Position numbers and translations under genes: made by a program
Assembly: GCA_903844815.1 (NCBI GenBank)
Contig: CAIMVD010000019.1
Coordinates: 1-58,589 of the forward strand
Origin: an uncultured Bacteroidota bacterium
GTDB taxonomy: Bacteria > Bacteroidota > Bacteroidia > Bacteroidales > VadinHA17
Reading direction: 5' to 3'
DNA: 58,589 nt
Part shown: one piece after another, positions 1 to 58,589 of the stretch
Layout: each line of letters begins with the position of its first letter
How positions within the stretch are numbered: position 1 is the stretch's first letter
Notes under the pieces: model-generated
What the model saw: the letters and a program-made list of their open reading frames with translations, nothing else
What the model was told of the DNA's origin: nothing
The model's database searches: none

Positions 1-346
1 CAGAAAATCGCATTCAGGTGAATCGCCGCTGCTTCCTTCCCCCCTTGTCCTCCCAAAAACCCATGTCATCCCGAATTCTTTCGCTTAAAAAAATTAATTA
101 TTTAACCGAAATCCGTCAAGCGGAAGAATGAGGGATCGCCCAATTCTAAGCAGATTATAGAAGTATTATACCTGGTAAAATGTGAATAAAGAATAGTTTT
201 TGAAGGAGGGGAGAGTTATTGCTCTTAATATCGTCTTAATTATTCGGTAATCTTGCTTTATCCTAATCCCAACCTGTTTTCAGACCCCCTTAGCTTGACG
301 GCTATGCCTTCGAAGGTGGCCAGGGGGATGTAAAACGACGGTTTTT
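1..346. other. Left-edge intergenic stretch, no gene seen
   Basis: I see no convincing reading frame on either strand. The right part contains runs of C (around 286) and G (around 322) that could pair weakly and may end transcription of the leftward DUF456 gene. No promoter of the TAnnTTTG type was recognised. Confidence 0.5.
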
Positions 347-826
347 TTAACCTGTTAACTCCTTAACGAAGTAAAAGGTGAGAACAAATGAGACCGCCAG
401 TTTAAGTCCGATGCCCGCCATAAATCCAAGCAGGCTGCCAAGACCAGCCTTCAAAGCATAGGAAAAATCATCCCTGAAAATCAGTTCTCCAACAACTGCG
501 CCGATAAAAGGTCCCATTATTATGCCCAGAGGGCCGAAAAACAATCCTACTACAAGGCCTACCGTTGCCCCCCTTGTGCCGTATTTTGATCCTCCTAACT
601 TTTTAGTGCCCCAAATAGGGACAACATAATCCATAATAGTAACTGCAAGGGTGATGATTGCAAGGATGACAAGAATTCTTGTTGGAAACTGACCGAAACG
701 GCTGATATGCAGAAGAATAAGTCCGATAAAACTGAAGGGCGGTCCAGGCAGTATGGGAACAAGACATCCAATGATGCCCAAAATCATAAGTAAGATACCA
801 AAAGCAAGAAATATATAATCTGACAT
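347..826 (-). CDS. DUF456 family small membrane protein
   Basis: The 159-residue product is almost entirely hydrophobic, with about four membrane segments and glycine-rich loops (for example the GLFFGPLGIIMGPFIGA stretch near residue 95). This glycine-rich pattern and length match the DUF456 family of inner-membrane proteins, whose function is unknown. The start is an ATG at 826. It lies 38 bp downstream of the PUR-alpha-like gene on the same strand, so the two may be co-transcribed. No catalytic residues are recognisable. Confidence 0.8.
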   Translation of the reverse strand: MSDYIFLAFGILLMILGIIGCLVPILPGPPFSFIGLILLHISRFGQFPTRILVILAIITLAVTIMDYVVPIWGTKKLGGSKYGTRGATVGLVVGLFFGPLGIIMGPFIGAVVGELIFRDDFSYALKAGLGSLLGFMAGIGLKLAVSFVLTFYFVKELTG

Positions 827-864
827 TTATTGTCCTTCCTAAATCCTGATATTATAAATCCAAG

Positions 865-1266
865 TTATTGTTTACCAAGATCTTCAAATTCGACATTAGT
901 GAACTCCTCCACTTCCGGAATATTTTTTTCATCATACCTGTCGCCAGTTATTATCTGAACACTCCCGAGTGATTCGGATTTACAGCCATCAATAAAATTT
1001 ACAGTATCTTCAAGTCCTTCAGCAAACTTGTCGAAATCCTCTTTATAAAGGAAGATTTTATGTTTCTCATAGAAGACCTTACCCTCTTTTCCAAGCCTTT
1101 TCTTGCTCTCAGTTATAGTCAGGTAATAGTCATCGTTCCTTGTAGCCTTAACATCAAAAAAATATGTTCTTTTTCCTGCTCTTACAACCCTTGTGAAAAT
1201 CTCTTCTTTCAACTCCTTTTCATCATTCCCGCTTATGACTTCCTTTATTACGGCATCATCTTCCAT
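865..1266 (-). CDS. DUF3276 / PUR-alpha-like nucleic-acid-binding protein
   Basis: The 133-residue protein matches the Bacteroidota PUR family (DUF3276), small single-stranded nucleic-acid-binding proteins with a Whirly-like PUR fold. The core runs from about residue 20 to 95: a strand with RAGKRTYFFDVKATRNDDYY, then the ITESKK segment and a KHKIFLYKEDF strand-helix, which is the family pattern. The N- and C-terminal tails are acidic. The ATG start at 1266 gives the usual family length. What it regulates cannot be told from the sequence. Confidence 0.85.
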   Translation of the reverse strand: MEDDAVIKEVISGNDEKELKEEIFTRVVRAGKRTYFFDVKATRNDDYYLTITESKKRLGKEGKVFYEKHKIFLYKEDFDKFAEGLEDTVNFIDGCKSESLGSVQIITGDRYDEKNIPEVEEFTNVEFEDLGKQ

Positions 1267-1472
1267 TTTTAAGTCAGTTTATGTTAGGGTTTTATTTTGA
1301 ATACTTCAAATGTAACAATTATTTTAACAAATCAAAATATCGGCTCTTTTTATGGTTATTCAAATAGAAAATCATGTATCCGTAATGTTGGTAATGGAGT
1401 ATCAGCTCAGCGTTTTAGTCAGTGTTGTCAGCTGAATTGCAGCTGACATTATCCTTAATTTTTTCATAGTTG

Positions 1473-1503
1473 TTTTGAGGGTATCGGAAATTGAGTATTT
1501 TTG
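1473..1503 (+). promoter_or_regulatory. Candidate Bacteroidota promoter for nusB
   Basis: A TATTTTTG box at 1496-1503 fits the TAnnTTTG -7 element of the primary Bacteroidota sigma factor. A TTTTG at 1473-1477 sits 18 nt upstream as a -33 element. The nusB ATG begins 27 nt downstream. The call rests on consensus matching only. Confidence 0.6.
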
Positions 1504-1529
1504 CAGCAAATATTTGAGGTTCTTTATTA

Positions 1530-2489
1530 ATGATAAGCAGAAGATTATTACGCATAAAGGCATTAATGGCTCTTTATGCTTTTAACCGCAGGGAAGATGA
1601 TAATCTTGCCCATGCCGAAACAGAGTTGATGTTCAGTATTGGTAAGACCTATGATCTTTATCATCAGCTGTTGCTGCTCATCCTTGACATAGCCGATTTA
1701 GCTTCGGAAAAAATTGATTTCGGATTACAGAAAAAAATGCCGAGCCCCGAGGATCTTAGTCCTCAGAGACGGTTTGTAGATAATGCAGTTATTGAACAGC
1801 TAAGGAAAAATGAAGAACTAAATAAGTACCTTTCGGTAAGTAAGCTCACCTGGGTGAATTATTCCCACATTCCACGCCTTCTGTATTCGAAGATGATATC
1901 ATGGAATGTTTATCAGGAATACATGAATTCGGAATGTCATAATTATATTGCCGACAGGAAATTTGTTATTAAGCTTATTACCGACCTTTTTATGAATTCC
2001 GAAGATCTGAATTCATGCCTTGAGGAACAGAGCATCTACTGGAATGATGACATAGAGTATGTGACTGCCATGCTCGAGAAAACGCTTAAGAAGTTCAAGG
2101 CAGATCCCGGAGAAAAAGTAGCACTGATGCCTCTGTTCAAAAACACTGATGATGAAGAGTTTGTCAGGGTGCTCTTCAGGAAGGCCGTGTTGCATACGGA
2201 CAAATACTCCGAACTCATTGATAAAAACACCACTAACTGGGAGGTTGAGAGGATAGCTCTTATGGATATACTTGTCATGAGGCTTGCACTTACCGAGATA
2301 ATTGAATTTCCCGAAATACCCGTCAAGGTTACTCTTAATGAGTATATTGAAATAGCCAAATACTACTGTACCTCAAAAAGCAGTACATTTGTCAACGGCA
2401 TTCTCGACAACATAGTTAAGGAGATCAGGGAAAAGGGGCTGTTTAATAAATTTGGAAGAGGACTGGTAGGAGAGCAAATATCTGAATAA
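1530..2489 (+). CDS. nusB: Transcription antitermination factor NusB
   Basis: NusB binds boxA RNA together with S10 (NusE) to support rRNA antitermination. The 319-residue product has the NusB helical core at its C-terminus (about 225-305), with the recognisable segments WEVERIALMDILVMRLALTE, VTLNEYIEIAKYY and FVNGILDNI. The roughly 200-residue N-terminal extension is usual for Bacteroidota NusB proteins and absent from the roughly 140-residue E. coli form. It is the first gene of a rightward set with the DUF1573 lipoprotein, yajC, a ybbR remnant and coaE, an order common in this phylum. A good promoter match lies just upstream. Confidence 0.93.
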   Translation: MISRRLLRIKALMALYAFNRREDDNLAHAETELMFSIGKTYDLYHQLLLLILDIADLASEKIDFGLQKKMPSPEDLSPQRRFVDNAVIEQLRKNEELNKYLSVSKLTWVNYSHIPRLLYSKMISWNVYQEYMNSECHNYIADRKFVIKLITDLFMNSEDLNSCLEEQSIYWNDDIEYVTAMLEKTLKKFKADPGEKVALMPLFKNTDDEEFVRVLFRKAVLHTDKYSELIDKNTTNWEVERIALMDILVMRLALTEIIEFPEIPVKVTLNEYIEIAKYYCTSKSSTFVNGILDNIVKEIREKGLFNKFGRGLVGEQISE

Positions 2490-2527
2490 ACCTGATAATT
2501 CTTTACAGATTAAATGTATTTATTTTG

Positions 2528-2968
2528 ATGAAAAACAGAATTTTTACCGGGTTTTTGATGATTCTGGTAATAGTGATTGTTTCCTGTTCCGGCTCTGCTG
2601 ACAGAAACAGAGGTATTGCTGCGTCGCAATTATCCGATAGCTCGCTGGCTGACCTTGTTTTCAGGGAATATACTCATGATTTTGGAAAGGTTACAGAAGG
2701 GGAAAAGGTTGGTTATATTTTCTTGTTCGACAATAAAGGAAAGGGAAATCTCGTCATTTCTTCAGCGACTGCTAGTTGTGGTTGCACCGTTCCGAAATAT
2801 GATTCCAAACCTGTTCCTCCCGGCGAGGGCGGAAAACTGGAGGTTGTTTTCGATACCTCAGGGAGAAACGGAAAACAAACGAAGACTGTAACAGTAGCTT
2901 CAAATTCATCAAAACCTCTGATTTTATTGCAGATAACCGCTGAAGTTGTTTCAGCATCCGATAATTAA
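2528..2968 (+). CDS. DUF1573 domain lipoprotein
   Basis: The 146-residue product begins with a lipoprotein signal whose cleavage cysteine lies in the VIVSC lipobox near residue 21, so it should be anchored in an envelope membrane. The rest is a DUF1573 immunoglobulin-like domain, shown by the segments YTHDFGKVTEGEKVGYIF, GCTVP and VTVASN. I chose the ATG at 2528 over an in-frame TTG one codon earlier. It follows nusB by 38 bp and precedes yajC by 25 bp. No enzymatic role is known for the family. Confidence 0.85.
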   Translation: MKNRIFTGFLMILVIVIVSCSGSADRNRGIAASQLSDSSLADLVFREYTHDFGKVTEGEKVGYIFLFDNKGKGNLVISSATASCGCTVPKYDSKPVPPGEGGKLEVVFDTSGRNGKQTKTVTVASNSSKPLILLQITAEVVSASDN

Positions 2969-2993
2969 TAATTAATAATTAATATTTAACACA

Positions 2994-3320
2994 ATGACCA
3001 ATTTCGCTTACATGTTTTTAATGGCTCAGCCGGCGGCAGGAACAGCCGGTCAGGGCAATGCTCTTTTAAGCTTCCTTCCTCTTATCCTTGTATTTGTGGT
3101 CTTTTATTTCTTTATGATCAGGCCGCAGATGAAAAAGCAGAAAGAGATGACCAATTACAGGAGTTCTCTTAAAAAAGGAGATAAGGTAGTCACCACAGGG
3201 GGAATTTATGGACGGATATATGAAGTCAAAGACAACTATGTTACTGTAGATGTCGGTGGCGATGTAAAACTGAAGATTGACAAAAGCGCCTTGCTGAAAG
3301 ATCCTTCGGTTGAAGAATAG
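2994..3320 (+). CDS. yajC: Preprotein translocase subunit YajC
   Basis: YajC is an accessory subunit of the SecDF-YajC complex that assists protein export through SecYEG. The 108-residue product has a single membrane helix (about 24-42) followed by the family signature FMIRPQMKKQKE and a small cytoplasmic domain with LKKGDKVVTTGGIYG. The length and architecture are typical. It follows the DUF1573 gene in the same likely transcript. Confidence 0.93.
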   Translation: MTNFAYMFLMAQPAAGTAGQGNALLSFLPLILVFVVFYFFMIRPQMKKQKEMTNYRSSLKKGDKVVTTGGIYGRIYEVKDNYVTVDVGGDVKLKIDKSALLKDPSVEE

Positions 3321-3336
3321 GCAACTGCTAATTCTT

Positions 3337-3861
3337 TGAAAAAAAGGTGCGTTAAAAAATGAAACACGGACAGATTCTCCGAATTTTAAATGGAGAGGTA
3401 CGATAAACAGGGATCTCGCCGGATTTGCTTTTTTCCTGTTTATCTCATTTGTTTTCTGGCATCTTAATTTCCCTGGAAAAGAGACAGAAGCATCTGTCGG
3501 GTATCCTTTAAAGTACGCAAAAGTCCCGGCAAACAGGACTTTACTTGCACAAGGTTCATAAAGACTCTACCGGAGCCTTTATGGAACCGGATATTCAATA
3601 ATAAAAATTAAGGTTAGAGGAACTACAGATCCCCTTTCTATTGATCTTTCAAAGGTGGCCTATAAACGAGTGACAGGAAGCAGGGATCTGAACTACTATA
3701 TCCTGACTTCGGGACTTTCAGGAACTCTTGCTTCACAGCTCAGGTCCGATTGTGAAATTATTTCGGTTAAGCCAGATACTTTGTTTTTTACTTTAACGAA
3801 GAAAGTAACTAGTGAGGTTCAATCGAAAACGTTGAATGATATTGGCATCTGGAAAAGATGA
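3337..3861 (+). pseudogene. Decayed YbbR/CdaR-like gene
   Basis: Reading the frame ending with TGA at 3859 upstream gives one N-terminal membrane segment (FAFFLFISFVFWHLNF, about 3424-3471), a first strand, an in-frame TAA at about 3559, and then a YbbR-type repeat resuming with LYGTGYSIIKIKVRG. There is no ATG at the expected start, where ATA AAC AGG GAT is read at about 3396, and only one repeat remains where intact homologues have two or more in about 300 residues. Its place between yajC and coaE is where Bacteroidota usually keep this gene. An intact 68-residue tail from 3655 is probably not translated by itself. I infer a nonfunctional remnant. Confidence 0.7.
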
Positions 3862-3883
3862 TTATCATGGCACAGATTGTTTA

Positions 3884-4501
3884 ATGGAAAAAGAAAGCCA
3901 TAGTAAATTTTCACTTGGGGTAACGGGTGGAATCGGCAGCGGAAAAACTTCTGTCTGCAAATTCTTTTCGGTACTGGGAGTGGCTGTTTTTTCAGCTGAT
4001 ATCAGGGCGAAAGAGATAATGGATCATGATCATTCGATAATAAAAGAAATTAATTACCTCGCTGGAAAGGATCTCTATACAAGTGGAAGTCTTGATCGGG
4101 CGGCACTTGCCGCTATTATTTTCAATAACCCCGAAATTCTGGGAAAGGTTAACTCTCTTGTACATCCGGTGGTTTTTGACTATTTTGAAAAATGGAAAGA
4201 AGAACAGGCTTCTCCTTATGTTGTTATGGAGGCAGCTATTCTCTTTGAAACCGGAAATGCAAACCGGCTCGACAGGACAGTAACTGTTATAGCTCCTGAG
4301 GAAGAACGGATTAACAGGGTCATACTTAGAAACAGGCTTACGCGGGAACAGGTGATAGGTAGGATACGCAACCAGATGAATGATGAAACGAGGATTAAAC
4401 TGTCAGATTACATAATATTCAACTCTGAAAATGATATGATAATCCCGGCAGTACTTAAAATTCATGAAGAAATATTGTATAATATTAAAATGAGAGACTG
4501 A
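3884..4501 (+). CDS. coaE: Dephospho-CoA kinase
   Basis: CoaE phosphorylates dephospho-CoA at the 3'-hydroxyl, the last step of CoA synthesis. From the ATG at 3884 the product is 205 residues, the usual family length. The P-loop GGIGSGKT is at residues 15-22, and the segments [28 protein letters not shown] and [11 protein letters not shown], plus a lid region with [15 protein letters not shown], are all family features. An upstream in-frame ATG at 3836 would overlap the ybbR remnant and adds residues not found in the family, so I prefer 3884. Confidence 0.93.
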
Positions 4502-4503
4502 AT

Positions 4504-5232
4504 ATGGGATTCCTTGGAAAATGGCTGGGCGGGGGACTGGGATTCGCAATGGGCGGACCAATCGGCGGCCTGCTGGGTTTTCTGGTCGGATCGATGATCG
4601 ACAGTACAACCGTTCAAACAACCACTTATACTTCTCAGCCCCGAAGGACGTCACAGGGCGATTTTGGAATGAGCCTGCTTGTGCTTGTAGCAGCCGTCAT
4701 GAAAGCCGACGGCAAAGTGGTCAAATCTGAACTCGACTATGTGAAACAGTTTTTTGTCAGGCAGTTCGGACAGGAGTCTGGAAAAGAGGCAATTCTGATG
4801 CTTAAGGATATACTCAAACAGGAAATTCCGGTCAGAGATGTCTGCGTTCAGATTAGCAGCAATATGGATTACTCGTCAAGACTTCAGCTCCTGCACCTTC
4901 TCTTTAATGTCTCACTTGCCGATTCGACAATACATGCAGCAGAAGTGGAGATAATTGAGAAGATAGCTGGTTACATGAGAGTCTCTAATGTAGACTATAC
5001 CTCCATAAAAAACATGTTCATACCAGAGACCGATTCTTCCTACAAGATCCTTGAATTAGATCCGGCTTCCACCAACGAAGAGGTCAAGAAAGCATACAGG
5101 AGAATGGCAGTTAAGTATCATCCCGATAAAGTAAGCCATCTTGGGGAGGATTTCAGGAAATCGGCAGAGGAGAAGTTCAAGAAGGTAAATGAGGCCTACG
5201 ACAAAATAAAAAAGGAAAGAAATATGGTTTGA
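4504..5232 (+). CDS. TerB-like and DnaJ-domain protein (DjlA-like)
   Basis: The 242-residue protein has three parts. A glycine-zipper-like N-terminus (about 1-35) may insert in or line the membrane. A TerB-like helical domain runs about 55-160. A C-terminal J domain (about 180-242) carries the HPD motif in KYHPDKV. J domains stimulate the ATPase of DnaK/Hsp70, and the arrangement resembles DjlA. It starts 2 bp after the coaE stop, so the two are probably translated from one message. The exact client is unknown. Confidence 0.85.
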
Positions 5233-5302
5233 TGTGCAGAAAAACACTGACTTAAACTGACATTACAGAAACAAATCCTAAATTAGTAAAAAATAAGCAA
5301 AG

Positions 5303-5767
5303 ATGATTTTAAAAGATATTCTGGCAATTTCAGGTCAACCCGGTCTATTCAGATTTATAGCACAGGGAAAGAACGCAATTATTGTTGAACACCTTGAAAC
5401 AAAAAAAAGAAGCAGCGCCTCAGGTACGGCAAAGGTCAGCTCGCTTGAAGATATTGCAATCTTCTCAACTACTGAAGATGTTCCTTTGGGAAAGGTTTTT
5501 GACCTGATCTTTGAAAAGGAAAACGGAGGTCCGGCCGTAGATATCAGGGAAGATAATAATGCTATTAAGAAATGGTTTGAAGAGATACTTCCCGATTATT
5601 CCCGGGATAAGGTATACATCAGCGATATACGTAAAGTAGCAGCCTGGTATAATATCCTTCATAAACTTGAGCTGCTTGTGAAAGAGGAGCCTAAGGAGGA
5701 GGGTGAGGTTCTGGATTCTGTAAAATCAGAGGAATCAGAGGATTCAGAGGAAAAGATTCAGGAGTAG
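5303..5767 (+). CDS. DUF5606 domain protein
   Basis: The 154-residue product begins with the conserved N-terminus of a small Bacteroidota family (DUF5606): ILKDILAISGQPGLFRF, followed by a strand-rich region and a central helical part with KKWFEEILPDYSRDKVY. The last 30 residues are very acidic and of low complexity. Function is not known. It sits convergent to mazG. Confidence 0.8.
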   Translation: MILKDILAISGQPGLFRFIAQGKNAIIVEHLETKKRSSASGTAKVSSLEDIAIFSTTEDVPLGKVFDLIFEKENGGPAVDIREDNNAIKKWFEEILPDYSRDKVYISDIRKVAAWYNILHKLELLVKEEPKEEGEVLDSVKSEESEDSEEKIQE

Positions 5768-5838
5768 TAAAAAGGGACCGGTAATTGCGGATGATATGGC
5801 AACCGGATTCCTTGCCGTAAATAAGATCTGTCAGGTAC

Positions 5839-6627
5839 TCAGTTATCGGTTTTCTTTGCCTCTTCCCAGATAACATTCATTTCATCGAGGGTCATCTGGT
5901 GAAGTGATTTGCCTTTTCTTATTGTTTCATTCTCGAGGAAATTAAATCTCTTTATGAATTTCCGGTTCGTCCTTTCCAATGCGGCCTCCGGGTCGATTTC
6001 ATAAAGTCTGGCAGCGTTTATAATTGAGAATAGTACATCGCCAAGTTCCGATTCTATTGCATCCCTGTCATGGTTTGCAATTTCTTCCTGAAGTTCAGTG
6101 ATCTCTTCGTGAACTTTATCAAATATTTGTTCGCGGTTTTCCCAGTCGAACCCAACGCCCCTTACTTTTTCCTGTATCCTGTTGGCTTTTACAAGTGCGG
6201 GAAGCGATGAGGGCACACCCGATAAAACCGCTTTATAACCGTTGTGTTCCTTTATTTTAAGTTGTTCCCAGTTCTCTTCGACTTCTGTGGCGCCACGTGT
6301 TACCGAAACATCTCCGAATACATGCGGATGTCTGTAAATAAGTTTCTTGTTAATACCTTCGAGTACGTCGGCCATTGTAAATGTTCCTTTTTCCGAACCG
6401 ATCTTAGCATAGAATACTATATGCAGCATCAGGTCGCCCAGCTCATTTTTAATGCCCGCTTCATCACCTGAGAATATGGCATCGGCCAGCTCATGAGTCT
6501 CTTCAATTGTCAGTTTTCTGAGACTATCGTAGGTCTGTTTCATATCCCATGGGCATTTAGCCCTGAGTTCATCTATTATTTCGAGAAGCCTGTTAAACTC
6601 CGTGAGGCTTTTATTGATATCGTTCAT
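5839..6627 (-). CDS. mazG: Nucleoside triphosphate pyrophosphohydrolase MazG
   Basis: MazG hydrolyses NTPs and dNTPs to monophosphate and pyrophosphate. The product (262 residues from the ATG at 6627) contains two MazG domains. The first has LRAKCPWDMKQTYDSLRKLT followed by EETHEL and the ELGDLMLHIVF metal-binding helix. The second has EEITELQEE and ESELGDVLFSIINAAR. I chose the internal ATG because it leaves 10 bp to the stop of the upstream gene, while the longer start (6681) would overlap it and adds no family sequence. Confidence 0.92.
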   Translation of the reverse strand: MNDINKSLTEFNRLLEIIDELRAKCPWDMKQTYDSLRKLTIEETHELADAIFSGDEAGIKNELGDLMLHIVFYAKIGSEKGTFTMADVLEGINKKLIYRHPHVFGDVSVTRGATEVEENWEQLKIKEHNGYKAVLSGVPSSLPALVKANRIQEKVRGVGFDWENREQIFDKVHEEITELQEEIANHDRDAIESELGDVLFSIINAARLYEIDPEAALERTNRKFIKRFNFLENETIRKGKSLHQMTLDEMNVIWEEAKKTDN

Positions 6628-6637
6628 TAGTGTGGAT

Positions 6638-7432
6638 TTAAAATAGCTGATTATTTGCCGGGGTTTTGAATTTACTCTCAATCAAAACAACCGAACCTAT
6701 TTCGATGCTCAGTACTTCACAGACATCGGCTCCGTTTATTGAGATCTCCAGTAGGTCGAGCCTGTTGAAGCGTGCCAGCAAGGTATTATTCGATACGTCG
6801 TTGTAATTCAGTGACAGAGTATCAGTATAGTTCCTGGTACTCTGCATCATTATGCGGTACTCCCTGTTTTCAAAAACCCTGAAGAAAACATCCCTTGTGA
6901 TATTCGAAATGGCATTCCCGTATGAATCGATGAAAATTATGCTTCCAATGATTACATTCTTTTCAATTGTTGCCCTGAGAGGATACATTTCAGTGAGAGC
7001 TTTCAGCTGGTTACCTAGTTGGGACAGTTCTTTCCCCGATACAATAGCAGCAGCAGCCTTTGCAAATATCTCCAGTTCATCCGAAATCCCCCCGGTGTCA
7101 ATTTTTATTATTTCATCAGGTTCAGAATTGAGGATGAGGTTAAAAATTCCATTATCCGTTCCGATAAAAAAATGGCCCTTAGCCTTAACTGCAAGATAAT
7201 CATGACCCTTGGCTGCTTCTGAGTGAACACAAATAATATGGACTGAACCCTCCGGGTAATTGGCATAGGTATTTCTTATGACAAATGAAGCATGTGCAAT
7301 ATTAAAGGCCGGTATGCCACCTGCATTATCAATTATTAAAGTCCCCGGGCAAAGGGAACATAGCTTTCCCTTAATGATCCCGGAATAGATATCATTTGGC
7401 TTCCATTCAGTTGTCAGGGTTATAATGGGCAT
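6638..7432 (-). CDS. SAM-hydroxide adenosyltransferase family protein (DUF62)
   Basis: The 264-residue protein belongs to the chlorinase/fluorinase-like family, most of whose members hydrolyse S-adenosylmethionine to adenosine and methionine. The N-terminal TLTTEW strand, the PAFNIAHASFVIRN segment and the FIGTDNGIFNL motif are recognisable. The usual DPGVG-type motif is replaced by CVHSEAAKG, so the usual aspartate is missing. This variant form is, as far as I recall, common in Bacteroidota, and activity cannot be assumed. It is followed by mazG after 10 bp. Confidence 0.8.
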   Translation of the reverse strand: MPIITLTTEWKPNDIYSGIIKGKLCSLCPGTLIIDNAGGIPAFNIAHASFVIRNTYANYPEGSVHIICVHSEAAKGHDYLAVKAKGHFFIGTDNGIFNLILNSEPDEIIKIDTGGISDELEIFAKAAAAIVSGKELSQLGNQLKALTEMYPLRATIEKNVIIGSIIFIDSYGNAISNITRDVFFRVFENREYRIMMQSTRNYTDTLSLNYNDVSNNTLLARFNRLDLLEISINGADVCEVLSIEIGSVVLIESKFKTPANNQLF

Positions 7433-7448
7433 ACGAAAAAACTTGTAA

Positions 7449-7456
7449 CAAAGATA
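7449..7456 (-). promoter_or_regulatory. Candidate -7 element upstream of the DUF62-mazG pair
   Basis: Read on the minus strand this is TATCTTTG, an exact match to TAnnTTTG, 16 nt upstream of the ATG at 7432. No clear -33 element was found at the usual distance, so the call is tentative. Confidence 0.35.
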
Positions 7457-7577
7457 ATCTTCTAAGCAAAAAATAACCTTACTTTGCAGTGAACAACTGA
7501 TATATTTATAAACTATTTAACCATAATCATTTTTAACAGCTTATGGCTTCCCTGAACAAAAATATTTACAAGGTTTA

Positions 7578-8573
7578 ATGACTGAGATAATAATATTTCT
7601 GGAGGATATTGACCCTGTTGTCTTCTTCGGCACAAATAACTCGATTCTCGATAAAATAAGAGGGTTCTTTCCTAAAATAAAGATCCTTGTAAGGGGCAAT
7701 GAACTTAAATGCATGGGTGAAGAGCTAGAAATCACCATTTTTGCAGAGAAGTTTAATGAGATCGTTGAATATTATCAGAAATATCATCGTCTCGATGAGC
7801 AGGATCTTGAAAAGTACTTTTTCGACCCCGATCATATGAAATCGGCGTCGAAAGGTGAATTTGAGAATGTACTTGTATTTGGAATAAGCGGCAAGCCTGT
7901 ACGTGCAAGGACTGTAAACCAGCTGCTCCTTGTAAATGAATTCAGGACGAACGATCTTATAATTGCTGAAGGCCCTGCCGGGACCGGCAAAACGTATACT
8001 TCCATAGCGCTGGCGGTAAGAGCATTAAAGGAAAGAGAAGTAAAAAAAATAATACTTACAAGACCAGCTGTTGAAGCTGGAGAACGGCTCGGCTTTCTTC
8101 CGGGTGATATGAAGGAAAAGCTCGATCCCTACCTTCAGCCTCTTTATGATGCTCTCCATGACATGATTCCCTTAAAAAAGCTGGAGACCTGGATTGAGGA
8201 AGGAACAGTACAGATTGCGCCGCTGGCCTTTATGAGGGGAAGAACTCTCGAAAATGCTTTCGTGATCCTTGATGAGGCTCAGAATGCTACTGTCAGCCAG
8301 CTAAAGATGTTTCTCACCCGAATGGGAGTAAGCTCAAAGTTCATTATAACAGGAGATACAACCCAGATCGACCTTCCCAGGAAGAGCGATTCAGGTCTTC
8401 TTCAGGCGATTCGTATTCTCGGCAAAATAGAGGGTATTTCAATTATCAAATTCGATGAAGGCGATATTATAAGGCATAAACTCGTTAAGAGAATAGTAAG
8501 AGCTTATGAAAATGAAGAAAATGAAGTTGACAGAATAAAGAAAGTATCATTTAAAAATAAAGACGAAAAATAA
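7578..8573 (+). CDS. phoH: PhoH family ATPase
   Basis: PhoH-like proteins are P-loop ATPases linked to RNA metabolism and stress. The 331-residue product has an N-terminal KH-like region (about 20-75) and a C-terminal ATPase. The Walker A motif GPAGTGKT is at residues 132-139, Walker B lies in AFVILDEAQNAT, and the family segments RPAVEAGERLGFLPGD and GDTTQIDLP are present. The size matches ordinary bacterial PhoH. It is divergent from the DUF62 gene and followed by purC after 47 bp. Confidence 0.93.
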   Translation: MTEIIIFLEDIDPVVFFGTNNSILDKIRGFFPKIKILVRGNELKCMGEELEITIFAEKFNEIVEYYQKYHRLDEQDLEKYFFDPDHMKSASKGEFENVLVFGISGKPVRARTVNQLLLVNEFRTNDLIIAEGPAGTGKTYTSIALAVRALKEREVKKIILTRPAVEAGERLGFLPGDMKEKLDPYLQPLYDALHDMIPLKKLETWIEEGTVQIAPLAFMRGRTLENAFVILDEAQNATVSQLKMFLTRMGVSSKFIITGDTTQIDLPRKSDSGLLQAIRILGKIEGISIIKFDEGDIIRHKLVKRIVRAYENEENEVDRIKKVSFKNKDEK

Positions 8574-8620
8574 ATCCTCCACAGGCCACAGAATTATTTC
8601 AAGTCATTAATAATTAATAT

Positions 8621-9571
8621 ATGATTAAAACACTTGTGAGTTCAGATTTTGCCTTTCCTGGTCAGAAAAGCGTCTATAAAGGCAAGGTAAGAGATGTCTA
8701 TAACATAAACGACGATTATCTTATGATGATCGTTTCCGACCGTATCTCAGCCTTCGATGTTGTCCTTCCAAAAGGAATACCTTATAAAGGTCAGGTATTG
8801 AATCAGATAGCTTCAAAATTTCTGGACGCAACCAGCGACATTGTTCCAAACTGGAAGATAGCAACCCCGGATCCTACTGTAACATTTGGCCATAAGTGTG
8901 AGCCTTTTGCTGTGGAAATGATTGTAAGGGCTTACCTTACAGGAAGTTCATGGAGAACATACAAGGGAGGTACCAGGGAAATATGTGGCATCAGTATCCC
9001 AAATGGAATGCGTGAGCATCAGCGTTTTGAAAAACCAATTATCACACCAACAACAAAGGCAGAGCAGGGAAGTCATGATGAGGATATCTCAAGGGAAGAT
9101 ATTATCACCAGTGGGATAGTTTCGGAGGAGGATTACCTTCTGTTGGAGAAATATGCAATGGAGGTGTTTTTGAGGGGCTCTGAGATAGCTGCTGAACACG
9201 GCCTGATACTTGTTGATACAAAATATGAATTCGGGAAAAAAGATGGGACTATTTATCTGATTGATGAGATCAATACTCCTGATTCATCGAGGTATTTTTA
9301 TGTGGATGAATATCAGGAGCGGTTTGAAAAGGGACTTCCCCAAAAGCAGCTTTCCAAGGAATTTGTAAGGGAATGGCTTATGGCAAACGGATTCAATGGG
9401 CAGGATGGACAGTCAGTTCCGGAGATGACTGATGCTTTTGTTGATGAGGTGTCGGAAAGGTATATTGAACTATATGAGAAGATAACGGGTGAAAAATTCA
9501 TAAAAGCCGATATCTCAAATGTTCCGGAAAGGATAGAGGCAAACTGCATTCATTTTCTTAAATCGCTCTGA
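8621..9571 (+). CDS. purC: Phosphoribosylaminoimidazole-succinocarboxamide synthase
   Basis: PurC joins aspartate to CAIR using ATP in purine synthesis, giving SAICAR. The 316-residue product is of the longer type seen in Bacteroidota and yeast. Family motifs are clear: YKGKVRDVY near the start, [33 protein letters not shown], and the metal/ATP region DTKYEFG followed by [13 protein letters not shown]. The ATG at 8621 gives the normal N-terminus. Confidence 0.96.
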
Positions 9572-9596
9572 CCCTCTGATATTAATACTTTAAAGA

Positions 9597-11552
9597 ATGA
9601 AATTCACTGGTTTTACAAAGACTGTACTGGCATTTCTGCTGTTCACTGTACTTAATCTGACAATTGGTGCGCAGGTTGTTGTTGAGAGGTCAAAGGAGAA
9701 GGTAATAATTTCAGGGGCCCAGTACTACATCCACCTGGTAAAGAAAGGTGAGACCGCTTACTCAATTTCAAAAGCCTACGGTCTGACAGTTCCGGAACTG
9801 GTAAAGGAAAATACTCAGGCTTCCGCCGCGATTAATGAAGGTCAATCGCTCCGGATACCGGTAAGAGAGGTTCCAGGATCGGTTCCTGTACGGGAGGCCG
9901 CAGCAATTCAAAACCATGATGACAGTAAATACCTGTATCATGTTCTTAAGCCGGGAGAGACTGTATATTTTCTGTCTAAAACCTACAATGTCTCTGAAAA
10001 TGAAATAGTTTCAAGTAATTCAGGTCTTGATATCAGCAAACTTTCGGTAGGTGCTGAAATAGCAGTTCCGAAAAAAGATAACACGAGGGAAAAAAAGAAG
10101 CAGGCAGAGGAGCAGGAAAAGTACTTTCTTCATAAAGTACTGGAAGGTGAATCACTCTCCTCGATAGCTGAAAAATACGGCATTTCTTTGAGGGAACTCA
10201 AGAGAGAAAACAGGGATGTAAAGATACCGCTTGTAGGTGATTTCATCAGGATACCAGGAGTAAAGGCAGCTGAACCGGCAGTGGATGAAGTTGCAAAGGC
10301 AGAGCCTGTTGCCCCAGTTGTTGCTGAACCTGTAAAGGAGACAATTCTGCCTTTAGGGCATTCAGAAGTGAGGAATCTGTCGGGAACTTTAAATGTGGCT
10401 TTTCTCCTCCCGTTTTATCTTCAGGAGAACTCGGAAAGGGCACCTGTAGATACCTCAAGGTCATCGAAGGGAAACTCCTTTTCGATAGCTGATAAAAAGG
10501 AGGAGGAATGGATCTATCCCAGAAGCCTCGATTTCGTTGAGATGTATGAAGGAATGCTGCTTGCGGCTGATACACTAAGGGCTCTGGGCCTGAACCTTAA
10601 TCTGTACCCCTTCGATATAAAAAGCGATTCCTTTGAATTAAACAGGCTTATTAGTTCAGGCAAACTTTCGAAGATGGATCTTATTATTGGACCCGTCTAT
10701 TCTCATAATCTTTCGAAAGTTGCCGACTATGCCGGGAAACTTGATATTCCGGTTGTTTCACCCGTTTCTCTTCTTAATAATTCTGTGCTTTCGGGTAATC
10801 CAGGGCTGTTTCTTCCGAATTCTACCCTCGAGGTAAGCCAGAGTGCACTTGCAAAGAAGGTAAGTGAGTACTATGACAAGAATCTGGTTTTTATTCATTC
10901 CGACTCAACCAATACTGATCAGGATGTTATACTTCTGAAAAAAATGATCCTGACGGAACTGGGATATAAAATCCCGAGGAGCGATGTCAGGTTCAGAGAG
11001 ATGCTTTTTTCAGGACTTTCTATGTTTGATAATGACTCCAGCGTCCGTCTTGCCAAGGCTCTCTCTGATAAAACAGAGAACATTGTTATAATTGCGACGG
11101 AAGACTCCCCTGTTATAAGCAAAACAATAGTTGATCTGCAACGGCTTTCAAGGAAATTTGATATTAAGGTCATTGGATATTCTGAACTTGGCGATCTCGA
11201 TAATCTTGATCCGAAACTCTTCTTCGATCTTGGCGTAATGCTCTATTCCCCTTCTCATATTGACTATTCTGCCAGGAATGTGATCAGGTTTAATTCATGT
11301 TTCAGACAAAAATTCCTTACAGAGCCTGTTGAGAAGAGCTATGCATGGCAGGGATATGATATTACTTATTACTTTTTAAGTGGTCTGGCCAGGTATGGGA
11401 AGGAGTTTATAAAAAATCCCTCGATTCACAATCCTGTACTCCTTCAAACGGAGTTTGACTTTATGCGTAAGAAGCCGGGTGACGGATTCGAGAATCAGAA
11501 GCAGTTTCTGCTTAAATATACAAAGGATTATGAGGTTGTTGTTATTGAATAG
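9597..11552 (+). CDS. LysM-repeat protein with periplasmic-binding-like domain
   Basis: The 651-residue product starts with a signal peptide (about 1-25) and has three LysM peptidoglycan-binding repeats, at about 41-88, 112-158 and 178-220, each starting with a strand like YHVLKPGETVYFLSK. A proline/alanine-rich linker follows, then a domain of about 370 residues resembling type 1 periplasmic-binding folds (FLLPFYLQ, MYEGMLLAADTLR, DLIIGPVYSHNLSKVADYA). This architecture is common in Bacteroidota and probably sits on the cell wall. Ligand and role are unknown. It begins 25 bp after purC. Confidence 0.85.
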   Translation: MKFTGFTKTVLAFLLFTVLNLTIGAQVVVERSKEKVIISGAQYYIHLVKKGETAYSISKAYGLTVPELVKENTQASAAINEGQSLRIPVREVPGSVPVREAAAIQNHDDSKYLYHVLKPGETVYFLSKTYNVSENEIVSSNSGLDISKLSVGAEIAVPKKDNTREKKKQAEEQEKYFLHKVLEGESLSSIAEKYGISLRELKRENRDVKIPLVGDFIRIPGVKAAEPAVDEVAKAEPVAPVVAEPVKETILPLGHSEVRNLSGTLNVAFLLPFYLQENSERAPVDTSRSSKGNSFSIADKKEEEWIYPRSLDFVEMYEGMLLAADTLRALGLNLNLYPFDIKSDSFELNRLISSGKLSKMDLIIGPVYSHNLSKVADYAGKLDIPVVSPVSLLNNSVLSGNPGLFLPNSTLEVSQSALAKKVSEYYDKNLVFIHSDSTNTDQDVILLKKMILTELGYKIPRSDVRFREMLFSGLSMFDNDSSVRLAKALSDKTENIVIIATEDSPVISKTIVDLQRLSRKFDIKVIGYSELGDLDNLDPKLFFDLGVMLYSPSHIDYSARNVIRFNSCFRQKFLTEPVEKSYAWQGYDITYYFLSGLARYGKEFIKNPSIHNPVLLQTEFDFMRKKPGDGFENQKQFLLKYTKDYEVVVIE

Positions 11553-11674
11553 AGTCCTGTTAATGGCCACTATTAGCCTTTAAATCGCATATATTGAAGC
11601 CGTTAAGTTTTGTGTTAATAAAAATTAACAATAGTGGAATATTTTTATAATTCAAATTGTCTATAGATTGTAGT

Positions 11675-12235
11675 ATGATTAAAGGATCGTACAGTGAAGC
11701 TGAAGAAGACGAACTTGTAAGTGCGTCAATCGGAGGCGATAAACAGGCTTTTGGCGTGATAGTAGCCCGATACCGGAAAATGGTAGCCCGTACGGTCAAG
11801 GGCATGCTGGGAGATTCGATTTTTGCAGAAGATGTTGGCCAGGAGGTTTTTATTAAACTTTTTTATTCACTGGCCGATTTCAGGGGCGAGTCAAAACTGT
11901 CAACCTATATTCAAAGGATTGCAGTTAACCTCACCCTAAATGAGATTAAGAGAAGAAAGCGTTTCTTCTCAATGTTTTCACAGAAGGGGAATAATGAAAT
12001 GCATGAGATAGAAGTTGCCGATCATGATACAGAGGAAAAAAGAGAGGCTTCGGAAATTGTGCATAAAGCTTTGCAAAAGATGGATCCAAAGTTCAGGATA
12101 ATTATTACGATGAGGATGTTGCAGGGTTATTCGACCAAGGAGACAGCGGAGATGCTTGAACTCCCATTGGGAACTGTCCTCTCCAGGCTGTCCAGAGCGC
12201 AGGAACAATTAAAGGGTATTTTGGAAAAATTATAG
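11675..12235 (+). CDS. ECF-type RNA polymerase sigma factor
   Basis: The 186-residue product has sigma-70 region 2 (about 15-85, with AEDVGQEVFIKLFYSLADFR) and region 4 (about 120-180, with the helix-turn-helix segment GYSTKETAEMLELPLGTVLSRL). I chose the ATG at 11675 rather than a TTG at 11657. It is followed after 4 bp by a small membrane protein and then by a Spy/CpxP-like protein. This resembles an envelope-stress sigma operon, but the inducing signal cannot be read from the sequence. Confidence 0.9.
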   Translation: MIKGSYSEAEEDELVSASIGGDKQAFGVIVARYRKMVARTVKGMLGDSIFAEDVGQEVFIKLFYSLADFRGESKLSTYIQRIAVNLTLNEIKRRKRFFSMFSQKGNNEMHEIEVADHDTEEKREASEIVHKALQKMDPKFRIIITMRMLQGYSTKETAEMLELPLGTVLSRLSRAQEQLKGILEKL

Positions 12236-12239
12236 TACT

Positions 12240-12593
12240 ATGAAACCTTCAGAGATAAAAAACAGGATGATCGGATCCCTCGATGCAGGAATCGATACCG
12301 TCGGAATTTTTGAGGAGATGGAAAAAGACGGTATCTCCTTCGATTTCAGCAACGACTTTGATGAAAAGGTGATCGGTCGGGTATTCAACACCAAAAATGA
12401 GGAAATAGTGGAGGTCGAATTTATCCGATCCATGACCCGGGTGTTCTATCGTATTGCACTTACCGGAGTAGCAGCAATAGTTCTGATGCTTATTTCTATT
12501 TTTCTTATGGAAGGGTCACTCTCATTCAACTCCTTTCTTGGATTGGGAAACAGCTATGATGAAAGTACAATTTGTCTGCTAACCGGAAATTAA
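12240..12593 (+). CDS. Small membrane protein behind ECF sigma factor (possible anti-sigma)
   Basis: I do not recognise a family in this 117-residue protein. Residues 1-65 are charged and should be cytoplasmic, one membrane helix follows at about 72-90 (IALTGVAAIVLMLISIFLM), and a short tail lies outside. A single-pass protein with a cytoplasmic N-terminus, starting 4 bp after a sigma gene, is what an anti-sigma factor would look like, so that role is inferred from topology and place alone. No zinc-binding HxxxCxxC motif is present. Confidence 0.6.
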   Translation: MKPSEIKNRMIGSLDAGIDTVGIFEEMEKDGISFDFSNDFDEKVIGRVFNTKNEEIVEVEFIRSMTRVFYRIALTGVAAIVLMLISIFLMEGSLSFNSFLGLGNSYDESTICLLTGN

Positions 12594-12600
12594 TTTAACA

Positions 12601-13095
12601 ATGAAAGCAAAACCTGTAATTGTAATAGTTATCACACTGATAATAGGATTCGTGCTTGGGATGCTCACTTCTGCACAGTTAAGATATCAGAAACTGAAAC
12701 CCATGAGGGTGTATTTTTCGGAAGAGAGGTTCCGTGACGGATTTTACAAGACTATTCAGCCTGATGAAAAACAGAAGGAAAAGATAGATCTTATCCTTGA
12801 GAAATATGCCAGGAAGAACAGCGAACTGCAAAACAGCTTCCGTAAGGAATTGGATGGCAATATGAAGGAATTCAGGAAGGAAGTTGATTCAAACCTTTCA
12901 AAAGATCAGCTTACCAGGTTAAGAGAAATGGACGATCGACGCCAGGGAATGATTCGTCAGAACATGAAAAACAGGGAAGGTGATTCGCTGAATTTCAGGA
13001 ATGAACGACGCCGTTTTTCCGATTCAACAATGCCTCCTCCCGGCTCACTGCGATATCATAAATTTGATTCAGCCGGTTCACCCCATATTAAATAG
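12601..13095 (+). CDS. Spy/CpxP/CnrX-like periplasmic helical protein
   Basis: The 164-residue product has an N-terminal signal anchor (about 5-25) and then a long helical, highly charged domain with KTIQPDEKQKEKIDLILEKY and LSKDQLTRLREM, the pattern of periplasmic heavy-metal-sensor and Spy/CpxP-like chaperones. The C-terminus is rich in Arg, Ser and Pro. It lies 7 bp after the possible anti-sigma gene. Its 3' end overlaps the end of the convergent TPR gene by 18 bp. Confidence 0.7.
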   Translation: MKAKPVIVIVITLIIGFVLGMLTSAQLRYQKLKPMRVYFSEERFRDGFYKTIQPDEKQKEKIDLILEKYARKNSELQNSFRKELDGNMKEFRKEVDSNLSKDQLTRLREMDDRRQGMIRQNMKNREGDSLNFRNERRRFSDSTMPPPGSLRYHKFDSAGSPHIK

Positions 13096-15309
13096 CAGGT
13101 AGTCAAGCAGTATCGGAAGATCATCAGGATTTACTCCAAGGGAAATGAGAAGAGCCCTGTCCTCTGAAAAGACCGACATGAACTGTTCCTTTGTCAGTTC
13201 TCCGCTCATAAGGCTCTGTCGGTAGAAATCTACTGCTTCTTTCTTTTTTCCCCTGCAAAGTGCAAGATGGCCATTATTTATGTGATCATGAGCATTTAGT
13301 TTGCTTGCCGAAAGCCTTTCATAATATTTTTCCGAATCATCGAACCTGCCAAGAGCAAAGTAGCAATAGGCAATGGGCCTTAGTACTTTAAGGTTCCCCG
13401 GGTCGCCGTATTCGACCCTGAAATAATATTTTAAAGCCTTTTCATATTCCCTGAGGTCAAGATAACAATGGGCAATCATTATTATAGTATGGATATTATC
13501 CGGTTCCATGCCTGATGCCTGAAGATAATTCTCCAGTGCCTCCTCATATTTTCCTGTCCGTCTCAGACAAAGTCCAATTTTTTTGATTGTCCATGCCTTC
13601 CTGTCAATGATCTCTGCCCTCCTGTAATATTTCAGAGCCTCTTCCCATTCCCGGTTCTCCTGGTGACAGTATGCGATTTTTTCGTATAGTTGTGCATCAT
13701 CAGGTTTGTTATTAACCTGCCTCATGAAGAGCTGAACAGCATCATCGTAGAAATTCTTGCTGAAGAAGTAGTCCGCAAGCCCGGCTTCCGACTCTGCAGA
13801 ATCTGTTGACATCCTGAAAAACTCCGAGTTATATATATCGAGCTTACCTGTAAAGATATCCTCAAATTCTTTCTTATAGGGAGAGAGTTTGAAAAACCTG
13901 TATATGTCCTGAAGATATTGTGTTACATTAGTCCTGAATGACTTGTACGGGTCGGTCAGTATTGAATCCTCTTCCAGTTGCTGTAATCCTTCCAGCTCCA
14001 TCCGGAAGACCTTAAGCATCATGCTCTTCTGTGTTGACGGGAGATATTTCAGATTAAGCAGAAGCGAGTATTTGTCGGAGTTGCAGATAAACGGTGTTTT
14101 ATAAAGTGCTTCGGCAAGATCATTTGTGGCAGGACCCAGTATCTCATCAAGATAGATTTCGTTAACCGTATCATGATCGGGATAAAAAGGCACAAACCAG
14201 TTCTGGAAATCCTTAAAAAAATCAAAATGCTTCAGATTTGAAAAGGCTGACATATAAACGTCAGCGCCTTCCATCTGAAGCTTTGTGAGTTCTTCCATTG
14301 TTTTGAATATTGCTTCCGAATCACTGAACATCTCAGACCAGTCGGGATTCTTTTCATCATTTTTATCCTTTGGAAGAATATTCTCGAGATCCAGTTTTTC
14401 TTCAATCCTGGGCCTCAGTTTTTCGACCTGGGGAAGTATTTCATCATGAAGTTTTTTGCTAAGCGATTCTGTCTCCCTCGACCTGATGGTTTGAAGTACA
14501 ATGATCCTGCAATGTTCCCTGAAACTGCCGTCGCTGCTAAGATTCGTGATCCTCCCGGTAAGGTCAGGATATAGCTTTAGTCTTGAATTATAATAATGCA
14601 GGTTTAGAATTAATCCTGACAGGGCTCTTTCCATCACCTGTTGCTGATGCGATTCATAAATGTCTAACAGGTGGTGGAGTTTCTCGGGCTGCCAGGTTCT
14701 CAGAGAGCTCAGGGTAATGGCCGAAGTGAAAATACTTGATTCATGCCACCTGAACTTGCCCGAGGTCATTATAATGTTTAGAAGGCTGGTTTCAGCTTCT
14801 CCATAATAATCAGTAAGCCAGAGGTGGTTGAAAATGTTTCTTATCAGGTGTTTATGCTTGATCGCTATCTCAGATGCAGGGTTGGGATTAATTTCATTAG
14901 TCAGTTTAAGCCACTCGTCCAGCTCCGATTTGAACATCAGGTCATCAACAGTTTCGACAATAGTTTTGCCTGTCAGCTTCATCTCTTTTTCAGCCTGCTG
15001 TTTAACCCAGTAGGTATGCCATCCGGAATAATGTGACAATATGTCCTGCCTTGCCCTGTCGGAAAGGTTTAGAATCGATTGTATAAGCTTGAGATATATT
15101 TTGTTCCGCTTCGGATCTTCAATCCCTTCTATTGTATAAGTAACCATGTTTCTATAGGTCATGACTATGTTTTCATATTCGTCGCGAAGATCGCCTGATG
15201 AAACGGATGAAAGCATATCGGCAAGAATGTCAAGGCTTTGTTTTATTTTCTTCTCGGATACCAGGTTGCCGAGCCTTTTATGTTGCTGAATAATTTTTGT
15301 TGAATCCAT
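13078..15309 (-). CDS. Tetratricopeptide repeat protein
   Basis: The 743-residue protein lacks a signal peptide and is probably cytoplasmic. The N-terminal 500 residues are helical with no family I recognise. About five TPR units fill residues 525-690, for example ALKYYRRAEIIDRKAW, ALENYLQASGMEPDN and ALKYYFRVEYGDPGN. TPR proteins serve as protein-binding scaffolds. It runs in the same direction as the patatin gene upstream, with a gap of 83 bp. Similar large TPR proteins are common in Bacteroidota, with no assigned role. Confidence 0.8.
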   Translation of the reverse strand: MDSTKIIQQHKRLGNLVSEKKIKQSLDILADMLSSVSSGDLRDEYENIVMTYRNMVTYTIEGIEDPKRNKIYLKLIQSILNLSDRARQDILSHYSGWHTYWVKQQAEKEMKLTGKTIVETVDDLMFKSELDEWLKLTNEINPNPASEIAIKHKHLIRNIFNHLWLTDYYGEAETSLLNIIMTSGKFRWHESSIFTSAITLSSLRTWQPEKLHHLLDIYESHQQQVMERALSGLILNLHYYNSRLKLYPDLTGRITNLSSDGSFREHCRIIVLQTIRSRETESLSKKLHDEILPQVEKLRPRIEEKLDLENILPKDKNDEKNPDWSEMFSDSEAIFKTMEELTKLQMEGADVYMSAFSNLKHFDFFKDFQNWFVPFYPDHDTVNEIYLDEILGPATNDLAEALYKTPFICNSDKYSLLLNLKYLPSTQKSMMLKVFRMELEGLQQLEEDSILTDPYKSFRTNVTQYLQDIYRFFKLSPYKKEFEDIFTGKLDIYNSEFFRMSTDSAESEAGLADYFFSKNFYDDAVQLFMRQVNNKPDDAQLYEKIAYCHQENREWEEALKYYRRAEIIDRKAWTIKKIGLCLRRTGKYEEALENYLQASGMEPDNIHTIIMIAHCYLDLREYEKALKYYFRVEYGDPGNLKVLRPIAYCYFALGRFDDSEKYYERLSASKLNAHDHINNGHLALCRGKKKEAVDFYRQSLMSGELTKEQFMSVFSEDRALLISLGVNPDDLPILLDYLLFNMG

Positions 15310-15392
15310 CTTTTCTTATTTAAGAATGATATCTGACAAAATATCATTCATAAGTTCCTGAATCATATATGCAACAATCAGGCCGTTTAACA

Positions 15393-17678
15393 TCAGAAAT
15401 TAAACCCGATGCTTAAATAGCCTTTTATTTTGTTAAAAAACCTGGGGTTGCTATAACCTCCATACATTATCCCAAACCTGATTGGACCAATTGCAGACAT
15501 GTATCCCAATCCTCCTCCAAAGCCTGCCATTACTGAAAATCCCTTTTCTCTATCAGCTTCTTGCAGCGCAAATACATTAGCAATCATTTCCAGGTGAATG
15601 TCCTCATAAAACTCGAAATCAAAGCCTCCATTTATGCCGGCAACTGTTTTAACAGGTATTTCATTATCCTGATAACCAATTGCCGGTATTGAGCGACTAT
15701 AAGACTGGTTTATACCTCCAAGCAGATAAAAGTTGTTCCTGGCTGATACAGAATCAGTTCTGGAAATGAATAGAAGATCGCCGCCAATATCAAATGTAAC
15801 TTTTTCTGAAAGCGAAAAATAATTCTTTATATGAGCCGAGAACGTATAGAATCTGTCAAACAGGAATTCGCCATGATTGTTAATCCTGTTTACATGAAGT
15901 TCGGAATTTTTTCCGATGGTTCCTGAATATAACCTTGATGATGACAGTAAGGTGTTGAAAATAAGGCCTTTATCGGGGAAGTGCTTTGAATTTAATGTGT
16001 TAGCCTGATAGACACAACCACCTGTTATGTAGTTATAGTTAAGCTTATTAAGATTATTGTCAGAATCGTATCTTGTCAGAAGGTTAAGGTTTTCATAATT
16101 TATATAAAGATTCATCATATTGTTCAGGCCAATTCTTTGTCCGGCCGAAAGACCCTGTATGAAATTCCTGCTTATCACAGCACCGTTTTGCCGGTAAAGG
16201 GTGAGCATAGGAATTAATGTATTCTCGGCCATGAAATTTAAGGAAAACCCGAATTTCTGATTTCTTCCCGCATACTGGATGGCTCTGAAGTCAACCTTGA
16301 AATACTGGCCTAAGTATGTATTCAAGTTTATTGATGACCTTTCGGTCAAAAGATTTTTTACTGAAAATCCCATTTTGAGTCCGGAACGGATGGCGTTGTC
16401 GTAATGAACCGAGCCATAAAGCATTGCCTGAGGTTTCTCTATACAGTCTATTGCAAGAATCAGGCTATCGTTACGGGGAACTACCCGGTATTTAACCTTG
16501 TCGAACAGGAACTCCCCGTAAAGTAACTCGATCCTGTCGGTAAGCATGTATTTATCTACTGTTTCCCCCGGACTAATGTCAAGCAGTCCAAGTATCTGCT
16601 GATCGGAATAGCTCTTATTTCCGTTTATCTCGATTCTGTCAAAAGAATATCCTTTTTTATCAAGAATATTCTTTATTGGCTTCTGAGGTTCTATTCTGTT
16701 TAGTGAATCAGCCAGCTTTCCGAAATATGCCTTGTATGGAAGGGCAGCTTCGTAACCTTTCTGTACCAGTTTCTCAACGTTTCCGAATCCGGCGATGGGA
16801 TATTCTTTTACATCAGGAGTGATGAGAAGATCAATAAGTTTCTTTTCCTGCCGGAAATCTTCAAGGCTCCTGTACAATGCAATCTGTTTCAGGATTCCGG
16901 ATACTGACTGTAATTCTTCTTCTCCGTTTGCCTGAAACCCCACATAAGAGCCGATAAGAATGTCAGCGCCCATTTCGCGTGCCTCTGACGCCGCAAAGTT
17001 TCTAACAAGTCCACCATCGAGCAAAAGAAGGGAATCTATCATCAAAGGTGTAAATATTGATGGAACCGATGCGCTAGCCCTGATTGCATCGGGGAGGTAG
17101 CCTTTCTTCAGTTCTATTTTTCTGTAGTTTATGATATCTGTACCCAGGCACATGAAAGGGATAGGTAGTTTAGAAAAATCATTTATGTCTGCAGCCGGCC
17201 ATGCATAGAAACTTAGTGAGTTTTCGATAAGCTGACCATTTATGAGGCCTGAAGGAAGCAAAACCTTTTTAGAGGTTACAGGTACTGAAATGATACTGTT
17301 ATACAGATTATTCTTTTCGTGAAATATCACCCTGTTCTCAGGAATCCTGTTCGATAGCAGTGCATCCCAGTCAGTTTTCAGGAAAAGATTGTACAGGCTG
17401 TCGGCAGAATAGCCGATGGAATACATTCCACCTACTATGCTGCCCATGCTTACCCCTGTAATATAATCAGGGCGCAGGCCGGCTTCCTCCATAACTTTTA
17501 AAACTCCGAGATGTGCTATCCCGTGAGCGCCACCTCCACTCAGCACCAGGCCCACTGAAGGTCTTTTTGCGGGCTCCTGTCCCGAGACTTTAATGCTTAA
17601 CAAAACAGTGATTACTGAAACTAACAAAAAATAAGTTGTTTTGCAGTAAGCCGGAAACATATGAAAATGAGGTTTCAT
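15393..17678 (-). CDS. Patatin-like phospholipase fused to POTRA and outer-membrane barrel
   Basis: The 761-residue product has a signal peptide, then a patatin lipase domain (about 40-330). It shows the oxyanion loop LSGGGAHGIAHLG, the nucleophile Ser77 in GVSMGS, and the catalytic Asp221 in DGG. A POTRA-like segment (about 335-420, IEINGNKSYSDQQILGLLDI) and a C-terminal beta-barrel ending in a terminal phenylalanine follow. This is the layout of PlpD-type (type Vd) autotransporter phospholipases, so the lipase should be displayed at the outer membrane. Confidence 0.88.
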   Translation of the reverse strand: MKPHFHMFPAYCKTTYFLLVSVITVLLSIKVSGQEPAKRPSVGLVLSGGGAHGIAHLGVLKVMEEAGLRPDYITGVSMGSIVGGMYSIGYSADSLYNLFLKTDWDALLSNRIPENRVIFHEKNNLYNSIISVPVTSKKVLLPSGLINGQLIENSLSFYAWPAADINDFSKLPIPFMCLGTDIINYRKIELKKGYLPDAIRASASVPSIFTPLMIDSLLLLDGGLVRNFAASEAREMGADILIGSYVGFQANGEEELQSVSGILKQIALYRSLEDFRQEKKLIDLLITPDVKEYPIAGFGNVEKLVQKGYEAALPYKAYFGKLADSLNRIEPQKPIKNILDKKGYSFDRIEINGNKSYSDQQILGLLDISPGETVDKYMLTDRIELLYGEFLFDKVKYRVVPRNDSLILAIDCIEKPQAMLYGSVHYDNAIRSGLKMGFSVKNLLTERSSINLNTYLGQYFKVDFRAIQYAGRNQKFGFSLNFMAENTLIPMLTLYRQNGAVISRNFIQGLSAGQRIGLNNMMNLYINYENLNLLTRYDSDNNLNKLNYNYITGGCVYQANTLNSKHFPDKGLIFNTLLSSSRLYSGTIGKNSELHVNRINNHGEFLFDRFYTFSAHIKNYFSLSEKVTFDIGGDLLFISRTDSVSARNNFYLLGGINQSYSRSIPAIGYQDNEIPVKTVAGINGGFDFEFYEDIHLEMIANVFALQEADREKGFSVMAGFGGGLGYMSAIGPIRFGIMYGGYSNPRFFNKIKGYLSIGFNF

Positions 17679-17752
17679 TTCGGGCTTTATAAATAAACTG
17701 ATATTAGCACCATATCTAATTGCAAGATAGTAATTTTAAGTAAATTAGCAGC

Positions 17753-19564
17753 GTGAAAAATCAAACTGTTTTCAGGGAAGGATGGCTTCCTACAACAAAT
17801 AAGGAAGTGGAGGCTCTTGGATGGGATTCTTTAGATGTTATTATCTTCAGCGGCGATGCCTATGTTGACCATCCTTCGTTCGGGCCGGCAGTTATCGGCC
17901 GTATTATAGAAGATGAGGGATTCAGGGTTGCTATTGTACCACAGCCCAACTGGCAGGATGATTTGCGCGATTTCCGGAAACTGGGTCGTCCAAAATACTT
18001 TTTCGGTGTGACAGCAGGCAACATGGATTCGATGGTAAACCATTATACAGCTGCCAGAAGGCTTAGATCCGACGATGCTTATACCCCTGGAGGAAAAGCA
18101 GGATTCAGACCCGATTACCCTACAATTGTGTATACCAATATCCTAAAGCAGCTTTATCCCGATGTCCCTGTGCTCATTGGCGGAATAGAAGCTTCGATGC
18201 GCCGGCTTGCACACTATGACTACTGGAAGGATAAACTGGAACCTTCAATACTACTTTCAAGCGGTGCCGATATGCTTGTTTACGGAATGGGAGAGCAGCC
18301 GGTTAGAGAGATCATGAGGCTGCTTTCGAAAGGTATTCCTTTCTCTTCGCTTAAAACAATACCTCAGACAGCCATCACTATAGGAATTGAAGAACAATTG
18401 CCGGTTCAAAGCAGCTGGAAGAACATTATTCTTCATTCGTACGAAAGTTCCCTGAAAGACAAGAAACTGTTCGCTGAAAACTTCGTTAAGTTTGAAAAGG
18501 AATCAAATAAAATTATAGCTGCCAGACTTGCGGAACCCTCCGGAGACAAAAAGGTTGTCGTCAATCCTCCTTTTTTGCCAATGACGGAAGAGGAGGCAGA
18601 TAGTACATTTGATCTGCCTTACATGTATCTTCCTCACCCTCGCTATAATAAGAAAGGCGAAATTCCTGCCTATGAGATGATTAAATTCTCTGTCAACATT
18701 CACCGGGGGTGTTTTGGCGGATGCAGCTTCTGCGCTATTGCTGCACATCAGGGGAAACAGATCATCAGCAGGTCGGAAAAATCAATTCTGACCGAGATAG
18801 AAAAGATAACGCATCATCCCGAATTCAAGGGGTACCTTTCTGATCTGGGCGGTCCTTCGGCCAACATGTACGGGATGAAGGGAAAGGATATGAAACTCTG
18901 TCAAACCTGCCCCAGGCCTTCATGTATATGGCCGGTAATATGCAAGAATCTGAATACAAGCCATAAACAGCTTACTGACCTTTACAGGAAAGCCGACAGG
19001 ATAGAAGGAATTAAAAAATCATTTATTGGAAGCGGGGTTCGTTACGATCTTTTGTTCCCCGAATGGAATAAAGATGCAGGAAGGGATGAATCGGAATATC
19101 TTGAAGAACTGGTTACTAAGCATGTTTCAGGAAGGCTTAAGGTAGCTCCTGAACATACTGCTACTGATGTATTGTTGTATATGAGGAAGGCTCCTTTTGA
19201 TCTTTTTAAAAAGCTAAAAAAGCGATTTGATGCAATTAAGGATAAGCATAACCTGAATTATGAAATTGTGCCATATTTTATCTCATCTCACCCGGGCTGC
19301 ACCGATTCCGACATGAAAGATCTCGTGGCGGAAGTCAAAACCCTGGGAATTAAGCCGGAACAGGTCCAGGATTTTACGCCGACACCCATGACGCTTTCAA
19401 CAACCATGTACTATACGGGTTTCGATCCATTCTCCGGAAAGAAGGTCTATACTGCAAGAAGCAGCGAGGATAAGAAAAGGCAGAAGGAGTTCTTCTTCTG
19501 GTATAAGAAGCCGGGTTTTAACAATGGGCCCACGAAGCACGACGCACGACGCAAGGGAAAATAA
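17753..19564 (+). CDS. ygiQ: YgiQ family radical SAM protein
   Basis: The 603-residue protein starts at a GTG and has an N-terminal B12-binding-like region (SGDAYVDHPSFG), then a radical SAM domain with the 4Fe-4S cluster cysteines Cys320, Cys324 and Cys327 in GCFGGCSFC. The GGPSANMYGM segment, a cysteine group around LCQTCPRPSC and the C-terminal KVAPEHT and DFTPTPMT segments are all typical of YgiQ. The reaction is not established for the family. The length matches family members of about 600-700 residues. Confidence 0.93.
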   Translation: MKNQTVFREGWLPTTNKEVEALGWDSLDVIIFSGDAYVDHPSFGPAVIGRIIEDEGFRVAIVPQPNWQDDLRDFRKLGRPKYFFGVTAGNMDSMVNHYTAARRLRSDDAYTPGGKAGFRPDYPTIVYTNILKQLYPDVPVLIGGIEASMRRLAHYDYWKDKLEPSILLSSGADMLVYGMGEQPVREIMRLLSKGIPFSSLKTIPQTAITIGIEEQLPVQSSWKNIILHSYESSLKDKKLFAENFVKFEKESNKIIAARLAEPSGDKKVVVNPPFLPMTEEEADSTFDLPYMYLPHPRYNKKGEIPAYEMIKFSVNIHRGCFGGCSFCAIAAHQGKQIISRSEKSILTEIEKITHHPEFKGYLSDLGGPSANMYGMKGKDMKLCQTCPRPSCIWPVICKNLNTSHKQLTDLYRKADRIEGIKKSFIGSGVRYDLLFPEWNKDAGRDESEYLEELVTKHVSGRLKVAPEHTATDVLLYMRKAPFDLFKKLKKRFDAIKDKHNLNYEIVPYFISSHPGCTDSDMKDLVAEVKTLGIKPEQVQDFTPTPMTLSTTMYYTGFDPFSGKKVYTARSSEDKKRQKEFFFWYKKPGFNNGPTKHDARRKGK

Positions 19565-19627
19565 ATCTACCGCGCCAGCTTGCGTTTTGTTCCGTCACGG
19601 ATTACAAGAACGCGCCAGCCGGAGGAT

Positions 19628-19660
19628 TCCCCCTTTGAATGGAGCAAGGGGGATGTCTTT
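19628..19660. terminator. Hairpin terminator between convergent genes
   Basis: A perfect 8-bp stem (TCCCCCTT at 19628-19635 and AAGGGGGA at 19646-19653) with a 10-nt loop is followed by TGTCTTTTT on the plus strand. It lies 64 bp past ygiQ and 32 bp past the end of the leftward gene, so it could end transcription from either side. Confidence 0.55.
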
Positions 19661-19685
19661 TTGCTGCAGATTAGTCAAATAATAG

Positions 19686-20003
19686 CTAATGAACAGGTTC
19701 CAGGTATCTGACCGCCTTGTTTGTCATTAACGCATATTCAATTTCGCTTCTTGTTGATGAGCCTATGTAACCTCCGACATTTATAACAAAGATTTCATCT
19801 GAAAGGTCAATCTTGCGCTTGTGCATATCGTCGAGCATAAGCTTGGTTTTTTCAAGCCAGACCTCTTCGTCGCCTGAATGGCCGAAAAGACCAACACTTA
19901 TAACAATATTGCCTTCAAGGGTTAACCTTTTCTGCCCGGCAATGAATTCATCCCTGAATCTTGTACTCCCGCAAAGCGTGATGATTTTGTAGTTCCCAAT
20001 CAT
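19686..20003 (-). CDS. Small nucleoside 2-deoxyribosyltransferase-like protein
   Basis: The 105-residue product begins with KIITLCGSTRFRDEFI and has GYIGSSTRSEIEYALMTNKAVRYL near the C-terminus. Both fit the nucleoside 2-deoxyribosyltransferase-like fold: a nucleotide-binding first strand with GSTR, and the S-T-xx-E-I segment including a conserved glutamate. Members of this group handle nucleosides or nucleotides, but the substrate here is unknown. It stands alone, divergent from the ABC cluster. Confidence 0.7.
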   Translation of the reverse strand: MIGNYKIITLCGSTRFRDEFIAGQKRLTLEGNIVISVGLFGHSGDEEVWLEKTKLMLDDMHKRKIDLSDEIFVINVGGYIGSSTRSEIEYALMTNKAVRYLEPVH

Positions 20004-20010
20004 ATATTTA

Positions 20011-20215
20011 TAAGTTTGTTACTGTTAGATAATATTTTCATAATCCAGGCGAAGGCAGCTAATGTTCCGTCCGAAATATAGTGAAGAAAACCGGACAAAG
20101 CCATGATAACTAGTCTTCAGTTTTCTTACATCTGTTTTGTAGGAATTATCCTACAAATATTTAGCCTTTTTCCTACATGACTTATGCTTCTTAATATTGA
20201 AATTTAGAAGATATT
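20011..20215 (+). promoter_or_regulatory. Long structured leader before the ABC/partner-switch cluster
   Basis: TAAGTTTG at 20011-20018 matches the -7 consensus, with TTTTG at 19985-19989 as a possible -33 at a wide 21-nt spacing. Further down is a perfect 9-bp inverted repeat (TTTGTAGGA at 20136-20144, TCCTACAAA at 20149-20157, 4-nt loop), and a half-site TCCTACA recurs at 20171-20177. A second 8-bp pair lies at 20084-20091 and 20120-20127. An operator or attenuator is possible. No known riboswitch core such as the TPP CTGAGA box was seen. Confidence 0.4.
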
Positions 20216-20233
20216 TTGATTAACAGTTTTAAG

Positions 20234-21187
20234 ATGGGTCGTTTAAATTTTGTTATAAGTATTTTGGTAATTTACTGCATGGCCGGATGTCAGTCTGGTC
20301 CGGAAAAAGTAACTATAGGCTATGTTCAGATAACACAGGATCCGGTTCTTGACGCCGCAAAATCTGGTGTTTTCAGGGCTCTGAGTGATTCGGGATTTGT
20401 CGATGGAATAAACATTAAGGTTCTTGATAACAATGCGCAGGGTGATTTGTCGATGATAAACACAATTCTTCAGTCACAGATTTCGCAAAACGTTGACCTT
20501 ATCATAACAAACAGCACTCCCTGTATGGCTGCTGCCGCACAGACAGTTAGGACCATCCCTGTTGTTTTTACTGTTGCTTTCGGTCCTGAACAGATCGGAA
20601 TGAAAACAGTTCCCGTAAACCTGTTCGGGATTTATGATCCCCTGAAAGCCGGCGAGTTTGTCGATTTGATCCAGGAATGTATTCCCGGGTTGAAACGCAT
20701 AGGCATCCCATATAATAATGCCGAGCCAAATGCTGAATATTCGGTAAAAGTTCTGAGCGGGGAGTTTTCCTCACGGGGCATCACGCTTTTAACTGCTGCA
20801 GTGACAAGTCCAAATGATATTCTTCAGGCAGGGCAATATCTTGCAGGACAAGAAATTGAAGCTTTTGTCGTTGCCGCTGACAATACTGTATATCTTGGTT
20901 TGCCGGTACTGGCGAAACTGGCGTCGGAGCAAAAAATCCCTTTGTTTGTTGCCGATCCTCTTCAGGCTCAAAAGGGGGCTGCAGTTGGATTTGGCGTTAA
21001 CTATGAACAGTGGGGATATCAGGCGGGTTTAAAGGCTGTCGAAATCCTCAAAGGCAGGCCTCCCGTAATAAACCGTATTGAGCCAATAGTGAATTATGAT
21101 CTCATCATTAACAGAAAAGCATGCAATGATCAGGGTCTTCAGGTACCCGAAAAGGTTGCAAATCGTGCAAAATCGTCTATTAATTAA
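20234..21187 (+). CDS. ABC transporter substrate-binding lipoprotein (PF04392 type), first copy
   Basis: The product (317 residues from the ATG at 20234; a TTG at 20216 is also in frame) has a lipobox CMAGC near residue 18 and a binding protein of the ABC_sub_bind/TrpX family. Recognisable segments are TIGYVQITQDPVLD, VDLIITNSTPCMAAA, IPVVFTVAFGP and the C-terminal GVNYEQWGYQAG. Family members bind small metabolites such as tryptophan, and the ligand here is unknown. It heads a tightly packed rightward operon with 9 bp to the next gene. Confidence 0.85.
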   Translation: MGRLNFVISILVIYCMAGCQSGPEKVTIGYVQITQDPVLDAAKSGVFRALSDSGFVDGINIKVLDNNAQGDLSMINTILQSQISQNVDLIITNSTPCMAAAAQTVRTIPVVFTVAFGPEQIGMKTVPVNLFGIYDPLKAGEFVDLIQECIPGLKRIGIPYNNAEPNAEYSVKVLSGEFSSRGITLLTAAVTSPNDILQAGQYLAGQEIEAFVVAADNTVYLGLPVLAKLASEQKIPLFVADPLQAQKGAAVGFGVNYEQWGYQAGLKAVEILKGRPPVINRIEPIVNYDLIINRKACNDQGLQVPEKVANRAKSSIN

Positions 21188-21196
21188 TCCGGTGCA

Positions 21197-22240
21197 ATGA
21201 AATCACTTTACCGGGGGATAATTGCCCTCATCCTTGTATCAGCTATTCTTCTTCTGTCGGATCTTCAGAACAGAGGCAGAACTTTCGGCAGGAAAGGCAG
21301 TGACTCCCTGAAACGCATCGTTTCCGGAAAGGTTAAACTTGCTCTTGTTCATTATGTCGACAGCCCTAATTCTGAGGATTGTGAAAAAGGAATTCGTAAT
21401 GCCCTGACGGAGAACAATCTGCAAGAGGATGAGGATTATACAATTAAAGTATACAACGCCCAGGGTGATGTATCTACACTTAACAGTATTTCCCAAAGTA
21501 TTGGAAGCGAAAAGTGGGACCTGGTATTTGCTATTTCAACGCCATCGGTTCAATTATTGACTAAAAAACTTCCTGAACAAAAAATTATATTTACAAATGT
21601 AGCTGATCCTGTAATTGCTGGCCTGGGAAAGTCGTTCGATGATCACTTGCCGAATGTTACAGGAGTTTCGACTATGAGCGATTTCGATGGCCTGATAAAA
21701 CTTTCAGCTATTCTCATGCCCGGATTGAAACTGGCAGGTACTGTTTATACTCCTTCCGAAATAAATTCCGTGGCCTATAAAGATTACCTGGTCAGGGCTG
21801 CAAAGAAAGCAGGTATTGAAGTAATTGCCGCACCGGCAAATTCTGCAACCGAAGTCATGGATGCTGCTAATTCGCTTGTGTCGCGTAATATCGAAGCATT
21901 CTGTCAGATCTCCGATAACCTGGTCGGCAGCAGCGGATCTTCTATAATAAAAGTTTCAAACGATAATAAAATTCCATGCTTTGGATTTGTTGCAAGCCAG
22001 TTCAACCTTGGAGCGATGGCTGTCTGCGCCCGCGACTACATACAGGCAGGATATGAAGCAGGACAAATGGGTATCGAGGTGCTGGCAGGAAAAAGCCCGG
22101 GACAGATACCATTCAGGTACGTGACAATGACCCATTATAGAGTAAACCGCGAAGCGGCATTATTTTTCGGTTTAACGATACCTGAAAACCTGTCTCAAAT
22201 TATTCCTGATGTAGAAATTATTGATAAGCTTAATAAATAA
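21197..22240 (+). CDS. ABC transporter substrate-binding protein (PF04392 type), second copy
   Basis: The 347-residue protein has an N-terminal membrane anchor with no lipobox cysteine (ILVSAILLLSDLQNR), then the same binding fold as its neighbour: KVYNAQGDVSTLNSI, IIFTNVADPVIAGLG, VTGVSTMSDFDGL and YEAGQMGIEVLAGKSPG. The anchor is nearly identical to that of the third copy at 25256, pointing to duplication within the locus. It lies 9 bp after the first copy and 11 bp before the STAS gene. Confidence 0.85.
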   Translation: MKSLYRGIIALILVSAILLLSDLQNRGRTFGRKGSDSLKRIVSGKVKLALVHYVDSPNSEDCEKGIRNALTENNLQEDEDYTIKVYNAQGDVSTLNSISQSIGSEKWDLVFAISTPSVQLLTKKLPEQKIIFTNVADPVIAGLGKSFDDHLPNVTGVSTMSDFDGLIKLSAILMPGLKLAGTVYTPSEINSVAYKDYLVRAAKKAGIEVIAAPANSATEVMDAANSLVSRNIEAFCQISDNLVGSSGSSIIKVSNDNKIPCFGFVASQFNLGAMAVCARDYIQAGYEAGQMGIEVLAGKSPGQIPFRYVTMTHYRVNREAALFFGLTIPENLSQIIPDVEIIDKLNK

Positions 22241-22251
22241 CATCATATTAA

Positions 22252-23472
22252 ATGGATAACAAACTGGATATACGCAGAGACGTTTCCGGAACCGAACAGT
22301 TAATCTTTCTTGAAGGCAGGCTTGATGCCAATTGGGCGGGGCATCTCGATGATTACCTGAACAATCTTGTCCGGGAAGGTTCATATCGTTTTAAACTGAA
22401 TATGTCGGGAGTTCAGTACCTGAGTTCTGCAGGGATAAGGATCCTGGTCAACCAGTATAAGAACATCAAAAAGCTTGGAGGCCTCTTTGTACTTGAGTCA
22501 TTATCGCCTGCCGTATCGGAGGTACTAAGTATGGTGGGAATGATAAACATCCTTACACAGGTTGTTTCTGAAACCTTACCGGTTGAAAAGGAGGAGGCCC
22601 TTTCCGTCGATAAAAAGGGCTATAGGTTTGTTAATAAAGTATTATCCGACAAACCCATGACCTTTAGTGTTTCCGGGCGTCCTGAACTTTCACTGAATTC
22701 AGGTTTCATCGCCTCCGATAATCTGAAAGTAAGGTTCGGTACCGGTAAGTATGGTATCGGCATAGGGGCAATTGGCGACGGATTTGAAGACTGTAAAAAC
22801 CGTTATGGCGAATTTATGGGCATAGGTGAGGCCCTGGTTTATAAACCTTCGGACGGGTCGAAATTGCCCGATTATGCCCTGAAAACGGGCAGACTTGAGC
22901 CTGAGATAAACTCGCTCTGCTCCCTTCAGGCTGAAGGCGCTTTCTCGAATCAGGTTACCTTTGAATCTAAAGAGCCTGATACATCTCTTTCGCTGGGGGA
23001 TATGGTCTCAGGTTTTGCTGAGATTTCGGGTCAGAAACGATTTATGTTTCTTGTAATCGCCGAAAGCGGCGGATTGGTAGGCGTAAGCCTTAGTTCTTCG
23101 CCAGCCACGGGAATGAATCTGTTTGATTTTCCGGGAATACGTGAAAATATCAATTTTACTACCGAACCAGCATGGCCCAGGATGCTGACCGTTTCTCTTG
23201 GGTTTTATGTTGAAGAGCCGGAGAAGGCAATAGCTCCTTTCCTTCGTCCTGTCAGCCCGGGATCATCTGCCTTCATTCATACTCATTCCGCAGTTTTTCC
23301 CTTCCAGGCATTGCCGAAAAATGAGACCTCTGCCAGTAAACTCGTTATGCACCTGTTTGAAAGCAGCATAGTTCAGGATGTAATGCATCTTATTTACGAT
23401 TCACGTGACATTGCCGGTCTGGGCGAAAGTACATTCAGGCAGGGTGTTGCCTGGATAGGCAAATTAAATTAA
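22252..23472 (+). CDS. STAS-domain protein with unrecognised C-terminal domain
   Basis: Residues 1-105 form a STAS domain of the SpoIIAA/RsbV type, with YLSSAGIR containing Ser59, aligned to the phosphorylated serine of SpoIIAA. The remaining 300 residues match no family I know. They include a glycine-rich stretch GIGIGAIGDGFED and an HTHSAVFPFQAL segment. The gene sits inside an ABC importer operon, between binding-protein and permease genes, so it probably links the transporter to the partner-switching proteins downstream. No signal peptide or membrane helix is visible. Confidence 0.8.
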   Translation: MDNKLDIRRDVSGTEQLIFLEGRLDANWAGHLDDYLNNLVREGSYRFKLNMSGVQYLSSAGIRILVNQYKNIKKLGGLFVLESLSPAVSEVLSMVGMINILTQVVSETLPVEKEEALSVDKKGYRFVNKVLSDKPMTFSVSGRPELSLNSGFIASDNLKVRFGTGKYGIGIGAIGDGFEDCKNRYGEFMGIGEALVYKPSDGSKLPDYALKTGRLEPEINSLCSLQAEGAFSNQVTFESKEPDTSLSLGDMVSGFAEISGQKRFMFLVIAESGGLVGVSLSSSPATGMNLFDFPGIRENINFTTEPAWPRMLTVSLGFYVEEPEKAIAPFLRPVSPGSSAFIHTHSAVFPFQALPKNETSASKLVMHLFESSIVQDVMHLIYDSRDIAGLGESTFRQGVAWIGKLN

Positions 23473-23489
23473 TCAAAAATATATATATA

Positions 23490-24422
23490 ATGACACTATT
23501 GATCGGATCAGTCACAATCGGCCTTATACTTGCGCTTCTGGCCCTGGGGATCTTTATCAGTTTCAGGATCTTTGATTTCCCCGATATAACGGCCGAGGGT
23601 TCCTTTACCTTTGGTGCCTCAATAACTGCTTCAATGATTATCGCCGGATTCAATCCTGTTATTGCTACGCTTGCTGCTTTTGCCGGAGGACTTCTCGCGG
23701 GCACTTCAACAGGCATTATCCATACGAAGTTCAAGGTAAATCCTCTCCTGTCGGGAATACTTGTAATGACCGCGCTCTATTCTGTTAACCTGCATGTAAT
23801 GGGAAAGAGCAATGTTCCGCTTCTTTCAGAGAAAACCCTTTTCACCTGGTTTGAGAATTTTTCAATTCAGGTTTCGGGTAAGGATGCAGTTTTTAATATT
23901 ATCGGATGGAATGTTCCTGCCAAAGATATCTGGACCTTATTGTTCTGCCTGCTTATTATAGTTGTCTTTAGTCTGATACTGCTGTGGTTTTTCCGTACCA
24001 ATTTAGGAACTGCAATGCGTGCCACAGGGGATAATGATCAGATGATCAGGGCGCTGGGGGTAAATACTAAGGGAATGATAATTTTCGGGGTGGCATTATC
24101 AAACGGATTTATAGCATTGTCGGGCTCGATGCTGGCACAGTTCCAGGGATTTGCCGATGTGCAGATGGGTATTGGAATGATGGTGTGGGGTCTTGCGAGC
24201 GTCATCATCGGAGAGGCACTTATAAGCGAAAACAGTCTTGGTCAGGTGATTGCCGGCGCAGTTATCGGTGCAGTCCTTTTCAGGCTCCTTGTTGCAATTG
24301 CGCTTCGTTGGGGAATGAATCCTAACGATCTTAAGCTTATCACAGCGGCATTTGTTTTTATTGCCCTGGTTTTGCCGGGGTTTATGAAGAGGACTAAAAA
24401 GATTAAATTAAACAGACAATGA
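23490..24422 (+). CDS. ABC transporter permease
   Basis: The 310-residue protein has eight or more membrane helices and matches the branched-chain-amino-acid-type permease family (BPD_transp_2) used with TrpX-like binding proteins. Typical segments are FRIFDFPDITAEGSFTFGA near the N-terminus, and LGTAMRATGDNDQMIRALGVN followed by GVALSNGFIALSGSMLAQ. The ATPase gene begins inside its stop codon (ATGA overlap). The transported compound is unknown. Confidence 0.9.
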   Translation: MTLLIGSVTIGLILALLALGIFISFRIFDFPDITAEGSFTFGASITASMIIAGFNPVIATLAAFAGGLLAGTSTGIIHTKFKVNPLLSGILVMTALYSVNLHVMGKSNVPLLSEKTLFTWFENFSIQVSGKDAVFNIIGWNVPAKDIWTLLFCLLIIVVFSLILLWFFRTNLGTAMRATGDNDQMIRALGVNTKGMIIFGVALSNGFIALSGSMLAQFQGFADVQMGIGMMVWGLASVIIGEALISENSLGQVIAGAVIGAVLFRLLVAIALRWGMNPNDLKLITAAFVFIALVLPGFMKRTKKIKLNRQ

Positions 24423-25237
24423 ATATGCTGGAAATAAAAAACCTCTGCAAGACCTTCAATGCCGGAACTATAAATGAGGTAATGTCGTTGCAGGAAGTGA
24501 ATCTCACAATCGAGGAGGGTAGCTTTGTTTGCGTACTGGGTACAAATGGTTCGGGGAAATCGACTCTCCTGAATGCAGTTGCAGGCACATTTTTAACTGA
24601 TGCCGGTACTATTTCATTGAATGGGCGGGAAATTACCAAATGGCCCGAGCACAAGCGGGCCTGTTATATTGGACGGGTATTTCAAAATCCCTTCAGCGGT
24701 ACAGCTCCGGCCATGTCGATAGCCGAAAACCTCTCTCTTGCCGCCAAACGAGGTAAAAAACGAGGTCTGGGATGGGGACTGCCGGTTTCCGTAAGAGGAG
24801 AATTGCAAACTCGGATAAAAGCTTTGAACATGGGGCTTGAAGACCGGCTTGATTCACCTATCGGGAAGCTTTCCGGAGGCCAGCGACAGGCCCTTACACT
24901 GCTAATGTCTAGCTGGATACGGCCTGAACTGCTTCTTCTTGATGAACATACTGCTGCTCTCGATCCAAAAACAGCTGCCAAAGTCATAGAACTTACCGAA
25001 AAGATTGTCACTGAAGGTAAGCTGACTACTCTGATGGTGACCCATTCAATGCAACAAGCCGTTAATCTTGGCGACAGAATTATAATGATGCATCAGGGCC
25101 GTATTAAATATGATTTCAGAGGCAATGATAAAAAAAGGCTTAAGGTACCTGATCTGCTCGCTCTCTTTGACGATCTCCGAAGGAAGGACCAGATCGACGG
25201 AACCGTCGCTGAATTGCTTCTTGAAAATTATGTATAG
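24419..25237 (+). CDS. ABC transporter ATP-binding protein
   Basis: The 272-residue protein is a complete ABC ATPase: Walker A GTNGSGKS (about 42-49), Q-loop in RVFQNPFSGT, signature LSGGQRQ (about 147-153), Walker B LLLLDEHTAALDP, and the switch histidine in MVTHSMQQAV. The Walker B region has EHTAALDP where most have EPTxALDP, as in other TrpZ-type ATPases. It is translationally coupled to the permease by an ATGA overlap. The third binding protein follows after 18 bp. Confidence 0.93.
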   Translation: MNMLEIKNLCKTFNAGTINEVMSLQEVNLTIEEGSFVCVLGTNGSGKSTLLNAVAGTFLTDAGTISLNGREITKWPEHKRACYIGRVFQNPFSGTAPAMSIAENLSLAAKRGKKRGLGWGLPVSVRGELQTRIKALNMGLEDRLDSPIGKLSGGQRQALTLLMSSWIRPELLLLDEHTAALDPKTAAKVIELTEKIVTEGKLTTLMVTHSMQQAVNLGDRIIMMHQGRIKYDFRGNDKKRLKVPDLLALFDDLRRKDQIDGTVAELLLENYV

Positions 25238-25255
25238 TATTTTAGAAATGAAGTT

Positions 25256-26278
25256 ATGAAGCAATTTCTACGCCCCGTCCTGTTTTTAGTTGCCGTTAGT
25301 GCAATATTACTCCTGTCTGATCTGCATAACAGGAATGGGAAGATTCGGAACACGGAAAAAACCAGGATTGCAGTATTCAAGATTAATTCCAATAAGATCC
25401 TTGAAGAGACTGAAAATGGTGTATTGAATGCGATAAGTAATTCTGAAGCCTATAAAAAAGGTCTCATTGAAATACAAAGGTATTGTGCTGAAGGCGATAT
25501 GCCAACTGCAAATACAATTGCCACAAATATTGTCAGTGAAAAATTCGATATAGTGATATCAATCAGCACTCCGGCACTTCAGATCATGGCCAACGCCAAC
25601 AAACACGGAGAGGTGCTGCATGTTTTCTGTGCCGTTACTTCTCCTGTTGCCGCAGGTGTTGGGATAACCGGTACTCAAACAGATCAGCACCCGGCTCACC
25701 TGGTTGGGATAGGTACCTTTCAGCCGGTTGAAGGAATTTTTAGAATTGCCCGCATTATGAAGCCTGATCTTAAGAAAGTAGGAGTAGTATGGTGTACGAG
25801 TGAAACCTGTTCGGAAGCTTGCGTTAAAAAAGCTCGTCTTATATGTAAAGAGCTTGGTATTGAGCTTGTTGAAATGAGCGTAGAAAATGTTTCGCAGGTC
25901 TATGAAGCTGCACTTGCTGTTAGTTCAAAAGGGGTGGAGGCGCTCTGGATTGGCGGCGATAACGTAATAGAATCCGCAATTGAAATGTATATAGGGGCTG
26001 CCAGCAAAAGCGGAATACCCGTATTTACAAACAATCCGAAGGACGCTTTTAAAGGAGCTATGGCAAACCTGGGAGCAAACTACTTCGAAGTGGGCAGGCA
26101 GGCTGGCGATATGGCAATTGCACTGATTAACGGACTCTCCACCAGTAAGATAGAAATTAAAAATGTTGTTCCGGAACGGCTTTTTATCAATGACTCAATC
26201 CGTAATATCGTAAAGGAAAACTGGCTTCTTCCCGATGATCTGGCAGCCAAAACCGACTCCATCATCCGGAAGAAATAA
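25256..26278 (+). CDS. ABC transporter substrate-binding protein (PF04392 type), third copy
   Basis: The 340-residue product has an N-terminal anchor (VAVSAILLLSDLHNR) almost the same as that of the second copy, then the PF04392-type fold: TEKTRIAVFKINSN, DIVISISTPALQIMA, CAVTSPVAAGVGI and GANYFEVGRQAGDMAIALINGLS. Having three binding proteins around one permease and ATPase suggests several ligands or a sensing role for one of them. It is the last gene before a 211-bp gap with a palindromic repeat. Confidence 0.85.
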   Translation: MKQFLRPVLFLVAVSAILLLSDLHNRNGKIRNTEKTRIAVFKINSNKILEETENGVLNAISNSEAYKKGLIEIQRYCAEGDMPTANTIATNIVSEKFDIVISISTPALQIMANANKHGEVLHVFCAVTSPVAAGVGITGTQTDQHPAHLVGIGTFQPVEGIFRIARIMKPDLKKVGVVWCTSETCSEACVKKARLICKELGIELVEMSVENVSQVYEAALAVSSKGVEALWIGGDNVIESAIEMYIGAASKSGIPVFTNNPKDAFKGAMANLGANYFEVGRQAGDMAIALINGLSTSKIEIKNVVPERLFINDSIRNIVKENWLLPDDLAAKTDSIIRKK

Positions 26279-26372
26279 ACTCTTAAATTAACAACCATAA
26301 TAGTTACATTAGTGTATGTTTTATTAACCTGAATAATCAATAATACTTAAATCCTTAGAGCCCTTAGTGAAA

Positions 26373-26429
26373 CCCTTTGTTCCCTTTGTGGTAAAAAAAT
26401 AAATCTGAAACCACAAAGGGCACAAAGGA
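26373..26429. repeat. Intergenic palindromic repeat, copy 1
   Basis: A perfect 11-bp inverted repeat (CCCTTTGTGGT at 26382-26392 and ACCACAAAGGG at 26410-26420) extends outward to about 19 bp with one mismatch. The 17-nt A-rich loop contains AAATCTGAA. A second copy with the same loop but CCTTCGTGGT arms lies at 31851-31904. On the right, ACAAAGGA-type units repeat further. It sits between two co-directional genes and may weaken read-through from the ABC genes into the sensor genes. Confidence 0.75.
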
Positions 26430-26489
26430 TGGCGCAAAGGACACAAAGGAAATACCATTTGAAAATCAAATACTACCGTTAATACTTTA

Positions 26490-27566
26490 TTGATATTGGA
26501 AACATCCCGTTCAAATCGCTTTTCATGCAGTGCTTTCCCATTGATAAGCATCATCATTGCGTTTATGCTTCTTTTTTCATGCAGGAATAACCCGCCGTCA
26601 ACAATCAACGAGGGTGACGCGGACAAGATGGTTCAGCCCGATACCGTCAAAAAACTGTTATCGGTAAGGCTGCTTCCATATTGGGTTCCCTCTGCCCAGT
26701 TCGCGGGTTATTATGTAGGAGTAGAAAAGGGCATCTTTGAAAAGCATGGAATTTCTCTTGAGATCCTTCCCTTTGACCCTCAATTGTCTTCTGCTTCAGC
26801 AATAAAGGATAAAAAACCTGATTTTGCCCTTCTCTGGCTGGTAAACGCAATGGAAGTCAGGGAAAAGGGGGTTGGAATTGTAAATATTTGCCAGTTTTCG
26901 TCAAGGTCTTCTCTCATGCTTATTACAAAAAAAAGCAGCGGCATCTCTAAAATTGAAGATATGAATGGAAAAAAGGCAGCCATCTGGATTGGATTCGAAC
27001 AACAGCCACGTCTGCTTTTTGGCAAGTATAAACTCAATGTGGAGATGATTCCCATTGGCAGTTCGAATAGTCTTTTTCTTCAGGATGGAGTAGATATCAT
27101 TAATGCCAATTGGTTTGATGAGTATCATTCGATTTTGAATAACGGTATTGCTGAGGATGAACTTAATAAATTCTTTCTTGCCGATTACGGATTTAACTTT
27201 CTTGAAGATGGTTTGTATTGTCTTAATCAAAAGATGCGCGATGATCCACAACTATGCCGAAATTTCGTTGAGGCTGTAATCGAAAGCTGGAACTATGCCT
27301 TTAGTCATGAGGATGAGGCCATTGAAATTGTGATTAAATATGCGAAAGCCCATAATCAGCCGGTTAATAAATCCCATCAGAGCTGGATGCTCAAAGCTTA
27401 TAAAGCATTATATATTCCTGACGGGAAAGATTCAATTAATACCCAACTAACCAGAAATGACTATGAAACCACTCAGCAGTTAATGATCGATAGCAGGCTC
27501 TTAACACTGTATATCCCTTATGATTCAATTTATAAACCCTGTCTCGGATCGAACGTAAACCGCTGA
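26490..27566 (+). CDS. THI5/NMT1-like ABC substrate-binding lipoprotein
   Basis: The 358-residue protein has a lipobox (LLFSC near residue 31) and the NMT1/THI5-like binding fold: LLPYWVPSAQFAGYYVGVEK, FEKHGISLEILPFDP, KPDFALLWLVNAMEVR and FVEAVIESWNYAFSHEDEAI. Relatives bind thiamine precursors, nitrate, sulfonates or riboflavin. The start is a TTG at 26490, with another TTG two codons on, and I see no suitable ATG. No permease of its own is next to it. The histidine kinase follows by 9 bp, so it may be a ligand sensor for that kinase. Confidence 0.8.
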   Translation: MILETSRSNRFSCSAFPLISIIIAFMLLFSCRNNPPSTINEGDADKMVQPDTVKKLLSVRLLPYWVPSAQFAGYYVGVEKGIFEKHGISLEILPFDPQLSSASAIKDKKPDFALLWLVNAMEVREKGVGIVNICQFSSRSSLMLITKKSSGISKIEDMNGKKAAIWIGFEQQPRLLFGKYKLNVEMIPIGSSNSLFLQDGVDIINANWFDEYHSILNNGIAEDELNKFFLADYGFNFLEDGLYCLNQKMRDDPQLCRNFVEAVIESWNYAFSHEDEAIEIVIKYAKAHNQPVNKSHQSWMLKAYKALYIPDGKDSINTQLTRNDYETTQQLMIDSRLLTLYIPYDSIYKPCLGSNVNR

Positions 27567-27575
27567 TCCCGCTGA

Positions 27576-30230
27576 ATGAAAAAGTATATGGTAAAAAAAC
27601 TTCAGTTTAAGTTACGAATGGGTCTGGCACTTAAGATGATTATGTTTGTCCTTATCGGGATAATGATAATATTTACTCTTATTTTCCACTTTACTTTAAA
27701 GATTACCAGGACAATAGTCGTTGAAAACCTGAAGAAAAATGCAGAATACCTCACACTGAATACTGTTTCGAAAATTGAAAAAGAGCTTGGCGCAATCCAG
27801 CGTGTTCCTGATAATTTTGTTGCCATCTTTCAGGAAAAAAAGATGGAAGAGTCAGAAATGAAACAGCTTGTGAAGATGATGGTTGAGAATAACAGCGAAA
27901 TCATAGGGGCATGTATTGCATTCAGACCTTACTATCATAGTCCGACTGAGAAATTTTATTCTTTGTATTATTACCGGAATAACAACAGGATCGACTTCCT
28001 TAATCTCGGGAACGATAAATACGATTACTATTATATGGACTGGTACCAGCTCCCAAAAGAGCTTGGTAAATCAATCTGGAGCGAGCCCTATTTTGACACC
28101 GGTGGAGCAAATATGTTGCTTACTACCTATTCGGTACCTGTTTACCTTACAAATGAAGGGGAGAAAGAGTTTGCCGGGATTCTTACAATTGATGTATCAC
28201 TCGACTGGCTCCAGAAAAATGTGAACGATATTGAGGTCTATAAAACCGGATACGGGTTTATGATTTCCAAAACGGGTGTGATGGTTACCCACCCGATAAA
28301 GGATTTTATAATGAATGAGACCATGTTCAGCATAGCCGATATGCAAAAATCAGGGGAACTTTATAAGATCGGGCGAAACATGATTAACGGGCAGAGCAGC
28401 TTTGCGGAGCTCGAATACCGTAATATTAAAACAGGGAAGCTCAGCTGGATATCCTATGCACCTGTTAAATTGAACGGATGGTCACTTGGCATTGTTTTTC
28501 CGGTTGATGAATTTATGGCTGAGGCTTACAGGCTTCGAACCATATTAATTGCTCTTGGTTTTGGCGGTGCCTTCATCCTGATTCTGATCACCGTACTGAT
28601 AGCGCGTTCCATCACAAAGCCATTGCGCAGGCTTACAATTGCTGCGGAAACCTTTGCCGGCGGCGGATTTGATATTGAACTTCCCGATATAAATTCCAAT
28701 GATGAGATTGGCAGGTTAAATTCAGCATTTCATTTTATGCAGGGGAAACTGATTGCTACAATCAGCGATCTGCAGGATACGTCTGTTCAGCTTCAGAAGT
28801 CGAACGAAAAACTTGAGGAATACAGCCGATCACTCGAGGATAAGGTTGAATTACGGACGGCTGAACTCAGTAATAAGAACAAGGAACTTGATGCCGCATT
28901 CGTCAATATCAGGACTCTTAATGAAATAGGGAAAAAAATAACTTCCACCCTGAATATCGAATCGATCCAGGAAATTGTATATGAACATGTTAACTCCCTG
29001 ATGGATGCTGGCAGTTTTCTTATTATGCTCTACAACGATGCGGAAAAGAAACTGGAATGCAAGCTTTCAATTGAGAAAGGGGAAAAACTTCCTCCTTTTG
29101 AGATCCCAATGACTGAAAAGAACCGTTTTGCAGTATGGTGTGTTGAACATGCAAGCCCCGTGTTTATGAACGACATCGATCTGGAATACAGCAGGTATGT
29201 TCCCTTCAGGGCAAAACCAAAGGCAGGAGAAACGGTGTCTTCGATAATCTACCTGCCAATGATGATTGAGAATCGGATTGTTGGTGTAATCTCGGCTCAG
29301 AGTTTCCAAAAGAATGCCTACAATCAATACCAGTTCGATATGCTGTCGAACCTTGCAAACTTTGTTGCAATTGCATTCGATAATGCATTCGCGTATGAAA
29401 AGATCAACAGGGCAAACAACGAACTAAAGGCAGCTCAGGCTCAGCTGGTCCAGTCGGAAAAGATGGCTTCGCTGGGACAGCTTACGGCAGGTATCGCCCA
29501 TGAAATTAAGAACCCCCTGAATTTTGTAAATAATTTCTCCGAGCTCTCCGTTGAACTTACCGGAGAAGTAATTGAGGAAGTTGATAAATTTTCAAATGTT
29601 GTTCCTGCTAAGGATATTGAATATGTGAAAGGAATACTTCAGGACATTGAAGGCAATGTGAAAAAGATCAATGAACACGGCAAACGTGCCGACAGTATTA
29701 TCAGGGGCATGTTACTTCATTCCCGGGGGAAGGCGGGCGAAATGCAGCCAACTGACCTGAACGTCCTTCTGGCCGAATATGTAGCCCTGGGATATCATGG
29801 ACTACGAGCTACCGACAATACCTTCAATATCAAAATAGAATCAGACTACGACAAGGGTCTGGGATTGGTAAAAGTTGTGCCGCAGGATCTCAGCAGGGTT
29901 TTCCTGAACATCATAAATAATGCCTGCTATTCAACGGCTCAGAAGAAGAAAGAACTTAAGGAAGCCTATTTCCCAATACTCAGGGTAGCCACTCAAAAAT
30001 CAGAGAGGCATGTTACAATAAGGATATGGGATAATGGCAAAGGGATACCCAAAAGCATCCTGGAACGGGTATTTAATCCCTTTTTTACAACCAAACCTGC
30101 GGGCTCAGGTACGGGTCTTGGACTTTCGATAAGCTATGATATTATAGTTCAGGCACATCATGGTGAGCTGAAAGTTTTGTCGGAAGAGGGTGAATATGCT
30201 GAATTTATAATAACATTACCTTTAACCTAA
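27576..30230 (+). CDS. Cache-HAMP-GAF sensor histidine kinase
   Basis: The 884-residue protein has a first membrane helix (about 20-42), an extracytoplasmic dCache-like domain (about 50-315), a second helix (about 322-344) with a HAMP linker, a coiled coil (about 395-440), a GAF domain (about 445-605), and a kinase core. The phospho-accepting His642 lies in GIAHEIKNPLNFVNNF. The ATPase boxes are NIINNA, DNGKGI, FFTTKP and GTGLGLS. It is preceded by a binding-protein gene (9 bp) and followed by a response regulator (22 bp), its likely partner. Confidence 0.92.
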   Translation: MKKYMVKKLQFKLRMGLALKMIMFVLIGIMIIFTLIFHFTLKITRTIVVENLKKNAEYLTLNTVSKIEKELGAIQRVPDNFVAIFQEKKMEESEMKQLVKMMVENNSEIIGACIAFRPYYHSPTEKFYSLYYYRNNNRIDFLNLGNDKYDYYYMDWYQLPKELGKSIWSEPYFDTGGANMLLTTYSVPVYLTNEGEKEFAGILTIDVSLDWLQKNVNDIEVYKTGYGFMISKTGVMVTHPIKDFIMNETMFSIADMQKSGELYKIGRNMINGQSSFAELEYRNIKTGKLSWISYAPVKLNGWSLGIVFPVDEFMAEAYRLRTILIALGFGGAFILILITVLIARSITKPLRRLTIAAETFAGGGFDIELPDINSNDEIGRLNSAFHFMQGKLIATISDLQDTSVQLQKSNEKLEEYSRSLEDKVELRTAELSNKNKELDAAFVNIRTLNEIGKKITSTLNIESIQEIVYEHVNSLMDAGSFLIMLYNDAEKKLECKLSIEKGEKLPPFEIPMTEKNRFAVWCVEHASPVFMNDIDLEYSRYVPFRAKPKAGETVSSIIYLPMMIENRIVGVISAQSFQKNAYNQYQFDMLSNLANFVAIAFDNAFAYEKINRANNELKAAQAQLVQSEKMASLGQLTAGIAHEIKNPLNFVNNFSELSVELTGEVIEEVDKFSNVVPAKDIEYVKGILQDIEGNVKKINEHGKRADSIIRGMLLHSRGKAGEMQPTDLNVLLAEYVALGYHGLRATDNTFNIKIESDYDKGLGLVKVVPQDLSRVFLNIINNACYSTAQKKKELKEAYFPILRVATQKSERHVTIRIWDNGKGIPKSILERVFNPFFTTKPAGSGTGLGLSISYDIIVQAHHGELKVLSEEGEYAEFIITLPLT

Positions 30231-30252
30231 TATCACAAGATATACTTGTACT

Positions 30253-31431
30253 ATGAATAAAGAATTGATAATGAATGTAAAGATAATGGTCGTGGATGAT
30301 GAGGTAGACCTTGAGCCGCTGATCAGACAAAAATTCCGGAGACAGATAAGGGATGGTGTTTATGATTTTGTCTTTGCACATAACGGTCTGGAAGCGCTTT
30401 CTATGCTGATTGAGCAGCCTGATATCCGGCTTATTATGTCCGATATCAATATGCCCGAAATGGACGGACTTACCTTGCTTACCAGGCTGAAAGAGCTGAA
30501 AAATCCCTGGCTTAAGACTGTAATAGTTTCGGCTTACGGTGATATGGAGAATATACGTACTGCCATGAACAGGGGCGCCTTTGATTTCCTTACGAAGCCC
30601 ATAAGCTTTGATGACCTCGAGATTACCTTCAATAAAACTCTCGATGAGATCAGAATGATATGGCAGAGCATGCAGGAGCACGATCAGCTGGTATCGATTC
30701 AGCAGGATTTGCAAATCGCAAGGGAGATTCAACAGGCTATTCTTCCAAAGACTTTTCCTCCTTTCCCGGGTCGTAATGAGTTTTCCATTTTCGGATCGAT
30801 GATTGCTGCCAAAGAGGTGGGAGGCGATTTCTTTGACTTCTTTCTTATCGATAACGAACGGCTTGGTTTTGTGATTGGTGATGTATCGGGAAAAGGTGTT
30901 CCGGCAGCTATTTTTATGGCTGTAAGCAGGACATTAATACGGGCGACCGGGTTAAAAGGAATCTCTGCGAGTGAATGCATGAGTTATGTGAACAGTCTGC
31001 TTTGCAACGAAAGTGTGTCGTGCATGTTTGTAACTGTTTTCTACGGCATACTTAATATCCTTACGGGAGAGATTGAATATGTTAATGCCGGTCATAATCC
31101 TCCCTATATCCTTTCGGGAAAAAATGTGATAAAGCTCGATATGACAAGTGGCATCATTTTAGGGTGCATGGATGATTTTGAATTCGGGTCGAAGAAAATT
31201 ACCTTAAACCCTGGTGATCAGCTATTCCTTTATACCGATGGCGTTACCGAAGCCTTTAATGTAAACGATGAACAGTTTAGTGATGAACGTTTGGTTAGTT
31301 ACCTTGAAGGTCATCCCCCGGATTCGATTGATATGCTTGTAAAGGAATCTTTCCGCCTGGTAACCGAATTCGCTGAAGGCGCACCACAGTCGGACGATAT
31401 AACAGTGCTTGCCATAAAGTATAATGGTTAA
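30253..31431 (+). CDS. Response regulator with PP2C/SpoIIE-type phosphatase output
   Basis: The 392-residue protein has a receiver domain (about 9-130) with acidic residues in VVDDE, phospho-accepting Asp64 in MSDINMPEMDG and the conserved lysine in FLTKPIS. A short coiled linker follows, then a RsbU/SpoIIE PP2C phosphatase domain (about 175-390) with metal-binding aspartates in GGDFFD and GDVSGKG, and the QSDDIT segment. Such proteins dephosphorylate STAS antagonists. The STAS gene 51 bp downstream is the obvious substrate. A second in-frame ATG at 30271 is possible. Confidence 0.92.
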   Translation: MNKELIMNVKIMVVDDEVDLEPLIRQKFRRQIRDGVYDFVFAHNGLEALSMLIEQPDIRLIMSDINMPEMDGLTLLTRLKELKNPWLKTVIVSAYGDMENIRTAMNRGAFDFLTKPISFDDLEITFNKTLDEIRMIWQSMQEHDQLVSIQQDLQIAREIQQAILPKTFPPFPGRNEFSIFGSMIAAKEVGGDFFDFFLIDNERLGFVIGDVSGKGVPAAIFMAVSRTLIRATGLKGISASECMSYVNSLLCNESVSCMFVTVFYGILNILTGEIEYVNAGHNPPYILSGKNVIKLDMTSGIILGCMDDFEFGSKKITLNPGDQLFLYTDGVTEAFNVNDEQFSDERLVSYLEGHPPDSIDMLVKESFRLVTEFAEGAPQSDDITVLAIKYNG

Positions 31432-31482
31432 TAAGGTTGAACCTGATATTGTGAAAGTTAAAATATTTAAAATACAATAATT

Positions 31483-31815
31483 ATGAATTTAGAGATTGAA
31501 TCAGTAAATGATGTTAAAATAGTTGTAGTACAGGGACGTCTGGACACTACAAATGCAGGTGAATTCGAACAGCAAATGACAGAGATACTTAACGGCGGTT
31601 GCACCAGGCTGATTCTCGACTGCACCGCGCTGAATTATATCAGCAGTTCAGGTTTAAGGGTTTTTCTTGTTATCCAGAAAAAGATGAAGCTTGTAAACGG
31701 CCAGTTCAGGCTATTCGGCCTTCAGCCGGCAATAAGGGAGATCTTCGATATTGCAGGGTTCTCGGTAATCCTTACTATTCTGCCTGACAGGGATTTCGCA
31801 TTAAAATCGATTTAG
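31483..31815 (+). CDS. STAS-domain anti-sigma factor antagonist-like protein
   Basis: The 110-residue protein is a complete single STAS domain of the RsbV/SpoIIAA type: VVVQGRLDTTNAGEFEQ, then LILDCTALNYISSSGLR, where Ser55 aligns with the phosphorylated serine. It follows the PP2C response regulator, which should dephosphorylate it. Its kinase partner is probably the RsbW-like protein at 36158 or the RsbW-like part of the ABC ATPase at 31936. No sigma-B type sigma gene is nearby, so the output may not be a sigma factor. Confidence 0.9.
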   Translation: MNLEIESVNDVKIVVVQGRLDTTNAGEFEQQMTEILNGGCTRLILDCTALNYISSSGLRVFLVIQKKMKLVNGQFRLFGLQPAIREIFDIAGFSVILTILPDRDFALKSI

Positions 31816-31850
31816 CAGCTCCTATAACTACTTTGTGACCTTTGAGTAAT

Positions 31851-31904
31851 CCTTCGCGACCTTCGTGGTAAAAAAGAAATCCGAAACCACGAAGGACGGG
31901 AAGG
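31851..31904. repeat. Intergenic palindromic repeat, copy 2 (likely bidirectional terminator)
   Basis: A perfect 10-bp inverted repeat (CCTTCGTGGT at 31860-31869, ACCACGAAGG at 31886-31895) with a 16-nt loop contains AAATCCGAA. It closely resembles copy 1 at 26373, but with TTCGTGG arms in place of TTTGTGG, a compensated base-pair change. It lies between the convergent STAS and ABC ATPase genes, where it could end transcription both ways. Confidence 0.7.
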
Positions 31905-31935
31905 ATATGTAAAACTAGATCATTAGTTAGTTCGG

Positions 31936-33018
31936 TTATTTCACCTTCACCTTTAAACGGAGATTATTTTTTCCGTTCTCATAATTGTATTCAACACTCT
32001 TGCACCGGTCTTTTATAAGCAATATTCCTATTTCATCCTCCATAGCACCCGGAGTGAGCGGATTCACAGGAGTGCCGGCACTCTCGCAAACCAGTTCCAC
32101 ATCGCCCTCTTTTTCCGAATAGGAGAGAGCTATTGTTATATCGGAATAGTCAGTCTGAAGAAGTATGACCTCCTCGGCAAGAAGCTGAACATTTGCACTC
32201 ACGTCTTTCGCTATCACATGTTTTTCGCAAAACATTTCCATCTCTGCCTGCAGGGCGTACAAGTCATAATCCCTTCCTGTTATCCTGAACTCTAAGCTTC
32301 GTATCCTGTGAATGAATGCCCTGGTTTTTTCCCTTTGAGGGCTTTCAAAGATCTGTTCGGGTGTCCCATCTTCATAAATAATTCCTTCATCCATATAAAA
32401 TACACGGCTCGAGATATTCCGGGCAAATTCCATTTCGTGGGTAACAATAATCATTGTCATACCTTCTCTCACGAGGCGGCGGATAACAGCAAGTACTTCG
32501 CTTACCATAGTCGGATCAAGAGCCGAGGTTGGTTCATCGAAAAGCATTACTTCGGGTTCCATTACCAGGCATCGTGCTATTGCGACCCTCTGCTTTTGTC
32601 CGCCCGAAAGTTCATCGGGAAAGTTGTAAGCTTTTTCAGCGAGCCCGACAAGCTTAAGATATTCAAATGCTTTAGTATTCGTTTCCGTTTTCTTCTTCCC
32701 GAGTAATTTTACAGGGCCAATTGTAAGGTTTTCCAGAATGGTAAGGTGAGAATACAGATTAAACGATTGAAATACCATTCCCATTTTCTGGCGGATTTTG
32801 GGAACATTTGTTTTTTTATCCAGCAGGGAAACTCCATCAATATAAATTGAGCCTCCGGTTGGAGCTTCCAACAGGTTCAGACAGCGAAGAAAAGTACTTT
32901 TCCCTGTTCCGGAAGGACCAATTATTGAGATAACTTCACCTTTTTGGATGTCAGCATTTACATCTTTCAGAACTACCAGTTCACCAAAATGTTTGGAAAG
33001 ATTTCTTATTGTAATCAT
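31936..33018 (-). CDS. Amino-acid-type ABC ATPase fused to degenerate RsbW-like domain
   Basis: Residues 1-240 form a GlnQ-like ATPase with all motifs: Walker A GPSGTGKS 34-41, Gln84, LSGGQ 137-141, Walker B LFDEP and His194. Ordinary GlnQ proteins end here. Residues 241-360 instead align with the RsbW-like protein at 36158: AEEVILL against EEAFTNI, and the tail [20 protein letters not shown] against GIFLIRKIMDTVEYKRFQNK. The N-box asparagine is Leu287 and the G1 aspartate is Ser313, so this part probably does not bind ATP. The start codon overlaps the upstream stop (TAATG). The domain call is my own alignment by eye. Confidence 0.85.
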
Positions 33019-35990
33019 TATTTTGTCTCCACTACTCTTTTAACGCGTTTTCTTTTTGGATCAACCGAAACCTCAATATATCCTAATGCCCAGGTCAGTA
33101 TCCAGGATACTAATAAATAGACTAATGCTGCCATAATAAGCGGAAAGAAAGCATCGAAAGTACGGCTGCGGATAATATCGCTGGCTTTGGTGAGATCCTG
33201 AACTGCGATATATCCTACAACAGAGGTCATTTTCACAAGAGAAATAAACTCTCCTTTATAAACGGGAAATACCCGGCGCAAAGCCTGAGGCATTATAATA
33301 TAAATAAATGTCTGGATTTTTGTGAATCCTCCTGCTATCCCGGCTTCCTTTTGTCCGACATCAATACTCTCAATAGATGTCCTGAACATTTCGGAGACAT
33401 AAGCCGCAAAATTAAGACCAAATGCCAACACCGCCACGAATGCAGGATTAATGTTAATCGAGGCGAAGACGATGTAATATATTATCATTAATAAAACGAG
33501 AACAGGTGTTCCTCGCAATAGTGAAACGTATATTTTAGCCCCGGAAGAAAGAACTTTCCGTTTTGACATACGCATAAAACAGACCAGCCCCCCGAGTAAA
33601 GTACCCACAAGAGCTGAAAAAACGGAGATTATCACCGTAAGCGATAATCCTTTAAGAATAAGTAAATACCTTTTCTCACGAATAATGTTGCTTGAAAAGC
33701 TGTTTGAGATTTTTGTCCACAAAGACAATTTGACAATTTTGGTTTCTTCACCGGAATATTTATCAATGTTCGTTTTAAGAGCAACCACCCCTGTGCTAAA
33801 GTTGGCATAGGTGTCGGAAAAATCAATCTGATTACCGCGCTCTTTGGTGATGGCAATCCCATCCGATATCATTTGAGCCTTTCCGGCAGAGAGTGCGGCC
33901 ACCAGCGATGCAAAATCCATCGTTACGAATTCGAGATTGTAGTTTTTCCTCTCTGCAAAGTATCGTATCATCTCGATATCCAGACCAACATACTCTCCAT
34001 TCATAAAGGCAACATAAGGAAGGTCGTCAACAGAAACCGCGACTGTAAGCTTTTTGCCCTCGGTTGGATTTTTGAAAGGTGGCATTATGGCTGCTTCAGG
34101 ATCATCAATAAGCCATCTTTTGTGCATGAGATCATATGTGCCATCTTTCCGGATCTCTTTAAGGAAGTCATTAAATTCATCCCTCAGGGCTGATTCCTTC
34201 TTATTGAACCCAACTCCTAACGGCAACGTGAGCACATCATCGGTCAACAGTCCCAGCTCGGGAATCTTCTTTAAAATAATCCGGGCGGTGATTAAATCAA
34301 ACATAGCAGCATCAATTTTCCCCGACGAAACTGAAAGGATAAGGTCGGCAGTACCTTCGAACCGGAAGATTTGAGCATTGGGATACTTTTTGGAAATATA
34401 CCCGTCATAAACCGTGCCTGTGAAGATGCCTATTTTTTTATCCGCCAGGTCTTCTGCTTTTGACATCCTGCCTGAAGATGTCGGCTCCATGTATTTCTTT
34501 TTTGCTATAATGCTGACACCCGACTCAAAGTACGGATCGGAAAAACTGATCTGTTTTTCTCTCTCCTCAGTGACCATCAGAGAGCAGGTGATGAGATCGA
34601 TTTTATCGATTATAAGCGAAGCTAACATACTGCCGAACTGAAGATTTACAGGCATAAACTCCTTTCCTGTGTAAGCGGCAAAACGACTCGAGAGTTCAAT
34701 GTCAAAGCCTGTCAGACTGCCATCCTTCATGATAGTAAAAGGCATTCCCAGATCGCTGACAACGCCAACTCTGAGTACTCCCTCGACTTTACCCTTCGGT
34801 ATTTCAGGCATCTGCGACAGGCCCTTCGTCATCCATCTGTCAACCATGTCATCATAAACACCGTTTGTTTTTATTTCCTTTAAAAATGCATTAAACTGAT
34901 TCCTGAGCTGTTCATTCTGCTTGTTAATACCGGCAGCAATCGGAATAGAGAAGACATTTTTGGCTAATAAGCCCAACTCATCATTAGTTTTAAAAACATC
35001 TGCCAGAGAAACCTGATCATAAAAGACTGCATCAACCTTTTCCAGATTCAGGGCCATAAGCATGTCGGGGACGTTCTGATACTGCATTATCCTGGCATTT
35101 GGGTAGTTTTTGGTTGCATAAGCGTCGTGCATTGATCCCATTAAAACACCGATTCTTTTATCTTTTATATCTTCTTCAGTTCTGAACCTGAGAGATGAAG
35201 CAGGCTGATCCGTTTTTACAGTTCTGACAACTGCCGCTATTCCACTGGGATAATAGCATTGCGAAAAGAGCACTTTTTTTGCCCTCTCCTCAGTTATCGA
35301 AATGCCGGCTCCTATCATGTCAACCTTCCCGGCAATGAGCGCAGGAAGCATGGCTGCGAATTCCATGTCGACGATCTCAAGCTGCTTTCCAAGGCTATTC
35401 GCAACACGGCAGGCAAACTCAACATCAAATCCCACTATCTTTCTGTTGGCAGCCATGAACGACATAGGTTCCGTTACTGCTGCAGTTCCGAATTTCAAGG
35501 TCCCGTTCAGGCCCTTGAGTTCTATTTCCGGCATGGGGGCAGGTTCTCCTTTCAAAGGAAACCACCGTTTCATCATATCATCATAGGTGCCGTCAGCTTT
35601 TATCCCGGCCAATACTTCATCAATAGCTTTCTTAAGATCTTCATTCTGAAGCTGAACAGCAAAGCCGTACTGATCATCGACAAGAAGTTCTGACAAAACA
35701 GTCAGTCCTTCATTCTTCCCTGCAATATTCTGAAGTATGGGTTTGTCATAAGCTGCAACGTCGGCATTTCCGTTTTTAACAGCCATAGCGCAGTCAAGAA
35801 CGCTGTTGAAATACTTTATTTTGGCGTCAGGGAATTTTTTTAGAACAAACTGATCAGCCACCGTTCCCGTGGGAACAGCAAAGGTCTTACCACCCTTTAG
35901 CATTGCAAGAGAAGTAATATTGGTTTCTTTTTTACCGCAACCGCTGACTATCAAAATAGAAAGGGCAAGAAGGCATAAGTATCGTCTCAT
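33018..35990 (-). CDS. Fusion of split and tandem SBP_bac_3 domains with an ABC permease
   Basis: The 990-residue protein has a lipobox (VSGC, Cys18). Residues 24-144 are only the second half of an SBP_bac_3 domain. Residues 158-388 and 402-627 are two whole domains. Residues 646-740 are only a first half. Residues 775-985 are a GlnP/HisM-type permease with the [12 protein letters not shown] coupling loop. The two halves could close together into a third complete binding domain. Together with the overlapping ATPase gene it forms a whole polar amino acid importer in two genes. Confidence 0.9.
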
Positions 35991-36015
35991 AATGTGTATT
36001 TTCCCCGTATTGTAT

Positions 36016-36023
36016 CAAATATA
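36016..36023 (-). promoter_or_regulatory. Candidate -7 element for the SBP-permease/ATPase operon
   Basis: On the minus strand this reads TATATTTG, an exact TAnnTTTG match, 25 nt upstream of the ATG at 35990. No convincing -33 element was found at the normal distance. Confidence 0.4.
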
Positions 36024-36090
36024 GCAATTATTTCGATCGCTTTTTATGGTTTTGTCAAATAGAGCTAAAATAAATAGTTGTGAAATTTAA

Positions 36091-36119
36091 TTGAATAGGA
36101 AAGAAAATGGTTATTTTTG
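36091..36119 (+). promoter_or_regulatory. Candidate promoter for the RsbW-like gene
   Basis: TATTTTTG at 36112-36119 matches the -7 consensus and a TTG at 36091-36093 lies 18 nt upstream. The box and spacing are the same as those at the nusB promoter candidate. The GTG start is 38 nt downstream. Confidence 0.5.
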
Positions 36120-36157
36120 AGTGAGTAGAAAAATCCCTGTACTGTTAATAAATAGAT

Positions 36158-36580
36158 GTGGAGAAGAGAGCTGGAAATTTACATGTTGAAAACCGGATTG
36201 AAGAATTAGCCGCAATAGAAACCTTTCTCGAAGAGCTTGGTGACGACTGGGAGCTTAATCCTTCGCTGGTCCTTTCTCTTAACCTGGTTCTTGAGGAGGC
36301 ATTTACAAATATTGTAAATTACGGATTTGATGACAGTGATATTCACATTGTTGAGTTCGGTTTCAGTCTCGATTCAGGAATACTGGCTATCGAGATCTGC
36401 GATGACGGTCACGAGTGGGATCCTACACTTAAAGCAGCTCCGGATATAACTTTATCAGCCGAAGAGAGACCAATAGGAGGGCTGGGCATTTTTCTCATCA
36501 GGAAGATTATGGATACCGTTGAATACAAAAGGTTCCAAAACAAGAACTTTTTAATCCTTACAAAAAAGGTTGAAGCTTAA
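36158..36580 (+). CDS. RsbW-like anti-sigma/partner-switch serine kinase
   Basis: The 140-residue protein, with a GTG start, is a single GHKL ATPase domain of the RsbW/SpoIIAB type. The N-box has Glu47 and Asn51 in EEAFTNIVNYG, the G1 box is DDGHEWDP (Asp83, Gly84), and the G2 region is GGLGIFLI (about 107-114). RsbW proteins phosphorylate STAS antagonists and sequester a target protein. STAS partners exist at 31483, 22252 and 50368. It is divergent from the ABC fusion genes and 70 bp upstream of the DUF4384-type gene. Confidence 0.9.
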   Translation: MEKRAGNLHVENRIEELAAIETFLEELGDDWELNPSLVLSLNLVLEEAFTNIVNYGFDDSDIHIVEFGFSLDSGILAIEICDDGHEWDPTLKAAPDITLSAEERPIGGLGIFLIRKIMDTVEYKRFQNKNFLILTKKVEA

Positions 36581-36649
36581 ATTCAAATCTAAACCGGAAC
36601 TATTATTCTATACTTCATTTTTTAGATTTTAACTATCTGCTTTTTTATT

Positions 36650-37609
36650 ATGAATAATTTATTCAGAGAAAAATTACTTGTTCTCATCCTTATTTCAGTA
36701 TCCGGAATAATTTATTCTCAGGATCTTGTAAGAACCACTGGAACCGCTCAGCTGGAACTTACCGATGACAAGTCACGTTCGGAATTGAAAAATGAATTGC
36801 TTCAGCTTGCGAAAATTAATGCCCTCGAAAAAGCTTTCGGAAGAGTAATTATCCAGGGAAATTCGACCTATATCACAAACCTTCAGACTGGCCGGGAAGT
36901 TGAGACAAATACTGTTTTCAATACTATTGCAAACACCTCTGTAATGGGGGAGGTTCAAAGTGAAATCAGCACAAGTTATTCTGATGTGGAAGGTGTTAAA
37001 ACGGTTAATGGCAAGAAGGAAAAGGTCCTTGAAATCAGATGTGATATTGAAATAATGGCTCGTAAAGTTGAAACTCCGAAAGTCACTTTTACCTGTTTCC
37101 CGCTTGCCTGTCCCGATGAGAAATGCAGGACTTCCGTTTTTAAAAACAGGGATAGTTTTTATCTGTTTTTCAGCTCCCCTGAAAGCGGGTATTTAACGGT
37201 TTACCTCGACGAAAAGTCAGAAACGCAGTGTCTCTATCCGTTTAGTACCATGTCGGATGAGTATGAGGGAGGAGTTCCTGTCGAGGCAGATAAAAAATAC
37301 ATCCTTTTTTCACAGAATCCGGAATTTGACTATTACCAGGGAAAAGTTCTGCCAGATACTTATGAACTCTATGCTAACAGTCTGCAGGACATGAACAGGA
37401 TATTTATCATTTTTTCGAAAAAAATCCTGAATAAACCTGCTTTAGATAATGTTTCTGAGGCAAAACTGAATAAAGAGCTATATGAAAAAGGTTACCGTAT
37501 GCCAAAATCATTGTCTTCGGAAGATTTTCAACGATGGCTCAATGAATATCGCAGCACAGGAAAGGATAATGTTCAGGTATTAATAACCGACATTACTATT
37601 ACGAGATAG
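36650..37609 (+). CDS. Exported DUF4384-type protein
   Basis: The 319-residue product has a signal peptide (cut near IIYSQ) and an N-terminal region (about 25-140) predicted to be strand-rich. A DUF4384-like domain follows (about 165-255), with DSFYLFFSSPESGYLTVYL and the FSQNPEFDYYQG segment. DUF4384 often occurs attached to caspase-family (Peptidase_C14) domains. Here it stands next to two separate caspase-like genes, ending 5 bp from the convergent one, which supports a shared function in the envelope. Confidence 0.7.
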   Translation: MNNLFREKLLVLILISVSGIIYSQDLVRTTGTAQLELTDDKSRSELKNELLQLAKINALEKAFGRVIIQGNSTYITNLQTGREVETNTVFNTIANTSVMGEVQSEISTSYSDVEGVKTVNGKKEKVLEIRCDIEIMARKVETPKVTFTCFPLACPDEKCRTSVFKNRDSFYLFFSSPESGYLTVYLDEKSETQCLYPFSTMSDEYEGGVPVEADKKYILFSQNPEFDYYQGKVLPDTYELYANSLQDMNRIFIIFSKKILNKPALDNVSEAKLNKELYEKGYRMPKSLSSEDFQRWLNEYRSTGKDNVQVLITDITITR

Positions 37610-37614
37610 TAGTT

Positions 37615-39312
37615 TTATTTTTTTATTTCCTCCGCTCTGTCGGGCTTCCGGAAAAATATAAAATCACCTCCCTGATCGCCTGCATTTTTCAGGATACCGA
37701 ATTGAGGTATAATATTATTTGAAAGCACTTTTGGCTTAATTCCGAAAAAAAGCTGTTCCGAAGGCAGATATTTTTCTTTATTTTCTGATAATGAGAGAAT
37801 AAAATTCTTTACAAAAACACTTTCATCCGGAACCTCGGTCAGATCTCCGCTGGTCATCGCCTTTTTACTGGTTTTAAAATATAGTTCCGGAATAGTTTTA
37901 TCTTCTTCGGTTATGAAAGCCCTGGTTCTGAATATGCCGCCAGCGAAGCAGGCATCTGCTATTATGAGAGTATGCCTTGCATTACACTTTCCGGCATAAC
38001 CTGTTATTATACTGTTCATTATCCAGCTGTCGACTGCTTTTGCCAAAGCATCTGAAGGCAGCCAGTATCCCATGCTGTTTTTTTCATCCCAGGAACCGTG
38101 TCCTGCATAAAAAACCAAAAGGTTATCCACACTTTTTATAACATTATTGAGTGAATCAAGTTTTCCTGTAATTTCTTCCTTAACCGGATTTATAAGAAGA
38201 AAAACATCCCTTTGGTCAAAAGTATAATTCTCAATTAGAACATTTCTTACTTTTCTTGCATCAAAAACAGGATAATAAAGATCGGGCATTTTTGCATCAA
38301 GATACTTGCTGACGCCAATTATAACGGCAAAGTTTCTGCCTGATTCTGTAATTTTTCCTTCCTTTAGAAAGTTCAAAGAATCAGAAACTATTTTGTTATC
38401 AGATGGGAGAGCAAGCCTTGTGACTACAATAAGACACTTTGTCCATCCGGCGCAGTTTTTAGCTTCTATGACAATATTGTTATCTCCTGAATTCAGGGGT
38501 ATTCTTGCGAGAAATGATCCGTCGTTAAGCGAGGGTGCCTCTTGCCCGTTAACTGAAATTATCTCAACAGGGCAATCAGATCTGACCTTTCCTGTTATTA
38601 CTATTGATGATTCAGCTGTCTGTCTGCCTTTTATTGAAGGATCCGTAATTATTAATTCAGGCTTTTCGCTGATAATCGGATCGGCTGTTACCGAAACAGC
38701 CGGAAGTGATTTAAGTCTTATCAGGGATGCGTATTTGCCATCAGCGGAAGAAATATTTTCCACTTCAAACCTGTTATCCATAATACAGGATGAACCGGAA
38801 CTCTCGCCGGGAGACGAATCGATTAAAACAGTGATGCCATTTTTATTAATATTGCTGAGTCTTTTTAACAGATCCTCGAGCCCAAACATATAAAAAGTCT
38901 CATTATCCGATACATCAACCGGGACCAGATATAGTTTACCTGATCCGGAATCGGTAAATGTTTTTCCGCGGTAATAAAAAATGAAGTTTGAGTTTTCAGG
39001 AATTATTTTCTGCAGTCTGGCAATGGCCAGTTTGATGCTGGTGTTTAATGCATCGGGATAAAAAAGAATATTACCCGATGGTATTCCAAGCGTTTTTATC
39101 AGCATTTGCTGAAATCTTTCCGCCTGGAAAATTGCACGTTCATCATTCCCGACATATGAGCTTGCTGCCGATTGATAATCTTCGTTAGCAATAATTATGG
39201 CGTAAGTATTCGCTCCGGCAGAACCATTCTTCAAAAGATATTCCGAAATGTTATTCTGTGCAGTAACAATTATGCTTGAAATTAACAAGAAGAAGGTCAA
39301 TGCTGTCTTCAT
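37615..39312 (-). CDS. Exported caspase-fold protein with an inactive and an active domain
   Basis: The 565-residue product has a signal peptide (about 1-19). The first caspase-like domain (about 35-190) keeps the fold segments TYAIIIANEDYQ and KLYLVPVD, but the catalytic His region reads FYYRGKTF and the Cys position is Ser167 (LIDSSPGE), so it should be inactive. An Ig-like domain follows (about 215-300). The second caspase domain (about 325-550) has the intact dyad His405 in FYAGHG and Cys455 in DACFAGG. It should act outside the cytoplasm. Confidence 0.88.
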   Translation of the reverse strand: MKTALTFFLLISSIIVTAQNNISEYLLKNGSAGANTYAIIIANEDYQSAASSYVGNDERAIFQAERFQQMLIKTLGIPSGNILFYPDALNTSIKLAIARLQKIIPENSNFIFYYRGKTFTDSGSGKLYLVPVDVSDNETFYMFGLEDLLKRLSNINKNGITVLIDSSPGESSGSSCIMDNRFEVENISSADGKYASLIRLKSLPAVSVTADPIISEKPELIITDPSIKGRQTAESSIVITGKVRSDCPVEIISVNGQEAPSLNDGSFLARIPLNSGDNNIVIEAKNCAGWTKCLIVVTRLALPSDNKIVSDSLNFLKEGKITESGRNFAVIIGVSKYLDAKMPDLYYPVFDARKVRNVLIENYTFDQRDVFLLINPVKEEITGKLDSLNNVIKSVDNLLVFYAGHGSWDEKNSMGYWLPSDALAKAVDSWIMNSIITGYAGKCNARHTLIIADACFAGGIFRTRAFITEEDKTIPELYFKTSKKAMTSGDLTEVPDESVFVKNFILSLSENKEKYLPSEQLFFGIKPKVLSNNIIPQFGILKNAGDQGGDFIFFRKPDRAEEIKK

Positions 39313-39391
39313 AAATAACAGATTTTAACTTATTGGCTGGCAGGCTGCTAAGACAGTTCCTGAATTCAGGTGAGCGCTTTGATAATCAAGT

Positions 39392-40030
39392 TCAGATACC
39401 CATAAGTTTTTCAAGTTTACCTTCATTAAGTTTGAGTTTGTCCTTAAGCTCCTGCCGGACAACTTTTTTGGCTATTTCAAGTGATTGCCTTGTATCGTAC
39501 ATAAGCCGAACCTGAACCTCTATTTTATCATTGCCAATATTCCTGAAAAGTTTAAAAGACGGGTCAACGTAGCCCAATTCCATGGCAATAATATTCTTTG
39601 CCGACTGGACAATTTCAGTAACTGACGCCGCTTCCTGAGTTGTTAACTGAGCATTCCCGATATTTGCCGAGATGAGAGAACTCATATTTGTCTGAATTAA
39701 TCCTGCGAGCTGGAGTTTTCCAAGCTCAACGGCCTGAAGTTCAGCTGCTGATTTTGTCTCTCCTACAGCATTGCCATCACCGGAAATATAGATAACATTG
39801 CCTTTGTCATCAGACATAACCTGTTTCATCCAGGTATTCTCAAGGACTTTTGCCAGGGGAATTGATCCCGGAGCAACAGACCAGCCTGCTTTTTCATATT
39901 TCTTCGCCTCTTTACGGGCTTCCCTCATGGCTTTATCCTTTAACTCCTTTTGAAGATCCTTTGTAGTCTGTTGCGACAAAACAACCACTGAAATAAGGCA
40001 ACTTAGAATGATACTGAGTAATTTCTTCAT
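39392..40030 (-). CDS. Exported small helical protein, unrecognised family
   Basis: The 212-residue product has a signal peptide (about 1-19), a lysine-rich helix (about 25-48) and a middle domain with AVGETKSAAELQAVELGKLQ and an IEVQVRLMYDTRQ strand. This pattern recalls LPP20/SIMPL-like periplasmic proteins, but I cannot assign it firmly. The last 30 residues form a charged helix. It lies between the two caspase-like genes on the same strand, with gaps of 79 and 117 bp. Confidence 0.65.
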   Translation of the reverse strand: MKKLLSIILSCLISVVVLSQQTTKDLQKELKDKAMREARKEAKKYEKAGWSVAPGSIPLAKVLENTWMKQVMSDDKGNVIYISGDGNAVGETKSAAELQAVELGKLQLAGLIQTNMSSLISANIGNAQLTTQEAASVTEIVQSAKNIIAMELGYVDPSFKLFRNIGNDKIEVQVRLMYDTRQSLEIAKKVVRQELKDKLKLNEGKLEKLMGI

Positions 40031-40147
40031 GAATCTTGGTTTTAAATTATTAATATTTGTCAGAAGCTGAATTCATTTGTAATCTGCCGGGTTTTTATTT
40101 TTTATCTCAATGATGTATGCAATGGAGATTTATTTTGATCAGATTAA

Positions 40148-41779
40148 TTACTTCAGGGTCCAGTTTTTCCAGCTGTCTCCAAGCTCATAGCTTACACGCG
40201 TCTGCGGATTCTGTTCCTTGTTGTTAACCATTACGGAACGGATCCCGACCTCTGAACTCAGATAGTCGGACAACTCCTTTAAATTAAGCGACCCCTGAGT
40301 ATCTTTTAACTTCTTCAGAAGGAAATATGTAAATATCCCATGCTGTTTCTCCGCATATGGCAACGAAGACTGTTCTCCTGAACTTGAGCTGAAAACAACA
40401 ATATTCCCTTTCAGGAGGTTATCCTTTGGTTTAATCATAACACCACGTGAAGCCAGAAGGCCTTGATTTCGACCACCTCCGCTGAAACAGGCATCCAGAA
40501 AAACAACAATGCGTTTTGTAGGATATTCTGTTATCTTTTTAAACAAATCGGACTGTTTTATGGCAAATTGGAGACTTGTGCCTGTTACATCGACTGGCAT
40601 GAGGTATGGTTCCTTTGTTTTTTCATCCGGGAAACCATGTCCGGCATAAAAAACATAGATTTCAGCTTTCCCCTGCATGTTTTTTGCAATACTGTTAATC
40701 TGGCCAATTGCCTGATGCATCTCCATTGCCTTTCCATTTAAAACCAGGATAATGTTTTCATTGGGAATCCCGACTATTTTGAGTGCATATTCCCTGAATA
40801 CTTCTGCATCATGAATAGCATAGTCGACGTTTGATTCTGTTTTTAATGAAGGCTGGAACGATGAATAATCTTCATTTCCAATGATCAGTGCAAACCTGTT
40901 GGGGTCAGGGGTAGCTGTTTCGGGAATTCCTACGTCAACATCCGAAGGTTTCCTGACATGTGATTCAGGAACTCCTGACTGGGCAACGTTCGTTGCCTCG
41001 GGTTTCCTGCATTCAACAGAAAATGTCCTTTTAGCGGTTAACCCTTTTTTATCGACTGCGACAATAGTGATTGGATTCTCAAATCCGACTTTTAAACGGA
41101 CTTCAGCACTGAAGGCAGAATCGTTTATTTGCACTGCCGGAGTGTTATTTATTGAAACCCTCTCTATTCCGGCAACATCTTTGGCGTAGATCTGAACATT
41201 AATAATTGTAGTGTCGACAATTGGTTTCATGCCCTCTTCAATTCCTTCAGGGGTAATTACTACTATATCAGGGCCTATTTTATGAATAATAAACAGCGAG
41301 TCTATATTTATTGAACAGAAGTTGATCTTTGGCCGCTTAAAAAGAAACTCCTGTCTTGTCAAAGTATCGCTTGATGCCGTCCTTCCGGGAGAATACGCAA
41401 ATGGGAAATTAATGCCAATTTTACCTCCCTTGTACATTTCGTCTATCTCAAAGGTATAGACCACCGTAGAGTTAAAAGCAACAATAGCTGTTGAAGAAGG
41501 GCTTACAAGCCTGATTGGAACGGGAAGGCTTTTAATCAACTGGTCCCTGTCGATACACACAAGGGAAACAGTATCATAGGTAACGGTAAGCTGAGCTGTA
41601 ACCCATGTAGCCTTGAGGGTAATGTCAAAAAGATTGTTCTTAATGGGTCCTGATGCCATATCAATCCTGCAATTCTTGCCGGGACCGGTGGAGAGCAGCT
41701 GCGATTGTGAAAAGCATTCATCAACAGATGAAATGAAGATCAGGATGCAGATTAAATAAGTGAAAACATTTCTATTCAT
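40148..41779 (-). CDS. Exported caspase family protein (Peptidase C14 type)
   Basis: The 543-residue product has a signal peptide (about 1-25), an N-terminal strand-rich region (about 30-150), an Ig-like domain (about 180-258), and a caspase domain (about 295-535). The catalytic pair is His381 in VFYAGHGFPDE and Cys431 in FLDACFSGG. The domain starts with FALIIGNEDYSSF, the usual first strand. Such peptidases cut after Arg/Lys or Asp in other bacteria, and the specificity here is unknown. It follows the barrel gene closely and precedes the small exported protein. Confidence 0.9.
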   Translation of the reverse strand: MNRNVFTYLICILIFISSVDECFSQSQLLSTGPGKNCRIDMASGPIKNNLFDITLKATWVTAQLTVTYDTVSLVCIDRDQLIKSLPVPIRLVSPSSTAIVAFNSTVVYTFEIDEMYKGGKIGINFPFAYSPGRTASSDTLTRQEFLFKRPKINFCSINIDSLFIIHKIGPDIVVITPEGIEEGMKPIVDTTIINVQIYAKDVAGIERVSINNTPAVQINDSAFSAEVRLKVGFENPITIVAVDKKGLTAKRTFSVECRKPEATNVAQSGVPESHVRKPSDVDVGIPETATPDPNRFALIIGNEDYSSFQPSLKTESNVDYAIHDAEVFREYALKIVGIPNENIILVLNGKAMEMHQAIGQINSIAKNMQGKAEIYVFYAGHGFPDEKTKEPYLMPVDVTGTSLQFAIKQSDLFKKITEYPTKRIVVFLDACFSGGGRNQGLLASRGVMIKPKDNLLKGNIVVFSSSSGEQSSLPYAEKQHGIFTYFLLKKLKDTQGSLNLKELSDYLSSEVGIRSVMVNNKEQNPQTRVSYELGDSWKNWTLK

Positions 41780-41793
41780 AATAGATCAGACAT

Positions 41794-43146
41794 TTACAGG
41801 ATTTTATATGAAAGGCCTATTTCTATTGCCGCGGATTGCAGAAATGCATTTATAACAGGATCTTTCAAAATGTTGTTAAAATCATTTGGGTGACGGATTT
41901 TATTGAAACCAATATCAGTCAGACCGTAATTAATTCTGGCTCCGGCTTTAATTACAAATGATCTGCCGATGTTATAAGAAGCCCCAAACTCACTGGTTAC
42001 AAAAATGAGCTTACTGGTAAGTGTCATGTCATTTCTTAAGGATCTGCTGTAATTATAAGTGCCAAAACCATACTCCGGAATATTCTGAAGTGTCACATCA
42101 TACTGTGGATAATAGCCCTTGACGACAGAGGATCCTTCAAGAGTAAAGTATGATTTACTTATAATAGAATAAACTACACCGAAATTGATATAAGCCTTGG
42201 TATTTCCTGTTCCAATGCGTGTTTTAACCAGTAAGGGGATCTCGTTGCACCTGATTGTATTTACTTCCTGAAGATCTGAAATTTTCAAAACAGGGTTATA
42301 ATTATCTCCATCAATATCCTTAACTGTAGCTTCAGATGTCTGATTGTATTCCTTTATTGAATAACCCGTTTCATAAACCGAAGACCTGAATCCGATCCCT
42401 GCTCCAATGCCGTTTGTAATCATAAAAGTAATGTCAAGCGTGGGGCTGAAAGAGGAACCCGGTGATGAAGACCAGATTTTTCCAGAGAAGGCAGGGGCAT
42501 AATATATCCGCGTCAGACTGAACCCTCCCGTCAATCCCAGATATAATCCTTTGGATTTCCGGTCAGCCATATATCTTAGAAATCTGTCTTCCTGGTGAAT
42601 GCCTGTTATCTTGTACATGGAAAGATCCTTCAAACCGGAAGAGGGTACTTTCACAAAAAAGTAGATGTCTCCGTCGTAATTATGTATTTCTTTACCACCG
42701 TAGAGGCCCGTAAGATGCTTCCTTGCTTTTACGACCATCCTGCATAGCCCCTTTTTAGTCAGTGAATCAACTAAGCTAATACTTCCTGTTTCAAGCGACA
42801 GGTCAATACCCTGAGGATAGAATGACCTTATATAGGAGACATATTCTTCAGGTGAACTAAAACTATTCCTTTTTTCGATGTTAAGGTCGTTGTAAATCCC
42901 GTTAAAAATGTTTTTGTCAAATAAAGTGTAAAATTCTGTGATATAGGCTTCATCTAATCTGACGCCATCAGTAGTGAACTGGCCATATTTCTGATACTTC
43001 CCAATTAATTCCCTGAGGTTTGATATTATTTTATTATCATGACTTCCGCCCGGATCTTGTGCTGATATGGCAGAACAGGATAGTAAGCTGATAAGAATTA
43101 ATCCTGCTGCAACTATATATTCTCTTTTTGAATTTTGCATGATCAT
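41794..43146 (-). CDS. Outer-membrane beta-barrel protein with N-terminal soluble part
   Basis: The product (about 450 residues) has a signal peptide ending near SAISAQ, an N-terminal soluble part (about 30-200, with YDGDIYFFVKV), and a C-terminal half of alternating strands typical of outer-membrane barrels (LGLTGGFSLTRIYYAPAF, FVIKAGARINYGLTDIGF, last strand IEIGLSYKIL). I chose the ATG at 43146; a TTG at 43152 is in frame. It lies about 10 bp after the giant T9SS gene and 14 bp before the caspase gene, so these three are probably one operon. Confidence 0.75.
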   Translation of the reverse strand: MIMQNSKREYIVAAGLILISLLSCSAISAQDPGGSHDNKIISNLRELIGKYQKYGQFTTDGVRLDEAYITEFYTLFDKNIFNGIYNDLNIEKRNSFSSPEEYVSYIRSFYPQGIDLSLETGSISLVDSLTKKGLCRMVVKARKHLTGLYGGKEIHNYDGDIYFFVKVPSSGLKDLSMYKITGIHQEDRFLRYMADRKSKGLYLGLTGGFSLTRIYYAPAFSGKIWSSSPGSSFSPTLDITFMITNGIGAGIGFRSSVYETGYSIKEYNQTSEATVKDIDGDNYNPVLKISDLQEVNTIRCNEIPLLVKTRIGTGNTKAYINFGVVYSIISKSYFTLEGSSVVKGYYPQYDVTLQNIPEYGFGTYNYSRSLRNDMTLTSKLIFVTSEFGASYNIGRSFVIKAGARINYGLTDIGFNKIRHPNDFNNILKDPVINAFLQSAAIEIGLSYKIL

Positions 43147-43155
43147 ATCCAAAAG

Positions 43156-46100
43156 TTAAAGAATTAGGATTTTATTACTCGTGATTTTCTCTCCTTTTAT
43201 TTCAATATCAAGAAGATATGCTCCTTTTGCAAGATTTTTCAGGGAAATGGATTTTTTAAGCTTCTCTTCAGTTTTGAGGTCACTTTCAACATACCTGATA
43301 ACCCCGAATGAATCGATTACCCTGATTATCATAATGCCTGTTTCAGGGCAGGCCATCTCGAAATTAATTTCCCCGTGACTTGGATTAGGATACACTACCA
43401 GGCCGGCTACCGGACCTACTGATACAGGACCTGACCGTGTAAAACATCCTCTTGAGTCTGTTATCCTGACAACATAATTACCGTATACCGCGCGGGCTTC
43501 AAAATATTGGCCGGTTGCACCCTCAATAGGATTATTATTTAAATACCACTGATATTCATTCATATCGTGAATAAGGCATATGAGAAGGTTAATGCGGCCT
43601 TTCTTTTTAATCTCTGGTACAGCGGGAGGTGTATCCTCAGTAACATTTACTGATTTAGTATCCGTAATGGAGCAACCTGTAGATAGAAGTTCCTGTGTAA
43701 GGTTAACGCTGCCTTCATTTGAGGTATTGTTCCAAAGTACTGAGATTTTCCCGGTTCCCTGACCCTCAACAATAGCACCACCTGAAACATCCCAGGTGTA
43801 GTTGATCCCGCTCTTGAGAGTAACGCTGTATTTGCTGTCCTGCTGTCCCTTGCAAACCCATTCAATTCCGGATATTTCGACTGATGACGGACCTTGTTTT
43901 ATGCTGACGGCCAATTGATCCGACCAGATACTCTGGCAGGTGCCATTCTCACCTCTGACCCGTAGCATGACAATTCCGGCAAAGTCCTTATTCCATACGA
44001 CACTGATAGCTGATCCGGTTCCTGTAATTGCTCCTGCGGAAGCAGGGGCAATTTCCCAGATGTACGATTTCGCAGCCATGGAATTTGTTGTATAATCCGA
44101 TGAAAGTGTTCCCTGGCAAATTGAACTGCTTCCCCCGGGCTTATTTACAATTATATTGTCATCACACTGGGTTACAAACTGTTTGATCGAAGAGTAATTA
44201 GTTCCATTGCTGCTTGTAGCTTTCGCCCTGTAATAGTAAATTGTGTTTTTATTCAGGGAAAATATTGTTGCCGAAGTTTGAAGATCGGTATTTCCCAAAA
44301 TTCCGGAAGGAGCTGCTCCGATACTACCACCAAGATCAGTAGTGCTGCCATATTCAAAAACTACTGTTGTCGAAGATCCCATTGGATTCACAGTTGCAAC
44401 TAAACTGGCTGAGTTTGTTGTGACATTAACGGCCCCAGAGGATACTATACGCGGACTGTTCATATTAAAAGCGCTTACTGAACCAGATGATACCGTTGAA
44501 CCATCGCCTGCATACAAACAATAATAGTAAGTAACAGGGCTTATACCGGTTATTGTTGCACTGACATTTATAACACTGTCTTTGGCAGTTATCTTTGAAG
44601 CAGCTGATGCCGTTGAATTCATGGCGTTCGGCGAAAGACCATATTTAAAATAAGCATCTAAGGTGAACCCTTTCGGATTTACGGTTCCATTGAGAGTTAC
44701 AGAACTCTCCGTTAAAATCTGTGTATGGCCGGTTGTGACCTCGGGACCTATTTTGAATGTTGCCTCAGTTGAAAACGGGCTCCCTTTATAACCGTTATCC
44801 ACCGCCTGTACACTCCAGTAATAGGTATTAAAAGGAAGGTTGTTAAGGTTAAAAGCGGATCCAAGCTGAGCGTTGCCCATCTCAGGAACTGTAAGCCGTC
44901 CGTTCTTAAGAGCATGAGGACTTACTATTTCCGACCCGCCGGGCGTGGTACCAACCTTTACATTATATGTTAAAGCTGTCAGTGCCGTTTCATTATCACC
45001 CTGTGAAGTCCATGATAAAACTACATTTTTACCTTTTTGAGCCACACTCAGGCCGGTAGGTACATTTGGAGCAGTGTTAACAATTAAGCTATTGTTGCGA
45101 TAGATCTTTGCATTGCCAGAACCTGTTAGAAGAATATCAAGATCTCCGTCATTATCATAATCACACCACTGAACAGAGCACGATGCAACGGTGGTTAAAA
45201 CAATGTTGGGCTGTTCCGTAAAAGAACTATTTCCTTCGTTTCGGTATATTTTAGATATACCTCCTGAATTACCTGGTCTCCAACCTGCAATAAGAATATC
45301 AAGATCTCCGTCATTGTCATAATCACCCCATCTGACAGAACTATTGCTAACACCTGTAAGTAATATGTCAACCTGTTCTGCAAATCCATTATTACCTTCA
45401 TTGCGGTAAATTTTCGACAATGGGACTCCGTTATTTTCTCCCGTGAGTAAAATATCCAAATCTCCGTCGCTGTCAAAGTCGCCCCATTGAGCAGAACTGC
45501 TGTATACACCTGTTAATGAAATACTGCTCATTTCGGTAAATGTCTCATTACCATCATTCCTGTAGATTTTTGCTGACTGCCCCTGATTGCTGTTCCCGGT
45601 AAGCAAAATATCCAGATCACCGTCATTGTCATAATCGCCCCATTGAACCGATCCTCCACCGACATCTAAAATTGAAATTCCGGAACGTTCAACAAAAATA
45701 TTATTCCCATCATTGCGAAAGATTCTTGAAACATAGCCTGATATATTGCTGCCCGTAAGCAGTATATCCAGATCCCCGTCGTTATCATAGTCACCCCATG
45801 CTGCTGAACTGTAACCAACATTTGCAAGGAGAATGTTGCTCTGTTCTGTAAAAGTGTTATTCCCGTTATTCCTGTAAATCTTTGTTATATATGCAGAATT
45901 GTTAATTCCTGTGATAAGTATATCCAGATCTCCGTCATTATCATAGTCACCCCATTGGACTGAACTACTACCAACACCTGTCAGGGAAATTGATGTTTGC
46001 TCAACAAAAATATCATTTCCTTCATTCCTGTATATTTTTGATATTGCTGAACTACCAACCAGACCGGTTAGCAGAATATCCATATCGCCATCATTATCAT

Positions 46101-49100
46101 AGTCGCCCCAGGCAATAGCACCATTTGAAATGCCTGTAAGTGAAAGTCCTGTAACTTCTGAATACTGCGGAATTGTTGAAAAACTCATATCGGAACTGTA
46201 CGTCGTGCCAAGAGAGTTTACTGCTTTTAGCCTGTAATAATATGTTGTACCAGTAGTTAATCCATTAAGAGTGGCGCTGACTGGTACAGCGGTTGTACCA
46301 GTCAGGCTTGCCGGTGAAGATGCTACACTTTGCCAGCTATCATAGACACCTGAAGTTGTTCCATATTCAAAAGTGACAGTCGTTGTGGCATTATTGGCAT
46401 TGACTAAGCCGCTCAGTGCAGCTCCTGACAAAGTAACGCCGGTTGCATTATTAATAGTTACTGTTGGTTCCGCATTAACCAAAGTGAAAGTTCCTTCGGC
46501 AGAGTAGGAGCTGCCCTTGTAACCGTTATCAACTGCCTGGACGCTCCAGTAATAGGTACCCATAACTATATTCTTAAGAACGAAGGAAGTTCCCAGCTGT
46601 GCATTTCCCATTGAGGGTACCGTGAGTTTCCCGTTGCTCAGGGCATTTGGTCTTACTATTTCCGATCCTCCGGGGGTTGTTCCTACTCGTACATTGTAGG
46701 TCAAGGCCTGCGAGGAAGTTTCATTATCGCCCTGTGAGGTCCACGAAAGTGTTACATTTTTTCCATTCTGAGTTGCAGTTAAGGCTGACGGAATATTTGG
46801 AACTGAATTGGCAACTAAGTTGTTGTTAATAAAGATTTTGGCATTCCCATAACCAGACAGGAAGAAATCAAGGTCTCCATCGTTGTCACAGTCTCCCCAT
46901 TGTACCGAACTCCAGGATACTTGTGGCAATAAAATTGTACTCTGATAGGTAAATGCATTATTCCCGTCATTACGGTATACCCTGGATACAGGATATGAAT
47001 TGCAGTATCCAGTGAGCAGTATATCCAGATCACCGTCATTGTCATAGTCGCCAAATACGACAGTTCCTTCAGCAATGCCAATTAGTGAAATATTAACTTG
47101 TTCTGTAAAAGTATTATTGCCTTCGTTTCTGTATATTTTGCAAACAGCCCCTGAAGATGAAGTACCTGAAAGGAGGATATCCAGATCCCCGTCGCTGTCG
47201 TAATCTCCCCATTGAACAGATCCATTATGAACACCTGTCAGAATTATACTGGTTTGCTCATTGAAACCATTATCTCCATCATTTCTGTAAATTTTTGATA
47301 CTGCACCAGAATTACTGCTTCCGGTAAGCAAAATATCCAGATCGCCGTCATTGTCATAATCACCCCATTGTACAAAACCTTCCGAACCTCCTGAAACTCC
47401 TATTAATTGATTATTGCTCAGATCGGTAAAGGTATTACTGCCATTGTTTCGGTAAATTTTCGAAATTACACCGGCAGTACTATTCCCGGTAAGCAAAATA
47501 TCCAGATCACCGTCATTGTCATAGTCGCCCCATGCAGAACAACTTTGACTGATGCCAGGCAAACCCATGCTGCTCTGTTCAATAAATGTATTATTGCCGC
47601 CATTTCTATATATCTTACAAACAGGACCTGAAGAGGCAAGCCCAGACAATAGTATGTCTATGAAACCGTCCTTATCATAATCTCCCCATGCTGCTGACCC
47701 GCTTTGAATACCGGTAAATAATATTTGGGTTTGCTCGGTAAAAACATTGTTCCCATCGTTGCGATAAAGTTTGGTGAATGGCGGCAGGTCGTAAGTTATT
47801 ACTCCCGTAATCAATATGTCCAAATCCCCGTCATTATCATAGTCGCCCCATGCAGAAGAGCCTGAAGAAGAAGCAGGCATTGACAGGCTACCCAATTCGG
47901 TGAATTGAGGCGGAGTTGAAAAACTAATTTCGGAGCTGTAAGTAGTCCCGACTGAGTTAGTTGCCTTTAATCTGAAATAGTAAGTGGTTGAGCTGCTTAA
48001 CCCGGTTATTGATGAAGACACAGCCACACCGCTGTTGCCAGAAACTGTGCCCGGATTAACAGCTATGCTTTTCCAGTTGGCATAGTCGCCTGCAATTGTG
48101 CCATACTCAAAAGCAGGGGTCGTAGTTGCGTTATTAGCTGTAACAATCCCGCTTAAGATGGCACCTGATAAAGTTATATTTGCGGCTGAATTTACTTCAG
48201 CTGTTGGAACTGCGTTAACCAGTGTAAAGGTTCCTTCGGTGGCAAAGGAGCTACCCTTATAGCCATTATCTACTGCCTGAACGCTCCAGTAATACGTTCC
48301 CATTTTTAAATTCAGCAGATTAAATGAAGTTCCCATCTGCGCATTCCCCATTGCAGGGGCTGTAAGTTTTCCATTGCCAAGGGCATGCGGGCTGACAATG
48401 CCTGTACCGCCGGGAGTTGTACCGACACGAACATTGTAGGTTAATGATTGAATTGTAGTTTCAGCATCACCCTGCGAAGTCCATGTGAGAGTTACGTTCG
48501 TGCCATTTTTGATGACAGTTAACCCAATTGGCGCATTCGGAGTAGTATTGGCAATAATGCTATTATTCCTGAATATTTTTGAAATGCCATCACCAGTCAA
48601 AATAATGTCAAGATCGCCATCATTATCATAGTCTCCCCACTTTACTGAACTGCTGCTCACGCCTGTTAATACAATATTGTTTTGTTCGGTAAGAGTGTTA
48701 CTGCCATCGTTTCTGTAGATCTTGGATATGGCGGAAGGTATTCCTCCTGTTGCGCCGGTTAGCATTAAGTCCAAATCCCCATCATTATCATAGTCGCCCC
48801 ATCCTGCAGAGCCAGGTCCTACGGCTGTTAAAGAAATCCCTGTTTGATCAGTAAATATATTGTTCCCGTCGTTACGGTAGATTTTTGAAGTTTTACCAGA
48901 ATTAGTGTCTCCGCTAAGCAATATGTCCAAATCACCATCCCCATCATAATCCCCCCATTGAGAAGTACTGCTACTTACACTGGTCAACGAAATGCCCGTT
49001 TGCTCCGAAAACGTATTATTCCCTTCATTCCTGTACACCTTGGATACTCGTCCCGAATTGCTGTTGCCTGCGAGTAAAATATCGAGATCCCCGTCATTGT

Positions 49101-49863
49101 CATAATCGCCCCAGTCAGCTGAACAAAGCGAAACTCCATAAATGATTATGCTATTCTGCTCAGTAAAAGTGTTGTTTCGGTCGTTCCGGTAAATTTTAGA
49201 AAATGCACCTGAATTGCTGTTACCTGTGATTAAAATATCAAGGTCACCGTCATTGTCGTAATCACCCCATCGAACGGAACTGAGTCCGACACCCGTCAAT
49301 GAAATGCTGCTTTGCTCTGTAAAAGTGCTGTTTCCGTTGTTCAAGTATATTTTACATACTGGTCCTGAGGTGGTCAGCCCCGAGAGAAGAATGTCAAGGT
49401 CTCCGTCGTTATCATAATCTCCCCATTGAACAGAACTGTACCCAACACCTGTCAGGGCAATGGCTGCCACTTCAGTAAAAGTGTCATTTCCATCATTCCT
49501 GTAAATCTTCGAAACAGGCGGAAGATCTCCTGCAATTATCCCTGTAAGCAAAATATCCAGATCGCCGTCATTGTCATAATCACCCAGATCAACAGAACCC
49601 GAAGAAACGCCTGTCAACGAAATTGAGGCCATCTCCGTAAATGTTACATCTGCAATTATTGATTTTAAAGAGAATGGAGGCCTTGTTGTATCGGTGCTGG
49701 CTTCAAGGGTGGTAAATTGTTGATTATTAAATATTAATGAATGGAAAATGACGGATATTGAATTATTGGAGCCAAAGACATTAACAGTGAGAACACAATT
49801 AATTATAAACACCAAAAGAGTATATGATCTCCCTGATTTCAAATTAGAGACTAATGATTTCAT
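43156..49863 (-). CDS. Giant T9SS-exported protein with three seven-repeat FG-GAP/VCBS propellers
   Basis: From the ATG at 49863 the protein has about 2235 residues and a signal peptide (LLVFIINCVLTVNVFG). It has three blocks of seven repeats, each centred on GDYDNDGDLDILLTG, a calcium-binding DxDxDxD loop. After each block come two fibronectin-III-like domains, and then PKD/Ig-like domains near the end. The last 80 residues form a type A T9SS sorting domain (VVYPNPSHGEINFE to the end). It should be exported and surface-attached or released. The 68 residues before the chosen ATG do not look like a signal peptide. Confidence 0.92.
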   Translation of the reverse strand: MKSLVSNLKSGRSYTLLVFIINCVLTVNVFGSNNSISVIFHSLIFNNQQFTTLEASTDTTRPPFSLKSIIADVTFTEMASISLTGVSSGSVDLGDYDNDGDLDILLTGIIAGDLPPVSKIYRNDGNDTFTEVAAIALTGVGYSSVQWGDYDNDGDLDILLSGLTTSGPVCKIYLNNGNSTFTEQSSISLTGVGLSSVRWGDYDNDGDLDILITGNSNSGAFSKIYRNDRNNTFTEQNSIIIYGVSLCSADWGDYDNDGDLDILLAGNSNSGRVSKVYRNEGNNTFSEQTGISLTSVSSSTSQWGDYDGDGDLDILLSGDTNSGKTSKIYRNDGNNIFTDQTGISLTAVGPGSAGWGDYDNDGDLDLMLTGATGGIPSAISKIYRNDGSNTLTEQNNIVLTGVSSSSVKWGDYDNDGDLDIILTGDGISKIFRNNSIIANTTPNAPIGLTVIKNGTNVTLTWTSQGDAETTIQSLTYNVRVGTTPGGTGIVSPHALGNGKLTAPAMGNAQMGTSFNLLNLKMGTYYWSVQAVDNGYKGSSFATEGTFTLVNAVPTAEVNSAANITLSGAILSGIVTANNATTTPAFEYGTIAGDYANWKSIAVNPGTVSGNSGVAVSSSITGLSSSTTYYFRLKATNSVGTTYSSEISFSTPPQFTELGSLSMPASSSGSSAWGDYDNDGDLDILITGVITYDLPPFTKLYRNDGNNVFTEQTQILFTGIQSGSAAWGDYDKDGFIDILLSGLASSGPVCKIYRNGGNNTFIEQSSMGLPGISQSCSAWGDYDNDGDLDILLTGNSTAGVISKIYRNNGSNTFTDLSNNQLIGVSGGSEGFVQWGDYDNDGDLDILLTGSSNSGAVSKIYRNDGDNGFNEQTSIILTGVHNGSVQWGDYDSDGDLDILLSGTSSSGAVCKIYRNEGNNTFTEQVNISLIGIAEGTVVFGDYDNDGDLDILLTGYCNSYPVSRVYRNDGNNAFTYQSTILLPQVSWSSVQWGDCDNDGDLDFFLSGYGNAKIFINNNLVANSVPNIPSALTATQNGKNVTLSWTSQGDNETSSQALTYNVRVGTTPGGSEIVRPNALSNGKLTVPSMGNAQLGTSFVLKNIVMGTYYWSVQAVDNGYKGSSYSAEGTFTLVNAEPTVTINNATGVTLSGAALSGLVNANNATTTVTFEYGTTSGVYDSWQSVASSPASLTGTTAVPVSATLNGLTTGTTYYYRLKAVNSLGTTYSSDMSFSTIPQYSEVTGLSLTGISNGAIAWGDYDNDGDMDILLTGLVGSSAISKIYRNEGNDIFVEQTSISLTGVGSSSVQWGDYDNDGDLDILITGINNSAYITKIYRNNGNNTFTEQSNILLANVGYSSAAWGDYDNDGDLDILLTGSNISGYVSRIFRNDGNNIFVERSGISILDVGGGSVQWGDYDNDGDLDILLTGNSNQGQSAKIYRNDGNETFTEMSSISLTGVYSSSAQWGDFDSDGDLDILLTGENNGVPLSKIYRNEGNNGFAEQVDILLTGVSNSSVRWGDYDNDGDLDILIAGWRPGNSGGISKIYRNEGNSSFTEQPNIVLTTVASCSVQWCDYDNDGDLDILLTGSGNAKIYRNNSLIVNTAPNVPTGLSVAQKGKNVVLSWTSQGDNETALTALTYNVKVGTTPGGSEIVSPHALKNGRLTVPEMGNAQLGSAFNLNNLPFNTYYWSVQAVDNGYKGSPFSTEATFKIGPEVTTGHTQILTESSVTLNGTVNPKGFTLDAYFKYGLSPNAMNSTASAASKITAKDSVINVSATITGISPVTYYYCLYAGDGSTVSSGSVSAFNMNSPRIVSSGAVNVTTNSASLVATVNPMGSSTTVVFEYGSTTDLGGSIGAAPSGILGNTDLQTSATIFSLNKNTIYYYRAKATSSNGTNYSSIKQFVTQCDDNIIVNKPGGSSSICQGTLSSDYTTNSMAAKSYIWEIAPASAGAITGTGSAISVVWNKDFAGIVMLRVRGENGTCQSIWSDQLAVSIKQGPSSVEISGIEWVCKGQQDSKYSVTLKSGINYTWDVSGGAIVEGQGTGKISVLWNNTSNEGSVNLTQELLSTGCSITDTKSVNVTEDTPPAVPEIKKKGRINLLICLIHDMNEYQWYLNNNPIEGATGQYFEARAVYGNYVVRITDSRGCFTRSGPVSVGPVAGLVVYPNPSHGEINFEMACPETGIMIIRVIDSFGVIRYVESDLKTEEKLKKSISLKNLAKGAYLLDIEIKGEKITSNKILIL
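45085..46170 (-). repeat. FG-GAP/VCBS block 3, seven units
   Basis: Seven tandem coding repeats of about 50 codons each have the core GDYDNDGDLDILLTG and an intervening SKIYRNDGNNTFTEQ-type strand pair. One unit reads CDYDNDGDL where others have GDYDNDGDL. The block is closed by two fibronectin-like domains. Confidence 0.85.
46820..47910 (-). repeat. FG-GAP/VCBS block 2, seven units
   Basis: Seven tandem units are of the same type as the other blocks. One unit reads GDYDKDGFIDILLSG and the last reads GDCDNDGDLDFFLSG, so individual blades have diverged while the count of seven is kept. Confidence 0.85.
48565..49647 (-). repeat. FG-GAP/VCBS block 1, seven units
   Basis: Seven tandem units directly follow the signal peptide region. 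The first unit lacks the tryptophan before GDYDNDGDLD (LGDYDNDGDL), and the fifth has GDYDGDGDLD. The following domains contain VTLTWTSQGD and YYWSVQAVDNGYKGSSF. Confidence 0.85.
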
Positions 49864-50367
49864 CGGCAAATATTTATTTTTTAAGTCATTACTCTTCAAA
49901 AATAAGACCAGATTCAAGGACAAATTCTTAATCACGACTTCCTGAAATCCAAATAACCTATGAAGAGAGATATTTCTAAATCCATCTGTAAATCTAAATA
50001 TCTTATATCTTGAATTCCCCCTAAATATTAAGAACATAAAAATATAAAAACATCTGAATATTAGCAAAATAAATAAAATATTAAGCCCGGGTTATCTACG
50101 TGCCTAATTACGATTCCCCGTTCATTAATAATATGATCCGGCATTTATTTTGCAATGGTTTCTATCACTCCCGTATCTGTAAACCAAATTGTGTGCCAGA
50201 AATATGCGATTAAGATAAAACAGTTATTCCAAATATGCAATAAACTGTGTATCTGTGCTTAATTTCTTTTGTGCACGGTTGATATCAAGGCGGGTGCCCG
50301 GAGTATTTAATTATGTATTCAAAAAAACCGAACATAAGTTCGGAAATGTGACGGGAAAAAATATTAT
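49864..50367. other. Intergenic region upstream of the giant gene
   Basis: About 500 bp of AT-rich sequence with no frame I would call. The promoter of the leftward T9SS gene should be here, but I found no exact TAnnTTTG match on the minus strand. Confidence 0.5.
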
Positions 50368-50679
50368 TCAGGAGATATTAAGTATTTCATCCAGTCCCGA
50401 AATCTTAAAAGTTTTTTTCACAAAAGGCTGACAATTGATTATAGAAAACCTGCCGGCTCCCTCTTTTTTTGCATGGGTTAAACAGATCCTTATAAATGAT
50501 GAGGCAACATAGTCCACATCCTTAAGATCAAAGACCAGGTTGTTTTCTTTCTCAGGATTCTGAAGTCCTGGTTCAGCCTGAATCAACTCTGTTACCTTTG
50601 CTACGGCAAGAGTATCCATCCGGCCTTTAAATGAGAGCGTCGTAATTCCTTCATCGTCATTATAGTAGAATGATATCAT
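50368..50679 (-). CDS. STAS-domain protein downstream of aldehyde dehydrogenase
   Basis: The 103-residue product is a single STAS domain: ITTLSFKGRMDTLAVAKV, then LVFDLKDVDYVASSFIR. Ser60 aligns with the SpoIIAA phosphoserine, though the usual following glycine is Phe62. It begins 11 bp after the aldehyde dehydrogenase stop and is probably co-transcribed with it. It could be a third substrate for the RsbW-like protein at 36158. Confidence 0.85.
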   Translation of the reverse strand: MISFYYNDDEGITTLSFKGRMDTLAVAKVTELIQAEPGLQNPEKENNLVFDLKDVDYVASSFIRICLTHAKKEGAGRFSIINCQPFVKKTFKISGLDEILNIS

Positions 50680-50690
50680 GTTGGTCGTTA

Positions 50691-52124
50691 TTAATGGTTT
50701 TTATAATATGTTTCTGTTATCTGATCTGCTGTAAGTGACTCATTGTAATAGGCTGACTGGTCAAACCCGAACCAGAGTTCGTTGTTTCTTCTCCTGCTAA
50801 CCCTTTGAATGTTAATGAGATTCTTTGCAGAAATATTTTCAGTGGTAATGTTCTTGCCGCCTGTTCCGCAACCAAGAGTAAGCGAGGGTGGTAAGTTGTT
50901 GAAGAAATAGCCTACGGCTCCCTGTGAAGTAGGTGTGTTTACAAGTATCCTTCCTGCATTAAGCAATTGTGAATACTCCATTATCCTCCTCTCATCATTT
51001 GCATAAATTCCTGCACTGTGTCCTATTCCCCCAAGGTAATTGAGATCAATACAGTAATTAACTGCTGAATTGTAGTCCTTTGCAATATAAAAGGCAAGGA
51101 TGGGAGCCAGTACTTCCACTGAAAGCGGATAAGCTTTCCCTATGCCATCGAGCCTGGCAATAAGAATTTTAGTCCCTTCAGGTACTTTAATGCCGGATTT
51201 CTCAGCGATTACCGATACTGACTGACCAACAACTGCAGGGCTCATGCTGCTTGTTTCAGGAACAATGGCGAACTTTTCGACTTTAGTAATTTCTTCCTGA
51301 CTTAGAAAATAGCAGCCCTGACGTTCAAATTCCTCCCTGACTTTCGCGGCAATTGCTTCTTCCATTACAATTGCCTGTTCACTGGCACAAATTGTTCCGT
51401 TATCGAAAGTCTTCGATGAGATGATGCTGCTGACGGCAAATGGAATGTCAGCACTTTCGTCAATGAAAACCGGAACGTTGCCCGGACCTACACCAATGGC
51501 AGGGTTGCCTGAGCTGTAGGCTGCTTTAACCAGTCCCGTACCGCCGGTCGCAAGAATCAATGCAACTTTAGGGCTTGCCATCATTATCTGGGTGAATTCC
51601 CTGCTTCCGGAAGATATCATCTGAATACAATCTTCAGGTGCCCCCGCTGAAAGCGCAGCCTCGTAGCAAATCCGTACTGCTTCGGCACACGATTTGGCAG
51701 CGCCTCTGTGTGAACTGATTATGATAGGGTTTCGCGATTTAAGGCAGATCAGGATCTTGAACATCGCGGTCGATGTAGGATTTGTTACAGGAATTACAGC
51801 AAGGATGGGACCAAGCGGTTGTGCAATTTCCGTAATTCCGGTCAGAGGATCCTGCGAAATAACACCTACCGTCTTTTCATTCTTTATGCTTTCATAAACA
51901 AGCTGGGTGCCAAGAACATTTTTAATAACCTTATGTTCCCAAACTCCCATACCAGTTTCTTCCTGAGCCATCTTTGCCAGTTTCACGCGATTGTTGAAAC
52001 CGGCTTCGAAAACAGCCTTTACAATCAGATCAGTTTGTTCCTGGTTAAACTGATGAAACTCGGCTGCGGCAAGCTGCGCCCTGTCAAGTATTTCATTGGC
52101 TGTTGTATTAAGATCGTCTGTCAT
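50691..52124 (-). CDS. CoA-acylating aldehyde dehydrogenase (EutE/AdhE-N type)
   Basis: The 477-residue enzyme should interconvert acyl-CoA plus NADH and aldehyde plus CoA. The catalytic cysteine lies in FDNGTICASEQ, and the N-terminal half has PVTNPTSTAMFK and NPIIISSHRGA as in AdhE and EutE. It lacks the C-terminal iron alcohol dehydrogenase domain of AdhE and an obvious microcompartment-targeting peptide, and no shell genes are nearby. It is divergent from the glycyl radical operon, whose known reaction makes no aldehyde, so a direct pathway link is not evident. Confidence 0.9.
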   Translation of the reverse strand: MTDDLNTTANEILDRAQLAAAEFHQFNQEQTDLIVKAVFEAGFNNRVKLAKMAQEETGMGVWEHKVIKNVLGTQLVYESIKNEKTVGVISQDPLTGITEIAQPLGPILAVIPVTNPTSTAMFKILICLKSRNPIIISSHRGAAKSCAEAVRICYEAALSAGAPEDCIQMISSGSREFTQIMMASPKVALILATGGTGLVKAAYSSGNPAIGVGPGNVPVFIDESADIPFAVSSIISSKTFDNGTICASEQAIVMEEAIAAKVREEFERQGCYFLSQEEITKVEKFAIVPETSSMSPAVVGQSVSVIAEKSGIKVPEGTKILIARLDGIGKAYPLSVEVLAPILAFYIAKDYNSAVNYCIDLNYLGGIGHSAGIYANDERRIMEYSQLLNAGRILVNTPTSQGAVGYFFNNLPPSLTLGCGTGGKNITTENISAKNLINIQRVSRRRNNELWFGFDQSAYYNESLTADQITETYYKNH

Positions 52125-52502
52125 GTGTTATATATTTAAATAAGGTTCTCAATAGTGCCATTAATTCCCCCCGCATCTAAGATATCAATTATTATGATAA
52201 TAACAGATAAAAAATGATCGGTTATTTAACAAAAATGAGCCTTAAATGACAGAGCTAAAATAATATGTGTTCCTGTATTCCGGTAGCGATGGTTTAGTTT
52301 CTCATGAAGAGATCCCCCCGTTTAACTGTCGGGTTAGCAGAAATCTTGAAAATTTTCCATACATTTATTGGGATAATTGACCTTAACATTTTTTTCATGG
52401 GGTAGGGGCCTCTATCGGAAGAATATTATGCACTCCGCAGGGGAAACTGATTAAGTGTCGAACAGTCAATGGTTTTTAAATGTGACCACGAATTTCTGTG
52501 TT
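52125..52502. other. Divergent intergenic region between aldehyde dehydrogenase and hpdB
   Basis: This AT-rich stretch should contain promoters for both directions. I found no exact TAnnTTTG box. AGAGCTAAAATAA at 52250-52262 also occurs upstream of the RsbW-like gene at 36061-36073. A GTG-started extension of hpdB covers 52455-52502 but is probably not translated. Confidence 0.4.
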
Positions 52503-55193
52503 ATGAGAAAAGATCAGGATATTTCAGTACAAACTGATGACAGTCTAAATTACTACGGTCCGATACCCGGGGAAGGTATCGCGGAGAGGGAACTGAAGAA
52601 AGCTCCGACACCGCGTGCGGGAAAGGCACGCCAGACTTACCTGGAGGCCAAATCGTCGGCATCAGTTGAATTTCCTTACTGGTATACCCGCCGGTGGGAA
52701 GAACTGGAAGGAGAGGTTCCGGTTATCAGAAGAGCTGAAGCATTGAAAACTGCTTTCTCTCATCTGACGCCGGGCATCATGCCTGGTGAATTGCTGGCTA
52801 TGAGAAAAGCCGGTTACCTCCGTGGGTCTTTTCCGTTGCCATGGCTTTCTGAGGCTTTCTTCCTGTCGAAGGAAGATGATCTGTATAAAGAAGCCCAAAA
52901 GGCAGGAAAAGCAAGCGCTGATGAAGTTACCACCATGGGCCAGGGGGGAGGAAATGTTACGAAAAGCATTGGTAATGTAATTTCAATTGCAGGAAAGTTC
53001 GGCTTGCGAAAGGAAGAAATGCCCATTCTCATTAAGACTGCAAAACGATGGTTTAACAAGTCGGTCGACGATGTGGGCCACAAATATGAGCAGCTTATCC
53101 CCGGCTACCAGACTAAAGAGGAGATAATGCGTGCCGTGATCTGTATGTTCGATTCCGGATATACTCTTCCTCAGGGAAGGGAAGTAATAAATTATTACTA
53201 TCCGCTTCAATTCGGGATTGAGGGAATTAAAAATATCTGCAGGGAAAACCAGGACAAATCAGCGGGTCAGCCTCCGATGGACCGTTTGTATTTTTACAGG
53301 GCAGTAATAATCATGCTTGAAGGTCTCCAGAAGTGGATAATGAATTATGCCGTGGAGGCCCGTTTCATGGCATCTCTTGAAGAAAATGAAACCCAAAAAT
53401 CTGAATACCTGGAAATTGCGGAACGTCTCGACTGGCTGGCTGTTAACAGGCCAAGGTCATTTCACGATGCCCTTCAGCTAACCTGGATTTTTCATGTCGC
53501 CGTGCTCAACGAGGATGCCATCTCCGGACTGTCTCCCGGCAGGCTCGGGCAGGTTCTCTATCCTTACTGGAAGGAAGACATTGATAAGGGTGTGCTTTCG
53601 AAGGAGAGAACAATTGAACTGCTTGAATGCATGAGGGTTAAGTTCACAGAAATTGATTGTTTCGCCTCGATGGGAGTGGTAGGCGGCGTATTAAGCGGTA
53701 ATACATTTAATAATTTGTGCATTGGCGGTCTTGATAAGGATGGTAACAGCGCCGCTAATGAACTTGAAGAACTTATCCTGGAATCAGCCATGTCGTGCGA
53801 TACACCACAGCCTACCCTCAGCCTGCTTTTTGATGAAAAACTGCCTGAGGAGTTTCTGCTTAAAGGCGTAGAATGTACAAAAATAGGAACGGGATATCCG
53901 GCATGGATAAGTAACCGTGTTGCCATGGAATTTCTGCTTAACAACTATGGAAAGGAGGGAATGCAAACTGAAGAAGCCAGGGCTTGGGCTATAGGAGGTT
54001 GTCTAGAGACCTCCCCGGGAAGCTGGATGCCTCTTGACCTTAACGGGAAAAGACATTATATTCCCGGCGGTTCCGCTCCGGCAACAAGCGTGGGCGTTCA
54101 TTTCATTTCCCTTCCAAAGGTACTCGAAGCTGTTTTATTTAATGGCATCGATAAGAGAACGGGCCGACGGGTCTATCCGGCACATGATTCTCCCCTTGAA
54201 TCATATGAGGAAATCTGGACTGCTTTTAAACAATATTTCAGCCTTACTGTTGAAGTTCTGACACTTGCAAACAATATTCAGCACGACATCTGGGGTAAAG
54301 TTACACCATCGATAGTGAACAGCATGCTCAAACCCGATTGTCTTGATTCAGGAATGGATATAAGCCATAAAGGCAGCAGGTATAACAGGACTTTTAATGT
54401 CGAAATATGCGGGGGCGTGAACCTTGTCAATTCGCTGGCTTCGGTGAAGAAGAATGTTTTTGATGAAAAGAAGATCTCTCTGAAGGAGCTCAGAGCTGCG
54501 GTAGAGGCAAATTTCGGATATCTTTCCGCCCTTGAAACCGGATCGTACAGCTTAACCGAGCAGGTGAAGACAGGAACCTTTAAGGATTGGATGAAGATTC
54601 ATAAGCTTTGTCTCGATGCGCCAAAATACGGCAATGATGATCCGTATGCCGATAATATTTTCAGGGATTGGCAGATCTGGTTCAGTAAAATGTGCGAAAA
54701 CTACCGTTCACTCTACGACGAGCCTCTTTATTCATGCCAGATATCCGTATCCACTCATGCTCCTATGGGCGCGGTCACCCTGGCAACTCCTGACGGAAGG
54801 CTGTGCGGTACTACCTTTGCCGACGGTTCAGTTTCGGCATATCCCGGATCGGATAAAAATGGTCCCTATGCCCTGTTCAATTCCGCTACCTGTTACAACC
54901 ATGCATCTTCTCAGAACTCCCAGCTAAACATGAAAATTCATCCTTCAGTTGTTAAGGGGAGGGAAGGATCGCGAAAATTCCTTGAGATGATTAAGGCATA
55001 TCTGCGACGCGGAGGATTTCATGCACAGTTCAATATAGTTGATTCAAGAATGCTTAAGGACGCTCAGAAAAACCCCGAAAAGTACAGGGGATTGATGGTA
55101 AGGGTAGCCGGGTTTACACAGTACTGGGTAGAACTCGGGAAGCAAATCCAGGATGAAGTTATCGCTCGTACTGAATACGAACAATTTGGTTAA
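52503..55193 (+). CDS. hpdB: 4-Hydroxyphenylacetate decarboxylase, glycyl radical catalytic subunit
   Basis: This enzyme decarboxylates 4-hydroxyphenylacetate to p-cresol. From the ATG at 52503 the product has 896 residues, close to the roughly 900 of clostridial HpdB. The radical glycine is Gly870 in RVAGFTQYW, and Cys500 and Glu502 lie in GGCLETSPG. Residues recalled as substrate contacts in the clostridial structure (Ser344, Phe405, His536, Glu637) fall at Ser341, Phe402, His533 and Glu634, all conserved at a constant offset of three. A GTG 48 bp upstream adds unlike residues. The small subunit begins 1 bp after the stop. Confidence 0.95.
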   Translation: MRKDQDISVQTDDSLNYYGPIPGEGIAERELKKAPTPRAGKARQTYLEAKSSASVEFPYWYTRRWEELEGEVPVIRRAEALKTAFSHLTPGIMPGELLAMRKAGYLRGSFPLPWLSEAFFLSKEDDLYKEAQKAGKASADEVTTMGQGGGNVTKSIGNVISIAGKFGLRKEEMPILIKTAKRWFNKSVDDVGHKYEQLIPGYQTKEEIMRAVICMFDSGYTLPQGREVINYYYPLQFGIEGIKNICRENQDKSAGQPPMDRLYFYRAVIIMLEGLQKWIMNYAVEARFMASLEENETQKSEYLEIAERLDWLAVNRPRSFHDALQLTWIFHVAVLNEDAISGLSPGRLGQVLYPYWKEDIDKGVLSKERTIELLECMRVKFTEIDCFASMGVVGGVLSGNTFNNLCIGGLDKDGNSAANELEELILESAMSCDTPQPTLSLLFDEKLPEEFLLKGVECTKIGTGYPAWISNRVAMEFLLNNYGKEGMQTEEARAWAIGGCLETSPGSWMPLDLNGKRHYIPGGSAPATSVGVHFISLPKVLEAVLFNGIDKRTGRRVYPAHDSPLESYEEIWTAFKQYFSLTVEVLTLANNIQHDIWGKVTPSIVNSMLKPDCLDSGMDISHKGSRYNRTFNVEICGGVNLVNSLASVKKNVFDEKKISLKELRAAVEANFGYLSALETGSYSLTEQVKTGTFKDWMKIHKLCLDAPKYGNDDPYADNIFRDWQIWFSKMCENYRSLYDEPLYSCQISVSTHAPMGAVTLATPDGRLCGTTFADGSVSAYPGSDKNGPYALFNSATCYNHASSQNSQLNMKIHPSVVKGREGSRKFLEMIKAYLRRGGFHAQFNIVDSRMLKDAQKNPEKYRGLMVRVAGFTQYWVELGKQIQDEVIARTEYEQFG

Positions 55194-55194
55194 A

Positions 55195-55440
55195 ATGAAT
55201 GAGATTAAACACTACGACTGCAAATATTACCTGAACATAGATGTTTTCAAGGGAATATGTAAACGCGACAAAGTCAGCATAAATGCCGATGACCCTGCCT
55301 GCGAGAGCTTTAAATATGCGCAGAAATGCAAACATTGTTCAAATTTTTCCGCAACTGCTGACAATCTGGGAACATGCATGAACAGTTATGAGGCTTATCC
55401 GGAAATGAATGCGGTCACCTGCGATGACTTTAAACAGTAG
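55195..55440 (+). CDS. hpdC: 4-Hydroxyphenylacetate decarboxylase small iron-sulfur subunit
   Basis: The 81-residue protein is the small subunit that binds two 4Fe-4S clusters and is needed for HPAD assembly and radical control. All eight expected ligands are present: His6, Cys9, Cys22 and Cys36 for one cluster, and Cys45, Cys48, Cys61 and Cys76 for the other. The segments KGIC, INADDPAC, KCKHCSNF and MNAVTC follow the clostridial subunit. The ATG at 55195 is 1 bp after hpdB. Only HPAD-type arylacetate decarboxylases carry this subunit, which strengthens the hpdB call. Confidence 0.93.
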   Translation: MNEIKHYDCKYYLNIDVFKGICKRDKVSINADDPACESFKYAQKCKHCSNFSATADNLGTCMNSYEAYPEMNAVTCDDFKQ

Positions 55441-56368
55441 CTCCTCAGATTTAAAAGGCTTTGTTTTTGATATTCAGGGACTTTCGGTTCATGATGGTCC
55501 CGGATGCAGGACATTGATTTTTCTAAGTGGCTGCACAATGAATTGTTTCTGGTGCTGTAACCCCGAGGGAATAAGTCCGAAGCCTGCACTTATGTACTCC
55601 GTTTCAAAATGCATACTCTGCGGCGAGTGTGCAGGGAAATGTGAACATCATGCAATAAATATTGAAGACGGGAAACTGAATATTTCGCGCAGTTTCTGCC
55701 TCAGTTGCGAACAGCAAAATTGTATTGATGAGTGCTATTCGGGTGCCCTCCGTTTAAGCGGATATGAAATTTCATTGCCGAAGTTGTATGGTATTATACG
55801 TCGCGACCGCCAATACTGGGGAAGCGAAGGAGGATTGACACTAACAGGAGGAGAACCATTATTGCAGCTGGATTTTGTTAAATCCTTACTGCAGAAATGC
55901 CATGAGGATTACATTCACACTGCCATTGAAACATGCGGAAATATCCCGTGGAATAATTTTCAGGAGGTAATTCCCTATCTCGACTGGATCTTTTTTGATC
56001 TTAAAAACTCTGATAGTAATTTACATCTGAAAGCAACCTCCGCTGACAACAAACTTATCCTTGAGAATGCTAAACGGCTTTCGACGGAGTTTCCGGGAAG
56101 ACTGATATTCCGGATTCCGCTCATCCCCGGTTTTAATGATTCTGAAGAAAACATTAATTCAGTTATTTCATTTCTTAAGGATACAGGAAGGAAGGAGATA
56201 AATATTCTTCCCCTTCATCATTTAGGTCGTGAAAAGTACCAGATGCTGCAAAAAAGTTATACCGGAGGCAGCCATCCGGTACCGGTAAAGGAAAGCCTTG
56301 AAACGATAAGGAAAATGTTTAATGCATCAGGGGTCGATTGTTATATTGGAAGCGAAACGCCCTTCTGA
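55424..56368 (+). CDS. hpdA: HPAD-activating radical SAM enzyme
   Basis: The activase uses SAM to place the glycyl radical on HpdB. The 314-residue product has the radical SAM cysteines Cys37, Cys41 and Cys44 in GCTMNCFWC. A ferredoxin-like insert with two further cysteine sets (CILCGECAGKC and CLSCEQQNCIDEC), TLTGGEPLLQ for SAM binding and the end CYIGSETPF follow clostridial HpdA. The ATG at 55424 lies inside hpdC (overlap 17 bp), and another ATG at 55409 is possible. Confidence 0.93.
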   Translation: MTLNSSSSDLKGFVFDIQGLSVHDGPGCRTLIFLSGCTMNCFWCCNPEGISPKPALMYSVSKCILCGECAGKCEHHAINIEDGKLNISRSFCLSCEQQNCIDECYSGALRLSGYEISLPKLYGIIRRDRQYWGSEGGLTLTGGEPLLQLDFVKSLLQKCHEDYIHTAIETCGNIPWNNFQEVIPYLDWIFFDLKNSDSNLHLKATSADNKLILENAKRLSTEFPGRLIFRIPLIPGFNDSEENINSVISFLKDTGRKEINILPLHHLGREKYQMLQKSYTGGSHPVPVKESLETIRKMFNASGVDCYIGSETPF

Positions 56369-56424
56369 GTTCAATAGGTACAGTTGCGAAATATTTATGT
56401 TACAATCATTTAATAAATAAACTA

Positions 56425-57642
56425 ATGCAGGCTTTTGGGGAATATTCAAGTTCATTTACAGTTAATTGCGAAACAGGGATGCTTGATTACAGTATTCACA
56501 ACTCAGGATTTAGCATCTTTGAGGGTTCAGAATTGGTACTTACTCCAGGTAAAAATAGCTTTTCTCATGCTTCTGAAGCGATGATACGGCTGATTATTAC
56601 TGACCTTCAGCTTTCAGGAAACTCTTTTTCCGGAAAACTGACTTCTTCTTTGCTTTTTTCATTCCTCAGGGATATGCTGACAGAAGATGCAGATCCCTTC
56701 TTAACTCTCTGGAATAACCAGATAGCTTGTGATCCTTTTGTAAATATAAAGGTTAGCGGAAAGCCGTCATCAGTTTCTTTCCTGCCCGATGATCCTCTTT
56801 TCGGGTTCTCATTCAATACCCTGGGTGGTCTTCTCTCAGCAATTAATAACTATACATCCGAAGTAATCTCCGAAGCAAGCTTCGACGAAGGCGATATGCA
56901 TCCCTTTCCCACATTGCTTAAGATAAGCTATGATGGATTGTCCTCCGGACAGAAAGCAGCCATGCAGGCACTCAGCGGCCTGCATAAATCGGGAATTGTA
57001 CTGCCGCTTTTGCTTGTATCCGATGAACTTACTTCAGTTGAATATGTGAACGGACTCATTGCTCTGAAACTAGCTGAAAAGGAAATCTTTCCTTCCCTGC
57101 TCTCCGATGTGGCAGTTGTTCAGACCTGGCTTGAAATTCTCCTGCAGAAGAAGGGCAGGGAGGAAGACCTGTCTTCTTTAATTGCCAGGGGAGAAGGCGA
57201 TTCAATTGAATTCAAATCAACTCTGCGCTGGGATATCAGAGCAGGAAAAACGAGTCAGTCTATAGAAAGGGCATGCCTGAAAACAATTTCGGCATTTCTC
57301 AATTCGGCAGGAGGCAACCTCCTTATTGGCGTGCGCGACGACGGATCAATTGAAGGATTGGCTACTGACAAGTTCCCAAATGAGGATAAGTTTCTGCTTC
57401 ATCTGTGGACACTCATACGTACCTGTCTGGGAAGGGATTTCAGTACGTACATCCGTACGCGGATCGAAAAAATTGATGAAAAAAACGTATGTATTGTTTC
57501 ATGCAGCCCCTCAAACCGGCCTGTTTTTCTTCGACAGCCTGGCTTTGAAGAGGAAATGTACATCCGGATAGGGCCTTCAAGTAATGCAATAAGCATAAGC
57601 GAAGGGCTTAGGTATATATCGGATCGTTTTGGGAAGAATTAG
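56425..57642 (+). CDS. AlbA_2 (Schlafen-like) domain protein with unknown N-terminus
   Basis: From the ATG at 56425 the product has 405 residues. The C-terminal third (about 255-400) is an AlbA_2-type putative DNA- or nucleotide-binding domain: GEGDSIEFKSTLRWD, ISAFLNSAGGNLLIGVRDDG and EEMYIRIGPSSNAIS. The N-terminal 250 residues match nothing I recognise. It starts 57 bp after hpdA in the same direction, so it may be co-transcribed. A longer start at 56338 overlaps hpdA and seems less likely. Confidence 0.75.
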   Translation: MQAFGEYSSSFTVNCETGMLDYSIHNSGFSIFEGSELVLTPGKNSFSHASEAMIRLIITDLQLSGNSFSGKLTSSLLFSFLRDMLTEDADPFLTLWNNQIACDPFVNIKVSGKPSSVSFLPDDPLFGFSFNTLGGLLSAINNYTSEVISEASFDEGDMHPFPTLLKISYDGLSSGQKAAMQALSGLHKSGIVLPLLLVSDELTSVEYVNGLIALKLAEKEIFPSLLSDVAVVQTWLEILLQKKGREEDLSSLIARGEGDSIEFKSTLRWDIRAGKTSQSIERACLKTISAFLNSAGGNLLIGVRDDGSIEGLATDKFPNEDKFLLHLWTLIRTCLGRDFSTYIRTRIEKIDEKNVCIVSCSPSNRPVFLRQPGFEEEMYIRIGPSSNAISISEGLRYISDRFGKN

Positions 57643-57739
57643 CCCCGTTGTGGCTCTGGTATAATCAATATAGAGCCAGCATACCGGCAAGGTAAAACTC
57701 TCCCCTCCGTTTGAAGCTAATCTTTCATCACATCTTTAG

Positions 57740-57913
57740 CTCTCTGTTAATATAGTTGAGGTTTTTGCTCATGATAAGAATGAGTTAACAAAATACCTGT
57801 TTCTGTAAGCGGAAGATCCCTCAGGAGGCACAATTGAGTTTTTATTAAAAATGGCTCAGATTACAGGGGAAGAGGTAACCGTAATTTTAAAAAAGCGCGG
57901 ATTAATTTCCTGA
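57740..57913 (+). pseudogene. Possible coding remnant interrupted by a stop
   Basis: One frame reads NIVEVFAHDKNELTKYLFL, then TAA at 57806-57808, then IEFLLKMAQITGEEVTVILK and a final TGA at 57911. The composition looks protein-like and the frame holds on both sides of the stop. I do not recognise the family. It could also be chance. Confidence 0.3.
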
Positions 57914-57949
57914 AGTCAAATTGGTGAAATCCTTTTTTTTTACCACGGA

Positions 57950-57965
57950 TCCCGAGGCCTCGGGA
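57950..57965. repeat. 16-bp palindrome TCCCGAGGCCTCGGGA
   Basis: A perfect palindrome sits inside a stretch of ACCACGGAT / TTAACACGGATT repeats, as if inserted into it. The same palindrome with a TA centre lies at 58253-58268. Confidence 0.7.
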
Positions 57966-57995
57966 CAGATTAACACGGATTAAGAACACGGAAAA

Positions 57996-58124
57996 TCAGC
58001 CTGTGGCGGCTATCGTGGGATCACTTCCGGGAGCGCCAGGATCGGACAGAAGGGAGAGTGAGAGCAGGAGTGAGAGTGAGAGAAGAAATACCAGGACCAG
58101 GATTCTCTTATGTAGTTTTTTCAT
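57996..58124 (-). CDS. 42-residue exported peptide, possibly truncated
   Basis: An ATG at 58124 opens a frame with a basic start (MKKLHKR), a long Leu/Ser hydrophobic stretch like a signal peptide, and a short tail SDPGAPGSDPTIAATG before TGA at 57996. The N-terminus resembles small Bacteroidota secreted proteins with a signal peptide followed by a Pro/Gly/Asp-rich tail and a C-terminal hydrophobic helix. That last helix is missing here. The low-complexity CTC/TCA repeats in the DNA weaken the call. Confidence 0.4.
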   Translation of the reverse strand: MKKLHKRILVLVFLLSLSLLLSLSLLSDPGAPGSDPTIAATG

Positions 58125-58134
58125 TGTGTTAGAA

Positions 58135-58189
58135 GTTTATCGTTTATCGTTTTTCGTTTTTCGTTTATCGTTTTTCGTTTTTCGTTTAT
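58135..58189. repeat. Tandem heptamer repeat (CGTTTAT/CGTTTTT)
   Basis: About eight consecutive 7-bp units alternate as CGTTTAT, CGTTTTT, CGTTTTT, giving a higher-order 21-bp period repeated just over twice. There are no spacers, so it is not a CRISPR array. Confidence 0.85.
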
Positions 58190-58231
58190 CGGAAGAACTT
58201 ACACAGAGATACACAGAGTAGCACAGAGAGC

Positions 58232-58268
58232 CACAGAGGAAGACCTCTGTGTTCCCGAGTACTCGGGA
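58232..58268. repeat. Hairpin plus second 16-bp palindrome
   Basis: CACAGAGG and CCTCTGTG (58232-58239, 58244-58251) form a perfect 8-bp stem with a 4-nt loop. Directly after it comes the palindrome TCCCGAGTACTCGGGA at 58253-58268, a close match to the one at 57950. Confidence 0.7.
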
Positions 58269-58303
58269 CTGTGCTTCTCCGGATTTCCTCAGTGTAACCA
58301 TTT

Positions 58304-58430
58304 TTAATAAAGAACTATCTTATTGGTTTTAATCTGTTTTGTAGTTTTTACCTTAACAATGTACATTGCCGTATTGAGATTGAAATCAATATCCCTGATT
58401 GGCGGCGAGGTTATTGTCCTTATCTTAATC
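58304..58430 (-). pseudogene. 3' remnant of a T9SS-exported protein gene
   Basis: On the minus strand the frame ending in TAA at 58304-58306 reads IRTITSPPIRDIDFNLNTAM, then YIVKVKTTKQIKTNKIVLY and stop. This is the last strand pair of a T9SS type A sorting domain (compare AKGAYLLDIEIKGEKITSNK in the giant gene). No upstream body of a gene continues from it, and the sense sequence breaks off near the start of the transposase-family gene. I infer a truncated leftover. Confidence 0.65.
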
Positions 58431-58453
58431 TCATTCAGGTTAAAGTTATTTTG

Positions 58454-58461
58454 TACCTTTG
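58454..58461 (+). promoter_or_regulatory. Candidate -7 element before the transposase-family gene
   Basis: TACCTTTG matches TAnnTTTG but ends only 6 nt before the ATG at 58468, so the message would be nearly leaderless. No TTG was seen at the -33 position. Confidence 0.3.
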
Positions 58462-58467
58462 TGCAAA

Positions 58468-58589
58468 ATGCCGGCCATGCGCTATCTCGATCCCAAAAAT
58501 GACCTGACCTTCAGGAAGATCTTCGGACAGCACCCGCTGCTGCTCAAAAGCTTTCTGAACGCAATACTTCCTCTTATCGTTCCAATTAA
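58468..58589 (+). CDS. Rpn/PDDEXK-family transposase-like nuclease, 5' part only
   Basis: The frame from the ATG at 58468 runs off the window after about 40 codons. It reads MPAMRYLDPKNDLTFRKIFG and LLLKSFLNAILPL, the characteristic N-terminus of Rpn family recombination-promoting nucleases / PD-(D/E)XK putative transposases, which are very common in Bacteroidota. Catalytic residues lie beyond the edge. Fragmented DNA just upstream fits an insertion site. Confidence 0.8.
   Translation, partial: MPAMRYLDPKNDLTFRKIFGQHPLLLKSFLNAILPLIVPI

Follow-up and report, generated by a model that had tools for sequence, protein, structure and literature searches.

Partner switching is seen mainly as a means of controlling transcription. 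In Bacillus cereus, the RsbK/RsbY-RsbV-RsbW system employs a response regulator-PP2C protein, a STAS protein and a serine kinase, and it governs sigma B. We know of little on the regulation of ABC importers after their assembly.

Phosphotransfer from RsbK to RsbY in B. cereus is described in the relevant part of PMC9912610. The Pseudomonas aeruginosa SiaABCD system departs from sigma control: in the sections of PMC8457831 that treat it, SiaA and SiaB set the state of SiaC, whose target is a diguanylate cyclase, and unphosphorylated SiaC binds this enzyme at its stalk and activates it. A preliminary description of the locus studied here named a sigma factor as the target of known partner switches, which was thus too broad. 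In MlaFEDB, the STAS protein MlaB binds the ABC ATPase MlaF; the corresponding sections of PMC7367683 propose phosphoregulation and leave it open, state that there is no experimental evidence of MlaB phosphorylation, and treat the control of the STAS subunit, perhaps by phosphorylation, as an open question. Among the matches listed in a search of openly licensed literature (CC0, CC BY, CC BY-SA), judged by titles and the starts of abstracts, we found no RsbW-tailed transporter and no partner switch acting on an importer.

Results

The window, the whole 58,589-nucleotide stretch of DNA analysed, contains a run of genes at 20216–36580, on the forward strand unless stated otherwise. Importer 1 comprises an ABC_sub_bind lipoprotein (20216–21187; PF04392 E 3e-49), a TrpX-like ABC_sub_bind protein (21197–22240; PF04392 E 4e-48), a BPD_transp_2 permease (23490–24422; PF02653 E 2.5e-29) and an ABC ATPase without a tail (24419–25237; PF00005 E 3.5e-26); a third ABC_sub_bind copy follows (25256–26278; PF04392 E 1.5e-37). 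The parts list resembles that of TrpXYZ-type importers. In contrast to these, importer 1 has a STAS gene within its operon (22252–23472), and the TrpX family (NF041285), the only NCBIfam match of the second binding protein at E≤0.001, scores 171.6 bits, below the equivalog cut-off of 390.

An NMT1/THI5-like lipoprotein gene (26490–27566; PF09084 E 1.7e-26) ends 9 bases before the start of a sensor kinase gene (27576–30230), whose product has the Pfam architecture dCache-HAMP-GAF-HisKA-HATPase and hence its own dCache sensor domain. The next gene encodes a response regulator (30253–31431; PF00072 E 1.2e-21) with an RsbU/SpoIIE-type PP2C output (PF07228 E 1.6e-50), as expected of an RsbU-V-W module, and the order NMT1-kinase-regulator was found again in genome G196. 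An RsbV-like STAS protein (31483–31815; PF01740 E 3.9e-21; TIGR00377 above cut-off) and an RsbW-like serine kinase (36158–36580; PF13581, HATPase_c_2, E 5.8e-23) complete the set. The Ser/Thr acceptor of the SS(A/S)G loop is present in both STAS proteins of the run (YISSSGLR in 31483, YLSSAGIR in 22252), and the alignment indicates that the kinase keeps the N-box Asn and the G1 Asp. Between these genes, on the reverse strand, lies importer 2: an ABC ATPase (31936–33018), GlnQ-like over residues 1–240, with a tail over about residues 245–360 (DNA 31939–32286), and a permease (BPD_transp_1) that carries four fused SBP_bac_3 stretches (33018–35990; PF00497 E 2e-90, PF00528 E 9e-17). ABC ATPase, SBP_bac_3 and BPD_transp_1 domains fit the Pfam parts list of GlnQ/HisP-type polar amino-acid importers. 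Importer 2 differs from these in the fusion of binding domains to permease and in the extra tail, and the best NCBIfam match of its ATPase, GlnQ, reaches 305.4 bits against an equivalog cut-off of 379. ORFs and Pfam thus bear out the gene inventory of the preliminary description (two ABC systems, a THI5-like lipoprotein, a Cache-GAF kinase, a PP2C regulator, two STAS proteins, an RsbW-like kinase and a tailed ATPase), and the PP2C, STAS and serine kinase genes support a complete switch. A third STAS protein, detected by ORF and Pfam (50368–50679, reverse strand), was left out of the system because its loop reads YVASSFIR and its gene comes after an aldehyde dehydrogenase gene, 14 kb from the run.

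The claim that no sigma factor is encoded here was supported within the reach of the Pfam scan: none was recognised in the 20 window genes that it covered. The switch could nevertheless act in trans on a sigma factor or another transcription regulator, as in classical RsbUVW and SpoIIAB-AA logic, with the ABC genes as a co-located regulon and the tail as a vestige. At least two Sigma70_r3 matches occur in 20 of the 25 carrier genomes, which accords with this explanation; the other five have a single match, presumably the primary sigma factor, and the two matches of the window genome lie on other contigs (C33 and C88). Moreover, structure prediction gives the window's tail a well-ordered fold (pLDDT 95), and the tail is retained in distant lineages, unlike a vestige. 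We therefore regard control of a sigma factor in trans as distinctly improbable.

The RsbW-like tail of the preliminary description was confirmed by profile and predicted-fold comparison, which show an RsbW-type GHKL fold; the tail alone, in contrast, misses the Pfam cut-off (HATPase_c_2 E 0.0011). Its structural matches are RsbW kin, with SiaB in second place, so that an ACT/NIL-like or MalK-like regulatory domain is not favoured. Searches of PDB sequences with the tail or its profile gave nothing useful. The window tail lacks both the N-box Asn and the G1 Asp; in the alignment, Asn is kept in 4/67 tails and Asp in none of the 67. The loss of these ATP-site residues indicates that the tail is a pseudo-kinase domain and not a kinase. 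The conserved Glu is retained in 59/67 tails, while some have lost even this residue. Proteins labelled RsbW but left out of the residue comparison were L187 4622, whose N-box residue is Ser; L190, from a different subgroup; L193, which resembles an ordinary histidine kinase; and the pair L061 and L064, which were counted as MATE and SDF fusions. An earlier count that included these labels, except L193, gave Asn in 22/24 and Asp in 22/24 RsbW proteins, against 2/52 and 0/52 in tails. The G1 position of L177 reads Asn in the earlier alignment and Asp in the later one.

The 67 tail loci include the window and remain from 68 after removal of a duplicate (L261, identical to L062). Of the Lachnospiraceae tails, L232, L235 and L246 were first taken owing to nearby RsbW matches, after which each of the 16 copies with an E value up to 1.8e-21 was included; weaker matches, possibly further tails (e.g. 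G548:C11, 375 aa), lie outside the set. A PP2C, plain STAS or RsbW gene was recognised within 10 kb of 13/67 tail ATPases, versus 1/48 control ATPases that share a scan with 31 of the tails and are an imperfect match, being mostly titled Firmicutes while many tails come from the window's order. The count is 12/66 without G513 (L235, E 2e-11), which entered solely via nearby RsbW matches. With the window excluded, it is likewise 12/66 versus 1/48 (P 0.006, with genomes treated as independent, as in all P values here). The neighbourhood domain profiles were built from window seeds.

These counts bear on whether the ATPase has, in its tail, an allosteric domain of its own, for a small ligand or dimerisation, that has nothing to do with the switch beside it. 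MetN and MalK ATPases, which carry regulatory tails, provide the model for such a domain, and 54/67 tail ATPases, some on short contigs, have no recognised switch gene of these three kinds within 10 kb. Against a coincidental neighbourhood stand the excess over controls, the membership of the tail fold in a STAS-binding family, and the co-occurrence of an RsbU-type PP2C in 18/18 tail genomes. We give this explanation even less credence than a sigma target in trans.

The preliminary description correctly assigned a STAS domain to 22252 (about residues 1–110) and did not report its second domain of about 280 residues (about 130–406). The latter showed an acetolactate decarboxylase (ALDC) fold and an invariant HxH; no Pfam family matched it at E≤10. 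This ALDC-like domain may be a binding site for what is imported, or for a product. The STAS-ALDC gene was co-located in 11/19 cases, read by eye (G052, G187 and G241 are on 6–10 kb contigs); G131 (E 8.5e-4, 822 aa) was left out of the STAS-ALDC count. Importer 1 recurs beside the switch without any ATPase tail, which means that the tail cannot be the sole output. By genus, the tail occurs in 15 and STAS-ALDC in 15 of 183 genera, with 10 in common. The link between the two is weaker yet present within the 72 strong-PP2C genomes (P 3e-5).

Recurrence of switch with importer, part of the check that had been proposed, was supported: the two also stand together elsewhere, even on contigs whose labels name a different phylum, and compact runs of sensor, phosphatase, STAS, kinase and tailed ATPase occur in two phyla by their labels. 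The two halves of the run, whose constant separation would have counted against the proposal, lie together in two of 12 sampled genomes with both markers (the window and G196) and apart in 10; each half also recurs alone with partner-switch genes. Long kinases were considered as binding-protein fusions, and the 1285-residue kinase of L182 was found to carry two-component propeller repeats instead.

Information might also flow in the reverse direction, with the importers as sensors: the tail or STAS-ALDC would set STAS availability according to the transport state, and the true target (transcription, c-di-GMP or another enzyme) would lie elsewhere. Consistent with this, dCache-PP2C, RsbW and STAS loci exist away from any tail ATPase (e.g. 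L174, L181, L186, L188 and L189), and a strong PP2C is found in 72/295 genomes, against 18/295 with a tail, at a cut-off of E≤1e-43 that was set after viewing the table and with ten candidates scored in each genome that has many. However, the switch is already equipped with sensors (a dCache kinase or dCache-PP2C), and among labelled or scanned neighbours in recurrent runs no candidate target but transporter genes was recognised. Reverse flow is therefore unlikely, although it merits more weight than the other two alternatives.

Discussion

Our analysis leads us to favor, with modest confidence, a partner switch that works without a sigma factor and has nutrient import as its output. A dead RsbW copy on the motor protein of a pump, together with the recurrence of the switch with pumps, suggests the pumps themselves as the target of the circuit. 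The domains point to a first step in which the sensor kinase, possibly aided by the NMT1 lipoprotein, would phosphorylate the receiver of the regulator-PP2C. The PP2C would then remove phosphate from the Ser in the SSSG loop of STAS 31483, and the RsbW-like kinase 36158, with its intact residues, would restore it. Unphosphorylated STAS would quit RsbW and dock on the importer-2 ATPase tail, as the observed fold and residue loss lead us to expect. The tail would act as a receptor, since a domain without ATP-site residues should neither phosphorylate nor release its STAS partner. Docking would alter the ATPase cycle and hence uptake; activation is a guess from SiaC and MlaB. In importer 1, STAS 22252 probably does the coupling, as its fixed place within the transporter operon suggests. 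One observation in the MlaB sections of PMC7367683 speaks against simple phosphoregulation: a Thr-to-Ala change of the acceptor cut ATPase activity, with MlaB still bound.

The proposed system shares histidine kinase, response regulator-PP2C, STAS and serine kinase with the B. cereus system. In contrast to that system, no sigma gene was recognised in the runs; in its place they carry genes for transporters, with a dead RsbW domain as part of a transporter. It resembles SiaABCD, as far as the account cited above goes, in a phosphatase-kinase-partner switch that acts on an enzyme, here a proposed one, and in the SiaB match of the tail; the Sia target, however, is a diguanylate cyclase and not a transporter. 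As in MlaB-MlaF, a STAS protein is paired with an ABC ATPase, with binding here proposed from the genes. The C-terminal extension of MlaF, by contrast, has about 25 residues, according to the portions of PMC7367683 concerned, and is not an RsbW-fold tail; Mla moves phospholipid.

The genomes supply the missing parts in compact runs: a sensor, a phosphatase, a STAS protein, a kinase, and an ATPase whose receptor has the shape of a kinase. With these parts, direct phospho-gating of uptake can be tested with a few purified proteins. Such gating would also assign a role to those PP2C/STAS/RsbW loci of Bacteroidota and Lachnospiraceae for which no sigma target is evident. More tentatively, and somewhat short of an even chance in our judgment, this may be a widespread, unrecognised way in which bacteria of the gut and the environment control transport, in which GlnQ-type ABC ATPases and MATE-type and Na+:dicarboxylate-type carriers bear RsbW-like domains, often without kinase residues, and a PP2C-STAS-RsbW switch gates uptake or efflux by direct STAS docking.

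Results

The switch–importer arrangement of the window is real and recurrent. At 20216-36580, open reading frames and domain scans bear out the preliminary description, which placed ABC importers among partner-switch genes (PP2C phosphatase, STAS protein and RsbW-like kinase). Importer 1 (+ strand) has three ABC_sub_bind proteins: two precede a 406-residue STAS protein, a BPD_transp_2 permease and an ATPase, and the third comes after these. Next in line are an NMT1 lipoprotein, a dCache-HAMP-GAF histidine kinase, a response regulator whose output domain is a PP2C phosphatase, and a STAS protein of 110 residues; the gaps between these four, counted from first start codons, are 9, 22 and 51 bases. 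Importer 2 (− strand) consists of a 360-residue ATPase (31936-33018) and a protein in which four SBP_bac_3 stretches are joined to a permease, and an RsbW-like gene (+ strand) ends the set. The kinase and acceptor residues are intact, while the RsbW-fold tail of the importer 2 ATPase is dead, lacking the N-box Asn and G1 Asp. The 406-residue STAS protein (STAS-ALDC; 22252-23472) joins its STAS domain to an acetolactate-decarboxylase-like domain that has no Pfam family.

Beyond this set, a 212-aa gene lies between two caspase-like proteins (Peptidase_C14; 37615-39312 and 40148-41779) that also match Glucodextran_B. The 2303-residue frame at 43156-50067 carries repeated DYDNDGDLDI blocks, which we take to resemble the FG-GAP/VCBS repeats of secreted proteins. 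At 50368-55193, an aldehyde dehydrogenase and a glycyl-radical enzyme neighbour a small STAS protein that is atypical (YVASSFIR).

Among 295 genomes sampled from the window's order, 18 carry a tail ATPase. In the family of G319, presumably Lachnospiraceae, 250 genomes yielded 16 strong copies, spread over 14 of them; G319 itself contains locus L062, titled Oribacterium. They were also found on contigs titled Treponema, Akkermansiaceae, Fibrobacter, Synergistaceae and Selenomonadaceae. SBP_bac_3/BPD_transp_1 genes adjoin or are fused to the tail ATPase in 65 of 68 loci; the others are L049 and L061, which both begin close to a contig end, and L064, where none was seen. At L125 (G100:C18:67000-86868), in one of the 18 genomes from the window's order, the tail-ATPase frame is short (296 aa) and the binding and permease frames alongside are broken, so this locus appears decayed or misassembled. 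A stand-alone 144-aa frame outside any ATPase (L262:9586-10017, G565:C27) scores 66 bits against the tail profile.

A PP2C, plain STAS or RsbW gene lies within 10 kb of 13/67 tail ATPases but only 1/48 tail-less homologues (Fisher P 0.004), on the same strand as the ATPase in 12 of the 13, the exception being the window. None was found within 10 kb of the other 54 of 67, which is counter-evidence to the link. Strong RsbU-type PP2C proteins are present in 18/18 tail genomes versus 72/295 of all sampled from the order. Some runs are compact. In L056 (titled Bacteroidales), permease, SBP, ATPase and tail share one frame, followed by dCache-PP2C, RsbW and STAS; L163 (window's order) reads SBP-permease, ATPase-tail, dCache-PP2C-RsbW. 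From the Lachnospiraceae sample, L258 has STAS, dCache-PP2C, SBP-permease and ATPase-tail genes, plus an RsbW gene truncated at the contig end, and L235 reads STAS, PP2C-RsbW, SBP, permease, ATPase-tail. Near tail ATPases or PP2C genes there are frames that combine a STAS domain with an APH-like kinase domain (L055:3-1121, L238:10711-12303, L246:13723-14952, L247:4478-5656); the one in L238 additionally carries HATPase_c_2.

The tail and STAS-ALDC markers are both present in 12 genomes, against about 1 expected (18 x 19 / 295). The preliminary description had named constant separation of the two halves as evidence against its idea; they are together in the window and genome G196, and apart in the other 10 of the 12. 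G196 holds both on a single strand, in eleven open frames over ~13.4 kb: NMT1, dCache kinase, regulator-PP2C, RsbW, STAS, ABC_sub_bind, STAS-ALDC, permease, ATPase, SBP-permease and ATPase-tail. G196 thereby repeats the gene set of the window in another arrangement, which points to a functional unit and not to coincidence.

RsbW-like domains also occur on other transporters. Near these loci, 18 MATE-type frames carry one, all in loci chosen for such matches, with Asn present in 9/18 and Asp in 12/18. The domain is C-terminal in L061:3050-4849, L232:6304-8046, L233, L234 and L236-L246; Pfam reported MatE plus HATPase_c_2 for L061 and MatE alone for L232. Such fusions are common among matches in the Lachnospiraceae sample, and many adjoin PP2C, RsbW or STAS genes. 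Three Na+:dicarboxylate symporters (L064:14602-16260, L241:11422-13014, L260:78-1730) match weakly, their N-terminal stretch being a degenerate RsbW domain by our own profile; a Pfam scan of L064 and L241 found no RsbW-like domain.

Discussion

The switch might instead act on a sigma factor. No sigma gene was found among 20 window genes scanned with Pfam. A single Sigma70_r3 match was obtained in 5 of 25 genomes carrying either marker, so no second sigma of SigB/SigF build was found there as a candidate target; in the other 20, such a sigma is a possible target.

We favor the importer as target. A STAS protein would pass through a phosphorylation cycle, its unphosphorylated form may dock on the ATPase tail, and docking would alter uptake. 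Incapable of phosphorylating its guest, the tail could serve as a stable receptor competing with RsbW for one STAS protein, which would amount to partner switching with the pump as second partner. Two published systems offer precedents: MlaB acting on the MlaF ATPase, although in that case replacing Thr by Ala lowered ATPase activity while binding was kept (PMC7367683), and SiaC acting on SiaD (PMC8457831).

The core of the original proposal is supported as far as genomes and folds go. The MATE and symporter cases, from a biased choice of loci, would broaden the proposal from a single ABC importer to transporters generally. If the docking step is true, this system would be a new variant of partner switching.
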